Of a stretch of DNA of 64,000 nucleotides, positions 1 to 64,000 are shown in pieces (within the stretch, counting starts at the first letter, position 1; each line of letters opens with the position of its first letter). Origin of the DNA: Lytechinus variegatus (lineage: Eukaryota > Echinodermata > Echinoidea > Temnopleuroida > Toxopneustidae); NCBI RefSeq assembly GCF_018143015.1, contig NC_054747.1, positions 248,001-312,000 of the forward strand. Direction: 5' to 3'. The notes beneath the pieces were generated by a model. The model was not told the DNA's origin and searched no databases. It was given only the letters and a program-made list of their open reading frames with translations. A program made the translations under genes and the position numbers.

Positions 1-211
1 ATTTATTTATTTTTAATAAAAGTCTAATATGAAAATGATGCCACTTGAAATTAGACGATGGGGGAATGGACTTTTGAATAACGAAAGTCCACGCCTCCCA
101 TTCTTTTTTTTTAATATTTCGGTGATTGTTTTACTTAATTGAACTAAGTTGTTGTATATTAATTTACTTGTGTAAAATGGATGCAAAGAAAAAAAAATAG
201 ATTTTACTTAA

Positions 212-977
212 CCCTATCTAGGCCGGGGTATTTTGGGAGTTCATATGGCCGGGGGGGGGGCCTCCCAGGCCCCCCCCTAAGATCTCGGCCGTCGACCGCG
301 CGATCGCGCCGAAAATTGGCACGCGAGTTGCCTGGGACATAAACTACAAGATCGTATAGTAATTTTATTTCATGCGAATTGCTATTACATGATTATGCTA
401 ATTTATGCGTAATTAGTATGCGAAATCATACTTTTTCCCTCTAACTCCCTAAATAAAGCTCCAAATGTACTAATTCTTGGTATAGAAACTCTTTGTGCTG
501 TTCTCAGCAAGTGTACATGAAAAAAATTGCGATATCAAATCATTTTCTTATGTATTATATTGTTTTTTGCAATTTCTTATGTATTTCTTTGTTTTTTGAC
601 CTTTTGTTTTTCATTGTTTTTTCAATGAAATTTGTTGGGGACACTTCTGTGATCATAAAAAGTATAAAATAATTACATTTAGACCAGCAAAACTAAAAAT
701 AATCATGCATTTATGAGTTTTGGTTGAAAACACAATTTGCTTGACTTTGTACACGAAATCACGTTTTTGAGCAATTTTTGGTCTGACATGCACTTACATA
801 ATGTTGCGTAATTTCGGAATCACGTACCTGGGTGACGCAAAATTGATCTCAAAAGTTGCGCAAGACTTGAAAGTAAAAAGTCAGCTAGCGGCGCGGTCAA
901 AAAATTTTGCGCGGCGAAAATATCGCACAATTTGTTGAGGGGGGGGGGCTCCGAGGCCCCCCCCGGCCTAGATAGGG
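212..977. mobile_element. piggyBac-like MITE (non-autonomous)
   Basis: A 766-bp element is flanked on both sides by TTAA (208-211 and 978-981). The tips are inverted repeats: CCCTATCTAGGCC at the left and GGCCTAGATAGGG at the right, each followed inward by a long G/C homopolymer block. A TTAA duplication with CCCT-type tips is the signature of the piggyBac superfamily. No transposase frame is visible, so it needs an enzyme from elsewhere. A short internal stretch (about 745-805) recurs near 58.6 kb, which shows the family is dispersed. Confidence 0.8.
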
Positions 978-1767
978 TTAAAACTGCCAATCTTATATAT
1001 CTTTGAACCTGTTGAACCTATTTGTCAAAATGAGTTAGATCCATTTTTCACAAATTGTATTGTTCCTGTCTCTAAACCTCTAAACTTTCAGTCACTCTGA
1101 TGATACCAAAGACAATTTGAAATTCAAATGAAAAGGTGAATGAAAGTGGCAAAGAAAATCACCTTTTTAATCGACAAAGATTGAATTCATTTCAGTTTAC
1201 TTGCAAAACGGGTTAGTTCCACAGTGATGATTGTTGAAAAAGATATAGAAAAAAAAGAAGACAAGTATATTTATTTTATACCCAATTTTATGTTCTTCAC
1301 ATGATAGGGTAGTACGTAATGACAATTTAGCTTTTTTTTAAGACCATTGCAGTAAGTGAGAATACAAAAAAAAAAATGTTTTTTCTCGAAATGGAAAAAA
1401 GTGGAACTAACCCCTTTTGCAACTCAACTCTTTAAATAAAAATAAAGGACAAGTCTTGCAAAAACACCTTGATTTGCTTGAAAAAAGGGAAAATCAATGG
1501 TTAAAACTAGAAACGTCATGAAGATCGGAAGTAAACTAGAAAGAAAATGATAATAACAAAATCTAGTTAAATTCCACCAAACTATTGACAATCGTAACCT
1601 GGTCACCACACAAATTAAGGATCCGATTACTGCATCCACTTTATATTTTTTTAAGAAATATTTTGTTAAACTATCATTCTTATTGTATAAGGTGTAATTA
1701 TTTGATTCATACGTTCTAGTTACAATTTGGTTACTGATGAAATGCTTGAAACGCCAAATTTCCTTAC

Positions 1768-1827
1768 CCTTATTATGTTTGCTGTCACTCTCAGGGTCAT
1801 TGCTCACTGGAGCTTCTTGCTCTTCAT
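1768..1827 (-). CDS. Gene A tail cassette exon, copy 9 (most 3')
   Basis: A 60-nt exon, phase 1-1, with acceptor CATTGGTAG and donor G|gtaagg. It encodes DEEQEAPVSNDPESDSKHNK when joined to the preceding G. It is acidic, rich in S, D and E, and has no tyrosine. Because length and phases are symmetric, any number of copies can be spliced in series without a frame change. The frame continues open past the donor for a while, but that sequence is intron. This is the last copy before the left edge; downstream exons are outside the window. Confidence 0.75.
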
Positions 1828-3071
1828 CTACCAATGAAAGACAACATTCAAAGTTATAATAATAATACTAATAATAAATATGTATATATATACATACATA
1901 TATATATATATATACATATATATATGAGAAACGAAGCTCACTTACAAAAGGGGTTAGTTCCATTTTTCATCAAATTTGATTTTCATGTCTCAATGTATAG
2001 ATTTTTAATAGCTCTATAAGATGATACCAAAAAATTGAAATTTCTATTAAAAAGATAACTAAAATGACGAAGAAAATTCCCTTTTGTTAAAGGGGTTAGG
2101 TCCATTTCAATTTAGTTGCAAAAGGGGATACGTTCACACATAATTTTTTTTTGGAAAAGAATATCTTAAAAATATGAAGACAGGTAGATTTCTCTAACAC
2201 CCAATTTTATGTTATCATAGTAGGGTATCATGCAAATTCAGTTTCGCATGAGAATATTGCTATATGGGAGAATTGAGGAAAACAATTTTCATGGAGTGGA
2301 CCCCTTTTGCAACCAAACTCTTCTGTTGAACCTATTTGTCAAAATGAGTTAGATCCATTTTTCATAAATTGTATTGTTCCTGTCTCTAAACCTCTAAACT
2401 TTCAGTCACCCTGATGATACCAAAGACAATTTGAAATTCAAATGAAAAGGTGAATGAAAGTGGCAAAGAAAATCACCTTTTTAATCGACAAAGATTGAAT
2501 TCATTTCAGTTTACTTGCAAAACGGGTTAGTTCCACAGTGATGATTGTTGAAAAAGATATAGAAAAAAAAGAAAACAAGTATATTTATTTTATACCCAAT
2601 TTTATGTTCTTCACATGATAGGGTAGTACATAATGACAATTTAGCTTTTTTTAAGACCATTGCAGTAAGTGAGAATACAAAAAAAAATGTTTTTTCTCGA
2701 AATGGAAAAAAGTGGAACTAACCCCTTTTGCAACTCAACTCTTCAAATAAAAATAAAGGACAAGTCTTGCAAAAACACCTTGATTTGCATGAAAAAAGGG
2801 AAAATCAATGGTTAAAACTAGAAACGTCATGAATATCGGAACTAGAAAGAAAATGATAATAACAAAATCTAGTTAAATTCCACCAAACTATTGACAATCG
2901 TAACCTGGTCACCACACAAATTAAGGATCCGATTACTGCATCCACTTTATATTTTTTAAAGAAATTTTTGTTAAACTATCATTCTTATGTATAAGGTGTA
3001 ATTATTTGTTTCATACGTTCTAGTTACAATTTGTTTACTGATAAAGTGCTTGAAACGCCAAATTTCCTTAC

Positions 3072-3131
3072 CCTTATTATGTTTGCTGTCACTCTCAGGG
3101 TCATTGCTCACTGGAGCTTCTTGCTCTTCAT
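3072..3131 (-). CDS. Gene A tail cassette exon, copy 8
   Basis: Identical in all 60 nt to the other eight copies, with the same acceptor and donor. The flanking intron differs slightly: the downstream read-through frame is broken here, while the exon and splice sites are intact. That favours the exon, and not a longer open frame, as the coding unit. Confidence 0.75.
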
Positions 3132-4366
3132 CTACCAATGAAAGACAACATTCAAAGTTATAATAATAATAATAATACTAATAATATATATATATATATA
3201 TATATACATATATATATGAGAAACGAAGCTCACTTACGAAAGGGGTTAGTTCCATTTTTCATCAAATTTGATTTTCATGTCTCAATGTATAGATTTTTAA
3301 TAGCTCTATAAGATGATACCAAAAAGTTGAAATTTCTATTAAAAAGATAACTTAAATGACAAAGAAAATTCCCTTTTGTTAAAGGGGTTAGGTCCATTTC
3401 AATTTAGTTGCAAAAGGGGATACGTTCACACATAATTTTTTTTTGGAAAAGAATATCTTACAAATATGAAGACAGGTAGATTTCTCTAACACCCAATTTT
3501 ATGTTATCATAGTAGGGTATCATGCAAATTCAGTTTCGCATGAGAATATTGCTATATGGGAGAAATGAGGAAAATAATTTTCATGGAGTGGACCCCTTTG
3601 CAACCAAACTCTTCTGTTGAACCTATTTGTCAAAATGAGTTAGATCCATTTTTCACAAATTGTATTGTTCCTGTCTCTAAACCTCTAAACTTTCAGTCAC
3701 CCTGATGATACCAAAGACAATTTGAAATTCAAATGAAAAGGTGAATGAAAGTGGCAAAGAAAATCACCTTTTTAATCGACAAAGATTGAATTCATTTCAG
3801 TTTACTTGCAAAACGGGTTAGTTCCACAGTGATGATTGTTGAAAAAGATATAGAAAAAAAAGAAGACAAGTATATTTATTTTATACCCAATTTTATGTTC
3901 TTCACATGATAGGGTAGTACATAATGACAATTTAGCTTTTTTTTTAAGACCATTGCAGTAAGTGAGAATACAAAAAAAAAATGTTTTTTCTCGAAATGGA
4001 AAAAAGTGGAACTAACCCCTTTTGCAACTCAACTCTTCAAATAAAAATAAAGGACAAGTCTTGCAAAAACACCTTGATTTGCATGAAAAAAGGGAAAATC
4101 AATGGTTAAAACTAGAAACGTCATGAATATCGGAACTAGAAAGAAAATGATAATAACAAAATCTAGTTAAATTCCACCAAACTATTGACAATCGTAACCT
4201 GGTCACCACACAAATTAAGGATCCGATTACTGCATCCACTTTATATTTTTTAAAGAAATTTTTGTTAAACTATCATTCTTATTGTATAAGGTGTAATTAT
4301 TTGATTCATACGTTCTAGTTACAATTTGTTTACTGATAAAGTGCTTGAAACGCCAAATTTCCTTAC

Positions 4367-4426
4367 CCTTATTATGTTTGCTGTCACTCTCAGGGTCATT
4401 GCTCACTGGAGCTTCTTGCTCTTCAT
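4367..4426 (-). CDS. Gene A tail cassette exon, copy 7
   Basis: Identical 60-nt phase 1-1 exon with the same splice sites. It sits 1295 bp from copy 8. The interval to copy 6 (1938 bp) is unusually long because one intervening unit has lost its exon. Confidence 0.75.
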
Positions 4427-4478
4427 CTACCAATGAAAGACAACATTCAAAGTTATAACAATAATAATAATACTAATA

Positions 4479-4509
<31 letters not shown>

Positions 4510-6304
4510 TATATGAGAAACGAAGCTCACTTACGAAAGGGGTTAGTTCCATTTTTCATCAAATTTGATTTTCATGTCTCAATGTATAGATTTTTAATAG
4601 CTCTATAAGATGATACCAAAAAGTTGAAATTTCTATTAAAAAGATAACTTAAATGACAAAGAAAATTCCCTTTTGTTAAAGGGGTTAGGTCCATTTCAAT
4701 TTAGTTGCAAAAGGGGATACGTTCACACATAATTTTTTTTTGGAAAAGAATATCTTACAAATATGAAGACAGGTAGATTTCTCTAACACCCAATTTTATG
4801 TTATCATAGTAGGGTATCATGCAAATTCAGTTTCGCATGAGAATATTGCTATATGGGAGAAATGAGGAAAATAATTTTCATGGAGTGGACCCCTTTGCAA
4901 CCAAACTCTTCTGTTGAACCTATTTGTCAAAATGAGTTAGATCCATTTTTCACAAATTGTATTGTTCCTGTCTCTAAACCTCTAAACTTTCAGTCACCCT
5001 GATGATACCAAAGACAATTTGAAATTCAAATGAAAAGGTGAATGAAAGTGGCAAAGAAAATCACCTTTTTAATCGACAAAGATTGAATTCATTTCAGTTT
5101 ACTTGCAAAACGGGTTAGTTCCACAGTGATGATTGTTGAAAAAGATATAGAAAAAAAAGAAGACAAGTATATTTATTTTATACCCAATTTTATGTTCTTC
5201 ACATGATAGGGTAGTACATAATGACAATTTAGCTTTTTTTTTAAGACCATTGCAGTAAGTGAGAATACAAAAAAAAAATGTTTTTTCTCGAAATGGAAAA
5301 AAGTGGAACTAACCCCTTTTGCAACTCAACTCTTCAAATAAAAATAAAGGACAAGTCTTGCAAAAACACCTTGATTTGCATGAAAAAAGGGAAAATCAAT
5401 GGTTAAAACTAGAAACGTCATGAATATCGGAAGTAAACTAGAAAGAAAATGGTAATAACAAATTCAGTTTCGCATGAGAATATTGCTATATGGGAGAAAT
5501 GAGGAAAATAATTTTCATGGAGTGGACCCCTTTTGCAACCAAACTCTTCTGTTGAACCTATTTGTCAAAATGAGTTAGATCCATTTTTCACAAATTGTAT
5601 TGTTCCTGTCTCTAAACCTCTAAACTTTCAGTCACCCTGATGATACCAAAGACAATTTGAAATTCAAATGAAAAGGTGAATGAAAGTGGCAAAGAAAATA
5701 ACCTTTTTAATCGACAAAGATTGAATTCATTTCAGTTTACTTGCAAAACGGGTTAGTTCCACAGTGATGATTGTTGAAAAAGATATAGAAAAAAAAGAAG
5801 ACAAGTATATTTATTTTATACCCAATTTTATGTTCTTCACATGATAGGGTAGTACATAATGACAATTTAGCTTTTTTTTAAGACCATTGCAGTAAGTGAG
5901 AATACAAAAAAAAATGTTTTTTCTCGAAATGGAAAAAAGTGGAACTAACCCCTTTTGCAACTTAACTCTTCAAATAAAAATAAAGGACAAGTCTTGCAAA
6001 AACACCTTGATTTGCATGAAAAAAGGGAAAATCAATGGTTAAAACTAGAAACGTCATGAAGATCGGAAGTAAACTAGAAAGAAAATGATAATAACAAAAT
6101 CTAGTTAAATTCCACCAAACTATTGACAATCGTAACCTGGTCACCACACAAATTAAGGATCCGATTACTGCATCCACTTTATATTTTTTAAAGAAATTTT
6201 TGTTAAACTATCATTCTTATTGTATAAGGTGTAATTATTTGATTCATACGTTCTAGTTACAATTTGTTTACTGATAAAGTGCTTGAAACGCCAAATTTCC
6301 TTAC

Positions 6305-6364
6305 CCTTATTATGTTTGCTGTCACTCTCAGGGTCATTGCTCACTGGAGCTTCTTGCTCTTCAT
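6305..6364 (-). CDS. Gene A tail cassette exon, copy 6
   Basis: Identical 60-nt phase 1-1 exon with CATTGGTAG acceptor and G|gtaagg donor. It borders the exon-less partial unit centred near 5.46 kb. Confidence 0.75.
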
Positions 6365-7604
6365 CTACCAATGAAAGACAACATTCAAAGTTATAATAAT
6401 AATAATAATACTAATAATATATATATATATATATATATACATATATATATGAGAAACGAAGCTCACTTACGAAAGGGGTTAGTTCCATTTTTCATCAAAT
6501 TTGATTTTCATGTCTCAATGTATAGATTTTTAATAGCTCTATAAGATGATACCAAAAAGTTGAAATTTCTATTAAAAGATAACTTAAATGACAAAGAAAA
6601 TTCCCTTTTGTTAAAGGGGTTAGGTCCATTTCAATTTAGTTGCAAAAGGGGATACGTTCACACATAATTTTTTTTTGGAAAAGAATATCTTACAAATATG
6701 AAGACAGGTAGATTTCTCTAACACCCAATTTTATGTTATCATAGTAGGGTATCATGCAAATTCAGTTTCGCATGAGAATATTGCTATATGGGAGAAATGA
6801 GGAAAATAATTTTCATGGAGTGGACCCCTTTTGCAACCAAACTCTTCTGTTGAACCTATTTGTCAAAATGAGTTAGATCCATTTTTCATAAATTGTATTG
6901 TTCCTGTCTCTAAACCTCTAAACTTTCAGTCACCCTGATGATACCAAAGACAATTTGAAATTCAAATGAAAAGGTGAATGAAAGTGGCAAAGAAAATCAC
7001 CTTTTTAATCGACAAAGATTGAATTCATTTCAGTTTACTTGCAAAACGGGTTAGTTCCACATTGATGATTGTTGAAAAAGATATAGAAAAAAAAGAAGAC
7101 AAGTATATTTATTTTATACCCAATTTTATGTTCTTCACATGATAGGGTAGTACATAATGACAATTTAGCTTTTTTTTAAGACCATTGCAGTAAGTGAGAA
7201 TACAAAAAAAAAATGTTTTTTCTCGAAATGGAAAAAAGTGGAACTAACCCCTTTTGCAACTTAACTCTTCAAATAAAAATAAAGGACAAGTCTTGCAAAA
7301 ACACCTTGATTTGCATGAAAAAAGGGAAAATCAATGGTTAAAACTAGAAACGTCATGAAGATCGGAAGTAAACTAGAAAGAAAATGATAATAACAAAATC
7401 TAGTTAAATTCCACCAAACTATTGACAATCGTAACCTGGTCACCACACAAACTAAGGATCCGATTACTGCATCCACTTTATATTTCTTTAAGAAATATTT
7501 TGTTAAACTATCATTCTTATTGTATAAGGTGTAATTATTTGATTTATACGTTCTAGTTACAATTTGTTTACTGATAAAGTGCTTGAAACGCCAAATTTCC
7601 TTAC

Positions 7605-7664
7605 CCTTATTATGTTTGCTGTCACTCTCAGGGTCATTGCTCACTGGAGCTTCTTGCTCTTCAT
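7605..7664 (-). CDS. Gene A tail cassette exon, copy 5
   Basis: Identical 60-nt phase 1-1 exon. The (AT)n tract beside this copy (about 7717-7802) is the longest in the array and explains the slightly larger 1351-bp spacing to copy 4. Confidence 0.75.
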
Positions 7665-7712
7665 CTACCAATGAAAGACAACATTCAATGTTATAATAAT
7701 AATAATAATACT

Positions 7713-7797
<85 letters not shown>

Positions 7798-8955
7798 TAT
7801 ATGAGAAACGAAGCTCACTTACAAAAGGGGTTAGTTCCATTTTTCATCATATTTGATTTTTATGTCTCAATGTATAGATTTTTAATAGCTCTATAAGATG
7901 ATACCAAAAAAGTTGAAATTTCTATTAAAAAGATAACTTAAATGACAAAGAAAATTCCCTTTTGTTAAAGGGGTTAGGTCAATTTCAATTTAGTTGCAAA
8001 AGGGGATACGTTCACACATAATTTTTTTTGGAAAAGAATATCTTAAAAATATGAAGACAGGTAGATTTCTCTAACACCCAATTTTATGTTATCATAGTCG
8101 GGTATCATGCAAATTCAGCTCCGCATGAGAATATTGCTATATGGGAGAATTGAAGAAAACAATTTTCATGGAGTGGACCCTTTTGCAACCAAACTCTTCT
8201 GTTGAACCTATTTGTCAAAATGAGTTAGATCCATTTTTCATAAATTGTATTGTTCCTGTCTCTAAACCTCTAAACTTTCAGTCACCCTGATGATACCAAA
8301 GACAATTTGAAATTCAAATGAAAAGGTGAATGAAAGTGGCAAAGAAAATCACCTTTTTAATCGACAAAGATTGAATTCATTTCAGTTTACTTGCAAAACG
8401 GGTTAGTTCCACAGTGATGATTGTTGACAAAGATATAGAAAAAAAAGAAGACAAGTATATTTATTTTATACCCAATTTTATGTTCTTTACATGATAGGGT
8501 AGTACATAATGACAATTTAGCTTTTTTTAAGACCATTGCAGTAAGTGAGAATACAAAAAAAAAATGTTTTTTCTCGAAATGGAAAAAAGTGGAACTAACC
8601 CCTTTTGCAACTTAACTCTTCAAATAAAAATAAAGGACAAGTCTTGCAAAAACACCTTGATTTGCATGAAAAAAGGGAAAATCAATGGTTAAAACTAGAA
8701 ACGTCATGAAGATCGGAAGTAAACTAGAAAGAAAATGATAATAACAAAATCTAGTTAAATTCCACCAAACTATTGACAATCGTAACCTGGTCACCACACA
8801 AACTAAGGATCCGATTACTGCATCCACTTTATATTTCTTTAAGAAATATTTTGTTAAACTATCATTCTTATTGTATAAGGTGTAATTATTTGATTCATAC
8901 GTTCTAGTTACAATTTGTTTACTGATAAAGTGCTTGAAACGCCAAATTTCCTTAC

Positions 8956-9015
8956 CCTTATTATGTTTGCTGTCACTCTCAGGGTCATTGCTCACTGGAG
9001 CTTCTTGCTCTTCAT
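8956..9015 (-). CDS. Gene A tail cassette exon, copy 4
   Basis: Identical 60-nt phase 1-1 exon with intact splice sites. The surrounding unit is nearly identical to copies 3 and 5. Confidence 0.75.
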
Positions 9016-9071
9016 CTACCAATGAAAGACAACATTCAAAGTTATAACAATAATAATAATACTAATAATAA

Positions 9072-9102
<31 letters not shown>

Positions 9103-10259
9103 TATATGAGAAACGAAGCTCACTTACAAAAGGGGTTAGTTCCATTTTTCATCATATTTGATTTTTATGTCTCAATGTATATATTTTTAATAGCTCTATA
9201 AGATGATACCAAAAAAGTTGAAATTTCTATTAAAAAGATAACTAAAATGACAAAGAAAATTCCCTTTTGTTAAAGGGGTTAGGTCAATTTCAATTTAGTT
9301 GCAAAAGGGGATACGTTCACACATAATTTTTTTTGGAAAAGAATATCTTAAAAATATGAAGACAGGTAGATTTCTCTAACACCCAATTTTATGTTATAGT
9401 AGGGTATCATGCAAATTCAGTTTCGCATGAGAATATTGCTATATGGGAGAATTGAGGAAAACAATTTTCATGGAGTGGACCCCTTTTGCAACCAAACTCT
9501 TCTGTTGAACCTATTTGTCAAAATGAGTTAGATCCATTTTTCATAAATTGTATTGTTCCTGTCTCTAAACCTCTAAACTTTCAGTCACCCTGATGATACC
9601 AAAGACAATTTGAAATTCAAATGAAAAGGTGAATGAAAGTGGCAAAGAAAATCACCTTTTTAATCGACAAAGATTGAATTCATTTCAGTTTACTTGCAAA
9701 ACGGGTTAGTTCCACAGTGATGATTGTTGAAAAAGATATAGAAAAAAAAGAAGACAAGTATATTTATTTTATACCCAATTTTATGTTCTTCACATGATAG
9801 GGTAGTACATAATGACAATTTAGCTTTTTTTTAAGACCATTGCAGTAAGTGAGAATACAAAAAAAAAATGTTTTTTCTCGAAATGGAAAAAAGTGGAACT
9901 AACCCCTTTTGCAACTTAACTCTTCAAATAAAAATAAAGGACAAGTCTTGCAAAAACACCTTGATTTGCATGAAAAAAGGGAAAATCAATGGTTAAAACT
10001 AGAAACGTCATGAAGATCGGAAGTAAACTAGAAAGAAAATGATAATAACAAAATCTAGTTAAATTCCACCAAACTATTGACAATCGTAACCTGGTCACCA
10101 CACAAACTAAGGATCCGATTACTGCATCCACTTTATATTTCTTTAAGAAATATTTTGTTAAACTATCATTCTTATTGTATAAGGTGTAATTATTTGATTC
10201 ATACGTTCTAGTTACAATTTGTTTACTGATAAAGTGCTTGAAACGCCAAATTTCCTTAC

Positions 10260-10319
10260 CCTTATTATGTTTGCTGTCACTCTCAGGGTCATTGCTCACT
10301 GGAGCTTCTTGCTCTTCAT
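10260..10319 (-). CDS. Gene A tail cassette exon, copy 3
   Basis: Identical 60-nt phase 1-1 exon with intact splice sites. It is the last unit of the near-identical intron type before the two diverged units on the gene-proximal side. Confidence 0.75.
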
Positions 10320-10375
10320 CTACCAATGAAAGACAACATTCAAAGTTATAACAATAATAATAATACTAATAATAA

Positions 10376-10406
<31 letters not shown>

Positions 10407-11553
10407 TATATGAGAAACGAAGCTCACTTACAACAGGGGTTAGTTCCATTTTTCATCAAATTTGATTTTTATGTCTCAATGTATAGATTTTTAATAGCTC
10501 TATAAGATGATACCAAAAAAGTTGAAATTTCTATTAAAAAGATAACTAAAATGACAAAGAAAATTCCCTTTTGTTAAAGGGGTTAGGTCCATTTCAATTT
10601 AGTTGCAAAAGGGGATACGTTCACACATAATTTTTTTGGAAAAGAATATCTTAAAAATATGAAGACAGGTAGATTTCTCTAACACCCAATTTTATGTTAT
10701 CATAGTAGGGTATCATGCAAATTCAGTTTCGCATGAGAATATTGCTATATGGGAGAATTGAGGAAAACAATTTTCATGGAGTGGACCCCTTTTGCAACCA
10801 AACTCTTCTGTTGAACCTATTTGTCAAAATGAGTTAGATCCATTTTTCATAAATTGTATTGTTCCTGTCTCTAAACCTCTAAACTTTCAGTCACTCTGAT
10901 GATACCAAAGACAATTTGAAATTCAAATGAAAAGGTGAATGAAACTGGCAAAGAAAATCACTTTTTTTAATCGATAAAGATTGAATTCATTTCAGTTTAC
11001 TTGCAAAAGAGGTTAGGTCCACAGTGATGATTGTTGAAAAATATGTAGAAAAAAAGAAGACAAGTAAATATCTTTTATTTCCAATTTTATGTTCACATGA
11101 TAGGGTAGTACATCACGACAATGTAGTTTCTCTTAAGACTATTGCAGTGAGAATAAAAAAACATGATTTTTCTCGAAATGGTAAAAAGTAGACCTAACCC
11201 CTTTTGCAACTAAATTCTTCAAATCAAAATAAAGGACAAGTCTACCAAAAAACTGGTTGATCTCCATGAAAAAAAAATCGTTAAAACTAAAAACATCATG
11301 AAGATCGGAAGTAAACTAGAAAAAAAACCTTATAATAACAAAATCTAGTTAAATTCCACTGAACCATTGACAATCGTAACCTGGTCACCACACAAATTAA
11401 GGATCCGACTAATGCATCCACTTTATATTTCTTTAAGAAATATTTTGTTAAACTATCATTCTTAATATATCAGATTTAATTATTTGACTTCATATGTTCT
11501 AGTTACAATTTGCTTAATACTGATGAAATGCTTGAAACGCCAAATTTCCTTAC

Positions 11554-11613
11554 CCTTATTATGTTTGCTGTCACTCTCAGGGTCATTGCTCACTGGAGCT
11601 TCTTGCTCTTCAT
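11554..11613 (-). CDS. Gene A tail cassette exon, copy 2
   Basis: Identical 60-nt phase 1-1 exon. The intron on its 3' side (about 10.9-11.55 kb) is clearly diverged from that of copies 3-9 and matches copy 1, yet the exon and roughly 30 nt on each side are unchanged. Confidence 0.75.
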
Positions 11614-11669
11614 CTACCAATGAAAGACAACATTCAAAGTTATAACAATAATAATAATACTAATAATAA

Positions 11670-11700
<31 letters not shown>

Positions 11701-12846
11701 TATATGAGAAACGAAGCTCACTTACAACAGGGGTTAGTTCCATTTTTCATCAAATTTGATTTTTATGTCTCAATGTATAGATTTTTAATAGCTCTATAAG
11801 ATGATACCAAAAAAGTTGAAATTTCTATTAAAAAGATAACTAAAATGACAAAGAAAATTCCCTTTTGTTAAAGGGGTTAGGTCCATTTCAATTTAGTTGC
11901 AAAAGGGGATACGTTCACACATAATTTTTTTTGGAAAAGAATATCTTAAAAATATGAAGACAGGTAGATTTCTCTAACACCCAATTTTATGTTATAGTAG
12001 GGTATCATGCAAATTCAGTTTCGCATGAGAATATTGCTATATGGGAGAATTGAGGAAAATAATTTTCATGGAGTGGACCCCTTTTGCAACCAAACTCTTC
12101 TGTTGAACCTATTTGTCAAAATGAGTTAGATCCATTTTTCATAAATTGTATTGTTCCTGTCTCTAAACCTCTAAACTTTCAGTCACCCTGATGATACCAA
12201 AGACAATTTGAAATTCAAATGAAAAGGTGAATGAAAGTGGGAAAGAAAATCACTTTTTTTAATCGATAAAGATTGAATTCATTTCAGTTTACTTGCAAAA
12301 GAGGTTAGGTCCACAGTGATGATTGTTGAAAAATATGTAGAAAAAAAGAAGACAAGTAAATATCTTTTATTTCCAATTTTATGTTCACATGATAGGGTAG
12401 TACATCACGACAATGTAGTTTCTCTTAAGACTATTGCAGTGAGAATAAAAAAACATGATTTTTCTCGAAATGGTAAAAAGTAGACCTAACCCCTTTTGCA
12501 ACTAAATTCTTCAAATCAAAATAAAGGACAAGTCTACCAAAAAACTGGTTGATCTCCATGAAAAAAAAATCGTTAAAACTAAAAACATCATGAAGATCGG
12601 AAGTAAACTAGAAAAAAAACCCTTATAATAACAAAATCTAGTTAAATTCCACTGAACCATTGACAATCGTAACCTGGTCACCACACAAATCAAGGATCCG
12701 ACTAATGCATCCACTTTATATTTCTTTAAGAAATATTTTGTTAAACTATCATTCTTAATATATCAGATGTAATTATTTGACTTCATATGTTCTAGTTACA
12801 ATTTGCTTAATACTGATGAAATGCTTGAAACGCCAAATTTCCTTAC

Positions 12847-12906
12847 CCTTATTATGTTTGCTGTCACTCTCAGGGTCATTGCTCACTGGAGCTTCTTGCT
12901 CTTCAT
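12847..12906 (-). CDS. Gene A tail cassette exon, copy 1 (most 5')
   Basis: Identical 60-nt phase 1-1 exon. The array stops just beyond it at about 12950. It shares the diverged intron type with copy 2, so these two are probably the older units from which the rest were amplified (inference). Confidence 0.75.
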
Positions 12907-13447
12907 CTACCAATGAAAGACAACATTCAATGTTATAATAATAATAATATATATATCTAAAGTGATTGTTTCTGTGGCGCCATTAGCCAAGCATTTTGAG
13001 GGGGCAAGATATCTGGCACTTGGCGTAATATTGATAACATTTGGACATTTTCCCCAAAAATCCAATTTGGCGAAAGATGTTGACATAACATTCTTGTTAT
13101 AGATGAAATTATTGCATTTCACGTTAGTTTTGTTAAATTTATCTTGAAAATTTGTTATGAAATGTTATTGAACTGACTTTATTATATTGAATATGTGTTG
13201 TTACTTTGATCATATTTTTACATTTTTTTTGGAACGGAAATACATAAATCTTGATCAAAATCTAAAATATTAGCATATTTCTTCTTTCTTTCCTTTTGTT
13301 TTACTTTGTCTAGGAATTGTCTTGTTCAAATTATCAGCAGAATCGACAGTTAAATTACCATATCCCATGAGGAATGATATACATGTAAATAATAAACAGG
13401 CAAAATTTACAGTCACCAGGTATCTGAGAAACAAAACTATTCCTTAC

Positions 13448-13516
13448 CTTTATCTTGATTAGTATTACCAGAGACAGAAATTAGAGGATGCCTTTCTCTA
13501 TCTTCCGGCATGATCT
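13448..13516 (-). CDS. Gene A tail exon, single copy
   Basis: A 69-nt exon, phase 1-1, with acceptor ttcgatttttag and donor AAAG|gtaagg. Joined to the preceding G it reads E-I-M-P-E-D-R-E-R-H-P-L-I-S-V and ends S-G-N-T-N-Q-D-K. Charge pattern, size and phase resemble the 60-nt cassette. It connects in frame from the TM exon and into the tandem array. Confidence 0.6.
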
Positions 13517-13978
13517 CTAAAAATCGAAAACGGTATAATTATATTTATTACTTAAGTAAGGGACAGGAATGAGGGGACGATATATTTTCATTTTGGTGTG
13601 AGATTTTACATTTCATTGGAATGAAACAAAAATAAATGAGCAAGTTCCTGAGCTTTATATGCGAGTATATCAACGCATCACTGTATTGTCATTAAGTGAT
13701 TATCAAACATTGGGATTGGGTTCAAAAAGCCTAAAATGTCTAAGCATTCATACTTTTTAAAGCTGCAATGAAAGTATAATGTCATGTGGGTAATCAAATA
13801 TGCGGCAACACACTTTTGTTGTTGAATTCCACGAAACATTGGCATGCGTACCTAGGTCGACATGCATCACAGGGATCCGATTTTTGCATTTATTCAATAC
13901 CTCTTTAACAAAGTTTCTTTTAAAATTATATGAGATACTATTATTTTACTTATTTCTCTCTAGCTCCAATTTGCTTAC

Positions 13979-14070
13979 GTCCTGGAAATACTGATTTTCC
14001 TTATCATCATCAAGTTTCCTTTCAGTGAAAGGTTCACTTCTTGCTCCTGTTTTTAACTGGATACCTTCCA
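13979..14070 (-). CDS. Gene A possible alternative tail exon (relative of the cassette)
   Basis: The acceptor gtgtttttcag is good and the reading frame joins the TM exon (V-E-G-I-Q-L-K-T-G-A-R-S-E-P-F-T). The surrounding 300 bp align by eye with the 1.3-kb unit (shared GGATCCGAT and flanking words), so this is a diverged relative of the cassette exon. The donor at the expected place is lost. The nearest good donor (GAC|gtaagc) leaves phase 0, which does not fit the next exon. If read through, the frame stops at 13946 and would give an alternative short tail. It is either a decayed cassette or an alternative terminal exon. Confidence 0.35.
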
Positions 14071-14852
14071 CTGAAAAACACAATAGATATATGCTAGTTT
14101 CATATTCTGAACTTGCCTCCCCCCAAAAAAACAAATCCTGTCTAAAGTGATAGTTTAGCCAATAATAACATTGTAATGCAAAACTACCTGTTAAATGACA
14201 GATGAATCTTAATCTTGCGGTAGATTAGATGAAAGTGAAGTATGCACTGAAGACAATACGGAAGTTATCTATATGTGATAATTACAAATCATGGTCGCGA
14301 TGCAAATGGAATGATCGACACAGCATCGTGATCTCAATATTCCGATTGTTCATAATTTTGTTTAGTATAAATAAATTCAATCTCCCTCAAACTTCTAGTG
14401 CCTTTTTACTAAATTTGAATTCAATTCGTTTCGGTGGTTCTGTGGCCAAAGGACGACGGCCGGATTTTAAGATACGTGCGTGTGTGTGACGAGGGTAAGG
14501 GTTTAGAACAGATACATTCCAGATATGGGCAAATTATAGTAAATTTCACCTTTCTATTGAACATCAAGCAATTTCCGGAGGGTAGTAATTTGTTTAGATA
14601 AGATGCTCTTTATAGAAGGAAATGAACGTATATATATATATATATATCAAAATAATATAGAGGTCGATATCCTGGTATCAATACAATTTTTAGGTGCGTA
14701 TTGGATCTTTGATGTAAAAAAAATGATGATATAAAAGGTAGAAAAGATAACCGTAAATTATTCTGAAATAAGCTCATCATTCCATTTTGATAAACTTCAA
14801 CCCCCTACATATTTACAATGGACCTACTGAAACGATACAAAGTTTTACTAAC

Positions 14853-15002
14853 CTGTTCCCGCGTCTTTATTTTGCTTTCGTCGCCTGAATTTGATGACCA
14901 TGACGCCGATGGCAACTATGGCGACTAATAATATTAATGGACATACCACTATCGCAGCGATTATACCACCATTCAGAGTCTCGTTCTTTGGATCGGGTTC
15001 AT
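14853..15002 (-). CDS. Gene A transmembrane exon
   Basis: A 150-nt phase 1-1 exon (acceptor gtacctttag, donor ACAG|gttagt). It encodes a short acidic stalk (D-E-P-D-P-K-N-E-T with an N-glycosylation sequon), a hydrophobic helix of about 24 residues (G-G-I-I-A-A-I-V-V-C-P through V-M-V-I), then the stop-transfer K-F-R-R-R-K. This sets a type I topology with the Ig domains outside. It matches the gene B TM exon (31659-31772) in position and phase. Confidence 0.85.
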
Positions 15003-15384
15003 CTAAAGGTACAGGAAAAATGAAAACAGGAATATGTTTTTGCAAAAAAATGACTAATTTTCTTGCTTTCTTGCTTTTCCTTCAAGCTATTGGGATTCAT
15101 GGAACACTGACTGTAACAAATCAATTTAGGAGGTCTGTCATTATGACAAAAGAATCATAATTGTTGGAGATGGCTTTTCTCGAAACTGGATTTCAAGATT
15201 TCGTAATCGATATCTTTGTCGTTGAAAAGCTTTCTTTAATGCCCAGTTTGTTATAACTTGTTTGTCTTTAGTGGGACACATAGAAACGTTCCCTTCCATA
15301 ACCCGTTAAACAGTTAGAAAAATCATTAAACACCTCTAATTGTTTCGGGCATTCCACAAAATTAAAACATCTTTGAAAGAATAC

Positions 15385-16226
15385 CTGTCATGCCCGAGAG
15401 CGGCAGNNNNNNNNNNNNNNNNNNNNNNNNNNNNNNNNNNNNNNNNNNNNNNNNNNNNNNNNNNNNNNNNNNNNNNNNNNNNNNNNNNNNNNNNNNNNNN
15501 NNNNNNNNNNNNNNNNNNNNNNNNNNNNNNNNNNNNNNNNNNNNNNNNNNNNNNNNNNNNNNNNNNNNNNNNNNNNNNNNNNNNNNNNNNNNNNNNNNNN
15601 NNNNNNNNNNNNNNNNNNNNNNNNNNNNNNNNNNNNNNNNNNNNNNNNNNNNNNNNNNNNNNNNNNNNNNNNNNNNNNNNNNNNNNNNNNNNNNNNNNNN
15701 NNNNNNNNNNNNNNNNNNNNNNNNNNNNNNNNNNNNNNNNNNNNNNNNNNNNNNNNNNNNNNNNNNNNNNNNNNNNNNNNNNNNNNNNNNNNNNNNNNNN
15801 NNNNNNNNNNNNNNNNNNNNNNNNNNNNNNNNNNNNNNNNNNNNNNNNNNNNNNNNNNNNNNNNNNNNNNNNNNNNNNNNNNNNNNNNNNNNNNNNNNNN
15901 NNNNNNGATCCATGCTTCAACTGACACTGCCGTGTGCTGCCTTCCTTCAGCAGACACAAATGAGGCGTTGCAGGTTAAGTTCCTTGATTGGGTGACCTCA
16001 ATGCGCAGACTCAGATTGGTGATTACGTCACTGTTGAAGGTTTCACCATAAGAGGATGATACTGATTTGCCATCTTGGTACCAGGTAAGGACTGCTTCCT
16101 TTACAGGATACACATTGAAGAGTGTGCAGGTTAGAGAGAATGTGTCATTGGCTTGAGCTGTACAGAGCGTGGATTCACCAATCATGGCGCAGGGAGAAAC
16201 AACTGGAAGGGTACTAGGGCGAAGTG
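15385..16226 (-). CDS. Gene A second Ig domain exon (contains assembly gap)
   Basis: From acceptor tttaatttag the frame reads T-L-R-P-S-T, a cysteine-bearing lead, LTCTLFNVYPVKEAVLTWYQ-D-G, several N-glycosylation sequons, and a second core cysteine in NLTCNASFVS. The first Cys with N-V-Y-P and the W-Y-Q-D-G strand resemble C1-set Ig domains. Coding enters the N run at 15906. On the other side 15385-15406 ends with ...S-G-M-T before donor ACAG|gtattc in phase 1, so it could be the end of the same exon if the gap hides little sequence. The gene B equivalent is 336 nt. Confidence 0.7.
15407..15906. other. Assembly gap (500 N)
   Basis: Exactly 500 N, a conventional placeholder length, so the true size is unknown. 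It falls inside or just after the second Ig exon of gene A, and coding sequence abuts it on both sides. Confidence 0.99.
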
Positions 16227-16779
16227 CTAAATTAAACATAATAAAGAGGCACTTGATCAAATATTAATTCCACATTGATACAACAAATAGCTTAACGCTA
16301 TGATTTTGATGACGATAGTAAACCTATATGGATAAACAACCGATTGCAACTCTAGCTAACAGCATCATTTTTGCAATTGCAAATGTAATGTCCCCTTCCA
16401 TTCCTAATACAAAAAACATTTATCGCTGTTATTATCATTGCAATTGTCTTTACGTATAATATAGAACGATGGCTCAATTCTTTAATACTGATATTATTTA
16501 AAAATGTTCCTTTGAATCAGTGACAATCCACATTCGGATTATCCTCAAAATTACATTTCATTGTCAACTGTCATGAAGGGCCATTTCAAGTATGACGTTT
16601 AAAAATGTAGACCTGTTAAATCTCTTGCCTCAGTGTGGTAGATCTTTGGACATGTTGGATGAAGTCGTGCGTGTTTACATCCAACAAAAAGGAAGATGTG
16701 CACTTATTCATGTGTTGCTTTTAATATAGACAATACACCTTAAAGATATTTGAAAGTAAAATAAAGCAAAGAACCTTAC

Positions 16780-17133
16780 TGTAAATATTCAGATCAGAAT
16801 AGATGTGAAGAACCGCCGGTTGTCCTTGTCGGTCCACATCGCATCGATAGGTCCCCTCATCATCGACGGTTATGCCTTTGAGAGATAGTGTGTTATTGTC
16901 ATTCTGCAAAGTTGCACGACCTATATATGGTGGTGCCACTGTCAAGTCTCCCTTTGCGAGTGTGAGGATCCTCTGCCATGACTGCGCAGTGTTAAAGTAC
17001 CAATATATATTACGTAAAGTGCCATCCTCGAAGAGACATGTTATATTAGTCTCGCCGCCGACTGTTGCAGACAGTTCTTGTGTGGGTTTAGCGACGGTGA
17101 TCGATGCACAGGCCGATAATACTATGAAAATCG
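16780..17133 (-). CDS. Gene A V-type Ig domain exon (with end of signal peptide)
   Basis: A 354-nt phase 1-1 exon (acceptor ataccatttccag, donor TACA|gtaagg). It begins with the hydrophobic end of the signal peptide (I-F-I-V-L-S-A-C-A-S). The V-like domain follows: T-V-G-G-E-T-N-I-T-C (B strand Cys), N-I-Y-W-Y (C strand Trp), and VDDEGTYRCDVDR (the D-x-G-x-Y-x-C F strand). Gene B has the same domain, 57% or so similar by eye, but split by an intron. This is the likely ligand-binding head. Confidence 0.85.
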
Positions 17134-17522
17134 CTGGAAATGGTATAAAACAACAACGGAGAAAATGACGATAGACCTTATGCATATGAATTCACAATAT
17201 GTAGCGCCCTCCCTCAGAGGATACAGGAATACATGTAACCAGAATTGTCAGAGATACGCCAGCTGCAGATAACCAAGTCATTCAAGGCACTGGCATCAGC
17301 CGTTAAGTGGGCGTCGCAATGAGGTCAATATCAAAAGGTGTAGAATAATGACACCAATCATTATGGTAACTATAATTTCATATTGAAAAAAAATGATTCC
17401 CCTAAAGAGGTTAGTCAGCATTGACTATCCTTCATGCGGAGAAGTTTATGCAAATATCATGATAAAAATAGGTTCTGCGATAACATTTGACATATACGGA
17501 TAAGCATTTTTCCCTTCATTAA

Positions 17523-18098
17523 AGGACAGCTTTACCCCAACCAAAACTTGATTTGAATTAAAAGAGACAAATCCAACAAGCATAACACTTAAAATTTCAT
17601 CAAAATCGGATGTAAAATAAGAAAGTTTTGACATTTTAAAGTTTCGCTTCATTTCACAAAACAGTTATTTGCTTATCTCGGTCGGTATACAAATGAGGAA
17701 CTGATGACATCACTCACTCACTATTTCTTTTTTATTTTATATATGAAATATGAAATATTTTTATTTTCTCGTCATTGTCATGTGAAAGGAAGTTTCATTC
17801 CACCCTGAACACGTGGAATTCCATTATTTCAACATTTTGTACTTCAGGCAAGGAGGTCCTAATCATCAAATTCGTAAAAATTGAAATATTGTATAATTCA
17901 AACGATAAAAAACAAAAGAAATAGTGAGTGAGTGAGTGACACCATCGACTCTCTCATTTGGATGTAGCTTGCTCGTTCATGTAAATATTTTGTTGAAAAT
18001 AAGTGAAAATTTGAAATGTCATAACTTTCTTATTTTACATCCGATTTGATGAAATTTTCAGCATTCAAATCAACATTTTTCTGAGGTGGACTTGACCT
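17523..18098. mobile_element. Palindromic TTAA-flanked MITE, copy 1
   Basis: About 576 bp, in intron 1 of gene A. It is bounded by TTAA on each side, with tips AGGACAGCTTTACCCC and the better kept GAGGTGGACTTGACCT. The two halves are long inverted repeats (both contain the word ATCAAAATCGGATGTAAAA or its complement). No ORF. Related copies lie at 27.3-27.9, 56.6-56.8 and 63.07-63.66 kb. Confidence 0.75.
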
Positions 18099-18654
18099 TT
18101 AATAATTGACCAAAAACGTAATTTTCTTATTCATTCAATCATTGTTTTTAAATTACCTATCAAAACAATTCTTATAAAAAAGAGACAATAGTTATTATGA
18201 AGGATCTAATCATATTACCTATTCTATGAGAGAATATGTGAAGTAAATTTTTGCACTTGCTTTCAATACATTTCCATATAACAAGAAAGTTGAAGAAAAT
18301 AACTTAATACGAATTAAACTATCATATATTGATTAGTAACTGTGGTTCATGTTATTTATTAGCGAATGATAAATTTGAATATAAATGACATAAAAAATCA
18401 TCACCACAAGTCCTCTACAGATGCAAGGAGCAGACACAATGTTTTTTCATGTAATCATTCATCCCTTACCAACCAGAAGCCATGAGTGTCAATCCTGGGG
18501 GTGGGAGTATATATCTCCCAAATATTTCAGATGGAGTATATGGCCTATGTGTCATCATCCCCCCCCCAAAAAAAAAAATGAGGGCAAACATTTCAAGACA
18601 ATGAATCATGAGTCACATGACAGATGTGATAATAATTTCAGTAGTGGTAGGAGC

Positions 18655-18940
18655 AGTAATAGGCCATATAATTATAATTATTATCATCATCATCATCATA
18701 GTGAACATAATAATATTAAAAATGAATATCTTCGTAACGATAGCGATTCCCATAAAAAGAGACTCATTCATGGGTATCGATCACGGGGTAGGGGATATAT
18801 CTCCACATTTCAGGTGGGGGAGTGGCATGTGTAATGAATGGTAACATTGAGTGTCGTATAGAGCGCCCCCCCCAAAAAAAAAACAAAAATAGTAATAATA
18901 ATAAATAAATAAATAAATAAATAAAATAAATAAATAATTA
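18655..18940. repeat. Simple-sequence stretch
   Basis: ATT/ATC-rich microsatellite near 18665-18720, then a C8A10 tract at 18866-18883 and an (AAAT)n tract at about 18895-18940. No gene is visible here. Confidence 0.7.
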
Positions 18941-19594
18941 AAATGTCCCTCTGATTTGCGGCTGAATTACTTCAAAAATGAAAAAAAATATTCTCAATGA
19001 AATGTACGCTCATGTTCCATGGGCCGATCACAAATGGAGATTCAACGAATTCACTCCTTTCGGCCAAAGACCGTCACCGCTAAGCCTTTTAATTTACAGA
19101 GCGCTGTCAGCTGACGCCCATCATGCAGGTCGTTAAACACGCCATCACTGACATGACTGATGGACAGCGGAAATCAATTGTGCACTGCTCCTACCCATTG
19201 CGATGTTGTTTATTCACTTTATCAACGGAGCAACGCACTGCAGCGAAGTGTGCACAAAATCGTTCAATTTCACTTCAGAAAATTCCAAAGCGACCGCAAG
19301 GTCGGTTGCTTTGTTCCCTCGCTGGGTTTCATCGAAAAAAAATTGCACAACACCCGGGGGAAAAAATGCTTACGGCCATGATCATTCCCCCAGCCAAGAA
19401 CACAAATCAACCTCCATGATACAGCTTACAGAACCAACAAACCACGAAACGAACGCGCATGCAAACAACACCTCTCGATATTAACACATACACCAAGTAC
19501 ACAGAGCCGTGTGAATTGATCAGTAATGATACATTAAAAGTGTCAATGGCGCATAGGCAAATGCAAATGCAATATCCTTCTGAATTGTACTTAC

Positions 19595-19610
19595 TTGTGA
19601 TACTTGTCAT
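19595..19610 (-). CDS. Gene A first coding exon (signal peptide start)
   Basis: A 16-nt coding part, ATGACAAGTATCACAA, followed by donor gtaagt. Joined to the 17133 exon in phase 1 it gives M-T-S-I-T-T-I-F-I-V-L-S-A-C-A-S, a standard signal peptide. Gene B has the same design (short M-S-S-S-F-A-I exon and phase 1). The alternative, an unspliced Met 52 bases upstream of the IgV exon, would read through its strong acceptor. The 5' UTR should extend to about 19.7 kb. Confidence 0.6.
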
Positions 19611-19619
19611 AATTTTCTG

Positions 19620-22600
19620 GTTGAAATGCCGAAGAGTGAGGTATATCCCGGTCCTTCGTTGTGGTTCGATTACAATTGTGTACGCTGAATGAAGTAGGTG
19701 TACTGGTGATGTGCTCTTCTTCCAAAGTACGTCGAGTAACAACAAACAAACATGATTTGATTTAGACACACATTAATATCCATTTACCATGTTTACTCTG
19801 TGCCAACCATCTTTGAGTCTTTGTATCAAACTCAATTCTCTATGGCAGAGATCAGACCCGGTCCATTGATAAAAGCTCATATTATATATTTGGGCCTTTG
19901 GTTTTCAAGTCATCTTTTGCTCCATGGTAGGAACTTTAAGTAAGAAATTATGAATTATGAAAGAGTCTACAAACATTTGGAAATCCCCATTCGTTTTTTC
20001 TGATGATTATACAGACTCGATGGCAACCGTCACACTACACAAATAATAATCTGACGACGCCCTATCAAGCATGATTAATAATACCGCAGACATGGCAGAG
20101 GGCAGACGGGTTAGCTTTGTTTGCATTAAAGGCAGAATGACTGTTGTTCTCAAACATGATTTTTAGACTTTGCCTTTTTCTCTATTCACATGACAACCTC
20201 GTATTATTCTTATTATATATTGATGATTATAGGAGAGTTTTTCGTAGAATTGTATATATGCGTTAGAAGGTCACACCAATTTGGGTGGTATTAGCATTTC
20301 GGTCAAGTAAGCATACCCATGATTGGCCTACAGAGATTCACAGCTACCTAATCAAAAATACACAATCAAATGTCATCTTATGTCATACAGCTTTTTGGTG
20401 AAAAAAAAATCATTTTTTCCCTATTTTCTTTTAAGAATCATATTAATTATAAAATATAAAATAATTAAATGAAATTCTAAATGCTATATTAGTTGGGTAT
20501 ATGTATCTATACATCTGTATCAGTACATCTATGTGTATATACGCCACAATGACCTATTACAATACTATATTAAATAATTGACACTTGGGTGTCCCCTCCT
20601 TTGCCTGCCCCCCCCCCTCGCTAATTCGGATTTTAATTCCTTTGTTTTTCCCTTTCTTGCATTATGTTTGTTTGCTTGTTTGTTTTCTCTTTCTTTGTAA
20701 ACTGTGTAAGCCTTTTCCTGTTGTACAGTAATCAGAGGATAGACGTCGATAGGCCAATGGCTTTCTGTCGTTCCCCACACGGCCCCACATCCGCCGTTCA
20801 GCGGAAATCATTTTTGTTTACTGTGTTTTACTATCTGTTTATGACTACTTATACTTTATACTTGTCAATATTTGTTCTGCTCTATAAGGATTTTATTTGC
20901 GTTTATGTATTTTTGTGTATTCTAAAGAGGTGTGAAATAAATGAATCTGAAAGCGGTATATATTTTTCTAAATTCCCAAAGCATCACAATGATGAAAATA
21001 AGTTAAATACAGAGCGTTATCTCTCTCAAGACGAGAAAAAAAAATAACAAGGCACATTTTATCCTATACATGCATGGCTATACATTCATTCTATACTCGG
21101 CCAATAATTTATTGTACATGTTATAAGTATCATAATTTGAGCTCAGCTACCAGCACTTAATATCCAAGCATTCAAGAAATATAGACTTCAGATTTCAAAA
21201 GGGACATCAATGTATAAAGCATAACAATTTGGATCTTTTTTTCCGTGTGACTTGCTTAAGTTTCAACATGTCCTGTCTGAAATAATTTTTTTGAACATCA
21301 TCATTCAGATTGGTACTGATTGTGCACGTTTCTTTATTAGCTAGCGCATGGTTCTATTTGTATATTTTTAGGGCCCTTTCACACGAGAATCTTGAATCAT
21401 CATTGAAATGATGAATGCTAATGTAATCGTGACTGTGATTAAAGTTCCTGATTCTAATCATGTTCTAATTTGGTTTCACACCTGCTAAATATTCGTAATT
21501 TTTTACCGTGTGAAAGGATGGATGGTTTCATGGAGATGTTAGTTAAAAATACACTCTGGTAATATGTGACATGATGATTTGTCGCTGATCCGTATCAAAT
21601 TGGTACTATTTACACTAAAAACTGGCACTTAAAACATGTCCTTTCGCCGTTTCACACGAAAAAGGGTCATTTGAAATTTTATTACAGTGAAAAATATTTA
21701 GCTCGAATGAAACCAAACCATAACATGACTAGAATCACGAACGCTGATCAAAGTCACGATTTACAATAGCAATCATCATTACAATGATGATTCATCCTTA
21801 CAATGATGTTTCAAGTTTCTGCATCGCCGATATTGCATTCAAAAGTGCCCCTGTGAAAAATTGAATGGCTGGTACAAATAGAAATAATACATTATACTGG
21901 AGCATGACATTGTTCCCTTAACACACACACACGCTAAACAAAACCTGTGTGGGGAAAAACAAGTATATCTGGCATAAAATCGCCTATAACCAAGTGCAAA
22001 TGAAAGATAAAGGACAGATCGAGCGTGCAAATTTCTTTATCGAAGACAGAAATGGGGAAGAATACAAAAATCTCCCAATTTGATTACAATGTACGCTTTT
22101 CTAAAGCATATTCGGTGATCTGGAAAAACATCTCCAGAACCCTTACCCCCCCCCCCCCCCCTCTCTCTCTCTCATGCTCCTCTAACATTAGAGCGGAAAA
22201 ATGCCCATGAAATTGTGATTACAGCTGGGAGATCTGTCCCGAAAAAAATGTGAACAAGAACAATAGTTTCGGCCTACGTCTCGGAATTGACGAAACATAG
22301 GAAATATGTCATTTGTCCAGATTCTGGAAACAGTTGTTTTGAATCACAAAGTTTCGAGAATAAATCTCTTTGCTGCTCTTTGCCTTGAATAGCGCTTGGA
22401 AGTGTTTTTCCTCTATTCTTAAATCATGTGTTACGCGCGTGAGAATTTTCCATATATTCCGATTTTGCAGCCCTCCCCCCCAAAAAAAAAAGTTGCTGAT
22501 CCTCGTATTTCTTCTAGGGGCAGAGCAATATGGCTGCAGATGGCACAGTGAAGTCTCTTAGTGGGTGATTAATGTACCATTATATTAAAAGATGCAAATC

Positions 22601-22870
22601 AAATACAAGTGAACAGGCCTGGTTTATTAAACCGTAGTACGTGTAACTAAGTTTGGAATCGTTTCGTGTCTACAGTGCCTCTATCTGGATTTTTTTTTAA
22701 TTCAAATGTAAAAATAAACGGGACGAGCACTTCGCCTTCGGATTTGGTAATAATATATTGCAAAGCTAAAGCCAATGATCGTTTAGCCTATTTCATGCTT
22801 AAGAAACTATTTAAATAATAACAAGAACATGTATTCTCTTACATATAGTGTAAATATTTGAATTAATTTA
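19620..22870. other. Intergenic, upstream of gene A
   Basis: No supported exon. About 19620-19760 should contain the gene A 5' UTR and promoter (unmapped). The interval contains AT-rich sequence, short C/A homopolymers (about 20608, 22148, 22474) and one foldback MITE at 21371-21857. Confidence 0.5.
21371..21857. mobile_element. Foldback MITE
   Basis: About 490 bp. The left half begins GGGCCCTTTCACACG and runs through CTTGAATCATCATTG to GGTTTCACAC. The right half carries the same words in reverse complement, ending near GTGCCCCTGTGAAA. Both arms are about 150 bp and diverged. No coding potential; superfamily unassigned. Confidence 0.6.
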
Positions 22871-22874
22871 CTTT

Positions 22875-23290
22875 TGGTAATTCCCTCTGTCATAATGTCC
22901 TACTTAGATTATTGCAACGGCCTTTTTTCCCCGGTTTGCCAACACCACATTTACTTCCTCTTCAGCAATGCCAGCGTATCCAAAACAGTGCTGCACGCTT
23001 GGCTTTAGGACATAAGTGCGGGAACATATCTTTCCTATTCTCAATTTCATCCATTGGCTACCCATTGAAAAACGAATACAATTCAAAATTCTTCTTTTTG
23101 TTTAGAAAATAAGAAATGACCTTGCCCCCTTTTATCTCCAAAATCAAATCTCTTATAAAGCTTCAACATCTCATAATCTCCGATCTTCTACACGCTTGTC
23201 CCTTTCTCCTCCTCGTACATGTACTCGGTATGGTCGACGTGCTTTTGAAGTTAGTGCTCCAATTGTCTGGAATAATCTCCCTCTACATAT
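22875..23290 (+). mobile_element. CR1/L2-type LINE fragment, part 1 (outermost layer)
   Basis: Conceptual translation matches the C-terminal part of CR1/L2-clade LINE ORF2: an L-D-Y-C-N motif, Q-N-S-A-A-R-L, then W-N-N-L-P-L-H-I near 23275, with frame changes between them. The copy is old and decayed. It is cut at 23290 by the hAT insertion and resumes at 26710. Confidence 0.7.
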
Positions 23291-23999
23291 CAGCGGCGTA
23301 AAAGGGGTCGGTGGCCGGGGGGGGGGGGGGGGCAAGTGCCAAAAATTTCCCGGTCATATCATGGCACGAACAAGCGTAATGGTGTAATGAGGCGACGATT
23401 TTGAGAGGGCCAGATAGCGCATCGGGCAGAATGTATCTTTAAAAATAAAAGTTGCGAGCGACCGAGTCCAAAATTTGACATATATAATACCAAAATCCAA
23501 TTTGTGATAGATTTTGACATTCTATCCAGAGCATAATGATAACTTTTTTTTCTTTCCATTCCTTTTGTTATGTGGTTTGTACACCACTGTGAACAAGATT
23601 ATTTGCGGCAGTAGAGTAAAGAGTAAAAATAGGGGGGGGGGCGCAGTATGGTGCATGTGCTAAAAAGCTGCTCAACTTAGGTCCCGAGGGAGCAAAGCGA
23701 GCGAGAAGAAAAATCACCTTTTCATGAGAATCTATTTTGTTTTACATTATGTTCAGAAAATAAAATCATATCCTACACTTTTCCTTTACTTTTCTTTCCT
23801 CCCTTTTTTTCTTGGTTTTAGAAATTTGGGGGCCATGGCCCAAACCTTCCACACTCATATACGAGAGTGCTTTACGGTTGGGGTCCGGGGCGGAGCCCCC
23901 GGATTTTCTTGATATCAAAGCCATTTCAACCTCGCAGATTGCCGCTATTATTAATCATTCGCATGTATATACAGAATGTAGCTTTTACACAACACATTT

Positions 24000-26480
24000 A
24001 TAATAATAATGACTATGTAGAGTGCTCAAGGCGCATAAAGAGCTAAGAGTTAAATAGCAAAGTTTTTAGAATATTTTTGAAAGTTTCGACAGAGGTACAT
24101 ATTTTATGTCTTCAGCAAGGCTATTCCACAAAGTGGGGCATGCAAAAGGAAATGATCTTTCCCCTCAAGTTTTTGAAACTTTCGGAATGTCAAGTAAGCC
24201 AGAGGTGGATGAGCGCAAGATCTGCCTGGTCTGTAGTGATTGGTAAATGAAAGACTGTATTGTGGTGCTGATCCACGAATACTATGAAAGGCAAGTAACA
24301 AAATCTTAAAGATAATCCGGTTTTTTATAGGGAGCCAGTGCAGCGAACATAAGATGGGGGTGATATGTGAGCGTTTACTTGACAAAGTGACAATGCGAGC
24401 GGCTGCATTCTGAAGCTTCTGGAGCTTATGTAACTGAGCCTGCGGTAAATTAATCAAAAGGGCATTACAAAAATCAAGGCGGGAGGAAATCACGGCATGT
24501 ACTTCCGGATAAATCCTAGATTGCAAAGATGATACCGAACTGATTTGCAGATATTTGAAATTTGGGAAGACATCGTCATGTGTGAATCAAAATTTACTCC
24601 AAGATTACGGCAAGTTTGAGACAAATTAATTGTGTGGCCAAAAAATGAAAAGGAATTGATATCAATTTTGTTGAGCTGCACTTTAGAGCCAAACAAAAGA
24701 AATTCACACTTATCAAAGTTTAGTTTCAAGGAATGGGTTTGCATCCAGTCGTGAACATCAATCATACATAATTGAAGACGATGAATAGCATTATCAGCTG
24801 CTTGCTGAGTTGAGTCAAAAGAAAAAATAAGTTGAATGTCGTCAGCGTAAATATGGTAGTCAATTCCGTGACGGAGCATCACTTGCCGCAATCCAATCAT
24901 GTAAATTGAGAAAAGGGTCGGTCCGCCCACAGAACCCTGCGGTACGCCATGGGTCATAGGTGAAACAGCTGATTAACAGCCATTTATACATACAATCTGT
25001 GAATGGGAAGAAAGATAGTGTGGCTGTAGTGAGGTCGACAAACAAAAGACAAGCGTAATAACAAACGCCTCTACAGGATTTCGTTGTTTTAATCGTTGGT
25101 CAATCTGATATCAAATCCGTTCAATCAAATCATGTTGGTCGTATTAATCTATTGAATCCAATTGGTACTTTTAATCCTTCTTTCAAACCAATTCGTTCCT
25201 TTAATCTGATTGATATCTTTAATCCGTGAAAACTGTGGAGTCAATGATAAAGAGAAGGAATCATAAATACCAGCAAAGCAAAGCATCTTAAATATCAATA
25301 GTGCAACATCAATCTTTGGAAGACCTAAATAGTCTAATATAAACTAGATTCCAAATTCTCTCCACTATACATATATGATCGTTTACTCATTAAAGGTTTC
25401 AAACTACAAACACAATTCAGCTTCGTTCTCACAATTATAAGAATAAAAGTACAAATCAACAATCATTCTTTATATATCATATAATCAATGTAGTACAAAA
25501 TGTTGTTGCATGTAACAACTATGGAGTCTTATTTGATTATGAATGGGATCGATGAGCCTGCTATAGTTTGTACATACATTATACATACTACATACATATT
25601 ATCATTTGTCATTATGAACCAAGAAAAAGATCTCTAAAATCTCACTTTATGCTTAGACCATAATTAAAAATATATCAAATAAAACATCAACTAACCTCTT
25701 TGCTTGCTTTCTCAAGTAAATTGAATGTCTTCTGAGCCAGGATGTTTGTGATTTTGAAGGGCAAAATCCTGGTCCCTCACACAACCCAATGTCCAAAAAT
25801 CAAATGCACTGACTATGGTGCTATGTAAGTGTACACATTGACTAAGGGAGTGCTAGATACAAATATGTTAATCAGGTAGTGCAATAGTGAAAGTATATAT
25901 ACAAAAAGTGCTAAATCACTTCTGCGCAAATTTTGGTGCGCTAATTTATCAATTTAGATGTACTTTCATCACAGATAGGATTCAAACCACTTGAATGCTT
26001 CACCTCTGACACCAAACGAACTTAAATTATTCAGCATAATAGTATGGTTGACTGTGTCGAAGCGAAGGATAGATCGAGTAAGAGTTAAGCAGTCACACGC
26101 CCTCGGTCCATCTCTTGGAGGATATGATTTGAGGTGCTCACAAGAAGGGTTTCCACACTGTGGTGGGGTCTGTAGGCAGATTGAAATGGATCGAACAGAT
26201 TATTGTCGTGAAAGTATTCAGCAAGACGAGAGAAAGCAACCCTTTCAAGGACTTTGAAGAGGAAGGGTAAGTTAGAAACTGGTCGGTAATTTTGGAGAGA
26301 ATCGGGATCAAGAGAGGGTTTCTTTAACAGTGGTGTAACATGAGCGCATTTCAGAGAGGACGGGACATGCGACTGCTCTAAACTTAAGTTAACAAGGTAA
26401 GAAAGAATAGGAGCGAACACAGTTGCGTAATGAACCAAGTATTTTGAAGGGGGAAAACATAGCAATGTGAGAAAAGCTGT
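24000..26480 (-). mobile_element. CR1/L2-type LINE fragment nested in the hAT
   Basis: On the minus strand, in order: [10 protein letters not shown] (RT block), F-D-P-F-Q-S-A-Y-R, then after an insertion M-T-H-G-V-P-Q-G-S, Y-A-D-D (catalytic motif), L-D-F-C-N-A-L, L-H-W-L-P-I and a 3' tail with gcgccttgagcac. It is 5'-truncated (no endonuclease domain) and has a few frame breaks and an in-frame stop (in I-N-G-C-*-S-A-V). It is interrupted by the solo LTR at 25019-25973. Confidence 0.8.
25019..25973. mobile_element. Solo LTR of an LTR retrotransposon (fossil)
   Basis: 955 bp, starting TGTGGCTG and ending CATCACA (TG...CA tips), flanked by the 5-bp duplication GATAG (25014-25018 and 25974-25978). 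It sits exactly between two halves of the minus-strand LINE RT. Only one LTR and no internal region are present, as left by LTR-LTR recombination. Family not identified. It is younger than the LINE it interrupts. Confidence 0.7.
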
Positions 26481-26709
26481 AAAAAGTCTCCAGCGAGCAA
26501 AGCGAGATGGAAAAAAATTGCCTATTGAAATTAAATTCTAATCATGTGATAGAATTTTCATTTTTTCCATTTTTCCTTTTCATCCTTTCCGTTTCCCTTT
26601 CTTTCCATCTCCCTTTTCTCTTCATTTTTCCCGGCGAAATCCGTCGGAGGGGGGAGCAGGTTGCCCCCATGCCCCCCCCCCCCCCGTCTGTTGCGCCACT
26701 GCTACATAT

Positions 26710-26960
26710 TCGTCAATGCATCTCTCTTGAATCCTTCAAATCTCCCGTCAAAACACACCTCTTCTTGTCCTAATTTATTCAATATTATTAAGTATTGATT
26801 GTAATTGTGGGTAATTGTGATCGATTTCTATTATTACATGGAACTTTAGTAGACCTAATTCTTGTTAGAATTGAAATGTAAGTTTGATTATGTTTTTTTT
26901 TAAAGCACTTAAAAAATAAATAGGGCAATAGATATTTACCTCCAGATATAACATTTCGGT
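26710..26960 (+). mobile_element. CR1/L2-type LINE fragment, part 2 (3' end)
   Basis: This continues the plus-strand LINE after the hAT element. The frame reads S-F-K-S-P-V-K-T-H-L-F-L-S then stop, the usual end of ORF2, followed by an AT-rich 3' UTR. Together with 22875-23290 it shows where the hAT landed. Confidence 0.65.
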
Positions 26961-28770
26961 ATGTGTTTACTGAAATAAAGAGAACACTTATGACTGACTA
27001 TAAACATTTGTGATACATTATATTTATATCCAGCATTGTAACAAAAACATGTGAATTATGACATAAGGGCAATAATTGCATTACTAAAGATATAGTGAAC
27101 ATTCCACATAGAGAGAAAAAGAGCTAGAGAAGAGAAAGAATATATCAGAAAAAAATAAAAATAAATAGAGAGGGGGAGATGGAGAAGAAGAATGAAATAG
27201 ATTAACCTCAAAATTGTTCAATAATGGAAATTGTGTTAATATTATTACCATCCCAATTATCCAAAGGTGTATTGAACTATTGTTGTTTTTGGACTTCTAG
27301 ATTCTTTAGAAAAGGGAGGGGGATTTGAAATTTGAAATATCATCAAAATCGGATGTAAATAAGCAAGTTATGACGTTCAAAAGTTTCTCTTAAATTAACA
27401 AAACAGTTATATGCACATCCTGGTTGGCATGCAAATGAGGAAACTGAGGACGTCATCCATTCACTATTTCCTTTGTATTTTATTATATGAAATATAAAAT
27501 ATTCTAATTTTCTCCTCATTGTCAAGTGAAACAGTGATCAATACCTCCCTGAACATGTCATATTAGTATTGTTTAATACTATATGATTTAGTCAAGTCCC
27601 TATGGTCATATCTGTCAAGAAGGAAATATTTATAATTCAAACAATAAAAAAAGTGAGTGATGGACATCATCTCCTGACTCATTTGCATGTCACTGAGTTG
27701 TGCATACAGGTATCACTGTTTTGTGAAAAATATGCGAAACTATAAAATGCCATAACTTATTTTAAATCCGATTTTGATGGAAATTTCAGTGTTTTGCTAG
27801 TTTGATTTTTCTCTATTTATTCAAATCAACGTTTAGCTGGGGTGGACTTGACCTGAAAGGAACTAGTGAAACGTAAGAGAGACTAGAACGTCACTCAAGA
27901 GTCACTCTTGTTCCCAAGTGGTATTGTCTTGCGAATGTAAAGTTAATTTCCTTTTCACAAGCAAACATAAGGTTATCATATAATGTCGCACCATCCTCCC
28001 AACATTGTTGGCATTGTCGAGACTACTTTGTAGTTTCATTTTATGTGACGTTTAGCGTGATTGCCTCTCATTTTTTAATATCAAATCATCCAATCTGTGC
28101 ATGATACTGTCACAAAGGAACCATGTATGTTTAGAAATACAACAATGTGTCTTAATAAAACTTAAAAACTTTTACTTCATACTGTTATTTATCATGATTA
28201 CCAAACGGTCAATGAAATATTTCAGTTCCGAATGTGAAATATTTTAAACACATTTGTTTTGTAAGATTTTGCAAATTTAAAAGATCATTTTCAGTCATTT
28301 GGCAATTCTTTAGTTACTCAGTAATAATTCTCCATAATAATTTGACGTGATTATTTTTTTTCAGGTACTCAATATTAAGCCATAATAATCTATTCGTTTA
28401 ATAACGTTTTTCTTTTCTTTTTGGTTGGATTGACAAGATTGAAAGAGCAATAATCAACATCCACGATGATCTTGACTCACACAAGGTTCAACCAGTTTAT
28501 GGTTCTTTATACAGTATGCATCAATTCTATTAATGTAATTTCTCGATTATACCTCGAAAGCAATGTGATCCTAAATAAAACGGTTCTTTGAAAACAAATA
28601 CACAAATATCGTTCAAGGGGGGGGGGGGGTTGAAACACGCCTATTCGTTCTTGAATTTTCATTATTCATGCCGTAGTTTACAGTCGATGTCGGTTGTTTA
28701 ATTCAAATATAATTTACAGTACACAGTACTGGAGCATAGGAACCCCCACTGACAGGTCACATTTACAATG
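26960..28770. other. Intergenic
   Basis: AT-rich with no supported exon. It holds a decayed copy of the TTAA-flanked MITE (27330-27857) and a poly-G tract at about 28617-28630. Confidence 0.5.
27330..27857. mobile_element. Palindromic TTAA-flanked MITE, copy 2 (decayed)
   Basis: It contains ATCAAAATCGGATGTAAATA at the left and GGGGTGGACTTGACCT at the right, with inverted-repeat arms matching copies 1 and 4. The flanking TTAA is lost. Left boundary is approximate. Confidence 0.65.
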
Positions 28771-28773
28771 TCA

Positions 28774-28932
28774 TCAAGCCGCTTGATATTTTACAAAGAC
28801 TTCCCAGCCTTCCACTTTGCAATATCTGTACGAAATGATGCGCTGTCCTTTCTTGGTAGATATTTCGCAGTTGAAAGAAGTCACCGAGGGGCAACCATGC
28901 CTTACACCAGATAAAGGTGGGCATTCAGTAGT
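28774..28932 (-). CDS. Orphan 3'-terminal exon, cysteine-bearing, unknown
   Basis: Behind a strong acceptor (polypyrimidine then taatcag) the minus strand is open for 52 codons to TGA, with codon content unlike the AT-rich surroundings. Four cysteines are spaced C-x9-C-x7-C-x15-C, with T-T-E-C-P-P at the start and W-E-V-F-V-K-Y-Q-A-A at the end. The frame needs a phase-0 upstream donor. Gene B ends in a stop at 29288 and its exons end in phase 1, except the IgV part 1 exon (phase 0). So this may be an alternative last exon of gene B or a remnant of another gene. Family not recognised. Confidence 0.35.
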   Translation of the reverse strand, partial: TTECPPLSGVRHGCPSVTSFNCEISTKKGQRIISYRYCKVEGWEVFVKYQAA

Positions 28933-29149
28933 CTGATTAAAAAAAAGGAAAGAATAACATGAAAGGTGTGTTTGAATACAGCGATTTTATCTTCTCAAAT
29001 CGATGACGATTGTGAATGTCAATTCCAGTGTTTCGAATTTCCGAAATGATCATGAAAATTATTGTTTAGCCCAACACTTTATTCAAACTGGAATATGTGT
29101 TTTTTGCATTAACATCTGTATTACATTTATTTATTTTTGCAAAACATCT

Positions 29150-29155
29150 TTATTA
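29150..29155 (-). promoter_or_regulatory. Candidate polyadenylation signal of gene B
   Basis: AATAAA on the minus strand 133 nt past the gene B stop. Further AATAAA words follow at 29131-29136, 29127-29132 and 29078-29083, so the exact site is open. Confidence 0.4.
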
Positions 29156-29287
29156 TATAGGATGACTGGATTGCACGCAGTTTTCTATCTATTTGCACTA
29201 ATCGTTTCATTGTTTGTATTGTTACTATAGTTATCTTTCAGATTATCACTCTTTTTTTAAAAAAAAGGTCCAGTTAGGACTACTACC

Positions 29288-29550
29288 TCAATTGTTGTTA
29301 AATGAACCATCAGCACCAGCGTTCTTGAGGGCGTCTACTAGATCCCGTATCTGGGCTGTCCTAGGTGTCTTCTTCCTCCATTCCAGGAGCATTGCCAAAG
29401 TCCCTGAACGGTCACCACGGTCTTTGTTCATGTTGAGGTACTGGTTAACCTTGAACTGCCTGAAGCCAAAGTTGATGCCAAGCTGTTCGATGGCCTCTGC
29501 ATCATGGATGTTGTCGGCTAGCTCAAACAATCTCTTATCTGTAACTCCAG
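29288..29550 (-). CDS. Gene B exon 8: second Death domain and stop
   Basis: Acceptor taactttcag, phase 1. The frame encodes A-G-V-T-D-K-R-L-F-E-L-A-D-N, the F-G-F-R-Q-F-K-V-N-Q core, M-L-L-E-W (the conserved helix-5 Trp), L-V-D-A-L, and ends D-G-S-F-N-N-N before TGA. The six-helix Death-fold pattern is clear. It is a diverged duplicate of the domain in exon 7: both have the unusual F/I-R-Q-F-K-x-N-Q string. A CARD is less likely because of the M-L-x-x-W motif. Confidence 0.8.
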
Positions 29551-30161
29551 CTGAAAGTTAAGGGCAATTAATGATACGTTGGGGACAATTAATGGTGGAC
29601 AATGTATATTATTGCAATCATGGATTCGATGGTAATAGTTTTTGACCCATCTGAATTAGGGGTGGGAACAGGAATGAATTAACGGGAGAAGGCAGAGAAA
29701 TAATCAAGCATGTTCCGCATCACCGAGGTTTTCAGCCAAGACTAGAAGAACTGGTTAAATTCATCATAATCTGGGACCAATTAAAAATTTCGTTTTGAGC
29801 GATAAAAAGTTTATATGCGTTATCATTATACATTAATTCTTGGTGCTCTTAAGAATCAGGAAATGTATTTACTGGTCTAAACCAATCGCATTTCGAGTCT
29901 AAAAATTAAATTCTCTTTTCAAAATGGGAGCTCAAAATACCATTGCCATGAATGCGACGTCCCCAGACTTGCTCCTAAAATAGAGTGACGTTATCTCTAA
30001 TTTGCTGTTCAAGTTAGGAAAAATTATTTTATTTCGACTTTACCTGAATCATATAAATTGAACCAAAGAAATATAGGAGTACATAACAAAATGTGTGTAT
30101 CAAACTGTAAGTGGTAAGTTAAAACCATTAAATCTTGGAGTCGCCTATTTTTACTTCTCAC

Positions 30162-30434
30162 CTTCGTTCGGAAAGTATTCCTTTATCAGGTTCTCCATAT
30201 CCGACTGTTCCAGAGCCTTCACCATCTTGGGGACTTGCTTGGCTGCGGGTGTCTTCTCCTTCCAGGTGAACAGCATGGATGTGGCGGGGAAGACGTCTTT
30301 GGCCTGCTCGTTCTCCTTGAGGATTTGATTCAACTTGAACTGTCGAATCCCAAGATGTCGACCAAGCTTCGACAGGTCGCTTTCGTCCGTCACTTCCTCG
30401 GCGATGCTGGCCAGTATTTCATCATCGATGCTAC
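30162..30434 (-). CDS. Gene B exon 7: first Death domain
   Basis: A 273-nt phase 1-1 exon (acceptor tctgaattcag, donor GAAG|gtgaga). It encodes G-S-I-D-D-E-I-L-A-S-I-A-E-E-V, L-G-R-H-L-G-I-R-Q-F-K-L-N-Q (helix 2-3), M-L-F-T-W-K-E-K-T-P (helix 5 with the conserved Trp), M-V-K-A-L-E-Q-S and D-M-E-N-L-I-K-E-Y-F. This is a full-length Death domain of about 85 residues in a single exon. Being symmetric in phase, it is easily duplicated, which explains the second copy. Its first residues complete the second YGSI motif with exon 6. Confidence 0.85.
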
Positions 30435-31000
30435 CTGAATTCAGATTCAGTGCCAAAAGAAAGCCGAAACATTACAGTGTTCTTTATGCTAAGTCTTTAA
30501 AGTTATTGTTTTCCTTATCATTTCGAAAGAATAATGCATATTGTATTCAACACCCCTTTCATAGTGTCATGTATGTTAACATCCCTCGTCGACTACTTTA
30601 ACAATATTTTGAAGAAAAAAATCTACAGCGCAAAGATAGTATTCTCATTTTTGCAAAATGCTCATTGTTAAAATCCTAATTGATCAAAATACTTTTTCTT
30701 ACAACCAAATAAACTGAAAATTGTTTCCAATTTAAGAATTATAGCTGACATATTTAAGTGTTCATTTGAATACTAATGATACTTATAATATACCGCTTTT
30801 TATACAGCACTTAATACATCCACAAAGTCAGATGCCAGCAAAATTTAATGTGCTCTTCCTAAGACAGATCGACATTTGCAATGTCGTGTTGGCCGAAGTA
30901 ATCACTTTAGAATGAATAAACCATCTAAACCATGTATATTTACGACAAGGTATTATTGAAAAAAGAAAAAAAAAATAATAAATAAGGCCAATTGTCCTAC

Positions 31001-31063
31001 CGTAAACTTTGTCACCAAGCTCTACCTTTTCAGTTGGTTTTATCTCTCCGTACTGTCCATTAG
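31001..31063 (-). CDS. Gene B exon 6: juxtamembrane ITAM-like linker
   Basis: A 63-nt phase 1-1 exon (acceptor ttttaatacag, donor TACG|gtagga). It reads A-N-G-Q-Y-G-E-I-K-P-T-E-K-V-E-L-G-D-K-V and ends in Y. Spliced to exon 7 it gives Y-G-E-I, twelve residues, Y-G-S-I: an ITAM-type spacing made across a splice junction. In size and phase it occupies the same position as the tail cassettes of gene A. Confidence 0.7.
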
Positions 31064-31658
31064 CTGTATTAAAAAAAAAAGTTAAAACATCGGTTTCCTA
31101 TGGGTCATATGATAAATACGCACATTAGTTCATACTGTATCATTCCAACAAAATTGAAGGATTGTTATGAGTTATCCCTGGCGCCATCATCATTCTACTT
31201 AAATGATGGCACAGTGAAATTGATTGTGAAATTCTTGAATCCTCTGTCTATAGCTGAGTGAAAATTCCCTACTCATAATAACTGTGACCTACCACCCCCA
31301 AACCACACCAATAAGTCGCCAGGTTAAGTTCTCTGTACATAGCCAAAATAGTTATTTTGTCTCAAAAAACCCCACATTAATAAAAATAAGTATCTAAAAG
31401 AACAATTGGTTTGGTTTGGTTTTATTTACCGTATAAGAATCACAATAAAATACATTGCAAAAGATATGATACTAAATATAAATATGTAAACATGCACATA
31501 AAAATATACGGATGGATCACTCTATTCAGAGCTATTGATATAATGGCTCTGTTCTCCCTAGAGGTCCAATATTCTTCTTCATACTGTGAAAATTTGAAGC
31601 CGTAAAGTGGAATAAAAGAAAAGATACAGTCAAGTGAACACAACGAGTTGTAAGGTAC

Positions 31659-31772
31659 CTTCAAGTCTTCGATTCCTTCTTCTCCTCACGATTGCAATGA
31701 TTACAATCACTACGATCACAGCCAGCACTACGACTATAGGTACCACGATCTTCACAGGATCAATCAGGGAAC
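31659..31772 (-). CDS. Gene B exon 5: transmembrane segment
   Basis: A 114-nt phase 1-1 exon (acceptor cattccgtag, donor GAAG|gtacct). It encodes G-S-L-I-D-P-V-K, a Val/Ile-rich helix of about 22 residues, then R-R-R-R-N-R-R, a strong stop-transfer. It corresponds to gene A 14853-15002. Confidence 0.85.
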
Positions 31773-32142
31773 CTACGGAATGGAACAATGATAAGTAAGT
31801 TATATCATTGAAAGTGAAATTACATTTTGATGCTGGCGAACAAGGTCATTTACAGATATATTGCTTTCATGTAAAAAAGATACTTTTTTCTACTGATTTT
31901 TATTGGTTTTACTTTTTGGAAGGCCATTTTAAAATTACATGTTGAATATTTACAACTTGATCTCACTTGCTTAGGTAGACCATGCACAGAGATAACTTCA
32001 AAACAGACTTGAAATAAATGTGAATTCGATTGCGAATGTATCACTTAATGTTATGAAATGCATGAAGTACATGTACGTAGGCTTCTAAATGGAAAAAAAA
32101 CATGGTGAAGTTTAAAATGGTGAATCGGATACACTGACTGAC

Positions 32143-32478
32143 CTGTATCACTCGTTTCTAGTATGGTGAGTGAAATAGAGGCTGAAGTTTGTTCGATACC
32201 ATATGCAGAGAGATACGATGCCTTGCACAACCATTCCCCTGTCTCGAACGCGTCAACATTGGTTTCCAGGTCAATACTACCATCCTCTTTGGTTTCAGAC
32301 ATCAAAAAGGCAGCCTCCAACGGACCACGACCATCTTGGTACCAGCCAAGCGAGAGATCGGTTATCGGGTATACATTGGCTAACTGACAGGTAAGGTTGG
32401 TAGGTCCCTCACTAGTAAGTGTGCAGGGTGAACTGTTTGGCTGTTCTTGGAGACACTGCCGAATCACCGGAGGAGTTC
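32143..32478 (-). CDS. Gene B exon 4: C1-like Ig domain
   Basis: A 336-nt phase 1-1 exon (acceptor cttatctccag, donor ACAG|gtcagt). It starts G-T-P-P-V-I-R-Q-C-L-Q-E, then LTCQLANVYPITDLSLGWYQ-D-G and T-G-E-W-L-C-K-A-S-Y. The B-strand Cys with N-V-Y-P before the Trp strand is reminiscent of C1-set domains (C-x-x-x-G-F-Y-P ... W). Two further cysteines near the start (Q-C-L and S-P-C-T) are shared with gene A. Confidence 0.8.
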
Positions 32479-32903
32479 CTGGAGATAAGACTGAGTTAGG
32501 TTTACAACAATGAGAAAACAAGAAATAAGGCATTTTTGTGTTTCTTCTGAGCATCAACATGTTCAAGGCCAATAGTATTAACAAAAAATCGACACAGGAC
32601 CAGGTATCTCTCTGACGTTAAATTCAATGACGGCCCATGGGTCGTTTTGCAGTCAATTTCATTGGTGTAACGGTACGATAATCAATGATAAAACTGCGTG
32701 GGAACGAGATTTTCATATTTTTGTGAATCTTACTCCTGTCGCTTGTCTTCGGTCTCCGATCAGTCAGTTTGTTTGCTTTTTTATAATATAAAAAAAGTAT
32801 TGAGAGAAACAACCAACATGGTCTCATATCTGTCCATCGAAAATACACTTTACTCGATATGTAAGCGTCCTGCCGACAACATTCGTTCATTTATGATATA
32901 AAT

Positions 32904-33181
32904 GGAGCGTTGTGGCCCAGTGGATTAGTCTTCGGACTTTCAAACACAGGGTCGTTGGTTCGAATCCCAGCCATGGCGTAATTTCCTTCAGCAAGAAACT
33001 GATCCACAGTGTGCTGCACTCAACCCAGGTGAGGTAAATGGGTACCGGTACGAAGTAATTCCTTTAAAAACCGTGTGCGCTATGAACGCCTAGCTTAGCC
33101 AGGTAATATAGGAGCGCCTTGAGCACCTAACAGGGTGGATATGTGCGCAATATAAATACCCTATATAATATATTATTATTG
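32904..33181 (+). mobile_element. tRNA-derived SINE, copy 1
   Basis: The head carries an A box (TGGCCCAGTGG) and a perfect B box (GGTTCGAATCC) with appropriate spacing. A body with CAGCAAGAAA and GAGGTAAATGGGTACC follows, then an AT-rich end (ATATTATTATT). It is in the gene B intron between exons 3 and 4, antisense to the gene. Confidence 0.8.
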
Positions 33182-33437
33182 AAAATATCAGCTGACAATC
33201 ATGTGTTTACATAATTCTGGCATAATGTTTACAAACATTTTTTCCACTAAAAATTGAATGTCTATGATTCATTAGGAACCCTATTGCTGTTCTCTCTATG
33301 TTCGGCTTGGGGACTATCATAACAGTACTAATGTATGAGGATCAGTCACATGACTGTAGACTGTCATGTAAATTGCTACATGCAAAAACGCATCTTGCTG
33401 TACGTGGTTTGTATGTTCGTATCATACTTATACCTAC

Positions 33438-33534
33438 CAAAGACACTCAATGTAGTAGTGATATTCAATAGCGTCGGCTGTCCTAGTCTGTCAACATTGC
33501 AACGATATGTTCCTTCATCATCGATGGTCACTTC
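33438..33534 (-). CDS. Gene B exon 3: V-type Ig domain, second part
   Basis: A 97-nt exon, phase 0 to 1 (acceptor gccttttag, donor TTTG|gtaggt). It encodes EVTIDDEGTYRCNVDRLGQ and then P-T-L-L-N-I-T, the F and G strands with the second core Cys. Gene A has this part fused to the first in one exon. Confidence 0.8.
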
Positions 33535-34164
33535 CTAAAAGGCGAAAGAAATATATATGCGACCGTCTTACAGTCTAGACCAATCAAACCCACTAGTAAA
33601 AATAGTACAAACTATAGTCTGTATTAATTTTGAATCGGGGAGGGGGGCAGCTTGTTTGTGCATATACACATGAACTAAAGATTAAGCATAAACGTCTTCG
33701 AAATTCCACAAAAAAGAAACGTTACATCGTTCCTGATACCATGAAATTTCAAAAGAATTTGGTAAAATCATATAAACACCGCTGCTCCAACATTTTTTCA
33801 TATTGTAATACCTATACACTATTTGATGTCTTTATATTTTTTGATGAGGAAAGGTGTTTTCTGAGGCAATGCCAAGTATTGAATGTGTTTGCCAGGTGTA
33901 AAGTTATAATCGCCTGGTGACTACCATTATTGTCACAATCACCTAAATAAAAGTATGCACAGACTCACGGCACGGAGTCCTATACCATTGATTGTTTGAC
34001 TATATTCCATAAGTGTAAATCTAGTTTCATGTGGAATACTTTCGAAAAATCGTCATTTCATTAAAAAAGGAGGAGTATCTTGGTCAACAGTGCATTACCC
34101 TCATGTATCCTTGAAATAATTGTTTCGACGGAAATCATTATAAAGTACTTGACCCCATAGATAC

Positions 34165-34424
34165 CTGAAGAATTAATGTTGAGTTGTCCTTATCCAAGCC
34201 AGCTCTGTATGTATAGGGTTCATGTATTACTTCAACATACTTAGCAAGACTTAAAATCCTTCGGTGTCCAGATGCATCATGGTAGTACCAGGAGATGTTT
34301 CGTACAGCGCCCTCATCGAACGGACATGGTATCCTGGCTGTACCACCAACGGTAATGGACACATCGGATGTTGTTTCCGATAAGCTGGCAGACAAACAGC
34401 TGAGCATTACTGTCAGACGAATAG
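34165..34424 (-). CDS. Gene B exon 2: signal peptide end and V-type Ig domain, first part
   Basis: A 260-nt exon, phase 1 to 0 (acceptor taatgttgacag, donor TTCAG|gtatct). After the hydrophobic L-T-V-M-L-S-C-L-S-A-S-L-S-E comes V-S-I-T-V-G-G-T-A-R-I-P-C (B-strand Cys) and N-I-S-W-Y-Y-H (C-strand Trp), then N-S-T-L-I-L-Q (E strand), where the intron cuts the domain. Reading past the donor gives a stop shortly after. Confidence 0.8.
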
Positions 34425-34470
34425 CTGTCAACATTAAACATTCAAAGATAATAATATGGCGTCGTGGTGA

Positions 34471-34712
34471 TTGGGGACGTCGTGGTCTAGTGGTTATGAC
34501 TCTCGTCTTTTACTCTGAGGGACATGGGTTCGATTCCCAGCCATGGCGTGTCATTTCTTTCAGCAAGAAATTTACCTACATTGTGCTGCATTCAACCCAG
34601 CTGAGGTAAATGGGTACCAGTATTCAGTTATTCCTCATAAAGCTCTGCACACCAAATTTTGTAGACTATCTTAGCTGGTGTAATTGGTGGATACATGAGC
34701 TCTATAAATCCA
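34471..34712 (+). mobile_element. tRNA-derived SINE, copy 2
   Basis: Same family as 32904-33181: A box TGGTCTAGTGG, B box GGTTCGATTCC, shared body words CAGCAAGAAA and GAGGTAAATGGGTACC. It lies in intron 1 of gene B, antisense, just 5' of the exon 2 acceptor. The two copies differ by many substitutions, so they inserted separately long ago. Confidence 0.8.
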
Positions 34713-35087
34713 ATGTTATTTATTTAACAATTATTTGCCCCAAAATATACAGTTCAGTAGGATCTGTACGGCCAGCCTATAAATAAATTTTGATGCGATA
34801 GTCTATGTATTTAGTAGTCAGAATTCCTCTTTAATATTGCACATATCCATTCTGGGTAAATCTACTCGTATTTCAGTAAAAATACTAGCTGTATGAAAAA
34901 AAATAACTACTTCAGTTTTCCCCAATAGTCGCATTAATGCGACAAAAATTCGTGTGGCTAGATTAATGTCTCAACAGGCAGTGATAGAGTATTCTGAATG
35001 AACACTCCCAATGCACCTTGCAATAGTATAAATGGAACAAATGAAGGGATTATTATCACTAGAAAACAAATTGTAAACTACACTTAC

Positions 35088-35109
35088 CTATAGCGAATGA
35101 CGAACTCAT
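35088..35109 (-). CDS. Gene B exon 1: start codon and signal peptide N-terminus
   Basis: A 22-nt coding part (M-S-S-S-F-A-I plus one base) followed by donor gtaagt. Joined to exon 2 it makes an uninterrupted signal peptide, M-S-S-S-F-A-I-A-I-R-L-T-V-M-L-S-C-L. The 5' UTR extends right of 35109; the transcription start was not located. Confidence 0.7.
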
Positions 35110-36041
35110 TGTTTATGTGTGTTCTATTGCAGCAGCTCAAGGAACCCAATATTTAATTCCCGACTTGAAGATTAGATTGAATTAGATTTAAACACAAAAC
35201 TTCCCGGTTCAGACTAACTACAATCCCTTAGAAATACCGATCCCGAGAGAGACAATAAGATTTAGATCATTCTGCAAAGAATTTATTGAATGGAAAGAGC
35301 TCCAAAGCGAAACTAGTATTCATAGAAGTTATGCTACATTAATATCATTTGTTCAAATTGGACTTTCATCGTAAAAATAAACACGAAGAAATGCAGCAGT
35401 TCACGTTTACGATTATGACTCAGACGCTCGCATGATTTGAATAAATTGTAGAGATTTGGGGAACAGTAAGGTATTTCATATTTCACACGTATCCCGAATA
35501 CAAATGACACATATTTTTTCCATTGTTAAAACATATTGAACACTCGCTTAATATGTACACTATTCTATGTGTTATCTTTCCAGGTATTTTGGAATGTATT
35601 TCATCCATTTGAAAGGACATTACCGCAAACTTTTTTATTTGACGAGAGTATATAAATATCGTTTAGGAAGGCATGGGTTCGTTTTGATATCTTCTAGAAC
35701 CATATCTGATATAGACTATCGTAACGCTTTATCAGCTATTGGTTACATCCTTACTTGGTCCCATTACAATAAAACTGGAGAAGAACAAAACAATCACCCC
35801 CCCCCCTTCCTTCGGGAGCGAGTGGGCCAACTATTGTAACTGTGCCCCATACATCAGTGCAATAGGATTGTCTCCCGAATGCCATTCGGCTTCCAGCCTT
35901 GGTAGAAAAAGGCCACAAAGAAGACGTCATACTATAGTACAATGTCAACACCTGTTACACTGACTAGTGCTACCCTATTGTAACATGGTGATTTCATGCA
36001 GCACTAGATGGCGCACTCTAATATAAAGATGATATTATTGA

Positions 36042-36116
36042 GGTGCCGTGGCCGAGTGGTCTAAGGCGTCTGGCTGTACATGGAAAGTCCGAGGTCCGAT
36101 CTCCGGCCACGGCACC
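36042..36116 (+). tRNA. tRNA-like sequence, probably a pseudogene
   Basis: A 75-nt stretch with a perfect 7-bp acceptor helix (GGTGCCG with CGGCACC) and a consensus A box (TGGCCGAGTGG), of the Ser/Leu-type D arm GCCGAGTGGTCTAAGGC. The B-box region (GGTCCGATCTCC) departs from GGTTCGANTCC, and I cannot form a good anticodon stem, so no isotype is given. It could instead be a SINE head. Confidence 0.35.
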
Positions 36117-36554
36117 TACGCCGCATTCAATAGCTATTGCTATTTTATCATGCATTTAAATGAATGAAAAAGCGACAAGCATTCTTGGTAAATAGGTTTG
36201 TAATTGCAAAACAAAATCTCAATGCTGGCACATTACCCAAAGTTAAGAGCGCCAACATGAAGTGTTACGATTTTTTTTTTAATTCAATTCTTTTTGTTTG
36301 ATTTTGCCATGTTGAAAGTGTGACCTATCCTTATAAACATAATAATGTTAGTAAGATTATTCACTTTTCATCGGGCTGGCTATTTGAAATAATTATCATT
36401 CCACTAGTATCCATATAATTTGAAAAACACTCTTTGCTGCAATATGATCATTTATACGATATGGCAACTTACAGAAAATCATAAACATCTACGATTTCAC
36501 AAGAGTTGCTCCCTCTTCAAATAATAAATCTATTAACAAAGCCTTTTTAATAAT

Positions 36555-36667
36555 AACACATGATAATGATGATGATAATGATGATGATAATAATAATAGT
36601 AATAATGATAAATAATAATGATAATAATAGCAAAAATAATAATAATAATCAAAATAATGATATTAAT
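36555..36667. repeat. GAT/AAT microsatellite
   Basis: Imperfect GATAAT and AATAAT repeats over about 110 bp. Confidence 0.8.
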
Positions 36668-36982
36668 AAAATTGATGATTTAGCGCTTCATACTCTGTGT
36701 TTCTAAATAATACTATACTGTCCCGATCAAAGGATTCAACACGGACATATTAAAAGGTAGACGATATCATACTATTAACATTATTAACCGTTTAAAAAAA
36801 TACTTCACGATCAAATATGGTGACAATTTTGTTGGATCCCATTGAGCATATCCAGGCTGTTCGTTATAATCTTAAGATGGAAACTAACAAAAGTGTCACC
36901 AGATTTGATCGTGACGTTTCTTCTAAGGACACGTAAGTTGCAATAATTGACAGTATTAATTTAGTTCAAAAATGAACACTAG

Positions 36983-37150
36983 GGCCCGTTGCATAAAGGT
37001 TATCATTACGGTAGCTTTGGCATTAAAAGGCAACTTCTATGGAATCCTTGATTTTGATTGGACTCTGGGTCATGTTACGATGGTAATTACCATTGGAGGG
37101 CGAATTCACCATAATAGTTCATTTTATGAAAATGGTCATCGTTCTCTCCT
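36983..37150. mobile_element. Possible decayed short MITE
   Basis: It begins GGGCCCGTTGCATAAAGG, a tip style common in short deuterostome MITEs. A GGTAATTACC palindrome and a weak TTTTATGAAAATGG-type end lie about 130-160 bp on. The right boundary is uncertain. Confidence 0.3.
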
Positions 37151-38000
37151 GGTCATTTTCTTTTAGAAATGCACGTCGACATAGACGACTGATGACGTCA
37201 TTTTTTGGTGTTCCATATGCCTCAGATCCTCACACACGCCCACTATCAGAATCGAAAACCTCGCCACATCCATTTTGCGGTTCTCCGCAAAGTGGTGGAC
37301 GTAGTGGTGGGCGTAGTGGACGTACACGTTAGTGACGTCATTTTAGCCGTTCAAGCCCGGCATGAAGATGAACCTTTCCTTTTTAAAACACAGTTTTCAG
37401 TGACTTTTCACAAACTTAATGCAAGTTTACGATGCAATATGTCCATCATATTTGAAATTGCTTTCTGATATCCAAAATATATATCGATATAAATCCTAAC
37501 TCGCGTAAAAAAAGAATAAAGGCAAGTGAAAGGGCAAGTGTGCACAAGTTGCACCTTTGCATCACCCGACCGGGTCGCCAGGCGATGGTACACCTGATCT
37601 TTCGGGTCGGGCAGCGTGTCATGACCCGCTGGTTATCGCGCTGTTTCACGTGGACGTACGTACACGTACAAGTCGAGTGAAATCTGAAGTATTCGCATCT
37701 GTAGTGAAAAAGGGCAGATGACGACGTTGACTCGAATGATCAGACAACTGCTACGTCGTTCTCGTTCACTGCTCCTAAAAATCTCTATTAATGATATTTG
37801 TTTTTCTCGGAATTTAAGAAGTGTTCCGAAGTTTACTTAAGATTCATCAACATTGCATCAGGTTGATAACAGTTATGTGCGAGGATTATTTAAATTTTTA
37901 CCGTTTGCATTATCTTTTTTTATTTGCATGAAAGATCTTCCCTTTTGCAAATACCCCTCTTCTCTTGAGATTTCTTCTTAATCTTAAACGACTGAGTATA

Positions 38001-40342
38001 CCCTTGTCCGTTCCGCGCTCGCCGAAGAGCACTTCAACAATGCTCTCGAGCTTTTCGACGATATCTACCGCCACGAATTTGAGAAGTGCAAGTCCCGACA
38101 AAAGGATAAGTATCTCAAGATTAGTTCAGAGGGTAAGGATGTTTCCGTATGTGCCGATTCTAGCTCTCGGGTCGTCAATTTGTCTAAACGCAAACTGACT
38201 TCTGATGAGAGTGCACTGCTCGCCAAGGGACTTAACTTTTCAGTAGCCCCGGAGCGTGTTCCCGCTACCGAGATTGTTGCGAAGGGGGAATCCTCCATCC
38301 GTTCGCTTGATGCCGAAACCATCGGCTCCGTAAGAAGAGAGATAAATGCTATCCTCTCCTCCGCCGAACCGCCTAAATCGAACATTACTCCCGGCATGCG
38401 CAAAGCCTTGAAATCGCTCAAGGAAGACGAGTCTATTATGATTTTGCCAGCAGACAAAGGCCGCGCCAGTGTTATTCTGGACACCGATGTCTACCGCGCC
38501 AAGATGTCCGAGTTAATCGAATCCGGCCCCTATCACGCTATCGGGAAGGACCCGACCGATCGCCTCTCCCGCAAGCTTTCCACTATTCTTCGAGGCTTTC
38601 ACAAGAATGGTGACATCGATGATTCTACCTACCGTAAGCTAAAACCGTCGCAGAAGCAACCGCCCAGGATCTATGGACTGCCTAAGATCCACAAAGCTGA
38701 CATTCAGCTTTGTCCGATTGTGTCATGTGTGAGTTCGTTTGCTTACAACACGTCTAAGTATCTCGCTGATATTCTTGCTCCCTTAGTCGGTTCCAATGGG
38801 CATGCTGTCCATAACTCCGCGTCGTTTGTTGATTTCCTGCGCAGCGAAACCATACAGGGACATGAGGTCATGGTTTCATTTGATGTGGTATCAGTGTTTA
38901 CCAATGTACCCATCGACGCCGCATGCAAGGTCGCACTTAGCAGGCTCGAACGTGATGAGAGCCTACCCGAGCGCACACAGTTATCTCCGGCCCAGGTAAC
39001 TGAGCTTTTGAGTTTTGTTTTGCAATCTACGTATTTCATGTTTGCCGGCAATTTCTACGAACAGCAAGAAGGAGCAGCCATGGGCAGCCCTGTTTCCGCG
39101 GTGATCGCTAACCTGTTCATGGAAGCTTTTGAGGAACGTGCGCTGAGTAGTTGCCCGCCCGACTGCGCCCCTAGAGTTTGGAAGCGATACGTAGATGACA
39201 CGTTTATCATCACGCATAGATCCGCCGCCGATGACCTTTTGAGCCACATGAATTCGCAGCAGCCCTCCATCCGTTTTACCATGGAGATGGAGTGCAACGA
39301 GCGCATTGCCTTTCTAGACACTTTGGTGCACCGTGACACCAGCGGCCGACTGTACACCACCGTATACAGAAAACCCACGCACACCGATCAGTACATTGCT
39401 TATGATTCGCATCACCCGAAGTCCGTTAAGCGCGGGGTAGTGAAGTGTCTTTACGACAGAGCTTCACGCATCGTTACTAAGCCCCATTGCACAGCTACAG
39501 AGAAGCAACACATCACCTCGGCTCTTATTTCTAACGGTTACCCGCGCTCCTTCGTTAACCGCGTCGCTAAGAAGAAGAGCGCCCCGTCCGAACAGCTTAC
39601 GCAATTTAAATCCGCTATAGTAATCCTGTTTGTTGATGGTATCGCGCATCTTCTCCGCCGGCGCTTGGAGAAGCATGGCATCCGAGTTATATTTAAGTCC
39701 GACAGCATCCGCAGCCAGCTGGTCCGTCCGAAAGACCGCCCGATCCCCGACAGACGCGATGGGGTTGTTTATAAGATCCCTTGCTCGACCTGCGACAAAG
39801 TCTACATCGGTGAGACTGGTAGACCTGTGGGGGAACGCATGAAGGAACATCGCCGTGATGTTCGGCTTAGGCGCACCGAAAGCTCTGCTGTTGCAGAACA
39901 TGCTTGGGACTCTGATCATCCACCTAACTGGGATGAGGTCAGCTGCATCGCTAATGATAAGCATTGGTATACGCGGCGCATTAAGGAAGCGATCCAGATC
40001 CGTTTGCACCCGAGCAATATCAACAGGGACAGCGGCATTGAGATCCCTGATGAATGGTTACCTACCATCCGACGGCATACTGCATCTACGGTTCACAACG
40101 CGCGGCGCCCGCACCAGCGGGTGCCTGACACCAGCGCGGACGCTGATTGGCCGGCTGCATCGGCCAATCACAGCGCGCGGTGCACACCCCAGCGGGCACC
40201 AAGCACCAGCGCGGACCCTGATTGGCCAGCGGCTCCGGCCAATCACAGCGCGGCTCACGCCCGAGTGGAGCCAGACAATAGCTCCCGACGCTATATAACC
40301 CGTGCACAGCAGCGTCTTTGCTCATTGCCTGACGAAGTCTAG
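38001..40342 (+). CDS. Penelope-type reverse transcriptase with GIY-YIG endonuclease (5' partial)
   Basis: Open for about 780 codons from the left target duplication to TAG. No in-frame ATG occurs near the left end; the frame simply enters from the truncated 5' side (A-E-E-H-F-N-N-A-L-E-L-F-D-D). Order: N-terminal region, RT with I-Y-G-L-P-K-I-H-K, V-S-F-D-V-V-S-V-F-T-N-V-P (motif A), G-S-P-V-S (motif B) and R-Y-V-D-D-T (catalytic motif C), then a linker and GIY-YIG domain (V-Y-K-I-P-C, K-V-Y-I-G-E-T-G-R, R-M-K-E-H). GIY-YIG is the hallmark of endonuclease-bearing Penelope elements and cuts the target. The C-terminus contains two ~25-residue direct repeats ending D-W-P-A-A. This is a transposon protein, not a host gene. 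Confidence 0.9.
40144..40298 (+). promoter_or_regulatory. Promoter-like module within the Penelope 3' coding region
   Basis: Two divergent CCAAT pairs, TGATTGGCC / GGCCAATCA at 40144-40170 and again at 40219-40245, sit in a ~75-bp direct duplication. A TATA-like CTATATAA follows at 40291-40298. Position just before the hammerhead-like core suits an internal promoter in the terminal repeat (inference). Confidence 0.4.
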
Positions 40343-40362
40343 CAGCTTGCAGACGAAACGTC
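40329..40362 (+). ncRNA. Hammerhead-ribozyme-like core
   Basis: CTGACGA at 40329-40335 (the C-U-G-A-N-G-A box), a short helix GTCT/AGAC closing 41-50, then GAAA at 40355-40358 and CGTC. These are the invariant boxes of a hammerhead in the right order and spacing. Stem II has one extra A, and stems I and III could not be convincingly assigned. Hammerheads are known in Penelope terminal repeats. The ORF stop (TAG, 40340-40342) lies inside this motif. Confidence 0.45.
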
Positions 40363-40458
40363 GCTTTCCTACTACGTTTGCTACATCGTGAGACAACTGG
40401 TTATTTCTTCTACTCAATCCTTCACCACGATGAACCTCTTCCACATCGACTGAGTATA

Positions 40459-43400
40459 GATTTTTAAACGCTAACTCCACTGAAGAAATCCAAGGTCTCT
40501 TCTCATGTCATTAAACTGCCATCAACACCATATTGAAATTTCGACTTCATAAATTGGTAATCCTAAATTCTGATGGCAGTTTTTTTTTACGATTTTATGC
40601 ATAGATATAGCGGTGGCGGTAGATACAATGATTAGTAATATACCCAATTTTCATTTCTTGTCAAATTAGCCCCCCCCCAAAAAAAAAAAATAATAATGAA
40701 AATAAATAAATAAAATAATAAATAAATGATAAATAAAATAAATAAATAAACAATAAATATAATGAATGAATAAATAAATAAAAATAAAATGAATGAATGA
40801 AAAAATATCGCAGTAGTTGCTCTTTTGTATAGAATAGTCACGATAGTTGCTTTATAAATTCCGTTATTTCTTAAGTATTTTCGTAACTAGATATATCTTC
40901 ATTGCCATTACCTACAATATATGTATTTTGTGCTTAAAGCTGTAATCATTGATATTGCTTATCTCCTCTTTTCATTTCCATTTCATTCTTTTCCACATTC
41001 AAAACGAAAATAATACACATTGTCACCAGCAAATTACAAACAAGGACATATTTTCATATGAAATATAAGTATATAGGCGGATGTTTATTTTTTTATACGA
41101 CAAACATGATAAATGAATATCAATTACCCATTTCTCTATTATCTGGATCCCTTGCTTCACCGAGCATAAACAAATCATGTGATTCGAACAGAAAAGGAAA
41201 AAAAACAGACACGAAAAACCTACTAAATTCTTCATGAATATTATACGAAGGATGCAAGCAAAAACATTCAATGATTTATGATATTTTCATGATGCATTAT
41301 TATGCTTCTCCTGGTAAATGTGCAATGATCGAGCTGATGATTTTCTCTCTGAACTTTCATTCTGTATCTCATTATTTCAAGTTATGTTTAATCAAATTTG
41401 TCATTCAAGAATTAGAAAAAATGACTGACTTAACAGAAAACCATTATTTTTGTTGTAAGGGATATTTTCATTATTTTTTTTTAAATGAAGGCATTAATAT
41501 ATATATATATATATTATATAAATACAAAGGGTACAAATCACAAACAGTCTTTTTCATATGTCTCCCTCATAATGAAATAAGTTGCAGCAATGAATGTCCA
41601 ATGCACTAAATCAGTTGCCAATTATTTTCTTTAAGTGCTTGGAGGATTGGAGGATAAAAAATGAATAAATCTAATTTCGTATAATAAAACTTAAAAAAAA
41701 GGATGGGATGTGATATCCTCAATTTGATAACTAAATGTCTATGAAAAAATACCTAGAACTGTTTCACCAATGTAATTCAAATCGATAAAATCCAATTACT
41801 ATGTTAATCTTTGTTCGATTTTGATCATATTTACATCTTTTAATAGGGGTATGGTTCAGGTCAGCGTAATTTGTGGCTAAAAACTAAACATTTCCTGAGA
41901 TTTTGAATTTTGAAGAAAAAAACAGAGTACGATTTCCATGACCTTTTTGAAAAAAAAGTACACGAACTTGCATAACCTCGTACTAATAATTCACCTTGCG
42001 GAAAATACTTGCGTGGCAATGAAATAAATGGGAAAATCGAGAAAGGGGTATTTATAATCACAACACGGCCTACATATTAAGCAGATATGGAAAGTACATG
42101 CTGTCAGATTCCTCTAATCTAGAATCAACATGATCAATGGAAAGTTATACAGATTTAACATGTTCAGTGTTTATAGTTTGAGTCCATTATCTAGGCGTGT
42201 TGAATGTACACATTTTGGATTTGAATTCTTCGACGACTATTCTCTCTTTTGAAGACCTTATTATTTCTTTATATACTAATATTCTTTACAGAAAATAGAA
42301 TCATAAACGTCATTTGTAATAAAACAACTGAATATCAAAATAATACAATGCAATTTGGGGATGGAAAACTAGTTTTATTACCTTACAAGCAAACACTTTA
42401 CATCGCTCTTAATTGTTCAAATTTTCGGAACTTTGGGGATTCTAATTTTCTCCAAACTCGCAGTATTTGCTTAATATGTTGCATTATACCGCCGCTCACT
42501 ATTTTCAATTCCTGAAATATAATATTTTGAAATATCTGCACAAAGGCATTCCTATTCAAGGAATACACTAGCATGACTTTCGAAACAAAAAAGGGTGCTC
42601 GAATAAAAAAACAAATAATCTAATACTTTTCTCAGTTCTCGGACAGGGCACCCTATAGATGTACGTACACATGGCATTGCATGCTGCTCCCCCAATATAA
42701 ATGTTGCTCTTTTTCATTAGCATGATTCCTACCCACGCCGTTGAGTGCCTAGCGTGGTTTTCAGACAAACTTATTTTCGTAAATCACAATAAGAATTGAC
42801 TTTTGCGGGGACAAAGCATCGAACAGAGTCAAGTTCACTCAAAATAACAGTGGATATAGAGCGTTCACGCACGGCATAAAGAGAAATTTGAAATTTGATG
42901 TCTGAAATGATAATCTAAAGAGAGAGAAAGAGAGGAAAATGGTCTCTTGTTAGGATTTGTGGACATACATTTTCCTTTTTTTACGATGTGTCTGAAAATG
43001 TAGAATAGTCTCTGTGTTTGTGCAGTGTGGTATTCTTCCTACTTATTGTGGCGATCCTACTTCTGAAATCTACTTTTGATTTTTTTCTCTCTCTCTCTTA
43101 GATTGTGATTCCCGATGTGTGTGAACTGTACAAATATAATGCAATATAGATTCCGGTCGAAATTTCAATTTCCACTGTCCATGATCACCCCTAATACATC
43201 ACCAGGACTCGATTCCGTCCGGTATTAGTGGAGTGAGACCAGTAGGAAGTCCTTGTCCTCGTTGCTTTTGACCTCCGAATACAACCTACAATTGTTTTCC
43301 TACCAGGCAATAGTAAATATCCCTACCACTCAACCAACCGATACAAAGTGTGGGTTCCCATCCGATCTGGCCTCAACCAGAGTTCGAAAGTAATCGAAAG

Positions 43401-45323
43401 CAGATTTAATCAATAATACACCGAGTTCAATCCATCCTCTCTTGCCAATAGACGTTTATTTTGGCACCTCAACAAGGCTACTATCTATATGATATCAACC
43501 ATACAAGTGATGTGGAAGTGTAATATCCATCAAAATATATGACGAAAAATTTCGTTCATTTGGTTTCATAGTCAACAATATTGACTTTATATCAAATTCA
43601 TTTTGTTGGTACATCGATTAGCTTCTTCCATTTACCTTACAAATCGGAAAATTGTAATCGTCTCTGGTTTTATTCGGGATCGACGTCTTCTGGAAGTCGG
43701 ATGCATAGCACAACGTAAGGATGACAAAGCATAAACAAACCAGCGATTATATTGTCTCATCTTTAATTTGGGCATCTGGTAAGTATTATTATTTTTATTA
43801 TTATTATTATTTTTTAAATTATTGTTATCATTATTATTATTATTATTATAAATTTTTTTTTTGGGGGGGGAGTCATGCAGTTTCAATCTCATTATTTCAA
43901 TACGTGTACCATCTAAACAATAATAAGCATTATACTAATATTGCCTACCTAGAGTTTGAATTAAGCATTTCATTTCCCCGACGGAGTTATTTTTTCCAAA
44001 ACATGCAAAAGGATTATATTTTGCCTGAAGCGCGCAGCACCAGGGGGGGGGTAGTTTTGGAAGGGGAGTTGAAATGGTATTTATTAAAAAGATAGACCTG
44101 GCAATAGCAGTTACGTATAATGTCATAATGTCATAGGCATGGTAGATTGTACAATTTTTGCTAAACTATGCTAAATAATTTATCCAGGCAAATGTCAGCA
44201 AACCTAAGCCATATAATTTCACTATGAAATGTCAACCCGTGTGAAATAAATCATCAACTTCTTGTTGATCATGTTGATGTTGACAGATGGCATTTCTGTT
44301 TCGGAAACAATGCCTTAAGATAGTTCCGTTACTCGCAGTCTAATTAGTCGTGGGGTCTCATTGATCTTATTTAATTTGATGGTGATTACTTTTCAATTGA
44401 AATGATTTGGCACGCAATCTAAAAAAAATCGTAATTTGTGGGGTTGTATTATAATATCTCGTTATTACCCGTAAATCCTTTTTGATTAGAAGAAATACTT
44501 TGGTCAAAAGCAGCTTATGCAATCATTTTTAAGAATAATTTAGAAACCACGTTTAGTCGTTACAGATCCTACCATTAATAAAAAAAAAACTTTAAGGCAT
44601 GTTCATTTTTGTTAATACTGGTCTGGTAGGTGAACTCTGTTATAAAAATACACCATATTTGATTCACCTCATTTTAAGAATGTCGAATATTTTAGTCATC
44701 AAATTGGCCAAAACTTGATGGTTGGCTTTAACATACCTAACATAACAATTACCTGTTTGTTAGAAGGGGCACAACAAGAAGTTATTTGGATTTGATTTGT
44801 TAGATGAGCAGCAGCAACTGCAACTCGTCTACCAAGACTTCGTTGTGTTTAAATTATGTTTCCTATGCTATCTGTGTGCAGTTTATATGACTAAGATTAG
44901 CTAATATTTTTGGAGATCTCTTTCTTAGACTGTAAATATTTAAACAGGAGGTATTGAAATTGAAATACACCACTTTAATGCCACTGTAGCACTCGGTAGA
45001 TCGAAACTTCAGCGATAGTGGGGGAAAAGTGCATGAGTGACACGTTAACAATAAATTAATGCATGTATTGAAGCTTTCCACTTTCAAAAAGTGCATTTAC
45101 GTTGAAAGCTTTACTCAGGCGTCCAACGTTTATGTAAACACAAATACTGTTTGTCTTGGCAATCATAGCAATGTAGTGTTTGATCCCTTTATGTTTTCAC
45201 TAATCTTACACTGACAAAGTTTCGAAACCAGGTGTCAACGACCATCTTTGGGTTGTATATATTCTTCCCCTTTCAGGCCATCGAATTTATCAGCAAACCA
45301 AGCCCGCCCCATATATACGGATA

Positions 45324-45356
<33 letters not shown>

Positions 45357-45526
45357 TGGTAGTTCATTGAACATACGTTAAGGTGTGACTATTCCAACCT
45401 ACGAAGAACATATTTTTATGGTGACCAAGGAAACAAATTTCGATGCATGTTTTTAACAAGAAATATATTTTTCTTATACGCTATTAATTAAGATCAGAAA
45501 TTAGAGCTAAACGAAAGTAGTTTCAG
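40459..45526. other. Intergenic / possible far 5' region of gene C
   Basis: Mostly AT-rich, with (ATAA)n at about 40690-40805, TTA repeats at 43787-43860 and (TA)n at 45325-45355. The only exon candidate is 43721-43778 (listed separately). About 43200-43480 is closer to 45% GC but no frame or family was recognised. Confidence 0.45.
43721..43778 (+). CDS. Possible first coding exon of gene C (weak)
   Basis: ATG, 19 codons (M-T-K-H-K-Q-T-S-D-Y-I-V-S-S-L-I-W-A-S) and one base before a strong donor GGCATCTG|gtaagt, phase 1. An in-frame stop lies upstream, so this is the first ATG. It joins in phase to the 48937 acceptor of gene C. The hydrophobic stretch is short for a signal peptide and the intron would be 5.2 kb, so this is only a candidate. 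Confidence 0.2.
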
Positions 45527-45529
45527 TAA

Positions 45530-46442
45530 AGGCGCTGTCACACCTTGGCGTTTTAGACAGCGTATGCCCGACGTATGAGGAATTTGGCGAATACGCTGGC
45601 GTACGTCGAATACGTTACGGGTAAGTTTTGCATACGTTAAGAGTACGCTAAAAAACGCTGGTATACGTCGTCATACGGCGAGGTCGTCGAAAAATTTTGT
45701 GCAAGCACAAAATTTTTCGACATATGCCAGCGTATGGCTCATACGTCCCGCATACGCGGGTCATAAGTTGTAGGCAAGTTACGCGATCGTTGATACACGT
45801 TGACACACGTTACTCGTAAGTTACTCATAAGTCGATGTACGTCGAGATAATGTCCAGCGTACCCTAAAACTTACTTCTAACCTATGAGTAACGTGCTTTG
45901 AACGTATGTGTAACTTAACTCCAACGTATATTGACGTATGAAGACGTGCTCGGACGACCACAAAACTTACTGAAAGTGTTTATAACTTACAGCTACCGTA
46001 TAATGGCGTATTGACAACGTTTATAGGAATTGGTATATAAAGGTGGGGTTCACAGGAGTTTTCTTCGACATGGCGGTGGTGTTGATACGGTGATGTATCG
46101 TGCGGTTATGATTTGAATAGTCGAGCGGCAGCCTTTTTATAGGCTACGACACGTGTTCGTCAGCGATACGCTGCCGCGCGCTATGCGTAAGTTAGGCTAT
46201 CGTAGGGCATAAGTTGTGAACGCCAGCAATACGCTAAGCATTCGTTGGAATACGTTACTTATAAGTTAACGAAGCGTTCGATATAAGTTACTAATACGTT
46301 ATGTATACGTCTAACTCGTTATGAATACGCTAAGTATACGCCCAGAGTTGAAAAAAAAAAAGTTCAGCGTATGCCGACGTTTTAGAGAAATTTTGATACG
46401 TCGGGCATACGCTGTCTAAAACGCCAAGGTGTGACAGCGCCT
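45530..46442. mobile_element. Harbinger-type MITE
   Basis: 913 bp with near-perfect inverted repeats of about 47 bp starting AGGCGCTGTCACACCTTGG, flanked by TAA (45527-45529, 46443-46445). A 3-bp TWA duplication is the PIF/Harbinger signature. The interior is full of ACGTA/ACGTT words and includes a 17-bp perfect palindrome at 45686-45721. No transposase. Confidence 0.8.
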
Positions 46443-46445
46443 TAA

Positions 46446-47692
46446 ACACTGATTTCGTGGAAAGTCTGTAAAACCAAAATTAAGTATTACTATATCATCG
46501 TGAATCTAAATATGGTACAATTACATAAACTGAACTCTGTGAAATCATAAAATCTAAGCTGAAGACCGATCACACTGAAGATCGCCAACACGGATAGCCA
46601 CACGTGGGACAGTGTATCATTATTGCTATTATTAGTAATAAAGACCTGACGGAAGTACCTGGATCCGCTCTTATTTTGCTTATTTCACAGCAATTTTACA
46701 ATTTCTTTCAGAATCCTACATATGTCACATATCTCATATTTTTATTCATACAAATATACACTTGGTGGTCATTTTATTAGATTCTGTAAAAAGTCATTTT
46801 GAGATCGTTGCCACAACTGGCATTTATCTGTAAGTGAATATTAAAAACCTACGTTCCTATGGAAATCATCATGATAAATCCTCCTTACAATGATTTTGTC
46901 AAAAAAAGGACATTTGGGAAATACAAGACAGTTACCTGACGTCATATTCATTGAATTTCTTTGTTGCAGTTTATTACAATCACTGGTATATATGAATGCA
47001 CAATACATATGTTTATGTGAACAATTATTGCTCTACACACACATATACGTTTCTGTTTGCATGTGCGTATAAACATGCGTGTACCCTGCAAACTGGTTGT
47101 TCTTGTTTGTAACTATTAAATCTATATTTTGTTCTTTTTTTATTTTATTTTTTTTTGCTTGGCCCTCAAAGAAAAAAAGTGATTGGTTTCCTGACGGTGT
47201 TACCCAGGAAAAAGAAACGTGTAAATAATAATGATAATTGCTTTTATTTTTTTATTTCAAAAACTCTAAGGTATATTTTCCGACCACCAAATTCTTCTAA
47301 ACGTTATAATATATTAAGAATTTTAGGTTTGCATTCTTCAGTTTCTTGTATAGTTATGTGATTCTGAATGTACGCGTTTAATGTATTAGTTCTCATTTAT
47401 TTTTATTAGTTTGGCAATATTTACTCTGTTTGTTTTAAATGTTTGGTCAACGTGTTAAAGGTTTTATTCTTTTTCTTGTTGGTCTTTTATTCTTATGAAT
47501 GTGATAAAAAAAAACATTTTTTTTTAATTGAGAACGTCAATAAATTGAATTGAATTATATTTCAGAAATAAAATTCTTACTGTCCATCTCCGATGAGTGA
47601 GAACTATTTAGGACTAATCCCTCCCCCCCCAAAAAAAAAAAATATATATATATGTATACAAATATCAAATTCAAAGAGTCCAGGTAAATATA
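46446..47692. other. Intergenic or gene C 5' intron
   Basis: AT-rich sequence with no supported exon. A T-rich tract at 47130-47155 and a C8A13 tract at about 47623-47643 are the only notable features. Confidence 0.5.
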
Positions 47693-47700
47693 TGCATAAT

Positions 47701-48874
47701 CAGTGGCGTACCGTGGGTCACGGCATTGGGGGGGCACCAGCAAAAATTTTGAGTCACTTAGTGAGCGCGCGAAGCGCGCTCAATTGTCAGGTATACTGAC
47801 CTAATAGAGACATTTTAAGGAAGCACTTGTAGTCATTGTAATCATAAATAAAAATACGCATCTCAGCAATCAAATAATGCGAGCGCGAAGCGCGAGCTGA
47901 AAATTTTTGATATTCAGACCTAAAAAGGGACATTATAATCGATTTTGTAATCATGATACGTACCTGTCTCGCTAAACAATGCGAGCGCGAAGCGCGAGCC
48001 GAAATTTTTGTATTGACCCCAAACAGGGAGATCTTAAGGACTATATTTTAGAAATCCCTTAATAGTATACATATCTCCCCATAGTCATCTAATGCGAGTG
48101 CCAAGCGCTTGCTGATTTTGTTAGAATTACATCTGAACACATGAAGCACTTTGTGTAGTCATTGTAATCATGATTACCATGCGCATCTCACTAATGAAAT
48201 ATTACGAGCGCGAAGCGCGAGCTGAAAATTTAGATAATTCAGACCTGAAGCGGGGCATTCTAAGGCTTGCTTGTAGGAATTCACTAAGACCATACGTATT
48301 TCACTAACCAAATGATGCGAGCACGTAGCGCGAGCTGAAAATTTTTGATATTCAGATCAGAAAAGGGACATTTTAAGGACTGATTTTAGGAATTCACGGA
48401 GAGCAGACTTATCTCACCAATTCACTGATGTGAACGTTATCACGAACAGGAAATTTTTTAAGGAAAAGTCCTTAACATGGGACAATCATTTCAAGTAGTA
48501 ATTAAAAAAAGAAGCATATGTCACTACATAAAACAATAATATATTTGGTGTATATTGACTTGAAACGGGAGTTTTCGTACAACAGGTTTATACATCTCTC
48601 TAAACAGACAATGCGAGCACCAGGAACAATGACAAAATAGGCCCTGAGCAAATTATGTTTCATAAAGTTATGATAAAAATGTTTCCTATGTAATATAACA
48701 TAACATGATTATAATGTAATATATCATTATAATGAATAATAATTTCTTCTTCCCCACTACGTTCCTCTTCCTTTCTCCCTCTTTTTTCTCCTTTTCCCCG
48801 TTTTTTTTGGGGGGGTCAGCCAATTGGGGGGGGGGCACGTGCCCCCATGCCCCCCCCCCGTAGTTACGCCACTG
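47701..48874. mobile_element. hAT-type element with internal palindromic minisatellite
   Basis: 1174 bp, flanked by an 8-bp duplication TGCATAAT (47693-47700, 48875-48882). Tips are CAGTGGCGTA and TACGCCACTG. Inside, a unit of about 110 bp containing GCGAGCGCGAAGCGCGAGC recurs about six times with decay (47765-48340). No transposase is seen. It ends only 40 bp before the gene C acceptor at 48914. Confidence 0.85.
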
Positions 48875-48936
48875 TGCATAATGTTTGTGTTTTACATATC
48901 CAGTTTTCTTTCAGGTATTTCAAGTGACCTCTGCAG

Positions 48937-49320
48937 GGGGTCCTTACCCGTCAGAGGATAGGAAGCTCTGCCAGCAAAGCGAGGTGGATGCATGCAGGAG
49001 ACTCGGCTTCCGCAACATCTCCATGAGTGACATATTCGGTTTGTTTGTCCCTCAGAGCGGGATCGCGGATGCAGTAAATCACATGATGCCTCTAGTTGAT
49101 ACCGGGTGCTCCCGGGACCTTCTTGCTCTGATCTGCGGTGCCTATCATCCACCGTGTGACCATGAGACGGGGGAGAGGATGCCCCCATGCAGGGACGCCT
49201 GCAGGAAGATCATCAACCAGAAGTGCAAAGGACAGTTGAAGCGTTTGGGATTCCGGTCAGAGGAAGTCTTGCAATGCAGGAACTACCCTTCCAAAAGACA
49301 GGAGAGGCGATGTCTGAACG
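48937..49320 (+). CDS. Gene C: Frizzled-type cysteine-rich domain 1
   Basis: Ten cysteines in the Frizzled-CRD order: K-L-C, D-A-C-R-R-L-G-F-R-N-I-S, D-T-G-C-S, L-I-C-G-A-Y-H-P-P-C, M-P-P-C-R-D-A-C, Q-K-C, L-Q-C and R-R-C. It ends in donor AACG|gtaggt, phase 1. The acceptor cctctgcag (exon from 48937) keeps the phase 1 rule of the gene. The stronger-looking acceptor ttttctttcag would start it at 48915 in phase 0. The spacing before the third Cys is as expected for the family. Confidence 0.8.
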
Positions 49321-49599
49321 GTAGGTGGAGGTCAATTTTTTTCATAGAACCATCCTTTGTTTTTTTTCGCTCTGTATCCGCCTCTCTCTCTCTTCCTAAA
49401 ACAAAGTGCAACCCTACTTTCGCTTACCATACAACTAGTTGGGGTTTTTAGTCGTGCAAAGCCCGTGATAATTCCGTGCAAATACCATGCAGAGATCTTA
49501 CAATGTCCTTACGATTTATTAAATGACTATGATCCCACGAAAAAAAACATATTGACAGAAAAACTCAAGACATCGCTGAGCATATACTCTATAGTAATA

Positions 49600-49980
49600 A
49601 TAATAATAATAATGATAATAATAATAATAATAGCCTTTTGTTTTATAAAGCGCTTTTCCCAGAATAGCTCAAAGCGCGTTACATCATACTATTACCCCGG
49701 TCATTGGATTCATTTCAGTCAAGCACAAAAAGTGCACAATTTCCACTTCCTGGGGAGCATTCCTTGCATTCGACGCAGCCACATTATGGCGCTGGCAAAA
49801 TCAAACATGCAATATATTTCGCAACCTACCGGGTATCCGTTTAGAACTTGGGTCAAGAGTGGCAAAGTGTGGATTAATGCCCAGCAAATAGAAGGCAAGA
49901 CCGCAGTGGGATTCGAACACACGACTCTCTGTTTACAATGGGAGAGTCAGAACCACTACACCACGGCTCCTCCATTGAGG
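49600..49980 (-). mobile_element. tRNA-derived SINE, second family
   Basis: On the minus strand the head at about 49975 reads GGAGCCGTGGTGTAGTGG (A box) and GTGTTCGAATCCCAC (B box). A ~300-bp body contains GCGCTTTGAGC, and the 3' end is an (ATT)n tail at 49595-49632. The body differs from the 33- and 34-kb SINEs. It is in the intron between the first two known gene C exons. Confidence 0.8.
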
Positions 49981-50035
49981 TGGAAGACAAATATAATTGT
50001 TTTAATTTATTTGTGTACTTTTCGCTCTTTTTTAG

Positions 50036-50500
50036 ATCTCAGCAATTATCGAGAGCAAGAAAGTACCACCACCAGACCTCCAACACCCACCACTCTTATT
50101 AGCATGGCAAATGTTACATCTAATATGACAATGCCAAACACTACCTCCCATATTACCAATGCAACCACCCCAGCCACTAACACAACCACCATTGCCGTCA
50201 GACCCACGCCGGGAGAGTCCCGCGTTCCTTCTGTTATTTTCACCCTGGAGCGATCCGCATCGAACGACGGCTGGGTGCTAATCAGGGAACCGAAACCCAG
50301 CCTGACTCCCGAAGTCGACGGCTTCGAGGTCGTGTACTACAACGACCGCGGTGATGACGGCGGTGAGAGGACGGTTTATGGTCAAGACCAGATACAACTT
50401 CATTTGAACTCTGATGATGCGTACACTGTCTTGATCCGAGCCTTCAATGAAACTGACACGGGTGCTTATCAGGATGCCCGCATGGAACCCTACATTCACC
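50036..50500 (+). CDS. Gene C: N/T-rich linker plus FN3-like domain
   Basis: A 465-nt phase 1-1 exon (acceptor gctcttttttag, donor CACC|gtaaga). The first 60 residues are Thr/Pro/Asn-rich with about seven N-glycosylation sequons (N-V-T, N-M-T, N-T-T, N-A-T and others), mucin-like. The rest resembles a fibronectin type III fold: V-D-G-F-E-V-V-Y-Y and A-Y-T-V-L-I-R-A-F-N-E-T-D-T-G. The FN3 call is by pattern only. Confidence 0.7.
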
Positions 50501-51461
50501 GTAAGAATCAACATCCATTTTCCTTACGCTATATATTCATACCATTGGAAATATACTGAATATTTATCTTTTATACCGTTATCAATTCCCATATTACTTG
50601 CAGTTTTCTTGTGTGCCTCTGAATATTGTATTTCTAGATATGGGGCGCTGCTTACGTGTCTATTTCCATGACTTTAATACATTCATAGCTGCTTGAAATA
50701 GTGGACAGTCGACGTCACATCGTGACTCAAACCTAAAGCAGGATTTCAATTAAAAGCATATTAATGTTCATACATGTAAACTATTTTGATTTTCCAAATA
50801 AACCATTTGGATTTCAAATACAGATTGAAGATATTCCTACCACGGGCATAAGGTGGTAATTCACGTTCATGTATATAAATAGATTGGAATCCGTTGGACT
50901 GGGGTAAAAAAGTATCCGATGATAGGGTCGTACCCTTTTCACACCCGTTTTGAATTTATTTTAAATCTTTGAGATTTACAGTGCAGTTGTTTTGAATACA
51001 AATTACATGCAAACTGAAAACTAGGCTAATTGAAAAGACGCGGAAGTCAATCAAGGGTATCTGTGTCTGATAACAGCATTCTAATGATTTAAGTAGCCAT
51101 ACGCAGAGTAGTTTGATTTTCTTGTCTCGAGTATTAAGCTTGTTACTCCGCTAAGATAAATCAACCATGTCAACCGAGACTGTAAACTAGGCTAATGGTA
51201 TGAGATACGGACATCTTTTGAGGTTATCTGTCTCTAATACCGGAATTCCGAAAACTAGAACGATTTCTCTCTTGGTGCGATTAATTTTGTTTTGTTTTCT
51301 CTCTGTACTAGATTTATTCACGTACAGAGGTGCATATATTTAATATTGTGCCTTGGGCAAGAGCAGGTTTAAGCAGTTTCTAAGCATTGAGGCAAAAGCA
51401 GTCTGCAGGGATAATGACTACCTATTTCGGACCTGGAAGAAAAACAAAACAATGATATTGT

Positions 51462-52658
51462 TATAGGTTTTCCCGCTCAATTTCGCTAAAGAGCAACCAA
51501 AAATTCAAACTAGTCATTCAAAATCGCTATAGGGCCGCCAAAAATTCATAATGGGCATTCAGTTTGGCTATACAGCAAACTAAAGTGTAAAAACATCATT
51601 CAGATTCGCCATAGTGCACTCAAGTTAACACCGGAGGTCACGTGACTGAAGTTGTAGCGTTCAATTTCTCTATTGGGTATCCATGTTCATAACTAGTGTA
51701 TTCAATTTAGCACTGTATTTACATGACTTGTAATACATATTTAAACATTCTTCGCTCGTTTTTCCCAACCTGCAGTATGTGTGCCCCCAGTGGCCATTTA
51801 TAAAAGTGGACAATTATTATTCTTTACAGATGCTTGTAAAAAAAAGGTAAATTACATAGAAGCAGTGGCTTATTTACGAAGTTATTTTGTCATATATGAA
51901 GTATATGTATTTAGTTATTATGTCTTTTAAAGAATATAGAAGGATCAAAAAGAAGTATAAAAGGGAAGAAATCCATTGATGTCTTAGTTTTGATGAAAAC
52001 ATAATTGCTTTAAATGATTAAAGTCATATGAAAATAGATGCAAATTAAAAAAACATCAAATAAACATAAATATGAAAGAAGAAAATCACGATATTATCTA
52101 CATGCTATGATTATGTCTCTAGTCAATGCATATATCGAAGATATGGTGCAAATGACAAGAAAATATTAAGAACCCCCCCAAAAAATACAAAGATAAAAAA
52201 GACATAGGCCTATAAGGAAATGTCAGGAAATTTTCCCTCTGTTAATTTATATGCCTTTAGTCATCCGATACATTTTTTTCGGTGATTTAATTTGGACATA
52301 GTGAGCTCATAAAATGGAACAAAATATTAACATAAGTTATAAAACAAATAGAAAATATTACGTGTGCTAAATTGCATGCACAAATTGTATAATTGGATGC
52401 ACAATGGCGAAATTGAATGCTCTAACATAGCTCGAGGGGTTTCACGGGCGAACTTGGTTGCACTATGTACAAATTCGTATGCCGAGTGGCAGATTTGGTT
52501 GATCTAAAGCGATTATGAATGCCGACTGGTAAGTTTGGCTGCCCTATCTAATAAATTGAATGACCTATATATACTTTCTCATGCACTTTGTGCAAAATTG
52601 AATGACCTGTCTTTACTTTTGCATGCACTAAGTGCGAAATTGGACGGGAAAACCTATA
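51462..52658. mobile_element. Foldback element with internal short repeats
   Basis: Termini TATAGGTTTTCCCG and CGGGAAAACCTATA are perfect inverted repeats. Sub-terminal words AATTTCGC/GCGAAATT and diverged ~50-bp repeats (around TGCACTAAGTGC and AATTGAATG) continue inward on both sides. No coding potential. It occupies the long intron between gene C exons at 50500 and 53990; nothing else was recognised in that intron apart from a poly-G tract near 52940. Confidence 0.6.
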
Positions 52659-53989
52659 CTAAAGGCACCGAATAGAGTGATCAATCCGTTTTGTTTAAGT
52701 ATTGTTATTACAGTTTTTGATCTTTTTACTTCGTGCTATTTTCATAACGTACATAACATCAAACCGATTCAAACCTATAATCAAGAGATGTGACAAAAGA
52801 AAACCGTCTCTGGGACGGTTGCTTATATTTTGCCAACTTTCGTGTTTTTTTTTATTCAAAACTAGTGTGGTAACTCGACCGATTAAAATTCTCAAAAGCA
52901 TTTTATCTTCTTAACAATTCTAGTTTCATCTTCTTTACTTGGGGGGGGGGGGGCTGAAAGTTGCGTGTCAAAACCCCCTGGCCTCCCTTCATCGATCCAC
53001 CGTTGAAAGCAAAAGAACCATGCAAGGATTGTTTAAAATATAAGCACGCAGACGATCCTATTATTATTCTATCATTGAATTATAACAACAAAAAGTTACG
53101 TTTGAAATCACAGCCCGTAAACCACAGGTGACGTCGCATTAAACATCCCAGCCTTTTGACATGTTTGATTTCAAGTACGTTTTTTTTTTAAATTAAACCC
53201 ATGTACCATTGCATTTCTGTGAAAAAGTAAGATATCGCATTTTCTCAACGATTTGTCATGGGATGGGAGGGGCAGTGTATTGGTATATCGCTTTGCCCTT
53301 AATATGCGCTTAGTAACATGTTGATGTCATTACAATTTTTAAGGGAGTAAGTATTAAGAAATATATATATTTATCAACAGTAAAATTGGACATAACACGA
53401 GGCTCAAATGCAAGACCGCCTGCAATGTTTCCCAAATGATTAATCAATTATTTCTTTATAATTCCTTAAACTATTTGCATATACTGTATACATTTCCTCA
53501 GTAACATGATAAGGTGCCCTTTTTAAATGTTAATTTGTTGAGAGAGCTTTACAAAATATCAATTATTGATATCTATTTTCTTAAAATTCTACGATCTCTT
53601 TCTTCTCTTTTTCATTCATCTGTTTGTTTGTCATATTATTTTGTGGAGGCAAAATATGCCCCGTCTTTTTCCTAGTCATTTCCCCCTCTTTTATATATCA
53701 ATAATAGATTATTATTTTCTTACTCTCAAAATTCCGTAGATTGAATGTCAATCTCATTAATTGTTGTCGGAGACCAATCCAAAAAATCGTAAAAATCCAA
53801 ATCGTAAAAACAAAAAGAATTATAAATCTATTAGATTGAAAACTTCAATCCTACTCTGGATCGGTACATCTCAATCTAAGGAATGTAGAAAGTAATTCGT
53901 AAGTATTTAACTCAGTCATTTTGTTCTTTTTATCTACTTTATGATTTAGAAATTTTATCTGAAAACCTTTCCTCTCTATCTAACTACAG

Positions 53990-54226
53990 CTCACTGTGAA
54001 GAGATTACATTTTCAACGTTTCGTAGCCTGTGCAGTAACGTGCATTACCGCCACGTTCAGTATTCGAGCGGAACGGCCTTCCCCTCCCAGGCCGCTGCTG
54101 CTGGCCTCATTGCACCAGTTGAGAAGATACTGAGAACCATGGATACCAAGTGTGCCGATTTTATGAGACAATTCTTGTGCACGGTTTATGCACCGCCCTG
54201 TGTCAAGATGGGACCGCATGGACCAG
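53990..54226 (+). CDS. Gene C: Frizzled-type domain 2, first half
   Basis: A 237-nt phase 1-1 exon (acceptor ctaactacag, donor CCAG|gtaaat). It encodes H-C-E-E-I-T-F, L-C-S-N-V-H-Y-R-H-V, F-P-S-Q-A-A-A-A, K-C-A-D-F-M-R-Q-F-L-C-T-V-Y-A-P-P-C: five of the ten Frizzled cysteines and the most canonical stretch of this fold in the gene. Confidence 0.85.
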
Positions 54227-54459
54227 GTAAATTAAAATAGCAAAACAAGTACAAAATCAACAGCAATAACAAAAAGCAATGGGTTTCCAGCTTGATGTTC
54301 ATTGTTCCCTGTCTTTCGCAATTCATATTTTTTTCCTATGAGATTCTCTTCTTTTTAAATCGACATTACAAAGCGCTACCAGTTATTAGTATGTTGTTTT
54401 CCTTTTCACTATTTTTATTTTCATTATAATTGGCATTAGTATTAATATTCAAAGAGTTT

Positions 54460-55700
54460 GTTTGCAAAAGGGTTGAAATCCATTTTAGACCATTCTAGGA
54501 ATATCATCGTTTGTTTTGTTCTCCCATAATTATTGCAAGTAGGCAAAACGAGATTGACATGATAAACAACTCTATCATGTAACAATTGCATTAGTCTATA
54601 AAAGTGGATCTACAGTGCGTATCAAAAAAAGTTTACACTTTGAAAAAATCCTGTAAAATTATACATTTGTAATATCCTTAAGATTTTTCCACATTTTAAC
54701 GGATCTATTTAAGCAAATGACGATATAACTATTGAAAATATTTCCGCTTGAGTGAGCACCACTTACTTTTGAAAAGTTAATGAAAAATGATTTGCGCAGA
54801 ACTTGGAATTAGCTATGCGAATAAAAGTAAACCTTTATCACGAAGAACACGTAGAATTTAGCAAGTAAAGTTGATTTGAAGATATGTTTGACCTCTTTTA
54901 ACTTGTTTCCTTGCCCAATACACTCCGAAGAGTGCATTGCGCCCCGACCCACTCCCCCACACACCAAGGCCATCAAGACGATATTTGATTTACACTGAGC
55001 TGTGATTTACACAAAGTGAATTAGGCTTGATTTCATTTTGTTAATCATTGTCAAGCTTGGGAAAAGTGTGGAAAAACAAGTATTAAATGAAAAATTAAAT
55101 GTCAACCCACTTTAAATAAAAAAAAACTTGGTGAAAAAGTGCTGGAGATGTCTGATGTAAACTTTTGTTCCGATTCAATTATGTCATCAGATCCAGCTGA
55201 CACAAAAAGGGTAAAAGTTGTGCTTACTAAGTGTTGAAATTTCAATTTGGGTGGCAAATTTGTTTAAAAATGCTTGAATGTATTTGTTTTATCTTAATTG
55301 ACTAAAAGTGCAAGGGAAATGTTGGGAAAATGTATTGCAGGGTAAGTTTGATTTCGCCCTTTCCCCTTGACACTGCATGAAAACAAGCATTTCTGCGCAA
55401 ACAGATTTCTGCGAGCTTTACAAAAATGGACAGTGCTCAATCAAGTGTAAGATTCTGTCAAAACTTTTACTTTCATTGATAGATGAGACCCAAACCCAAG
55501 GTTGAAATGGATTAAAATGGATCTAACCCATTTTGAAAAAAAGTGATTTTATTATGTATGCTTTCTTAAAGGGAATTTGAACTTTTTTTTGTACCATCAA
55601 AATCTATACATTGAGAAAAATAAATGAATTTTATAAAAAAAAAATCGATCTAACACTTTTGCAAATTAGCTCTTCAGAAGAGTTTGCAGAAAGTGGTACT
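54460..55700. repeat. Dispersed relative of the gene A array repeat
   Basis: Edges GTTTGCAAAAGGGTTGAAAT at the left and TTTTGCAAATTAGCTCTTC on the right, with TCTATACATTGAGAAAAAT and GTACCATCAAA in reverse orientation inside, match the inverted-repeat sequence of the 1.3-kb units. The middle (from about 54612, ACAGTGCGTATCAAAAAAAG) looks like a separate mariner-type insertion. In a gene C intron. Confidence 0.5.
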
Positions 55701-56068
55701 TAACTTACTTTATACTTAGAATATTCCAAGTCATCCAAGAAAATCATGTTTTTTATTCTTCCACATTGCAATTTTCTTTAAGATGCGAAAATAAATTGTC
55801 TCGATACCTTACCATGTGAACCACGTGTACCATGTAAATGATAAATAAATAACAAAAACATATAAAATGAAATATCAAAGCATTTTGCAAGTGCGTTACT
55901 ACAAAACAATTGGTTTTAATTTTCAATTCATCCATCCCTCATTTCTTATTCATTCAGTGCCTATCCTCAGGAAAAGGTGCTCTTATTTTCTTCACCATAT
56001 TTATTGATTTTTTTAATCATTGCACTCGGGTGATTAAAATAATAATAACTGTTCTGTTACTTTTTTAG

Positions 56069-56218
56069 GACATTTGCTACCTTGTCGTGAACTTTGTCAG
56101 CGTGTCGTAGACTCGTGCAACGCCGACCCGACAGCGGAGGTTTTCAGTGAAATGGGATACCTCAACTGCAGTAATTTCCCGTCAATATTCGACGACAATG
56201 CAACTTGTTATAGTAATG
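56069..56218 (+). CDS. Gene C: Frizzled-type domain 2, second half
   Basis: A 150-nt phase 1-1 exon (acceptor cttttttag, donor AATG|gtgtgt). It encodes G-H-L-L-P-C-R-E-L-C-Q-R-V-V-D-S-C, L-N-C-S-N-F-P and A-T-C: the last five Frizzled cysteines, completing the domain begun at 53990. Confidence 0.85.
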
Positions 56219-56609
56219 GTGTGTAAATGAGCTTCACTACCCCCTGCAATATGTTGTCTTTCTATCTCATCCCTTTGAAAAATTAATGTGTGATTTGTTA
56301 ACTTGATTACTCATTTTTTTTTCGAAATGCATCATGTTATAGGATATATTTTACGATGCATTATTGATGTACGTTATCCTTCTTCATTTTTTCCTCATTG
56401 ACGAAAATAAAGCAAGGATTAAATCGATTAAATACACTCCTTTACCGCACCATCGTTTTCAACTTACTGTTCAGTGGTCGATCAAGGGAGCTGGGGGCCG
56501 ACCAACAGGGCTACCCGTGCATATAAGTGCGGTAGTTTTATGTAAATTGACAATAGAAATATTAGGTGAGTGGGGGGACATAATCAGTAGCCTATTTTGC
56601 ATACTGCCT

Positions 56610-56773
56610 AGAATGGGAATATAGCTGTTTTCTGAAATTAAGCGAAACTTTAAAATGTCATAAATTTATTAATTTAACATCCGATTTTGATGACATTTTC
56701 AGTGTTATGCTTGTTGGATTTTTCTCATTTTTATTCAAATCAACTTTTTGTTTTTGTGAACTTGCCTTTTAAA
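56610..56773. mobile_element. Half copy of the palindromic TTAA-flanked MITE
   Basis: It carries ACATCCGATTTTGATGACAT and the right-hand tip GAACTTGCCTTTTAAA, but no left arm. In the intron before the gene C Ig exons. Confidence 0.6.
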
Positions 56774-56885
56774 GTGACATTTTCGGTAGTAGTAATTGTA
56801 AAAGTAATAGTAGCGCAAATAACGTTAATGTAAATAATGAATAATAATATCCCATTATATTCTAATAATCACCGCCTGATAACAG

Positions 56886-57038
56886 AAGTTGAGATCTCAC
56901 TGTGGCCTGTTGTTGCCGGAAAGGGTCACGTGATCAGAGACGAGGGTTCAAATATCACCGCTTTCTGCTCGGCCAGCTGTGAGAACTGCTCTCGACCTCA
57001 GTGGCACGATCCTAACGGCAGAGAAATCACTGAAGACG
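56886..57038 (+). CDS. Gene C: Ig domain, first half
   Basis: A 153-nt phase 1-1 exon (acceptor gataacag, donor GACG|gtacgt). It encodes E-V-E-I-S-L-W-P-V, D-E-G-S-N-I-T-A-F-C (B-strand Cys), then C-E-N-C (an extra pair) and P-Q-W-H-D (C-strand Trp). The second core Cys is in the next exon. Confidence 0.75.
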
Positions 57039-57724
57039 GTACGTTCCTTATTGATGTTACTTGTTTATGATTACACATCGATTGTTTATTAAACTATCAT
57101 TACCGCCATTATTATCATCATTGTAATAATTGATTACATCATGTCGATTAAACAAACCAACAAAAATATGGACTTACATGTATATAAACAATGATATTAT
57201 AAATTAACAAATATTGAGTAAAATTTTACTTTCCCCAAATGAATGATGGCTCTGCACTCTTCCAATTAAAAAAAAATAAATGGATCGGGCTTGCTCTTTT
57301 CATTCTATACATGTAGCTTGCCATTATTACAATTTTATTGAAATTGACTTGACATGCATCTTAAGATATACTGGACTACAGGTATACGGTCTCTGCTCTT
57401 AGACATACTGATAATTTTTTGTTCTCAATCTTCCTCACCTTTTCCAGTTTGTTGCCTTCCATAACTTTTTCTTGAACATACACTCATACGTTCATACACA
57501 CACCCCCATTCACATGCAAACAGACACACACACACATGCACACATTCAGGATTCTGACTCTCTCCACTACGTGTGTCTATTTACTGTTCTCAGTCTCTCT
57601 ATTTTCTTATGTTCCTTAAACTTCGTTACTCCCTTAAACCGCGTTTCAGTTACACACTTTGCTTTATACAAGTATACAACTTTCTCTAATTATACCCCCC
57701 CCCCTATCTCCCCCTCTCTATATA

Positions 57725-57803
57725 CAGTGCGTCCCAGAAAAGAATAATAAGGATTGTAGAATTGGTCTCTGAAAACGGGTTTCTTTTTTACTGGGACGCA
57801 TTG
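57725..57803. mobile_element. Tc1/mariner-type mini-MITE
   Basis: 79 bp with tips CAGTGCGTCCCAG and CTGGGACGCATTG flanked by TA on each side. It is too small to encode anything. Confidence 0.75.
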
Positions 57804-57928
57804 TATACATTTGTCAATAATTATAAATTACATAAGCGCTAAATCAAATAAACGGATTGAGATAATATTTGCGACAATAATTGGCCCTTTCTTCTTCTTT
57901 TCCTTTCCGTGTATTGTGTCATCAATAG

Positions 57929-58078
57929 GAATAGAAAACACCATCAAGGATGTATACACCACCAATGTTGGTACCTTCACTTCTATGTTGACGATAACAT
58001 CACTGAATTCTTCATGGGTTGGCGAGTATATATGTTGGTTCAAAAATCAAGAGAAAACGATTTCCGTTCAACTATTCG
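57929..58078 (+). CDS. Gene C: Ig domain, second half
   Basis: A 150-nt phase 1-1 exon (acceptor atcaatag, donor TTCG|gtacga). It encodes S-M-L-T-I-T-S-L-N-S-S-W-V-G-E-Y-I-C-W-F: the E strand and the F strand with second core Cys, completing the domain from 56886. Confidence 0.75.
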
Positions 58079-58584
58079 GTACGAATTATTTTTCAACTTT
58101 TACTTTCAAACCGGAGAGAGAGAAAAAGTAGCAATCTAGTTGATTTTGTTTGTATTTTTGAATTAATATAAATGGAACTGAAGATCGTCTGGTAATATTT
58201 GCAATATAAACGTTATTTTTATACACATAATCAATTTGTATGATTGTATGAAAAATAATGTCGATTGAGATAATAAAACAAATAATGTTAAAGCTATTTG
58301 ACCAAAACAGCTTACTTTTTACTTTTTTACTTTTTCTGTACCCTGTTAGAAAATTTATAATGAAATAAAAAAAATCCTGCAGCATAGTCTCAAGAAAACC
58401 TGTAATCTTACCAGATTGCGTAATCTTACAGGAAATTGGTATTTGGTGTATGGAACCTTACACATTTCCTTAAATAAAACACAATGTTGTCCTTTTAAAC
58501 AAACCTGTTGAGTTACTTTGGAGAAAAATTCTTATTTCGTGAATTTACAAAATGATTCAGTTATTGCTTTTTGCAAAATCTTTT

Positions 58585-58640
58585 TTCTTTAAAATCAGTT
58601 TTTTTAGAGTTGGTCTGACATGCACTTACATAATGTAAGC
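58585..58640. mobile_element. Fragment related to the 212-977 piggyBac MITE
   Basis: GGTCTGACATGCACTTACAT and neighbouring bases match the interior of the element at about 780-803. No termini are present. Confidence 0.5.
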
Positions 58641-58744
58641 CATTGGAATCCACTTTATAAATTATATGGAGCTGTTCCTTAGGCCTTTTGAAAAAAAACC
58701 CTCACATCCAGAATATATTTTTTTTATTTTTGCTTTTGAATCAG

Positions 58745-58984
58745 GGATGCCAACGTCATCACCATCTGAAAGCAATGGCACGCTAAATCAGTCATCGACT
58801 TCAAATGTAACGGTAGTGACTAATGAGACAATGGTATACAATGCCACAATGATGTACAACGTCACTACGACTCAAACACAAAACGTCACAATGGTTTATA
58901 ACGTAACATCCCAACCTACACCGTACTTCATGAATGACACGTCACACAACGTCACAATGATGATAAATTACACCACGGCATCAG
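58745..58984 (+). CDS. Gene C: Asn/Thr-rich glycosylated linker
   Basis: A 240-nt phase 1-1 exon (acceptor ttgaatcag, donor TCAG|gtacga). Low complexity with about ten N-x-T sequons and a recurring M-V-Y-N-x-T / M-M-Y-N-V-T unit, plus Q-N-V-T-M-V-Y-N-V-T. It should be a heavily glycosylated stalk. Confidence 0.7.
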
Positions 58985-59264
58985 GTACGAAAACAATGTG
59001 ACGACGGAGTTGTGTGTAATTTTGCAGATTTCAGTGTGTGTTAAGGAGATGCGATACCTGATGATTTAGCGAGCGAGTGTATTTATACAAGCCGTTTCTA
59101 TCATTTCAGTATATTAATTTTATCAATTTCGTTTTATCGGCAATTGCCGCTTGTATCTAAATGCCCAAAATCAAACGTAATTGGAAATGTGATTTTTGTT
59201 ACTTTATTATTTTGTTTTCAAGACGCACCTTCTCTGAGTTTTCTTTTCTTTTCTCTTCCAAAAG

Positions 59265-59481
59265 AAACTAATATTACAATACTGGCCAAGCAACATAATG
59301 CATCTATGTCAAATGCCACTACACCATCAGTAAACGATACTACGCCCTCAATCTGTCCACAATGGAGAGGTAACAGGACAGTTTTAGAGCGGTCCTACGT
59401 CATAGAAGATCGGGGAATGACGTCATTCTTCAGGGGTTGGGTCGACGTACAGGGACAAGGAGCGGCCAATGATTTTTGCAG
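59265..59481 (+). CDS. Gene C: linker end and first DYCR module, part 1
   Basis: Acceptor ctcttccaaaag, phase 1; donor GCAG|gtattt, phase 2. It encodes more N-x-T/S sequons, then C-P-Q-W-R-G-N-R-T, F-R-G-W-V-D-V-Q-G-Q-G-A-A-N-D-F-C-R. The acceptor at ttttgttttcaag (59222) would also stay in frame but is less likely. Confidence 0.65.
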
Positions 59482-60293
59482 GTATTTGGCAACGAAAGTT
59501 CATGTCATTATAAACAAAGGATACCGTCGTTTAATAAATCATCTATACAGCATCATCTCTTATCTTCGAAACTTTCTGATAGTATTTTATGCAGTTAATA
59601 ATAAGTTGAAAGCGTTTCCTAAGTTCAGACGTTTTCCTCTGTTTCACATTGGAAAATGAATTTACTTTACAGAAACAGAACATGAAAATTCTGCAATAAC
59701 GTGTTATAGATAACAAACCCTAAATACATAGGCAAAACAAAAATCTTGCCAACTTTTTGGTCAGAGGCCTTTTAGCAATATAAACTGAAAAAAAATAAAA
59801 TGATTTCGTTACCTGTATTATGACTACTACTATTATTGTTTTTCTTTTATGGACTTTATAGTCATGCTGGTAATTGAAACCTGTTGCAACTAATTTCATT
59901 AAGTAATTTCTGCAGTTTTACATGTTACATCACTCCAGTCAAAGGCTTCGACAGACGAAATACATTGTCATATTTTACTTCTTTAGTTTTTTGGGCTTCA
60001 ACATTTCGAATCAAAAATATTTTTCTCTCATTCAGTCATTAACAAAAAATTGATATGATAAATTCGTACACCAATTTACCATTACGAATATAAAAATGGT
60101 TTTCAAACAGAAAAATACATTATTCCATTTTATTATTGATACCTTTTAACCTATTATCCTTTGCATTATAATCATCACCATCATCAATGTCATCATTATT
60201 TCTAGTATCAATAATTCCAGATTCATTACGGCTAGCATTATTCGACATCTGCATGCCCTGAAATTTGCATTATTTTTTTTCTTTTTTCCATAG

Positions 60294-60467
60294 AATAGTA
60301 AGAACTGATGGGAAACCGTTCATGTCCTGTCTACTGGCTGGTTCGATGGAAGATGACCTATTAGCATACACATCTCCCAACCCCTCCGAAGAATGGTTTG
60401 ACCCAGGCTATTCCAATACTTGGTATATGAAAGACGAAGATGAAGATGGACGAGATGACTATTGCAG
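60294..60467 (+). CDS. Gene C: DYCR module 1 end / module 2 start
   Basis: A 174-nt phase 2-2 exon (acceptor tttttccatag, donor GCAG|gtaata). It encodes I-V-R-T-D-G-K-P-F-M-S-C-L-L-A-G and then W-Y-M-K-D-E-D-E-D-G-R-D-D-Y-C-R. The exon boundary falls at the same point (after ...D-[FY]-C-) in both modules, as expected for an exon duplication. Confidence 0.7.
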
Positions 60468-62273
60468 GTAATAGAAGGCTATAGGTTTCACGGGCCTAAT
60501 AACAACTGGCAGACAAAAGATATTCATTCGAGCCAACCCAATCTAAATTTTTAAATTTGATATCGCTGATTGACAAAAATGAATAATTATGACTAACAAT
60601 CATGACAATCTATCACTGATTCTAGGGAAGGTACCTACTAAACTTTCCTTTTCCAAATTTGAAAGATATATCACAACTTTGGAACTATTTTTTTTACTGG
60701 CGGCGAAAGAATAAGGGCCATCAGCAGGATGCAATTCAGACCCATAACTCGAGTGAAGAGTTTGCACAACAGACTACTCCCAGCGTGCGTGTGTGTGTGT
60801 ATGAGGGGGGGGGGAGGGGTAGCTGAATATTGCTGCGAATCAACAAAAGTAGGTAGATATGAATAAACCCATGCAAAGGTTATCATTAGCCGATCTTTAA
60901 ATGATTCACTTTCGTTCAATTTTAGTTGCTTTTTTTGCAATAATTTATTATTTTTTTAATTATGTTTTAATTATAACAAATTGAAATAAATCACAAAATT
61001 TACAAATGATTATTAGGTGATTGCAGATCACAAGTTAGTTACACAAAAAGACAAAATAACAACCATAATAACAAAAAAACCTTACCCACTTATCCTCCCC
61101 CCCCCCAAAAAAAAAAGTAATTGGGCAAAGTGATGACTTAATATCAGTGTTATCTATTAAATATAGGTGATATGGTAAATAAAGTAGACAAAACGAAATA
61201 TACAAGCTATGATTATGAAGTGGTGTCCAAACAACTATTCATAGGATTAAAAAACACAACCGGTTATCCAAGACGACATGATTATGGAGGTTTTTAAACG
61301 AACAAGTATATCAAGGAGACTGAGATACAAGTTGCATGAAAAAATGGGATCTGATGTCTACAACCATTTAACAAATGCAGTGCAGTATTATTTCAAAAAT
61401 GGGACACAAACGCTTAATTGTTATCCTATACAATGTATACATGCAGCAGATCCACTGTATGAATCATCAAAATACCGGAAAAGGTTATCATGGTCAATGG
61501 GCGGATACAATCACAATGATCACATAGATAATGCGTGTTTTTATTGTTCATAATACAACGATGGAAATTACTGTTATCATTTTCTGGTTTAGTGGTCGTT
61601 TTGTGTTTATCGGTTTTATTTATTTTTGGTGACGTACACAAACATTACCTTGGGAAAAGAACACACTATAATTAGTATTATTTTTATCTTCTCTTTCATG
61701 TTATTTGGTACCTGATTTTTATTCTCTTCTCCATCTATTTCATATTTGCTAATAATTAGCTTGATCTTCTTTCCTCTCTGGCAGTTATGTCACCTCCCAC
61801 TTCTAACTTTCTGGGTTTTAGGGGGTTCAAATTCCGGTTGTTTTAATTTATTTCGTTTTGAGATTAGTCTTCCCTTACTGCCTAATCCCGTCTTCGCCAC
61901 TGGCGTACAATCGCGTCTTCGACCCATGTCACCCAAAAAAGTTCTACGATCAATGTCATAATGCAATTTTTTCAAGTATTATATCAAACTCTTTCACAAA
62001 ATCATTTTTTTTATTTCAAAATGGTAAAAAAGAGTACCGGCTCATTTCATTTTCTTGGCGCTTTTAAGAAAGGGTCTCTACAGGCCAACTTTGGCCCTCT
62101 TTTGTTTTTTTCTCATTACGCTGCTGCCCCCTTCTTTATTTCTCCCCGATTCCCATTCTCTCAGTTTCCTTACTTTTGAAAGTGTAAAGTGAATACTTGA
62201 CTACAATTATCAAATCGATACTGAGGTATTTATGAAAGACTTTTCATTCTTCCTTTTAAAAACAAAACCACAG
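60468..62273. other. Last intron of gene C
   Basis: 1.8 kb. It contains a (GT)n/poly-G tract near 60785-60820, a C/A tract at 61099-61116 and an open stretch at 61278-61553 of unknown meaning. No exon is supported. Confidence 0.5.
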
Positions 62274-62421
62274 ATGCGTCGGAAGTGTACCGGATACAAC
62301 GGTTGTATGTATGAAAGCTGGACCTGCTGGATTCGAGGGTCACGAAAGAGATTTTACACCGGAAAGCTCACCGATGGATTGCTTCTACCTCACCGCTGAT
62401 CCCTTCTTTGGATTTCCGTAG
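62274..62421 (+). CDS. Gene C: last exon, DYCR module 2 end and stop
   Basis: Acceptor aaaaccacag, phase 2. The frame continues C-V-G-S-V-P-D-T-T-V-V-C-M-K-A-G, then P-M-D-C-F-Y-L-T-A-D-P-F-F-G-F-P and TAG. The V-V-C-M-K-A-G segment matches M-S-C-L-L-A-G of module 1. Confidence 0.75.
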
Positions 62422-62432
62422 TTGTGGTCAGC

Positions 62433-62438
62433 AATAAA
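62433..62438 (+). promoter_or_regulatory. Polyadenylation signal of gene C
   Basis: AATAAA 11 nt past the stop codon. A MITE begins at 62442, so cleavage would take place inside it. Confidence 0.6.
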
Positions 62439-62441
62439 CTC

Positions 62442-62584
62442 CAGGGGTGTGTTTCATGCAACACATTTTCAGTGATTTCCACTGACTGATCTGACCTAAA
62501 CCAATCAGAAGCAAGGATTTATGTAGCTAATAACAGTTTCAAGTGAAGGTCATTGACTATTTCGTTTTATGAAATGGGTCCCAG
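62442..62584. mobile_element. Short MITE at the 3' end of gene C
   Basis: About 143 bp. The left tip CAGGGGTGTGTTTCATGCAAC and right tip TTTTATGAAATGGGTCCCAG are imperfect inverted repeats. No ORF. Confidence 0.55.
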
Positions 62585-63069
62585 ATTGCCTGGAAGGGAA
62601 CATGTTTTCTCCATTTAAGAGTGGATTTCATTTCAAAAGGACTGGGATAGCAGCAGGCCTAATCTATCCACGTCATTCAAGAACCCTCCAATCAGATTAC
62701 ATCATGGTACCTAGAAACTTGCTCTGAACCCTTTGGATATTTAGCTTCCATCTTGGATGTATTCATTCATCTTTTGACAGTTGTTTGAAATGAGAAATGC
62801 GATGAATCGAAAAAACGCATTCGAATGTTTCAATATCTTGATTCAGAGATGTCATGGTTCATTCGAAGAAGGCACCAAGGTCATCAAATTAGGCGTAATC
62901 TGCCCTTGAACATTTATTAAATAGGATATTTACAGATCAGTTATTTTTTCAGATTAAATAATGGATTTCATTAAAAGATTTTTTTAACAGAATGGAAAAG
63001 TGACTGCGCCAAGTAGCCAGACGAAAGAATAGATTATTTCTTCTTCTGATTAACTACTATCTTAGTTAA

Positions 63070-63664
63070 AGGTCAAGTCCACCTCAGAAAAATAATGATT
63101 TGAATCAATAGAAAAAATCAGACAAGCACAATGCTGAAAATTTCATCAAAATCGGACGTAAAATAAGAAAGTTATGACATTTCAAAGTTTCGCTTATTTT
63201 CAACAAAATAGTTATATGAACGAGCCAGTTACATCCAAATGAGAGAGTTGATGATGTCACTCACTCACTATTTCTTTTGTTTTTTATTGTTTGAATTATA
63301 CAATATTTCAATTTTTACGAATTTGATGATTAGGACCTTCTTGCCTGAAGCACAGAATGTTAAAATAATGGAATTCCACGTGTTCAGGGAGGAATGAAAC
63401 TTCATTTCACATGACAATGACGAGAAAATGAAAATATTTCATATAATAAAATACAAAAGAAATAGTGAGTGAGTGATGTCATCAACTCTCTCATTTGGAT
63501 GAAACTGGTTCGTTCATATAACTATTTTGTTGAAAATAAGCGAAACTTTAAAATGCCATAACTTTCTTATCTTACATCCGATTTTGATGAAATTTTCAAT
63601 GTTATGCTTGTTAAATTTTTCTCTTTCTATTCAAATCAAGTTTTTGTTGAGGTGGACTTGTCCT
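63070..63664. mobile_element. Palindromic TTAA-flanked MITE, copy 4 (best preserved)
   Basis: 595 bp between TTAA at 63066-63069 and 63665-63668. Tips AGGTCAAGTCCACCTCAG and TGAGGTGGACTTGTCCT. The arms are inverted repeats over most of their length. It is the reference copy for the family. Confidence 0.8.
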
Positions 63665-64000
63665 TTAAGAATCAGAATACTCTTAATTCATCTTTCACAG
63701 TAAGTTAAACATGTTTACAGAGAAAATTTTAATTCAATTTCCCAAAATATGCTGTTATGTTGTTTTTTCTTTGATGATTGTAGGATGATGATTATACCTG
63801 CGAAGTTAAAACGCTGTTTAAGATTTTATACAACGCTGTTTACTAAATGAACCTTACAGTATATGTTTAACAATTTAAACAATTTAAACAATTTCTTTCT
63901 TTTTTGTTTCATTTCTTGAAGATTGGATTTGAAAATTAAACCTTGTTGCTTATCCCTTGTTAATACTGTTTAACCAATTACCGTAAGGTTCATATATATA

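Follow-up and report, generated by a model that had tools for sequence, protein, structure and literature searches.

The nearest precedent for the exon array described here is the chicken BG genes, members of the butyrophilin family. According to the available portions of two reports (PMC5938342, PMC4046983), BG genes encode Ig-domain membrane proteins whose cytoplasmic tails are built from many small repeat exons. The number of exons varies between genes and haplotypes, from 27 to 37, and splicing alters the tail. Mammalian butyrophilins, as far as the same portions describe them (PMC4046983, PMC5938342), have two Ig domains, a transmembrane (TM) segment, a few heptads, and a B30.2 domain. 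Here we analyze a gene, gene A, in a 64-kb stretch of sea urchin DNA (the window) that contains nine tandem copies of one tail exon. Gene A resembles the BG genes as an Ig-domain membrane protein with a tail of repeat exons, and it has the elements of the butyrophilin/BG layout: a V-set Ig domain, a TM exon, and the array. The Ig domains were compared with those of butyrophilins and BG proteins at the level of Pfam domain class. However, the arrangement differs. BG exons, as described, are mostly 21 nt, varied in sequence, and encode heptads of a presumed coiled coil behind one Ig domain, whereas gene A has identical 60-nt exons in 1.3-kb units, encoding an acidic spacer, with two Ig domains and a probable Death-like domain. 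Mammalian butyrophilins are like gene A in layout, having two Ig domains, a TM segment, repeats, and a C-terminal domain; in the described forms this domain is B30.2 in place of Death, and the heptads are few. We know of no BG protein with a Death domain.

Tandem exon duplications form a described class, which includes mutually exclusive clusters that use exactly one copy (PMC9013439, in the part available). Gene A shares with this class its tandem copies of one exon. The copies of mutually exclusive clusters usually differ in sequence, whereas all nine copies in gene A are identical. Death receptors of the Fas/TNFRSF type are, like gene A, TM proteins with a cytoplasmic Death-like domain, which in gene A is predicted. 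Their extracellular part consists of cysteine-rich TNFR repeats, whereas that of gene A consists of Ig domains. Among the titles and abstract openings listed by literature searches, with few subscription journals covered, none describes a sea urchin receptor with an array of identical exons or an urchin Ig-TM-Death receptor, which is weak evidence of absence. We favor, by a little over even chances, the explanation that the array arose by unequal crossing-over and encodes an acidic spacer that separates the membrane from a Death domain by 20 x n residues, n being set mainly by genomic copy number.

Nine identical 60-nt exons lie in tandem

Exon identity, phases, splice sites, order, and strand were read directly from the DNA. 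All nine copies lie on the minus strand, at positions 12847..12906 (copy 1), 11554..11613 (copy 2), 10260..10319 (copy 3), 8956..9015 (copy 4), 7605..7664 (copy 5), 6305..6364 (copy 6), 4367..4426 (copy 7), 3072..3131 (copy 8), and 1768..1827 (copy 9). Each is an exact copy with GT-AG boundaries. The initial annotation had called the copies identical, and the sequence agrees (60/60, with 0 mismatches). Its exon boundaries are off by one base from the GT-AG placement. The splice sites are the same at all nine exons. The 5′ boundary divides the GAT codon of the first D into G and AT, which makes the exon phase 1-1. With this phase symmetry and a length of 60 nt, copies can be added in frame, and any number could be spliced without frame change, as had been claimed. 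The array thus has the features of a tandem exon duplication, with at least two adjacent homologous exons in one gene and one orientation, their exon status being judged from splice sites and context. The encoded repeat has 20 residues, seven of them acidic.

Performing a pattern search of the 870-Mb genome with up to three mismatches, we find the exon in nine places, all in the array; the reversed pattern, used as a control, occurs in none. A protein search of the genome at E up to 10 returned the same nine copies only. A Pfam Bindin match marks the genome as probably that of a sea urchin, and a fish origin was rejected on this ground. Neither the pattern nor the protein search revealed a single-copy ancestor of the tail exon elsewhere in the genome. 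Within the window, there was no Rfam match at gathering scores. Recurrent ORFs of 55-89 aa could be taken for a plus-strand gene running through the array; this candidate was rejected, the ORFs being the complement of the exon and its flank.

The array lies in a putative Ig-domain receptor gene

On our best reading, gene A would be an Ig-superfamily receptor gene on the minus strand with the order IgV, IgC, TM, 69-nt exon, and nine array copies. The IgV exon (16780..17185, minus strand) is an ORF with a GTAAGG donor; it begins with a Met at 17185 and a likely signal peptide, judged by eye, and ends in phase 1. It matches Pfam V-set at E 4.6e-9. The second Ig exon (first part, 15907..16226, minus strand) follows an ATTTAG acceptor and enters a gap of 500 N (15407..15906). 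It matches Ig_2 at E 4e-5, with 24.2 bits, below the cut-off of 27. Its probable 3′ end is a 22-nt segment (15385..15406, minus strand) followed by gtattc, as deduced from frame and donor: when the flanks of the gap are joined without a missing base, the frame is kept (320+22=342 nt) and a GT donor stands at the end. The Ig exons are linked to the TM side solely across this gap.

The TM exon (14853..15002, minus strand, 150 nt, phase 1-1) encodes DEPDPKNETLNGGIIAAIVVCPLILLVAIVAIGVMVIKFRRRKQNKDAGT, and the juxtamembrane tail exon (13448..13516, minus strand, 69 nt, phase 1-1) encodes EIMPEDRERHPLISVSGNTNQDK. Since the array lies 3′ of a TM exon in an Ig-domain gene, it would code for cytoplasmic tail, and the tail location proposed in the initial annotation stands. 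The TM, 69-nt, and array exons are all multiples of 3 nt long and in phase 1-1, matching the phase-1 acceptor of a Death-like exon further downstream. Between the TM and 69-nt exons, an exon of 125 nt (13946..14070, minus strand; VEGIQLK...RNK, then stop), with AATAAA at about 13894 and only weak or wrong-phase donors, is a possible alternative last exon, which from its sequence may give a short tail without the array. Searching the genome with the TM, 69-nt, 125-nt, and 60-nt exons, we found nothing beyond the exons themselves except two TM matches at E 0.4 and 6.9.

A Death-like exon follows the array

A Death-domain-like exon lies 6.9 kb downstream of the array, outside the window, on the minus strand and with a phase-1 acceptor. 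The TM exon, the 69-nt exon, the array, and this exon all fall within a single stretch (C8:212592-263406, about 51 kb) that contains no gap. With such an exon after the array on a gap-free stretch, it is likelier that the array forms an internal spacer of the tail than the tail end. The exon itself has no match to Pfam Death (PF00531) over the cut-off, and only HRDC appears, at 0.068. In the alignment of its family, six of the 10 members have a Pfam Death match with an E of 1 or less, the best at 7.1e-6, and one relative, L053, which is 58% identical to the gene A exon, scores 25.6 bits against a cut-off of 22.6. The family profile has nine PDB matches, of which seven are death domains of Fas or RIPK1 (E 0.0095-0.12), Fas being the best.

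The neighboring paralog, gene B (29.3-34.5 kb), has the exon architecture Ig-Ig-TM-63-nt tail exon-Death-Death on one strand, seen directly in the DNA. The order Ig-Ig-TM-Death on a single strand is thus present as exons next to gene A. Its two Death domains exceed the Pfam cut-off (7.4e-8 and 1.8e-6), and its junctions from the TM exon to the second Death exon are phase 1. The Death-like exon of gene A is 37% identical to the second Death of gene B over 57 aa. The Ig regions of gene B are 39% and 32% identical to those of gene A; on their own they fall below Pfam cut-offs, and they are assigned by this relation. The IgV domain is split over two exons in gene B and is a single exon in gene A. 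A diverged paralog, A′ (C8:1714770, 83% at the amino acid level), breaks off in its second Ig exon, where a 500-N gap begins at the same base as in gene A. In 70 kb around A′, searches with the TM, 69-nt, 125-nt, and 60-nt exons gave nothing better than E 0.25.

We infer from these data that the Death-like exon belongs to gene A. Alternatively, it could be a separate gene, the receptor tail ending in another, unrecognized last exon after the array. The exon has a Met three codons in, common to its four closest relatives, two of which (L049 and L050) lack the AG acceptor; with its own Met and the acceptor absent in those two, the exon could begin a separate gene. Upstream of two relatives, no Ig or TM exon was seen in about 10 kb each, inspected by eye for ORFs of at least 38-40 aa, one of the stretches holding a 500-N gap, and this absence counts against linking the Death-like exon to gene A. 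However, an AG acceptor stands at the matching place in eight of the 10 family members examined (phase 1 in three, phase 2 in five), so in most cases this exon would be joined on by splicing. The phase-1 acceptor, the strand and gap-free stretch shared with the array, and the adjoining Ig-Ig-TM-Death-Death paralog also argue against a separate gene, which we regard as rather unlikely.

Splice sites and unit divergence bear on the use of the array

The initial annotation had suggested a mutually exclusive tail or a splicing-based dosage device, and neither suggestion found support. Its mention of immune cells is a guess. None of the 60 positions differs among the nine copies; as exons and splice sites are all the same, choosing one copy over another changes nothing. 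The sites bear no sign of regulated skipping either: the donor matches the U1 consensus at seven of nine positions, against six to eight for four other gene A exons. A related explanation is that cells vary the number of included exons by alternative splicing, tuning Death-domain distance or valency on demand. The frame would be kept at any number from 0 to 9, and BG tails of many small exons are alternatively spliced, according to the part of that report available (PMC5938342). However, identical sites of ordinary strength and similar introns accompany all the copies, which leaves no visible handle for choosing an exon number, and we doubt this explanation.

From copy 1 to copy 9, the spacings are 1293, 1294, 1304, 1351, 1300, 1938, 1295, and 1304 nt. 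The claim that each exon sits in its own 1.3-kb unit is therefore right for seven of the eight spacings (1.29-1.35 kb) and wrong for one of 1938 nt. This irregular 1.9-kb spacer after copy 6 (4427..6304) runs through unit positions to 899 and then 258-1304, and so holds, besides a unit, an incomplete one that lacks the exon. A MITE-like dispersed repeat (1935..2749) lies in the intron that follows copy 8; it is whole in units 1-8 and cut short in unit 9, and its dispersed copies have the inverted ends TGAAGAG...CTCTTCA. The matches listed for a DNA search with one unit leave out the window's own units, so the list is incomplete. The last unit breaks off beside another repeat (208..981; 91% identical to C8:1681853-1682615), and with this repeat adjoining it the 3′ border of the array is disturbed.

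The DNA also gives the intron divergence directly. Introns differ by 0.24-8.8% between units, with young pairs at 0.24% (units 6 and 7) and 0.49%. Fixed differences, 55 substitutions and 28 gap columns in number, set units 1-2 apart from units 3, 4, 5, 7, and 8. Nowhere is the unit invariant over a longer run than at the exon with both splice sites, from -24 to +25 (109 nt); the longest invariant run inside the intron is 79 nt for the eight full units or 49 nt for all nine. Among the 1264 columns common to the eight full units, 94 vary, and none of these is among the 60 exon columns (hypergeometric P 0.0086). The exons are thus more invariant than expected by chance, although the P value is modest; invariant windows of 60 columns also occur in the introns of the eight full units (24 of 1145). 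Recent gene conversion could be a cause of the exon likeness.

These data also bear on whether the array is a functionless intronic tandem repeat, its exons skipped or the gene dead, and the identity due to recent duplication and conversion. The young unit pairs, the partial repeat without an exon, the repeat at which the last unit breaks off, and the exon with a stop and AATAAA before the array speak for this reading. On the other hand, the longest invariant run coincides with the exon and its splice sites across groups that are 5-9% apart in the intron, the array is in frame and phase-matched to the TM and Death exons, and none of the nine copies is disabled. We consider a functionless array improbable. 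Still less likely is an assembly artefact, in which the assembler stacked repeats of a single unit, or the copies from two haplotypes: the assembly may retain haplotypes (two bindin copies on C13 are 98% identical over 3.3 kb), contains an inverted duplicated block, and has units 6 and 7 only 0.24% apart, but the array is free of N, lies within the 51-kb gap-free stretch, and has introns too diverged for one assembly block repeated, with the substitutions and gap columns that separate units 1-2. Multiplication of a single unit by the assembler is unlikely given these differences, and nine is the count in the assembly.

Discussion

Under the explanation that we favor, of an acidic spacer in a receptor tail, unequal crossing-over would have multiplied one tail exon, along with a MITE in the intron 3′ of it, in head-to-tail order, a mode of multiplication that we infer. 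Gene A is presumably transcribed and all nine exons included. Splicing would include the 60-nt exons by default, and the resulting spacer, (DEEQEAPVSNDPESDSKHNK)n, would be acidic and probably unstructured and would stand before the Death domain. From the TM exon to the Death exon, the intervening exons would then encode 203 residues at n=9, compared with 21 in gene B. Tail length would be set mainly by the number of units per allele, and spacer length would presumably matter.

A more speculative extension, to which we give little weight, is a germline-adjustable ruler. In this case, alleles of an Ig-Death receptor would differ by whole 20-residue acidic spacers, and a heritable length polymorphism would set how far the Death domain reaches under the membrane, how it is spaced, or how it clusters. 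Selection or conversion would preserve the exons exactly as the introns drift, perhaps with further tuning by splicing and a short-tail isoform with the early last exon. In the chicken, the available part of one report implies a role for the number of BG1 tail exons in resistance to certain viruses (PMC4046983).

If the exons are used, the spacer encoded by the array would be a natural length series from membrane anchor to Death domain, made from identical modules. Alleles of different n would then offer a direct test of whether linker length controls the assembly and signaling of Death-domain receptors. In that case, long tails of repeat exons would have arisen convergently in chicken BG genes and in a sea urchin receptor.

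Nine identical, phase-symmetric copies of a 60-nt exon

The window spans C8:248001-312000 of a sea urchin genome, identified as such by a Pfam Bindin match (E 4e-66) that none of 14 control genomes gave. Gene A, a putative Ig-superfamily receptor gene, carries on the minus strand a 60-nt exon repeated from 12906-12847 (copy 1) down to 1827-1768 (copy 9). All 60 bases are identical in every copy, and the nine copies share the same splice sites (...tctttcattggtag / ATGAAG...AATAAGG / gtaaggaa). The exon reads in phase 1-1, with stops in both other frames, so the nine identical, phase-symmetric exons of the initial annotation are confirmed. Each copy adds 20 residues, of which 7 are acidic. Allowing as many as 3 mismatches, we searched the whole genome (33 contigs, 869,567,369 bases in total) and found the exon at 9 places, every one within the array; a protein-level search (E up to 10) again gave 9 places. 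The proposal that each exon sits in its own 1.3-kb unit (exon plus following intron) stands for spacings of 1293-1351 nt and fails for one of 1938 nt. In this long spacer, unit positions up to 899 are succeeded by positions 258-1304, amounting to a partial repeat that lacks the exon.

Performing a column-wise comparison of the eight full units, we find that 94 of 1264 common columns vary, none of them among the 60 exon columns (hypergeometric P 0.0086). Invariant 60-column windows also occur in the intron: 24 of 1145 in the eight units, and 4 of 1146 when the cut ninth unit is added (columns present in at least 8 units), counts that are not independent as the windows overlap. The longest invariant stretch of the unit, at 109 nt, takes in the exon with its flanks between -24 and +25; with gap columns omitted, invariant stretches inside the intron reach at most 79 nt across eight units and 49 nt across nine. 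This pattern is as expected from selection on the coding exon and its splice sites, and is modest evidence for it. Gene conversion could also have produced the exon identity.

Origin of the array

An 815-bp MITE-like repeat that has inverted ends is part of the unit, whole in eight units and cut in the ninth. Outside the window, the repeat was scored at no fewer than 39 places in the genome, at 80-85% identity; in 8 of these, the longest alignment with the unit extends over positions 378-1205 at most and leaves out the exon. The intron upstream of copy 1 resembles the unit over 43 nt only. The repeat in the unit introns and this short match together suggest that one exon with its MITE-bearing 3' intron was duplicated head to tail, more than once, most likely by unequal crossing-over.

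The initial annotation had raised the question of a single unit multiplied by the assembler. This is unlikely: intron substitution differences are 0.24% between units 6 and 7, 0.49% between units 1 and 2, and 5-9% when units 1-2 are compared with all others. Fifty-five fixed substitutions, along with 28 gap columns, separate units 1-2 from units 3, 4, 5, 7 and 8, and the array is free of any N. The exact copy number is less certain and could be off, since the assembly may hold retained haplotypes. Bindin (Pfam, E 4e-66) occurs twice on contig C13, at 18.60 and 24.95 Mb, with 98% identity over 3.3 kb, and the second copy is possibly a retained haplotype.

Predicted architecture of gene A

Upstream of the array, on the minus strand, gene A has an IgV exon (Pfam V-set 4.6e-9) with a likely signal peptide, an IgC exon (Ig_2 4e-5, under cut-off) interrupted by a 500-N gap, and a 150-nt TM exon. 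Between the TM exon and the array lies a 69-nt exon (EIMPEDRERHPLISVSGNTNQDK), also on the minus strand, whose product contains ERHPLI, an acidic dileucine-type motif. When the flanks of the gap are joined directly, the resulting exon of 342 nt preserves the reading frame and has a GT donor, so the gap may hide little or no sequence. The connection of the Ig half to the tail half depends on the scaffold. In gene A (15907) and its diverged paralog at C8:1714770 (C8:1715999), the second Ig exon halts at the identical base, at GATC, and a 500-N gap follows in both, which may reflect how the assembly was scaffolded. A stop-terminated exon at 14070-13946 (minus strand), with AATAAA some 50 nt beyond the stop and only weak or wrong-phase donors, is possibly the last exon of a short-tail isoform.

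Downstream of the array, in the 10 kb below the window, a Death-like exon with a phase-1 acceptor runs from C8:242894 downward on the same strand, on one gap-free stretch with the array (C8:212592-263406). Alone, this exon had no match to Pfam Death. Scoring 150 of 164 candidates from a genome search, we found the exon at 93 or more places including itself; the other relatives, at least 92, are many on C6 and C8. Ten of these places were aligned. At E up to 1, six members match Pfam Death (best 7.1e-6) and four have no match, while the nine PDB matches of the profile include seven death domains from Fas or RIPK1 (E 0.0095 to 0.12). An AG acceptor is found at the exon start in eight members, in phase 1 in three (including that of gene A) and phase 2 in five; it is absent there in two, L049 and L050. 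The joined reading frame of gene A with all nine exons is 608 residues, followed by TAA.

The Death-like exon might instead not belong to the Ig-TM gene. It contains a Met that is conserved in the four closest relatives; two of these four have no acceptor. Reading by eye about 10 kb upstream of each of two relatives, we recognised neither an Ig nor a TM exon. However, the neighbouring paralog, gene B (29288-34509, minus strand), reads Ig-Ig-TM-tail exon-Death-Death. Its TM exon is 114 nt and its lone tail exon 63 nt, both Death domains exceed the Pfam cut-off (7.4e-8 and 1.8e-6), and the junctions from TM through the second Death domain are in phase 1. The Ig regions of gene B are under Pfam cut-offs; compared with those of gene A, they show 39% (IgV) and 32% (IgC, E 4e-11) identity. 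The Death-like exon of gene A is 37% identical to the second Death domain of gene B over 57 residues. This architecture and relatedness are the strongest argument for reading gene A as Ig-Ig-TM-spacer-Death, with the Death-like exon a probable member.

Surroundings of gene A

A near copy of gene B lies inverted at C8:1686135-1691791 (blocks 92.6-94.3% identical). The inverted block as a whole (20173-42259 versus C8:1700516-1680027, 1.4 Mb apart) is mostly 91-94% identical, whereas identity drops to 82% over the portion with gene A (15907-17520); the block is either a segmental duplication or a retained haplotype. A 784-codon open frame at 37988-40342 (plus strand; reverse transcriptase 1.8e-6, slightly under cut-off; weak GIY-YIG 0.041) is presumably Penelope-like, and the inverted copy is shorter there, with different sequence. 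At 48882-54237 on the plus strand, near threonine/asparagine-rich ORFs, lie two cysteine-rich regions of the Frizzled type (Pfam Fz 2.8e-17 and, slightly under cut-off, 1.1e-6).

Expected splicing and tail length

The nearest kind to this array is the chicken BG genes. Their tails are built from numerous 21-nt heptad exons, whose number varies from 27 to 37 with gene and haplotype, and are altered by splicing (PMC5938342); a possible bearing on virus resistance has also been mentioned (PMC4046983). The urchin array would likewise form a repeat-exon tail, but is set apart by the size of its exons, their exact identity, the 1.3-kb units, the acidic spacer and the probable Death-like domain.

Mutually exclusive use of the exons, as had been suggested, would be pointless because the copies are identical. 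Retention of an array intron would close the reading frame some 24 to 114 codons past the exon and so shorten the tail. The array donor fits the U1 consensus at 7 of 9 positions, compared with 6-8 in four other exons. With identical copies and splice-site strength in the ordinary range, one would most simply expect all nine copies to be spliced in by default, and tail length to be set by copy number.
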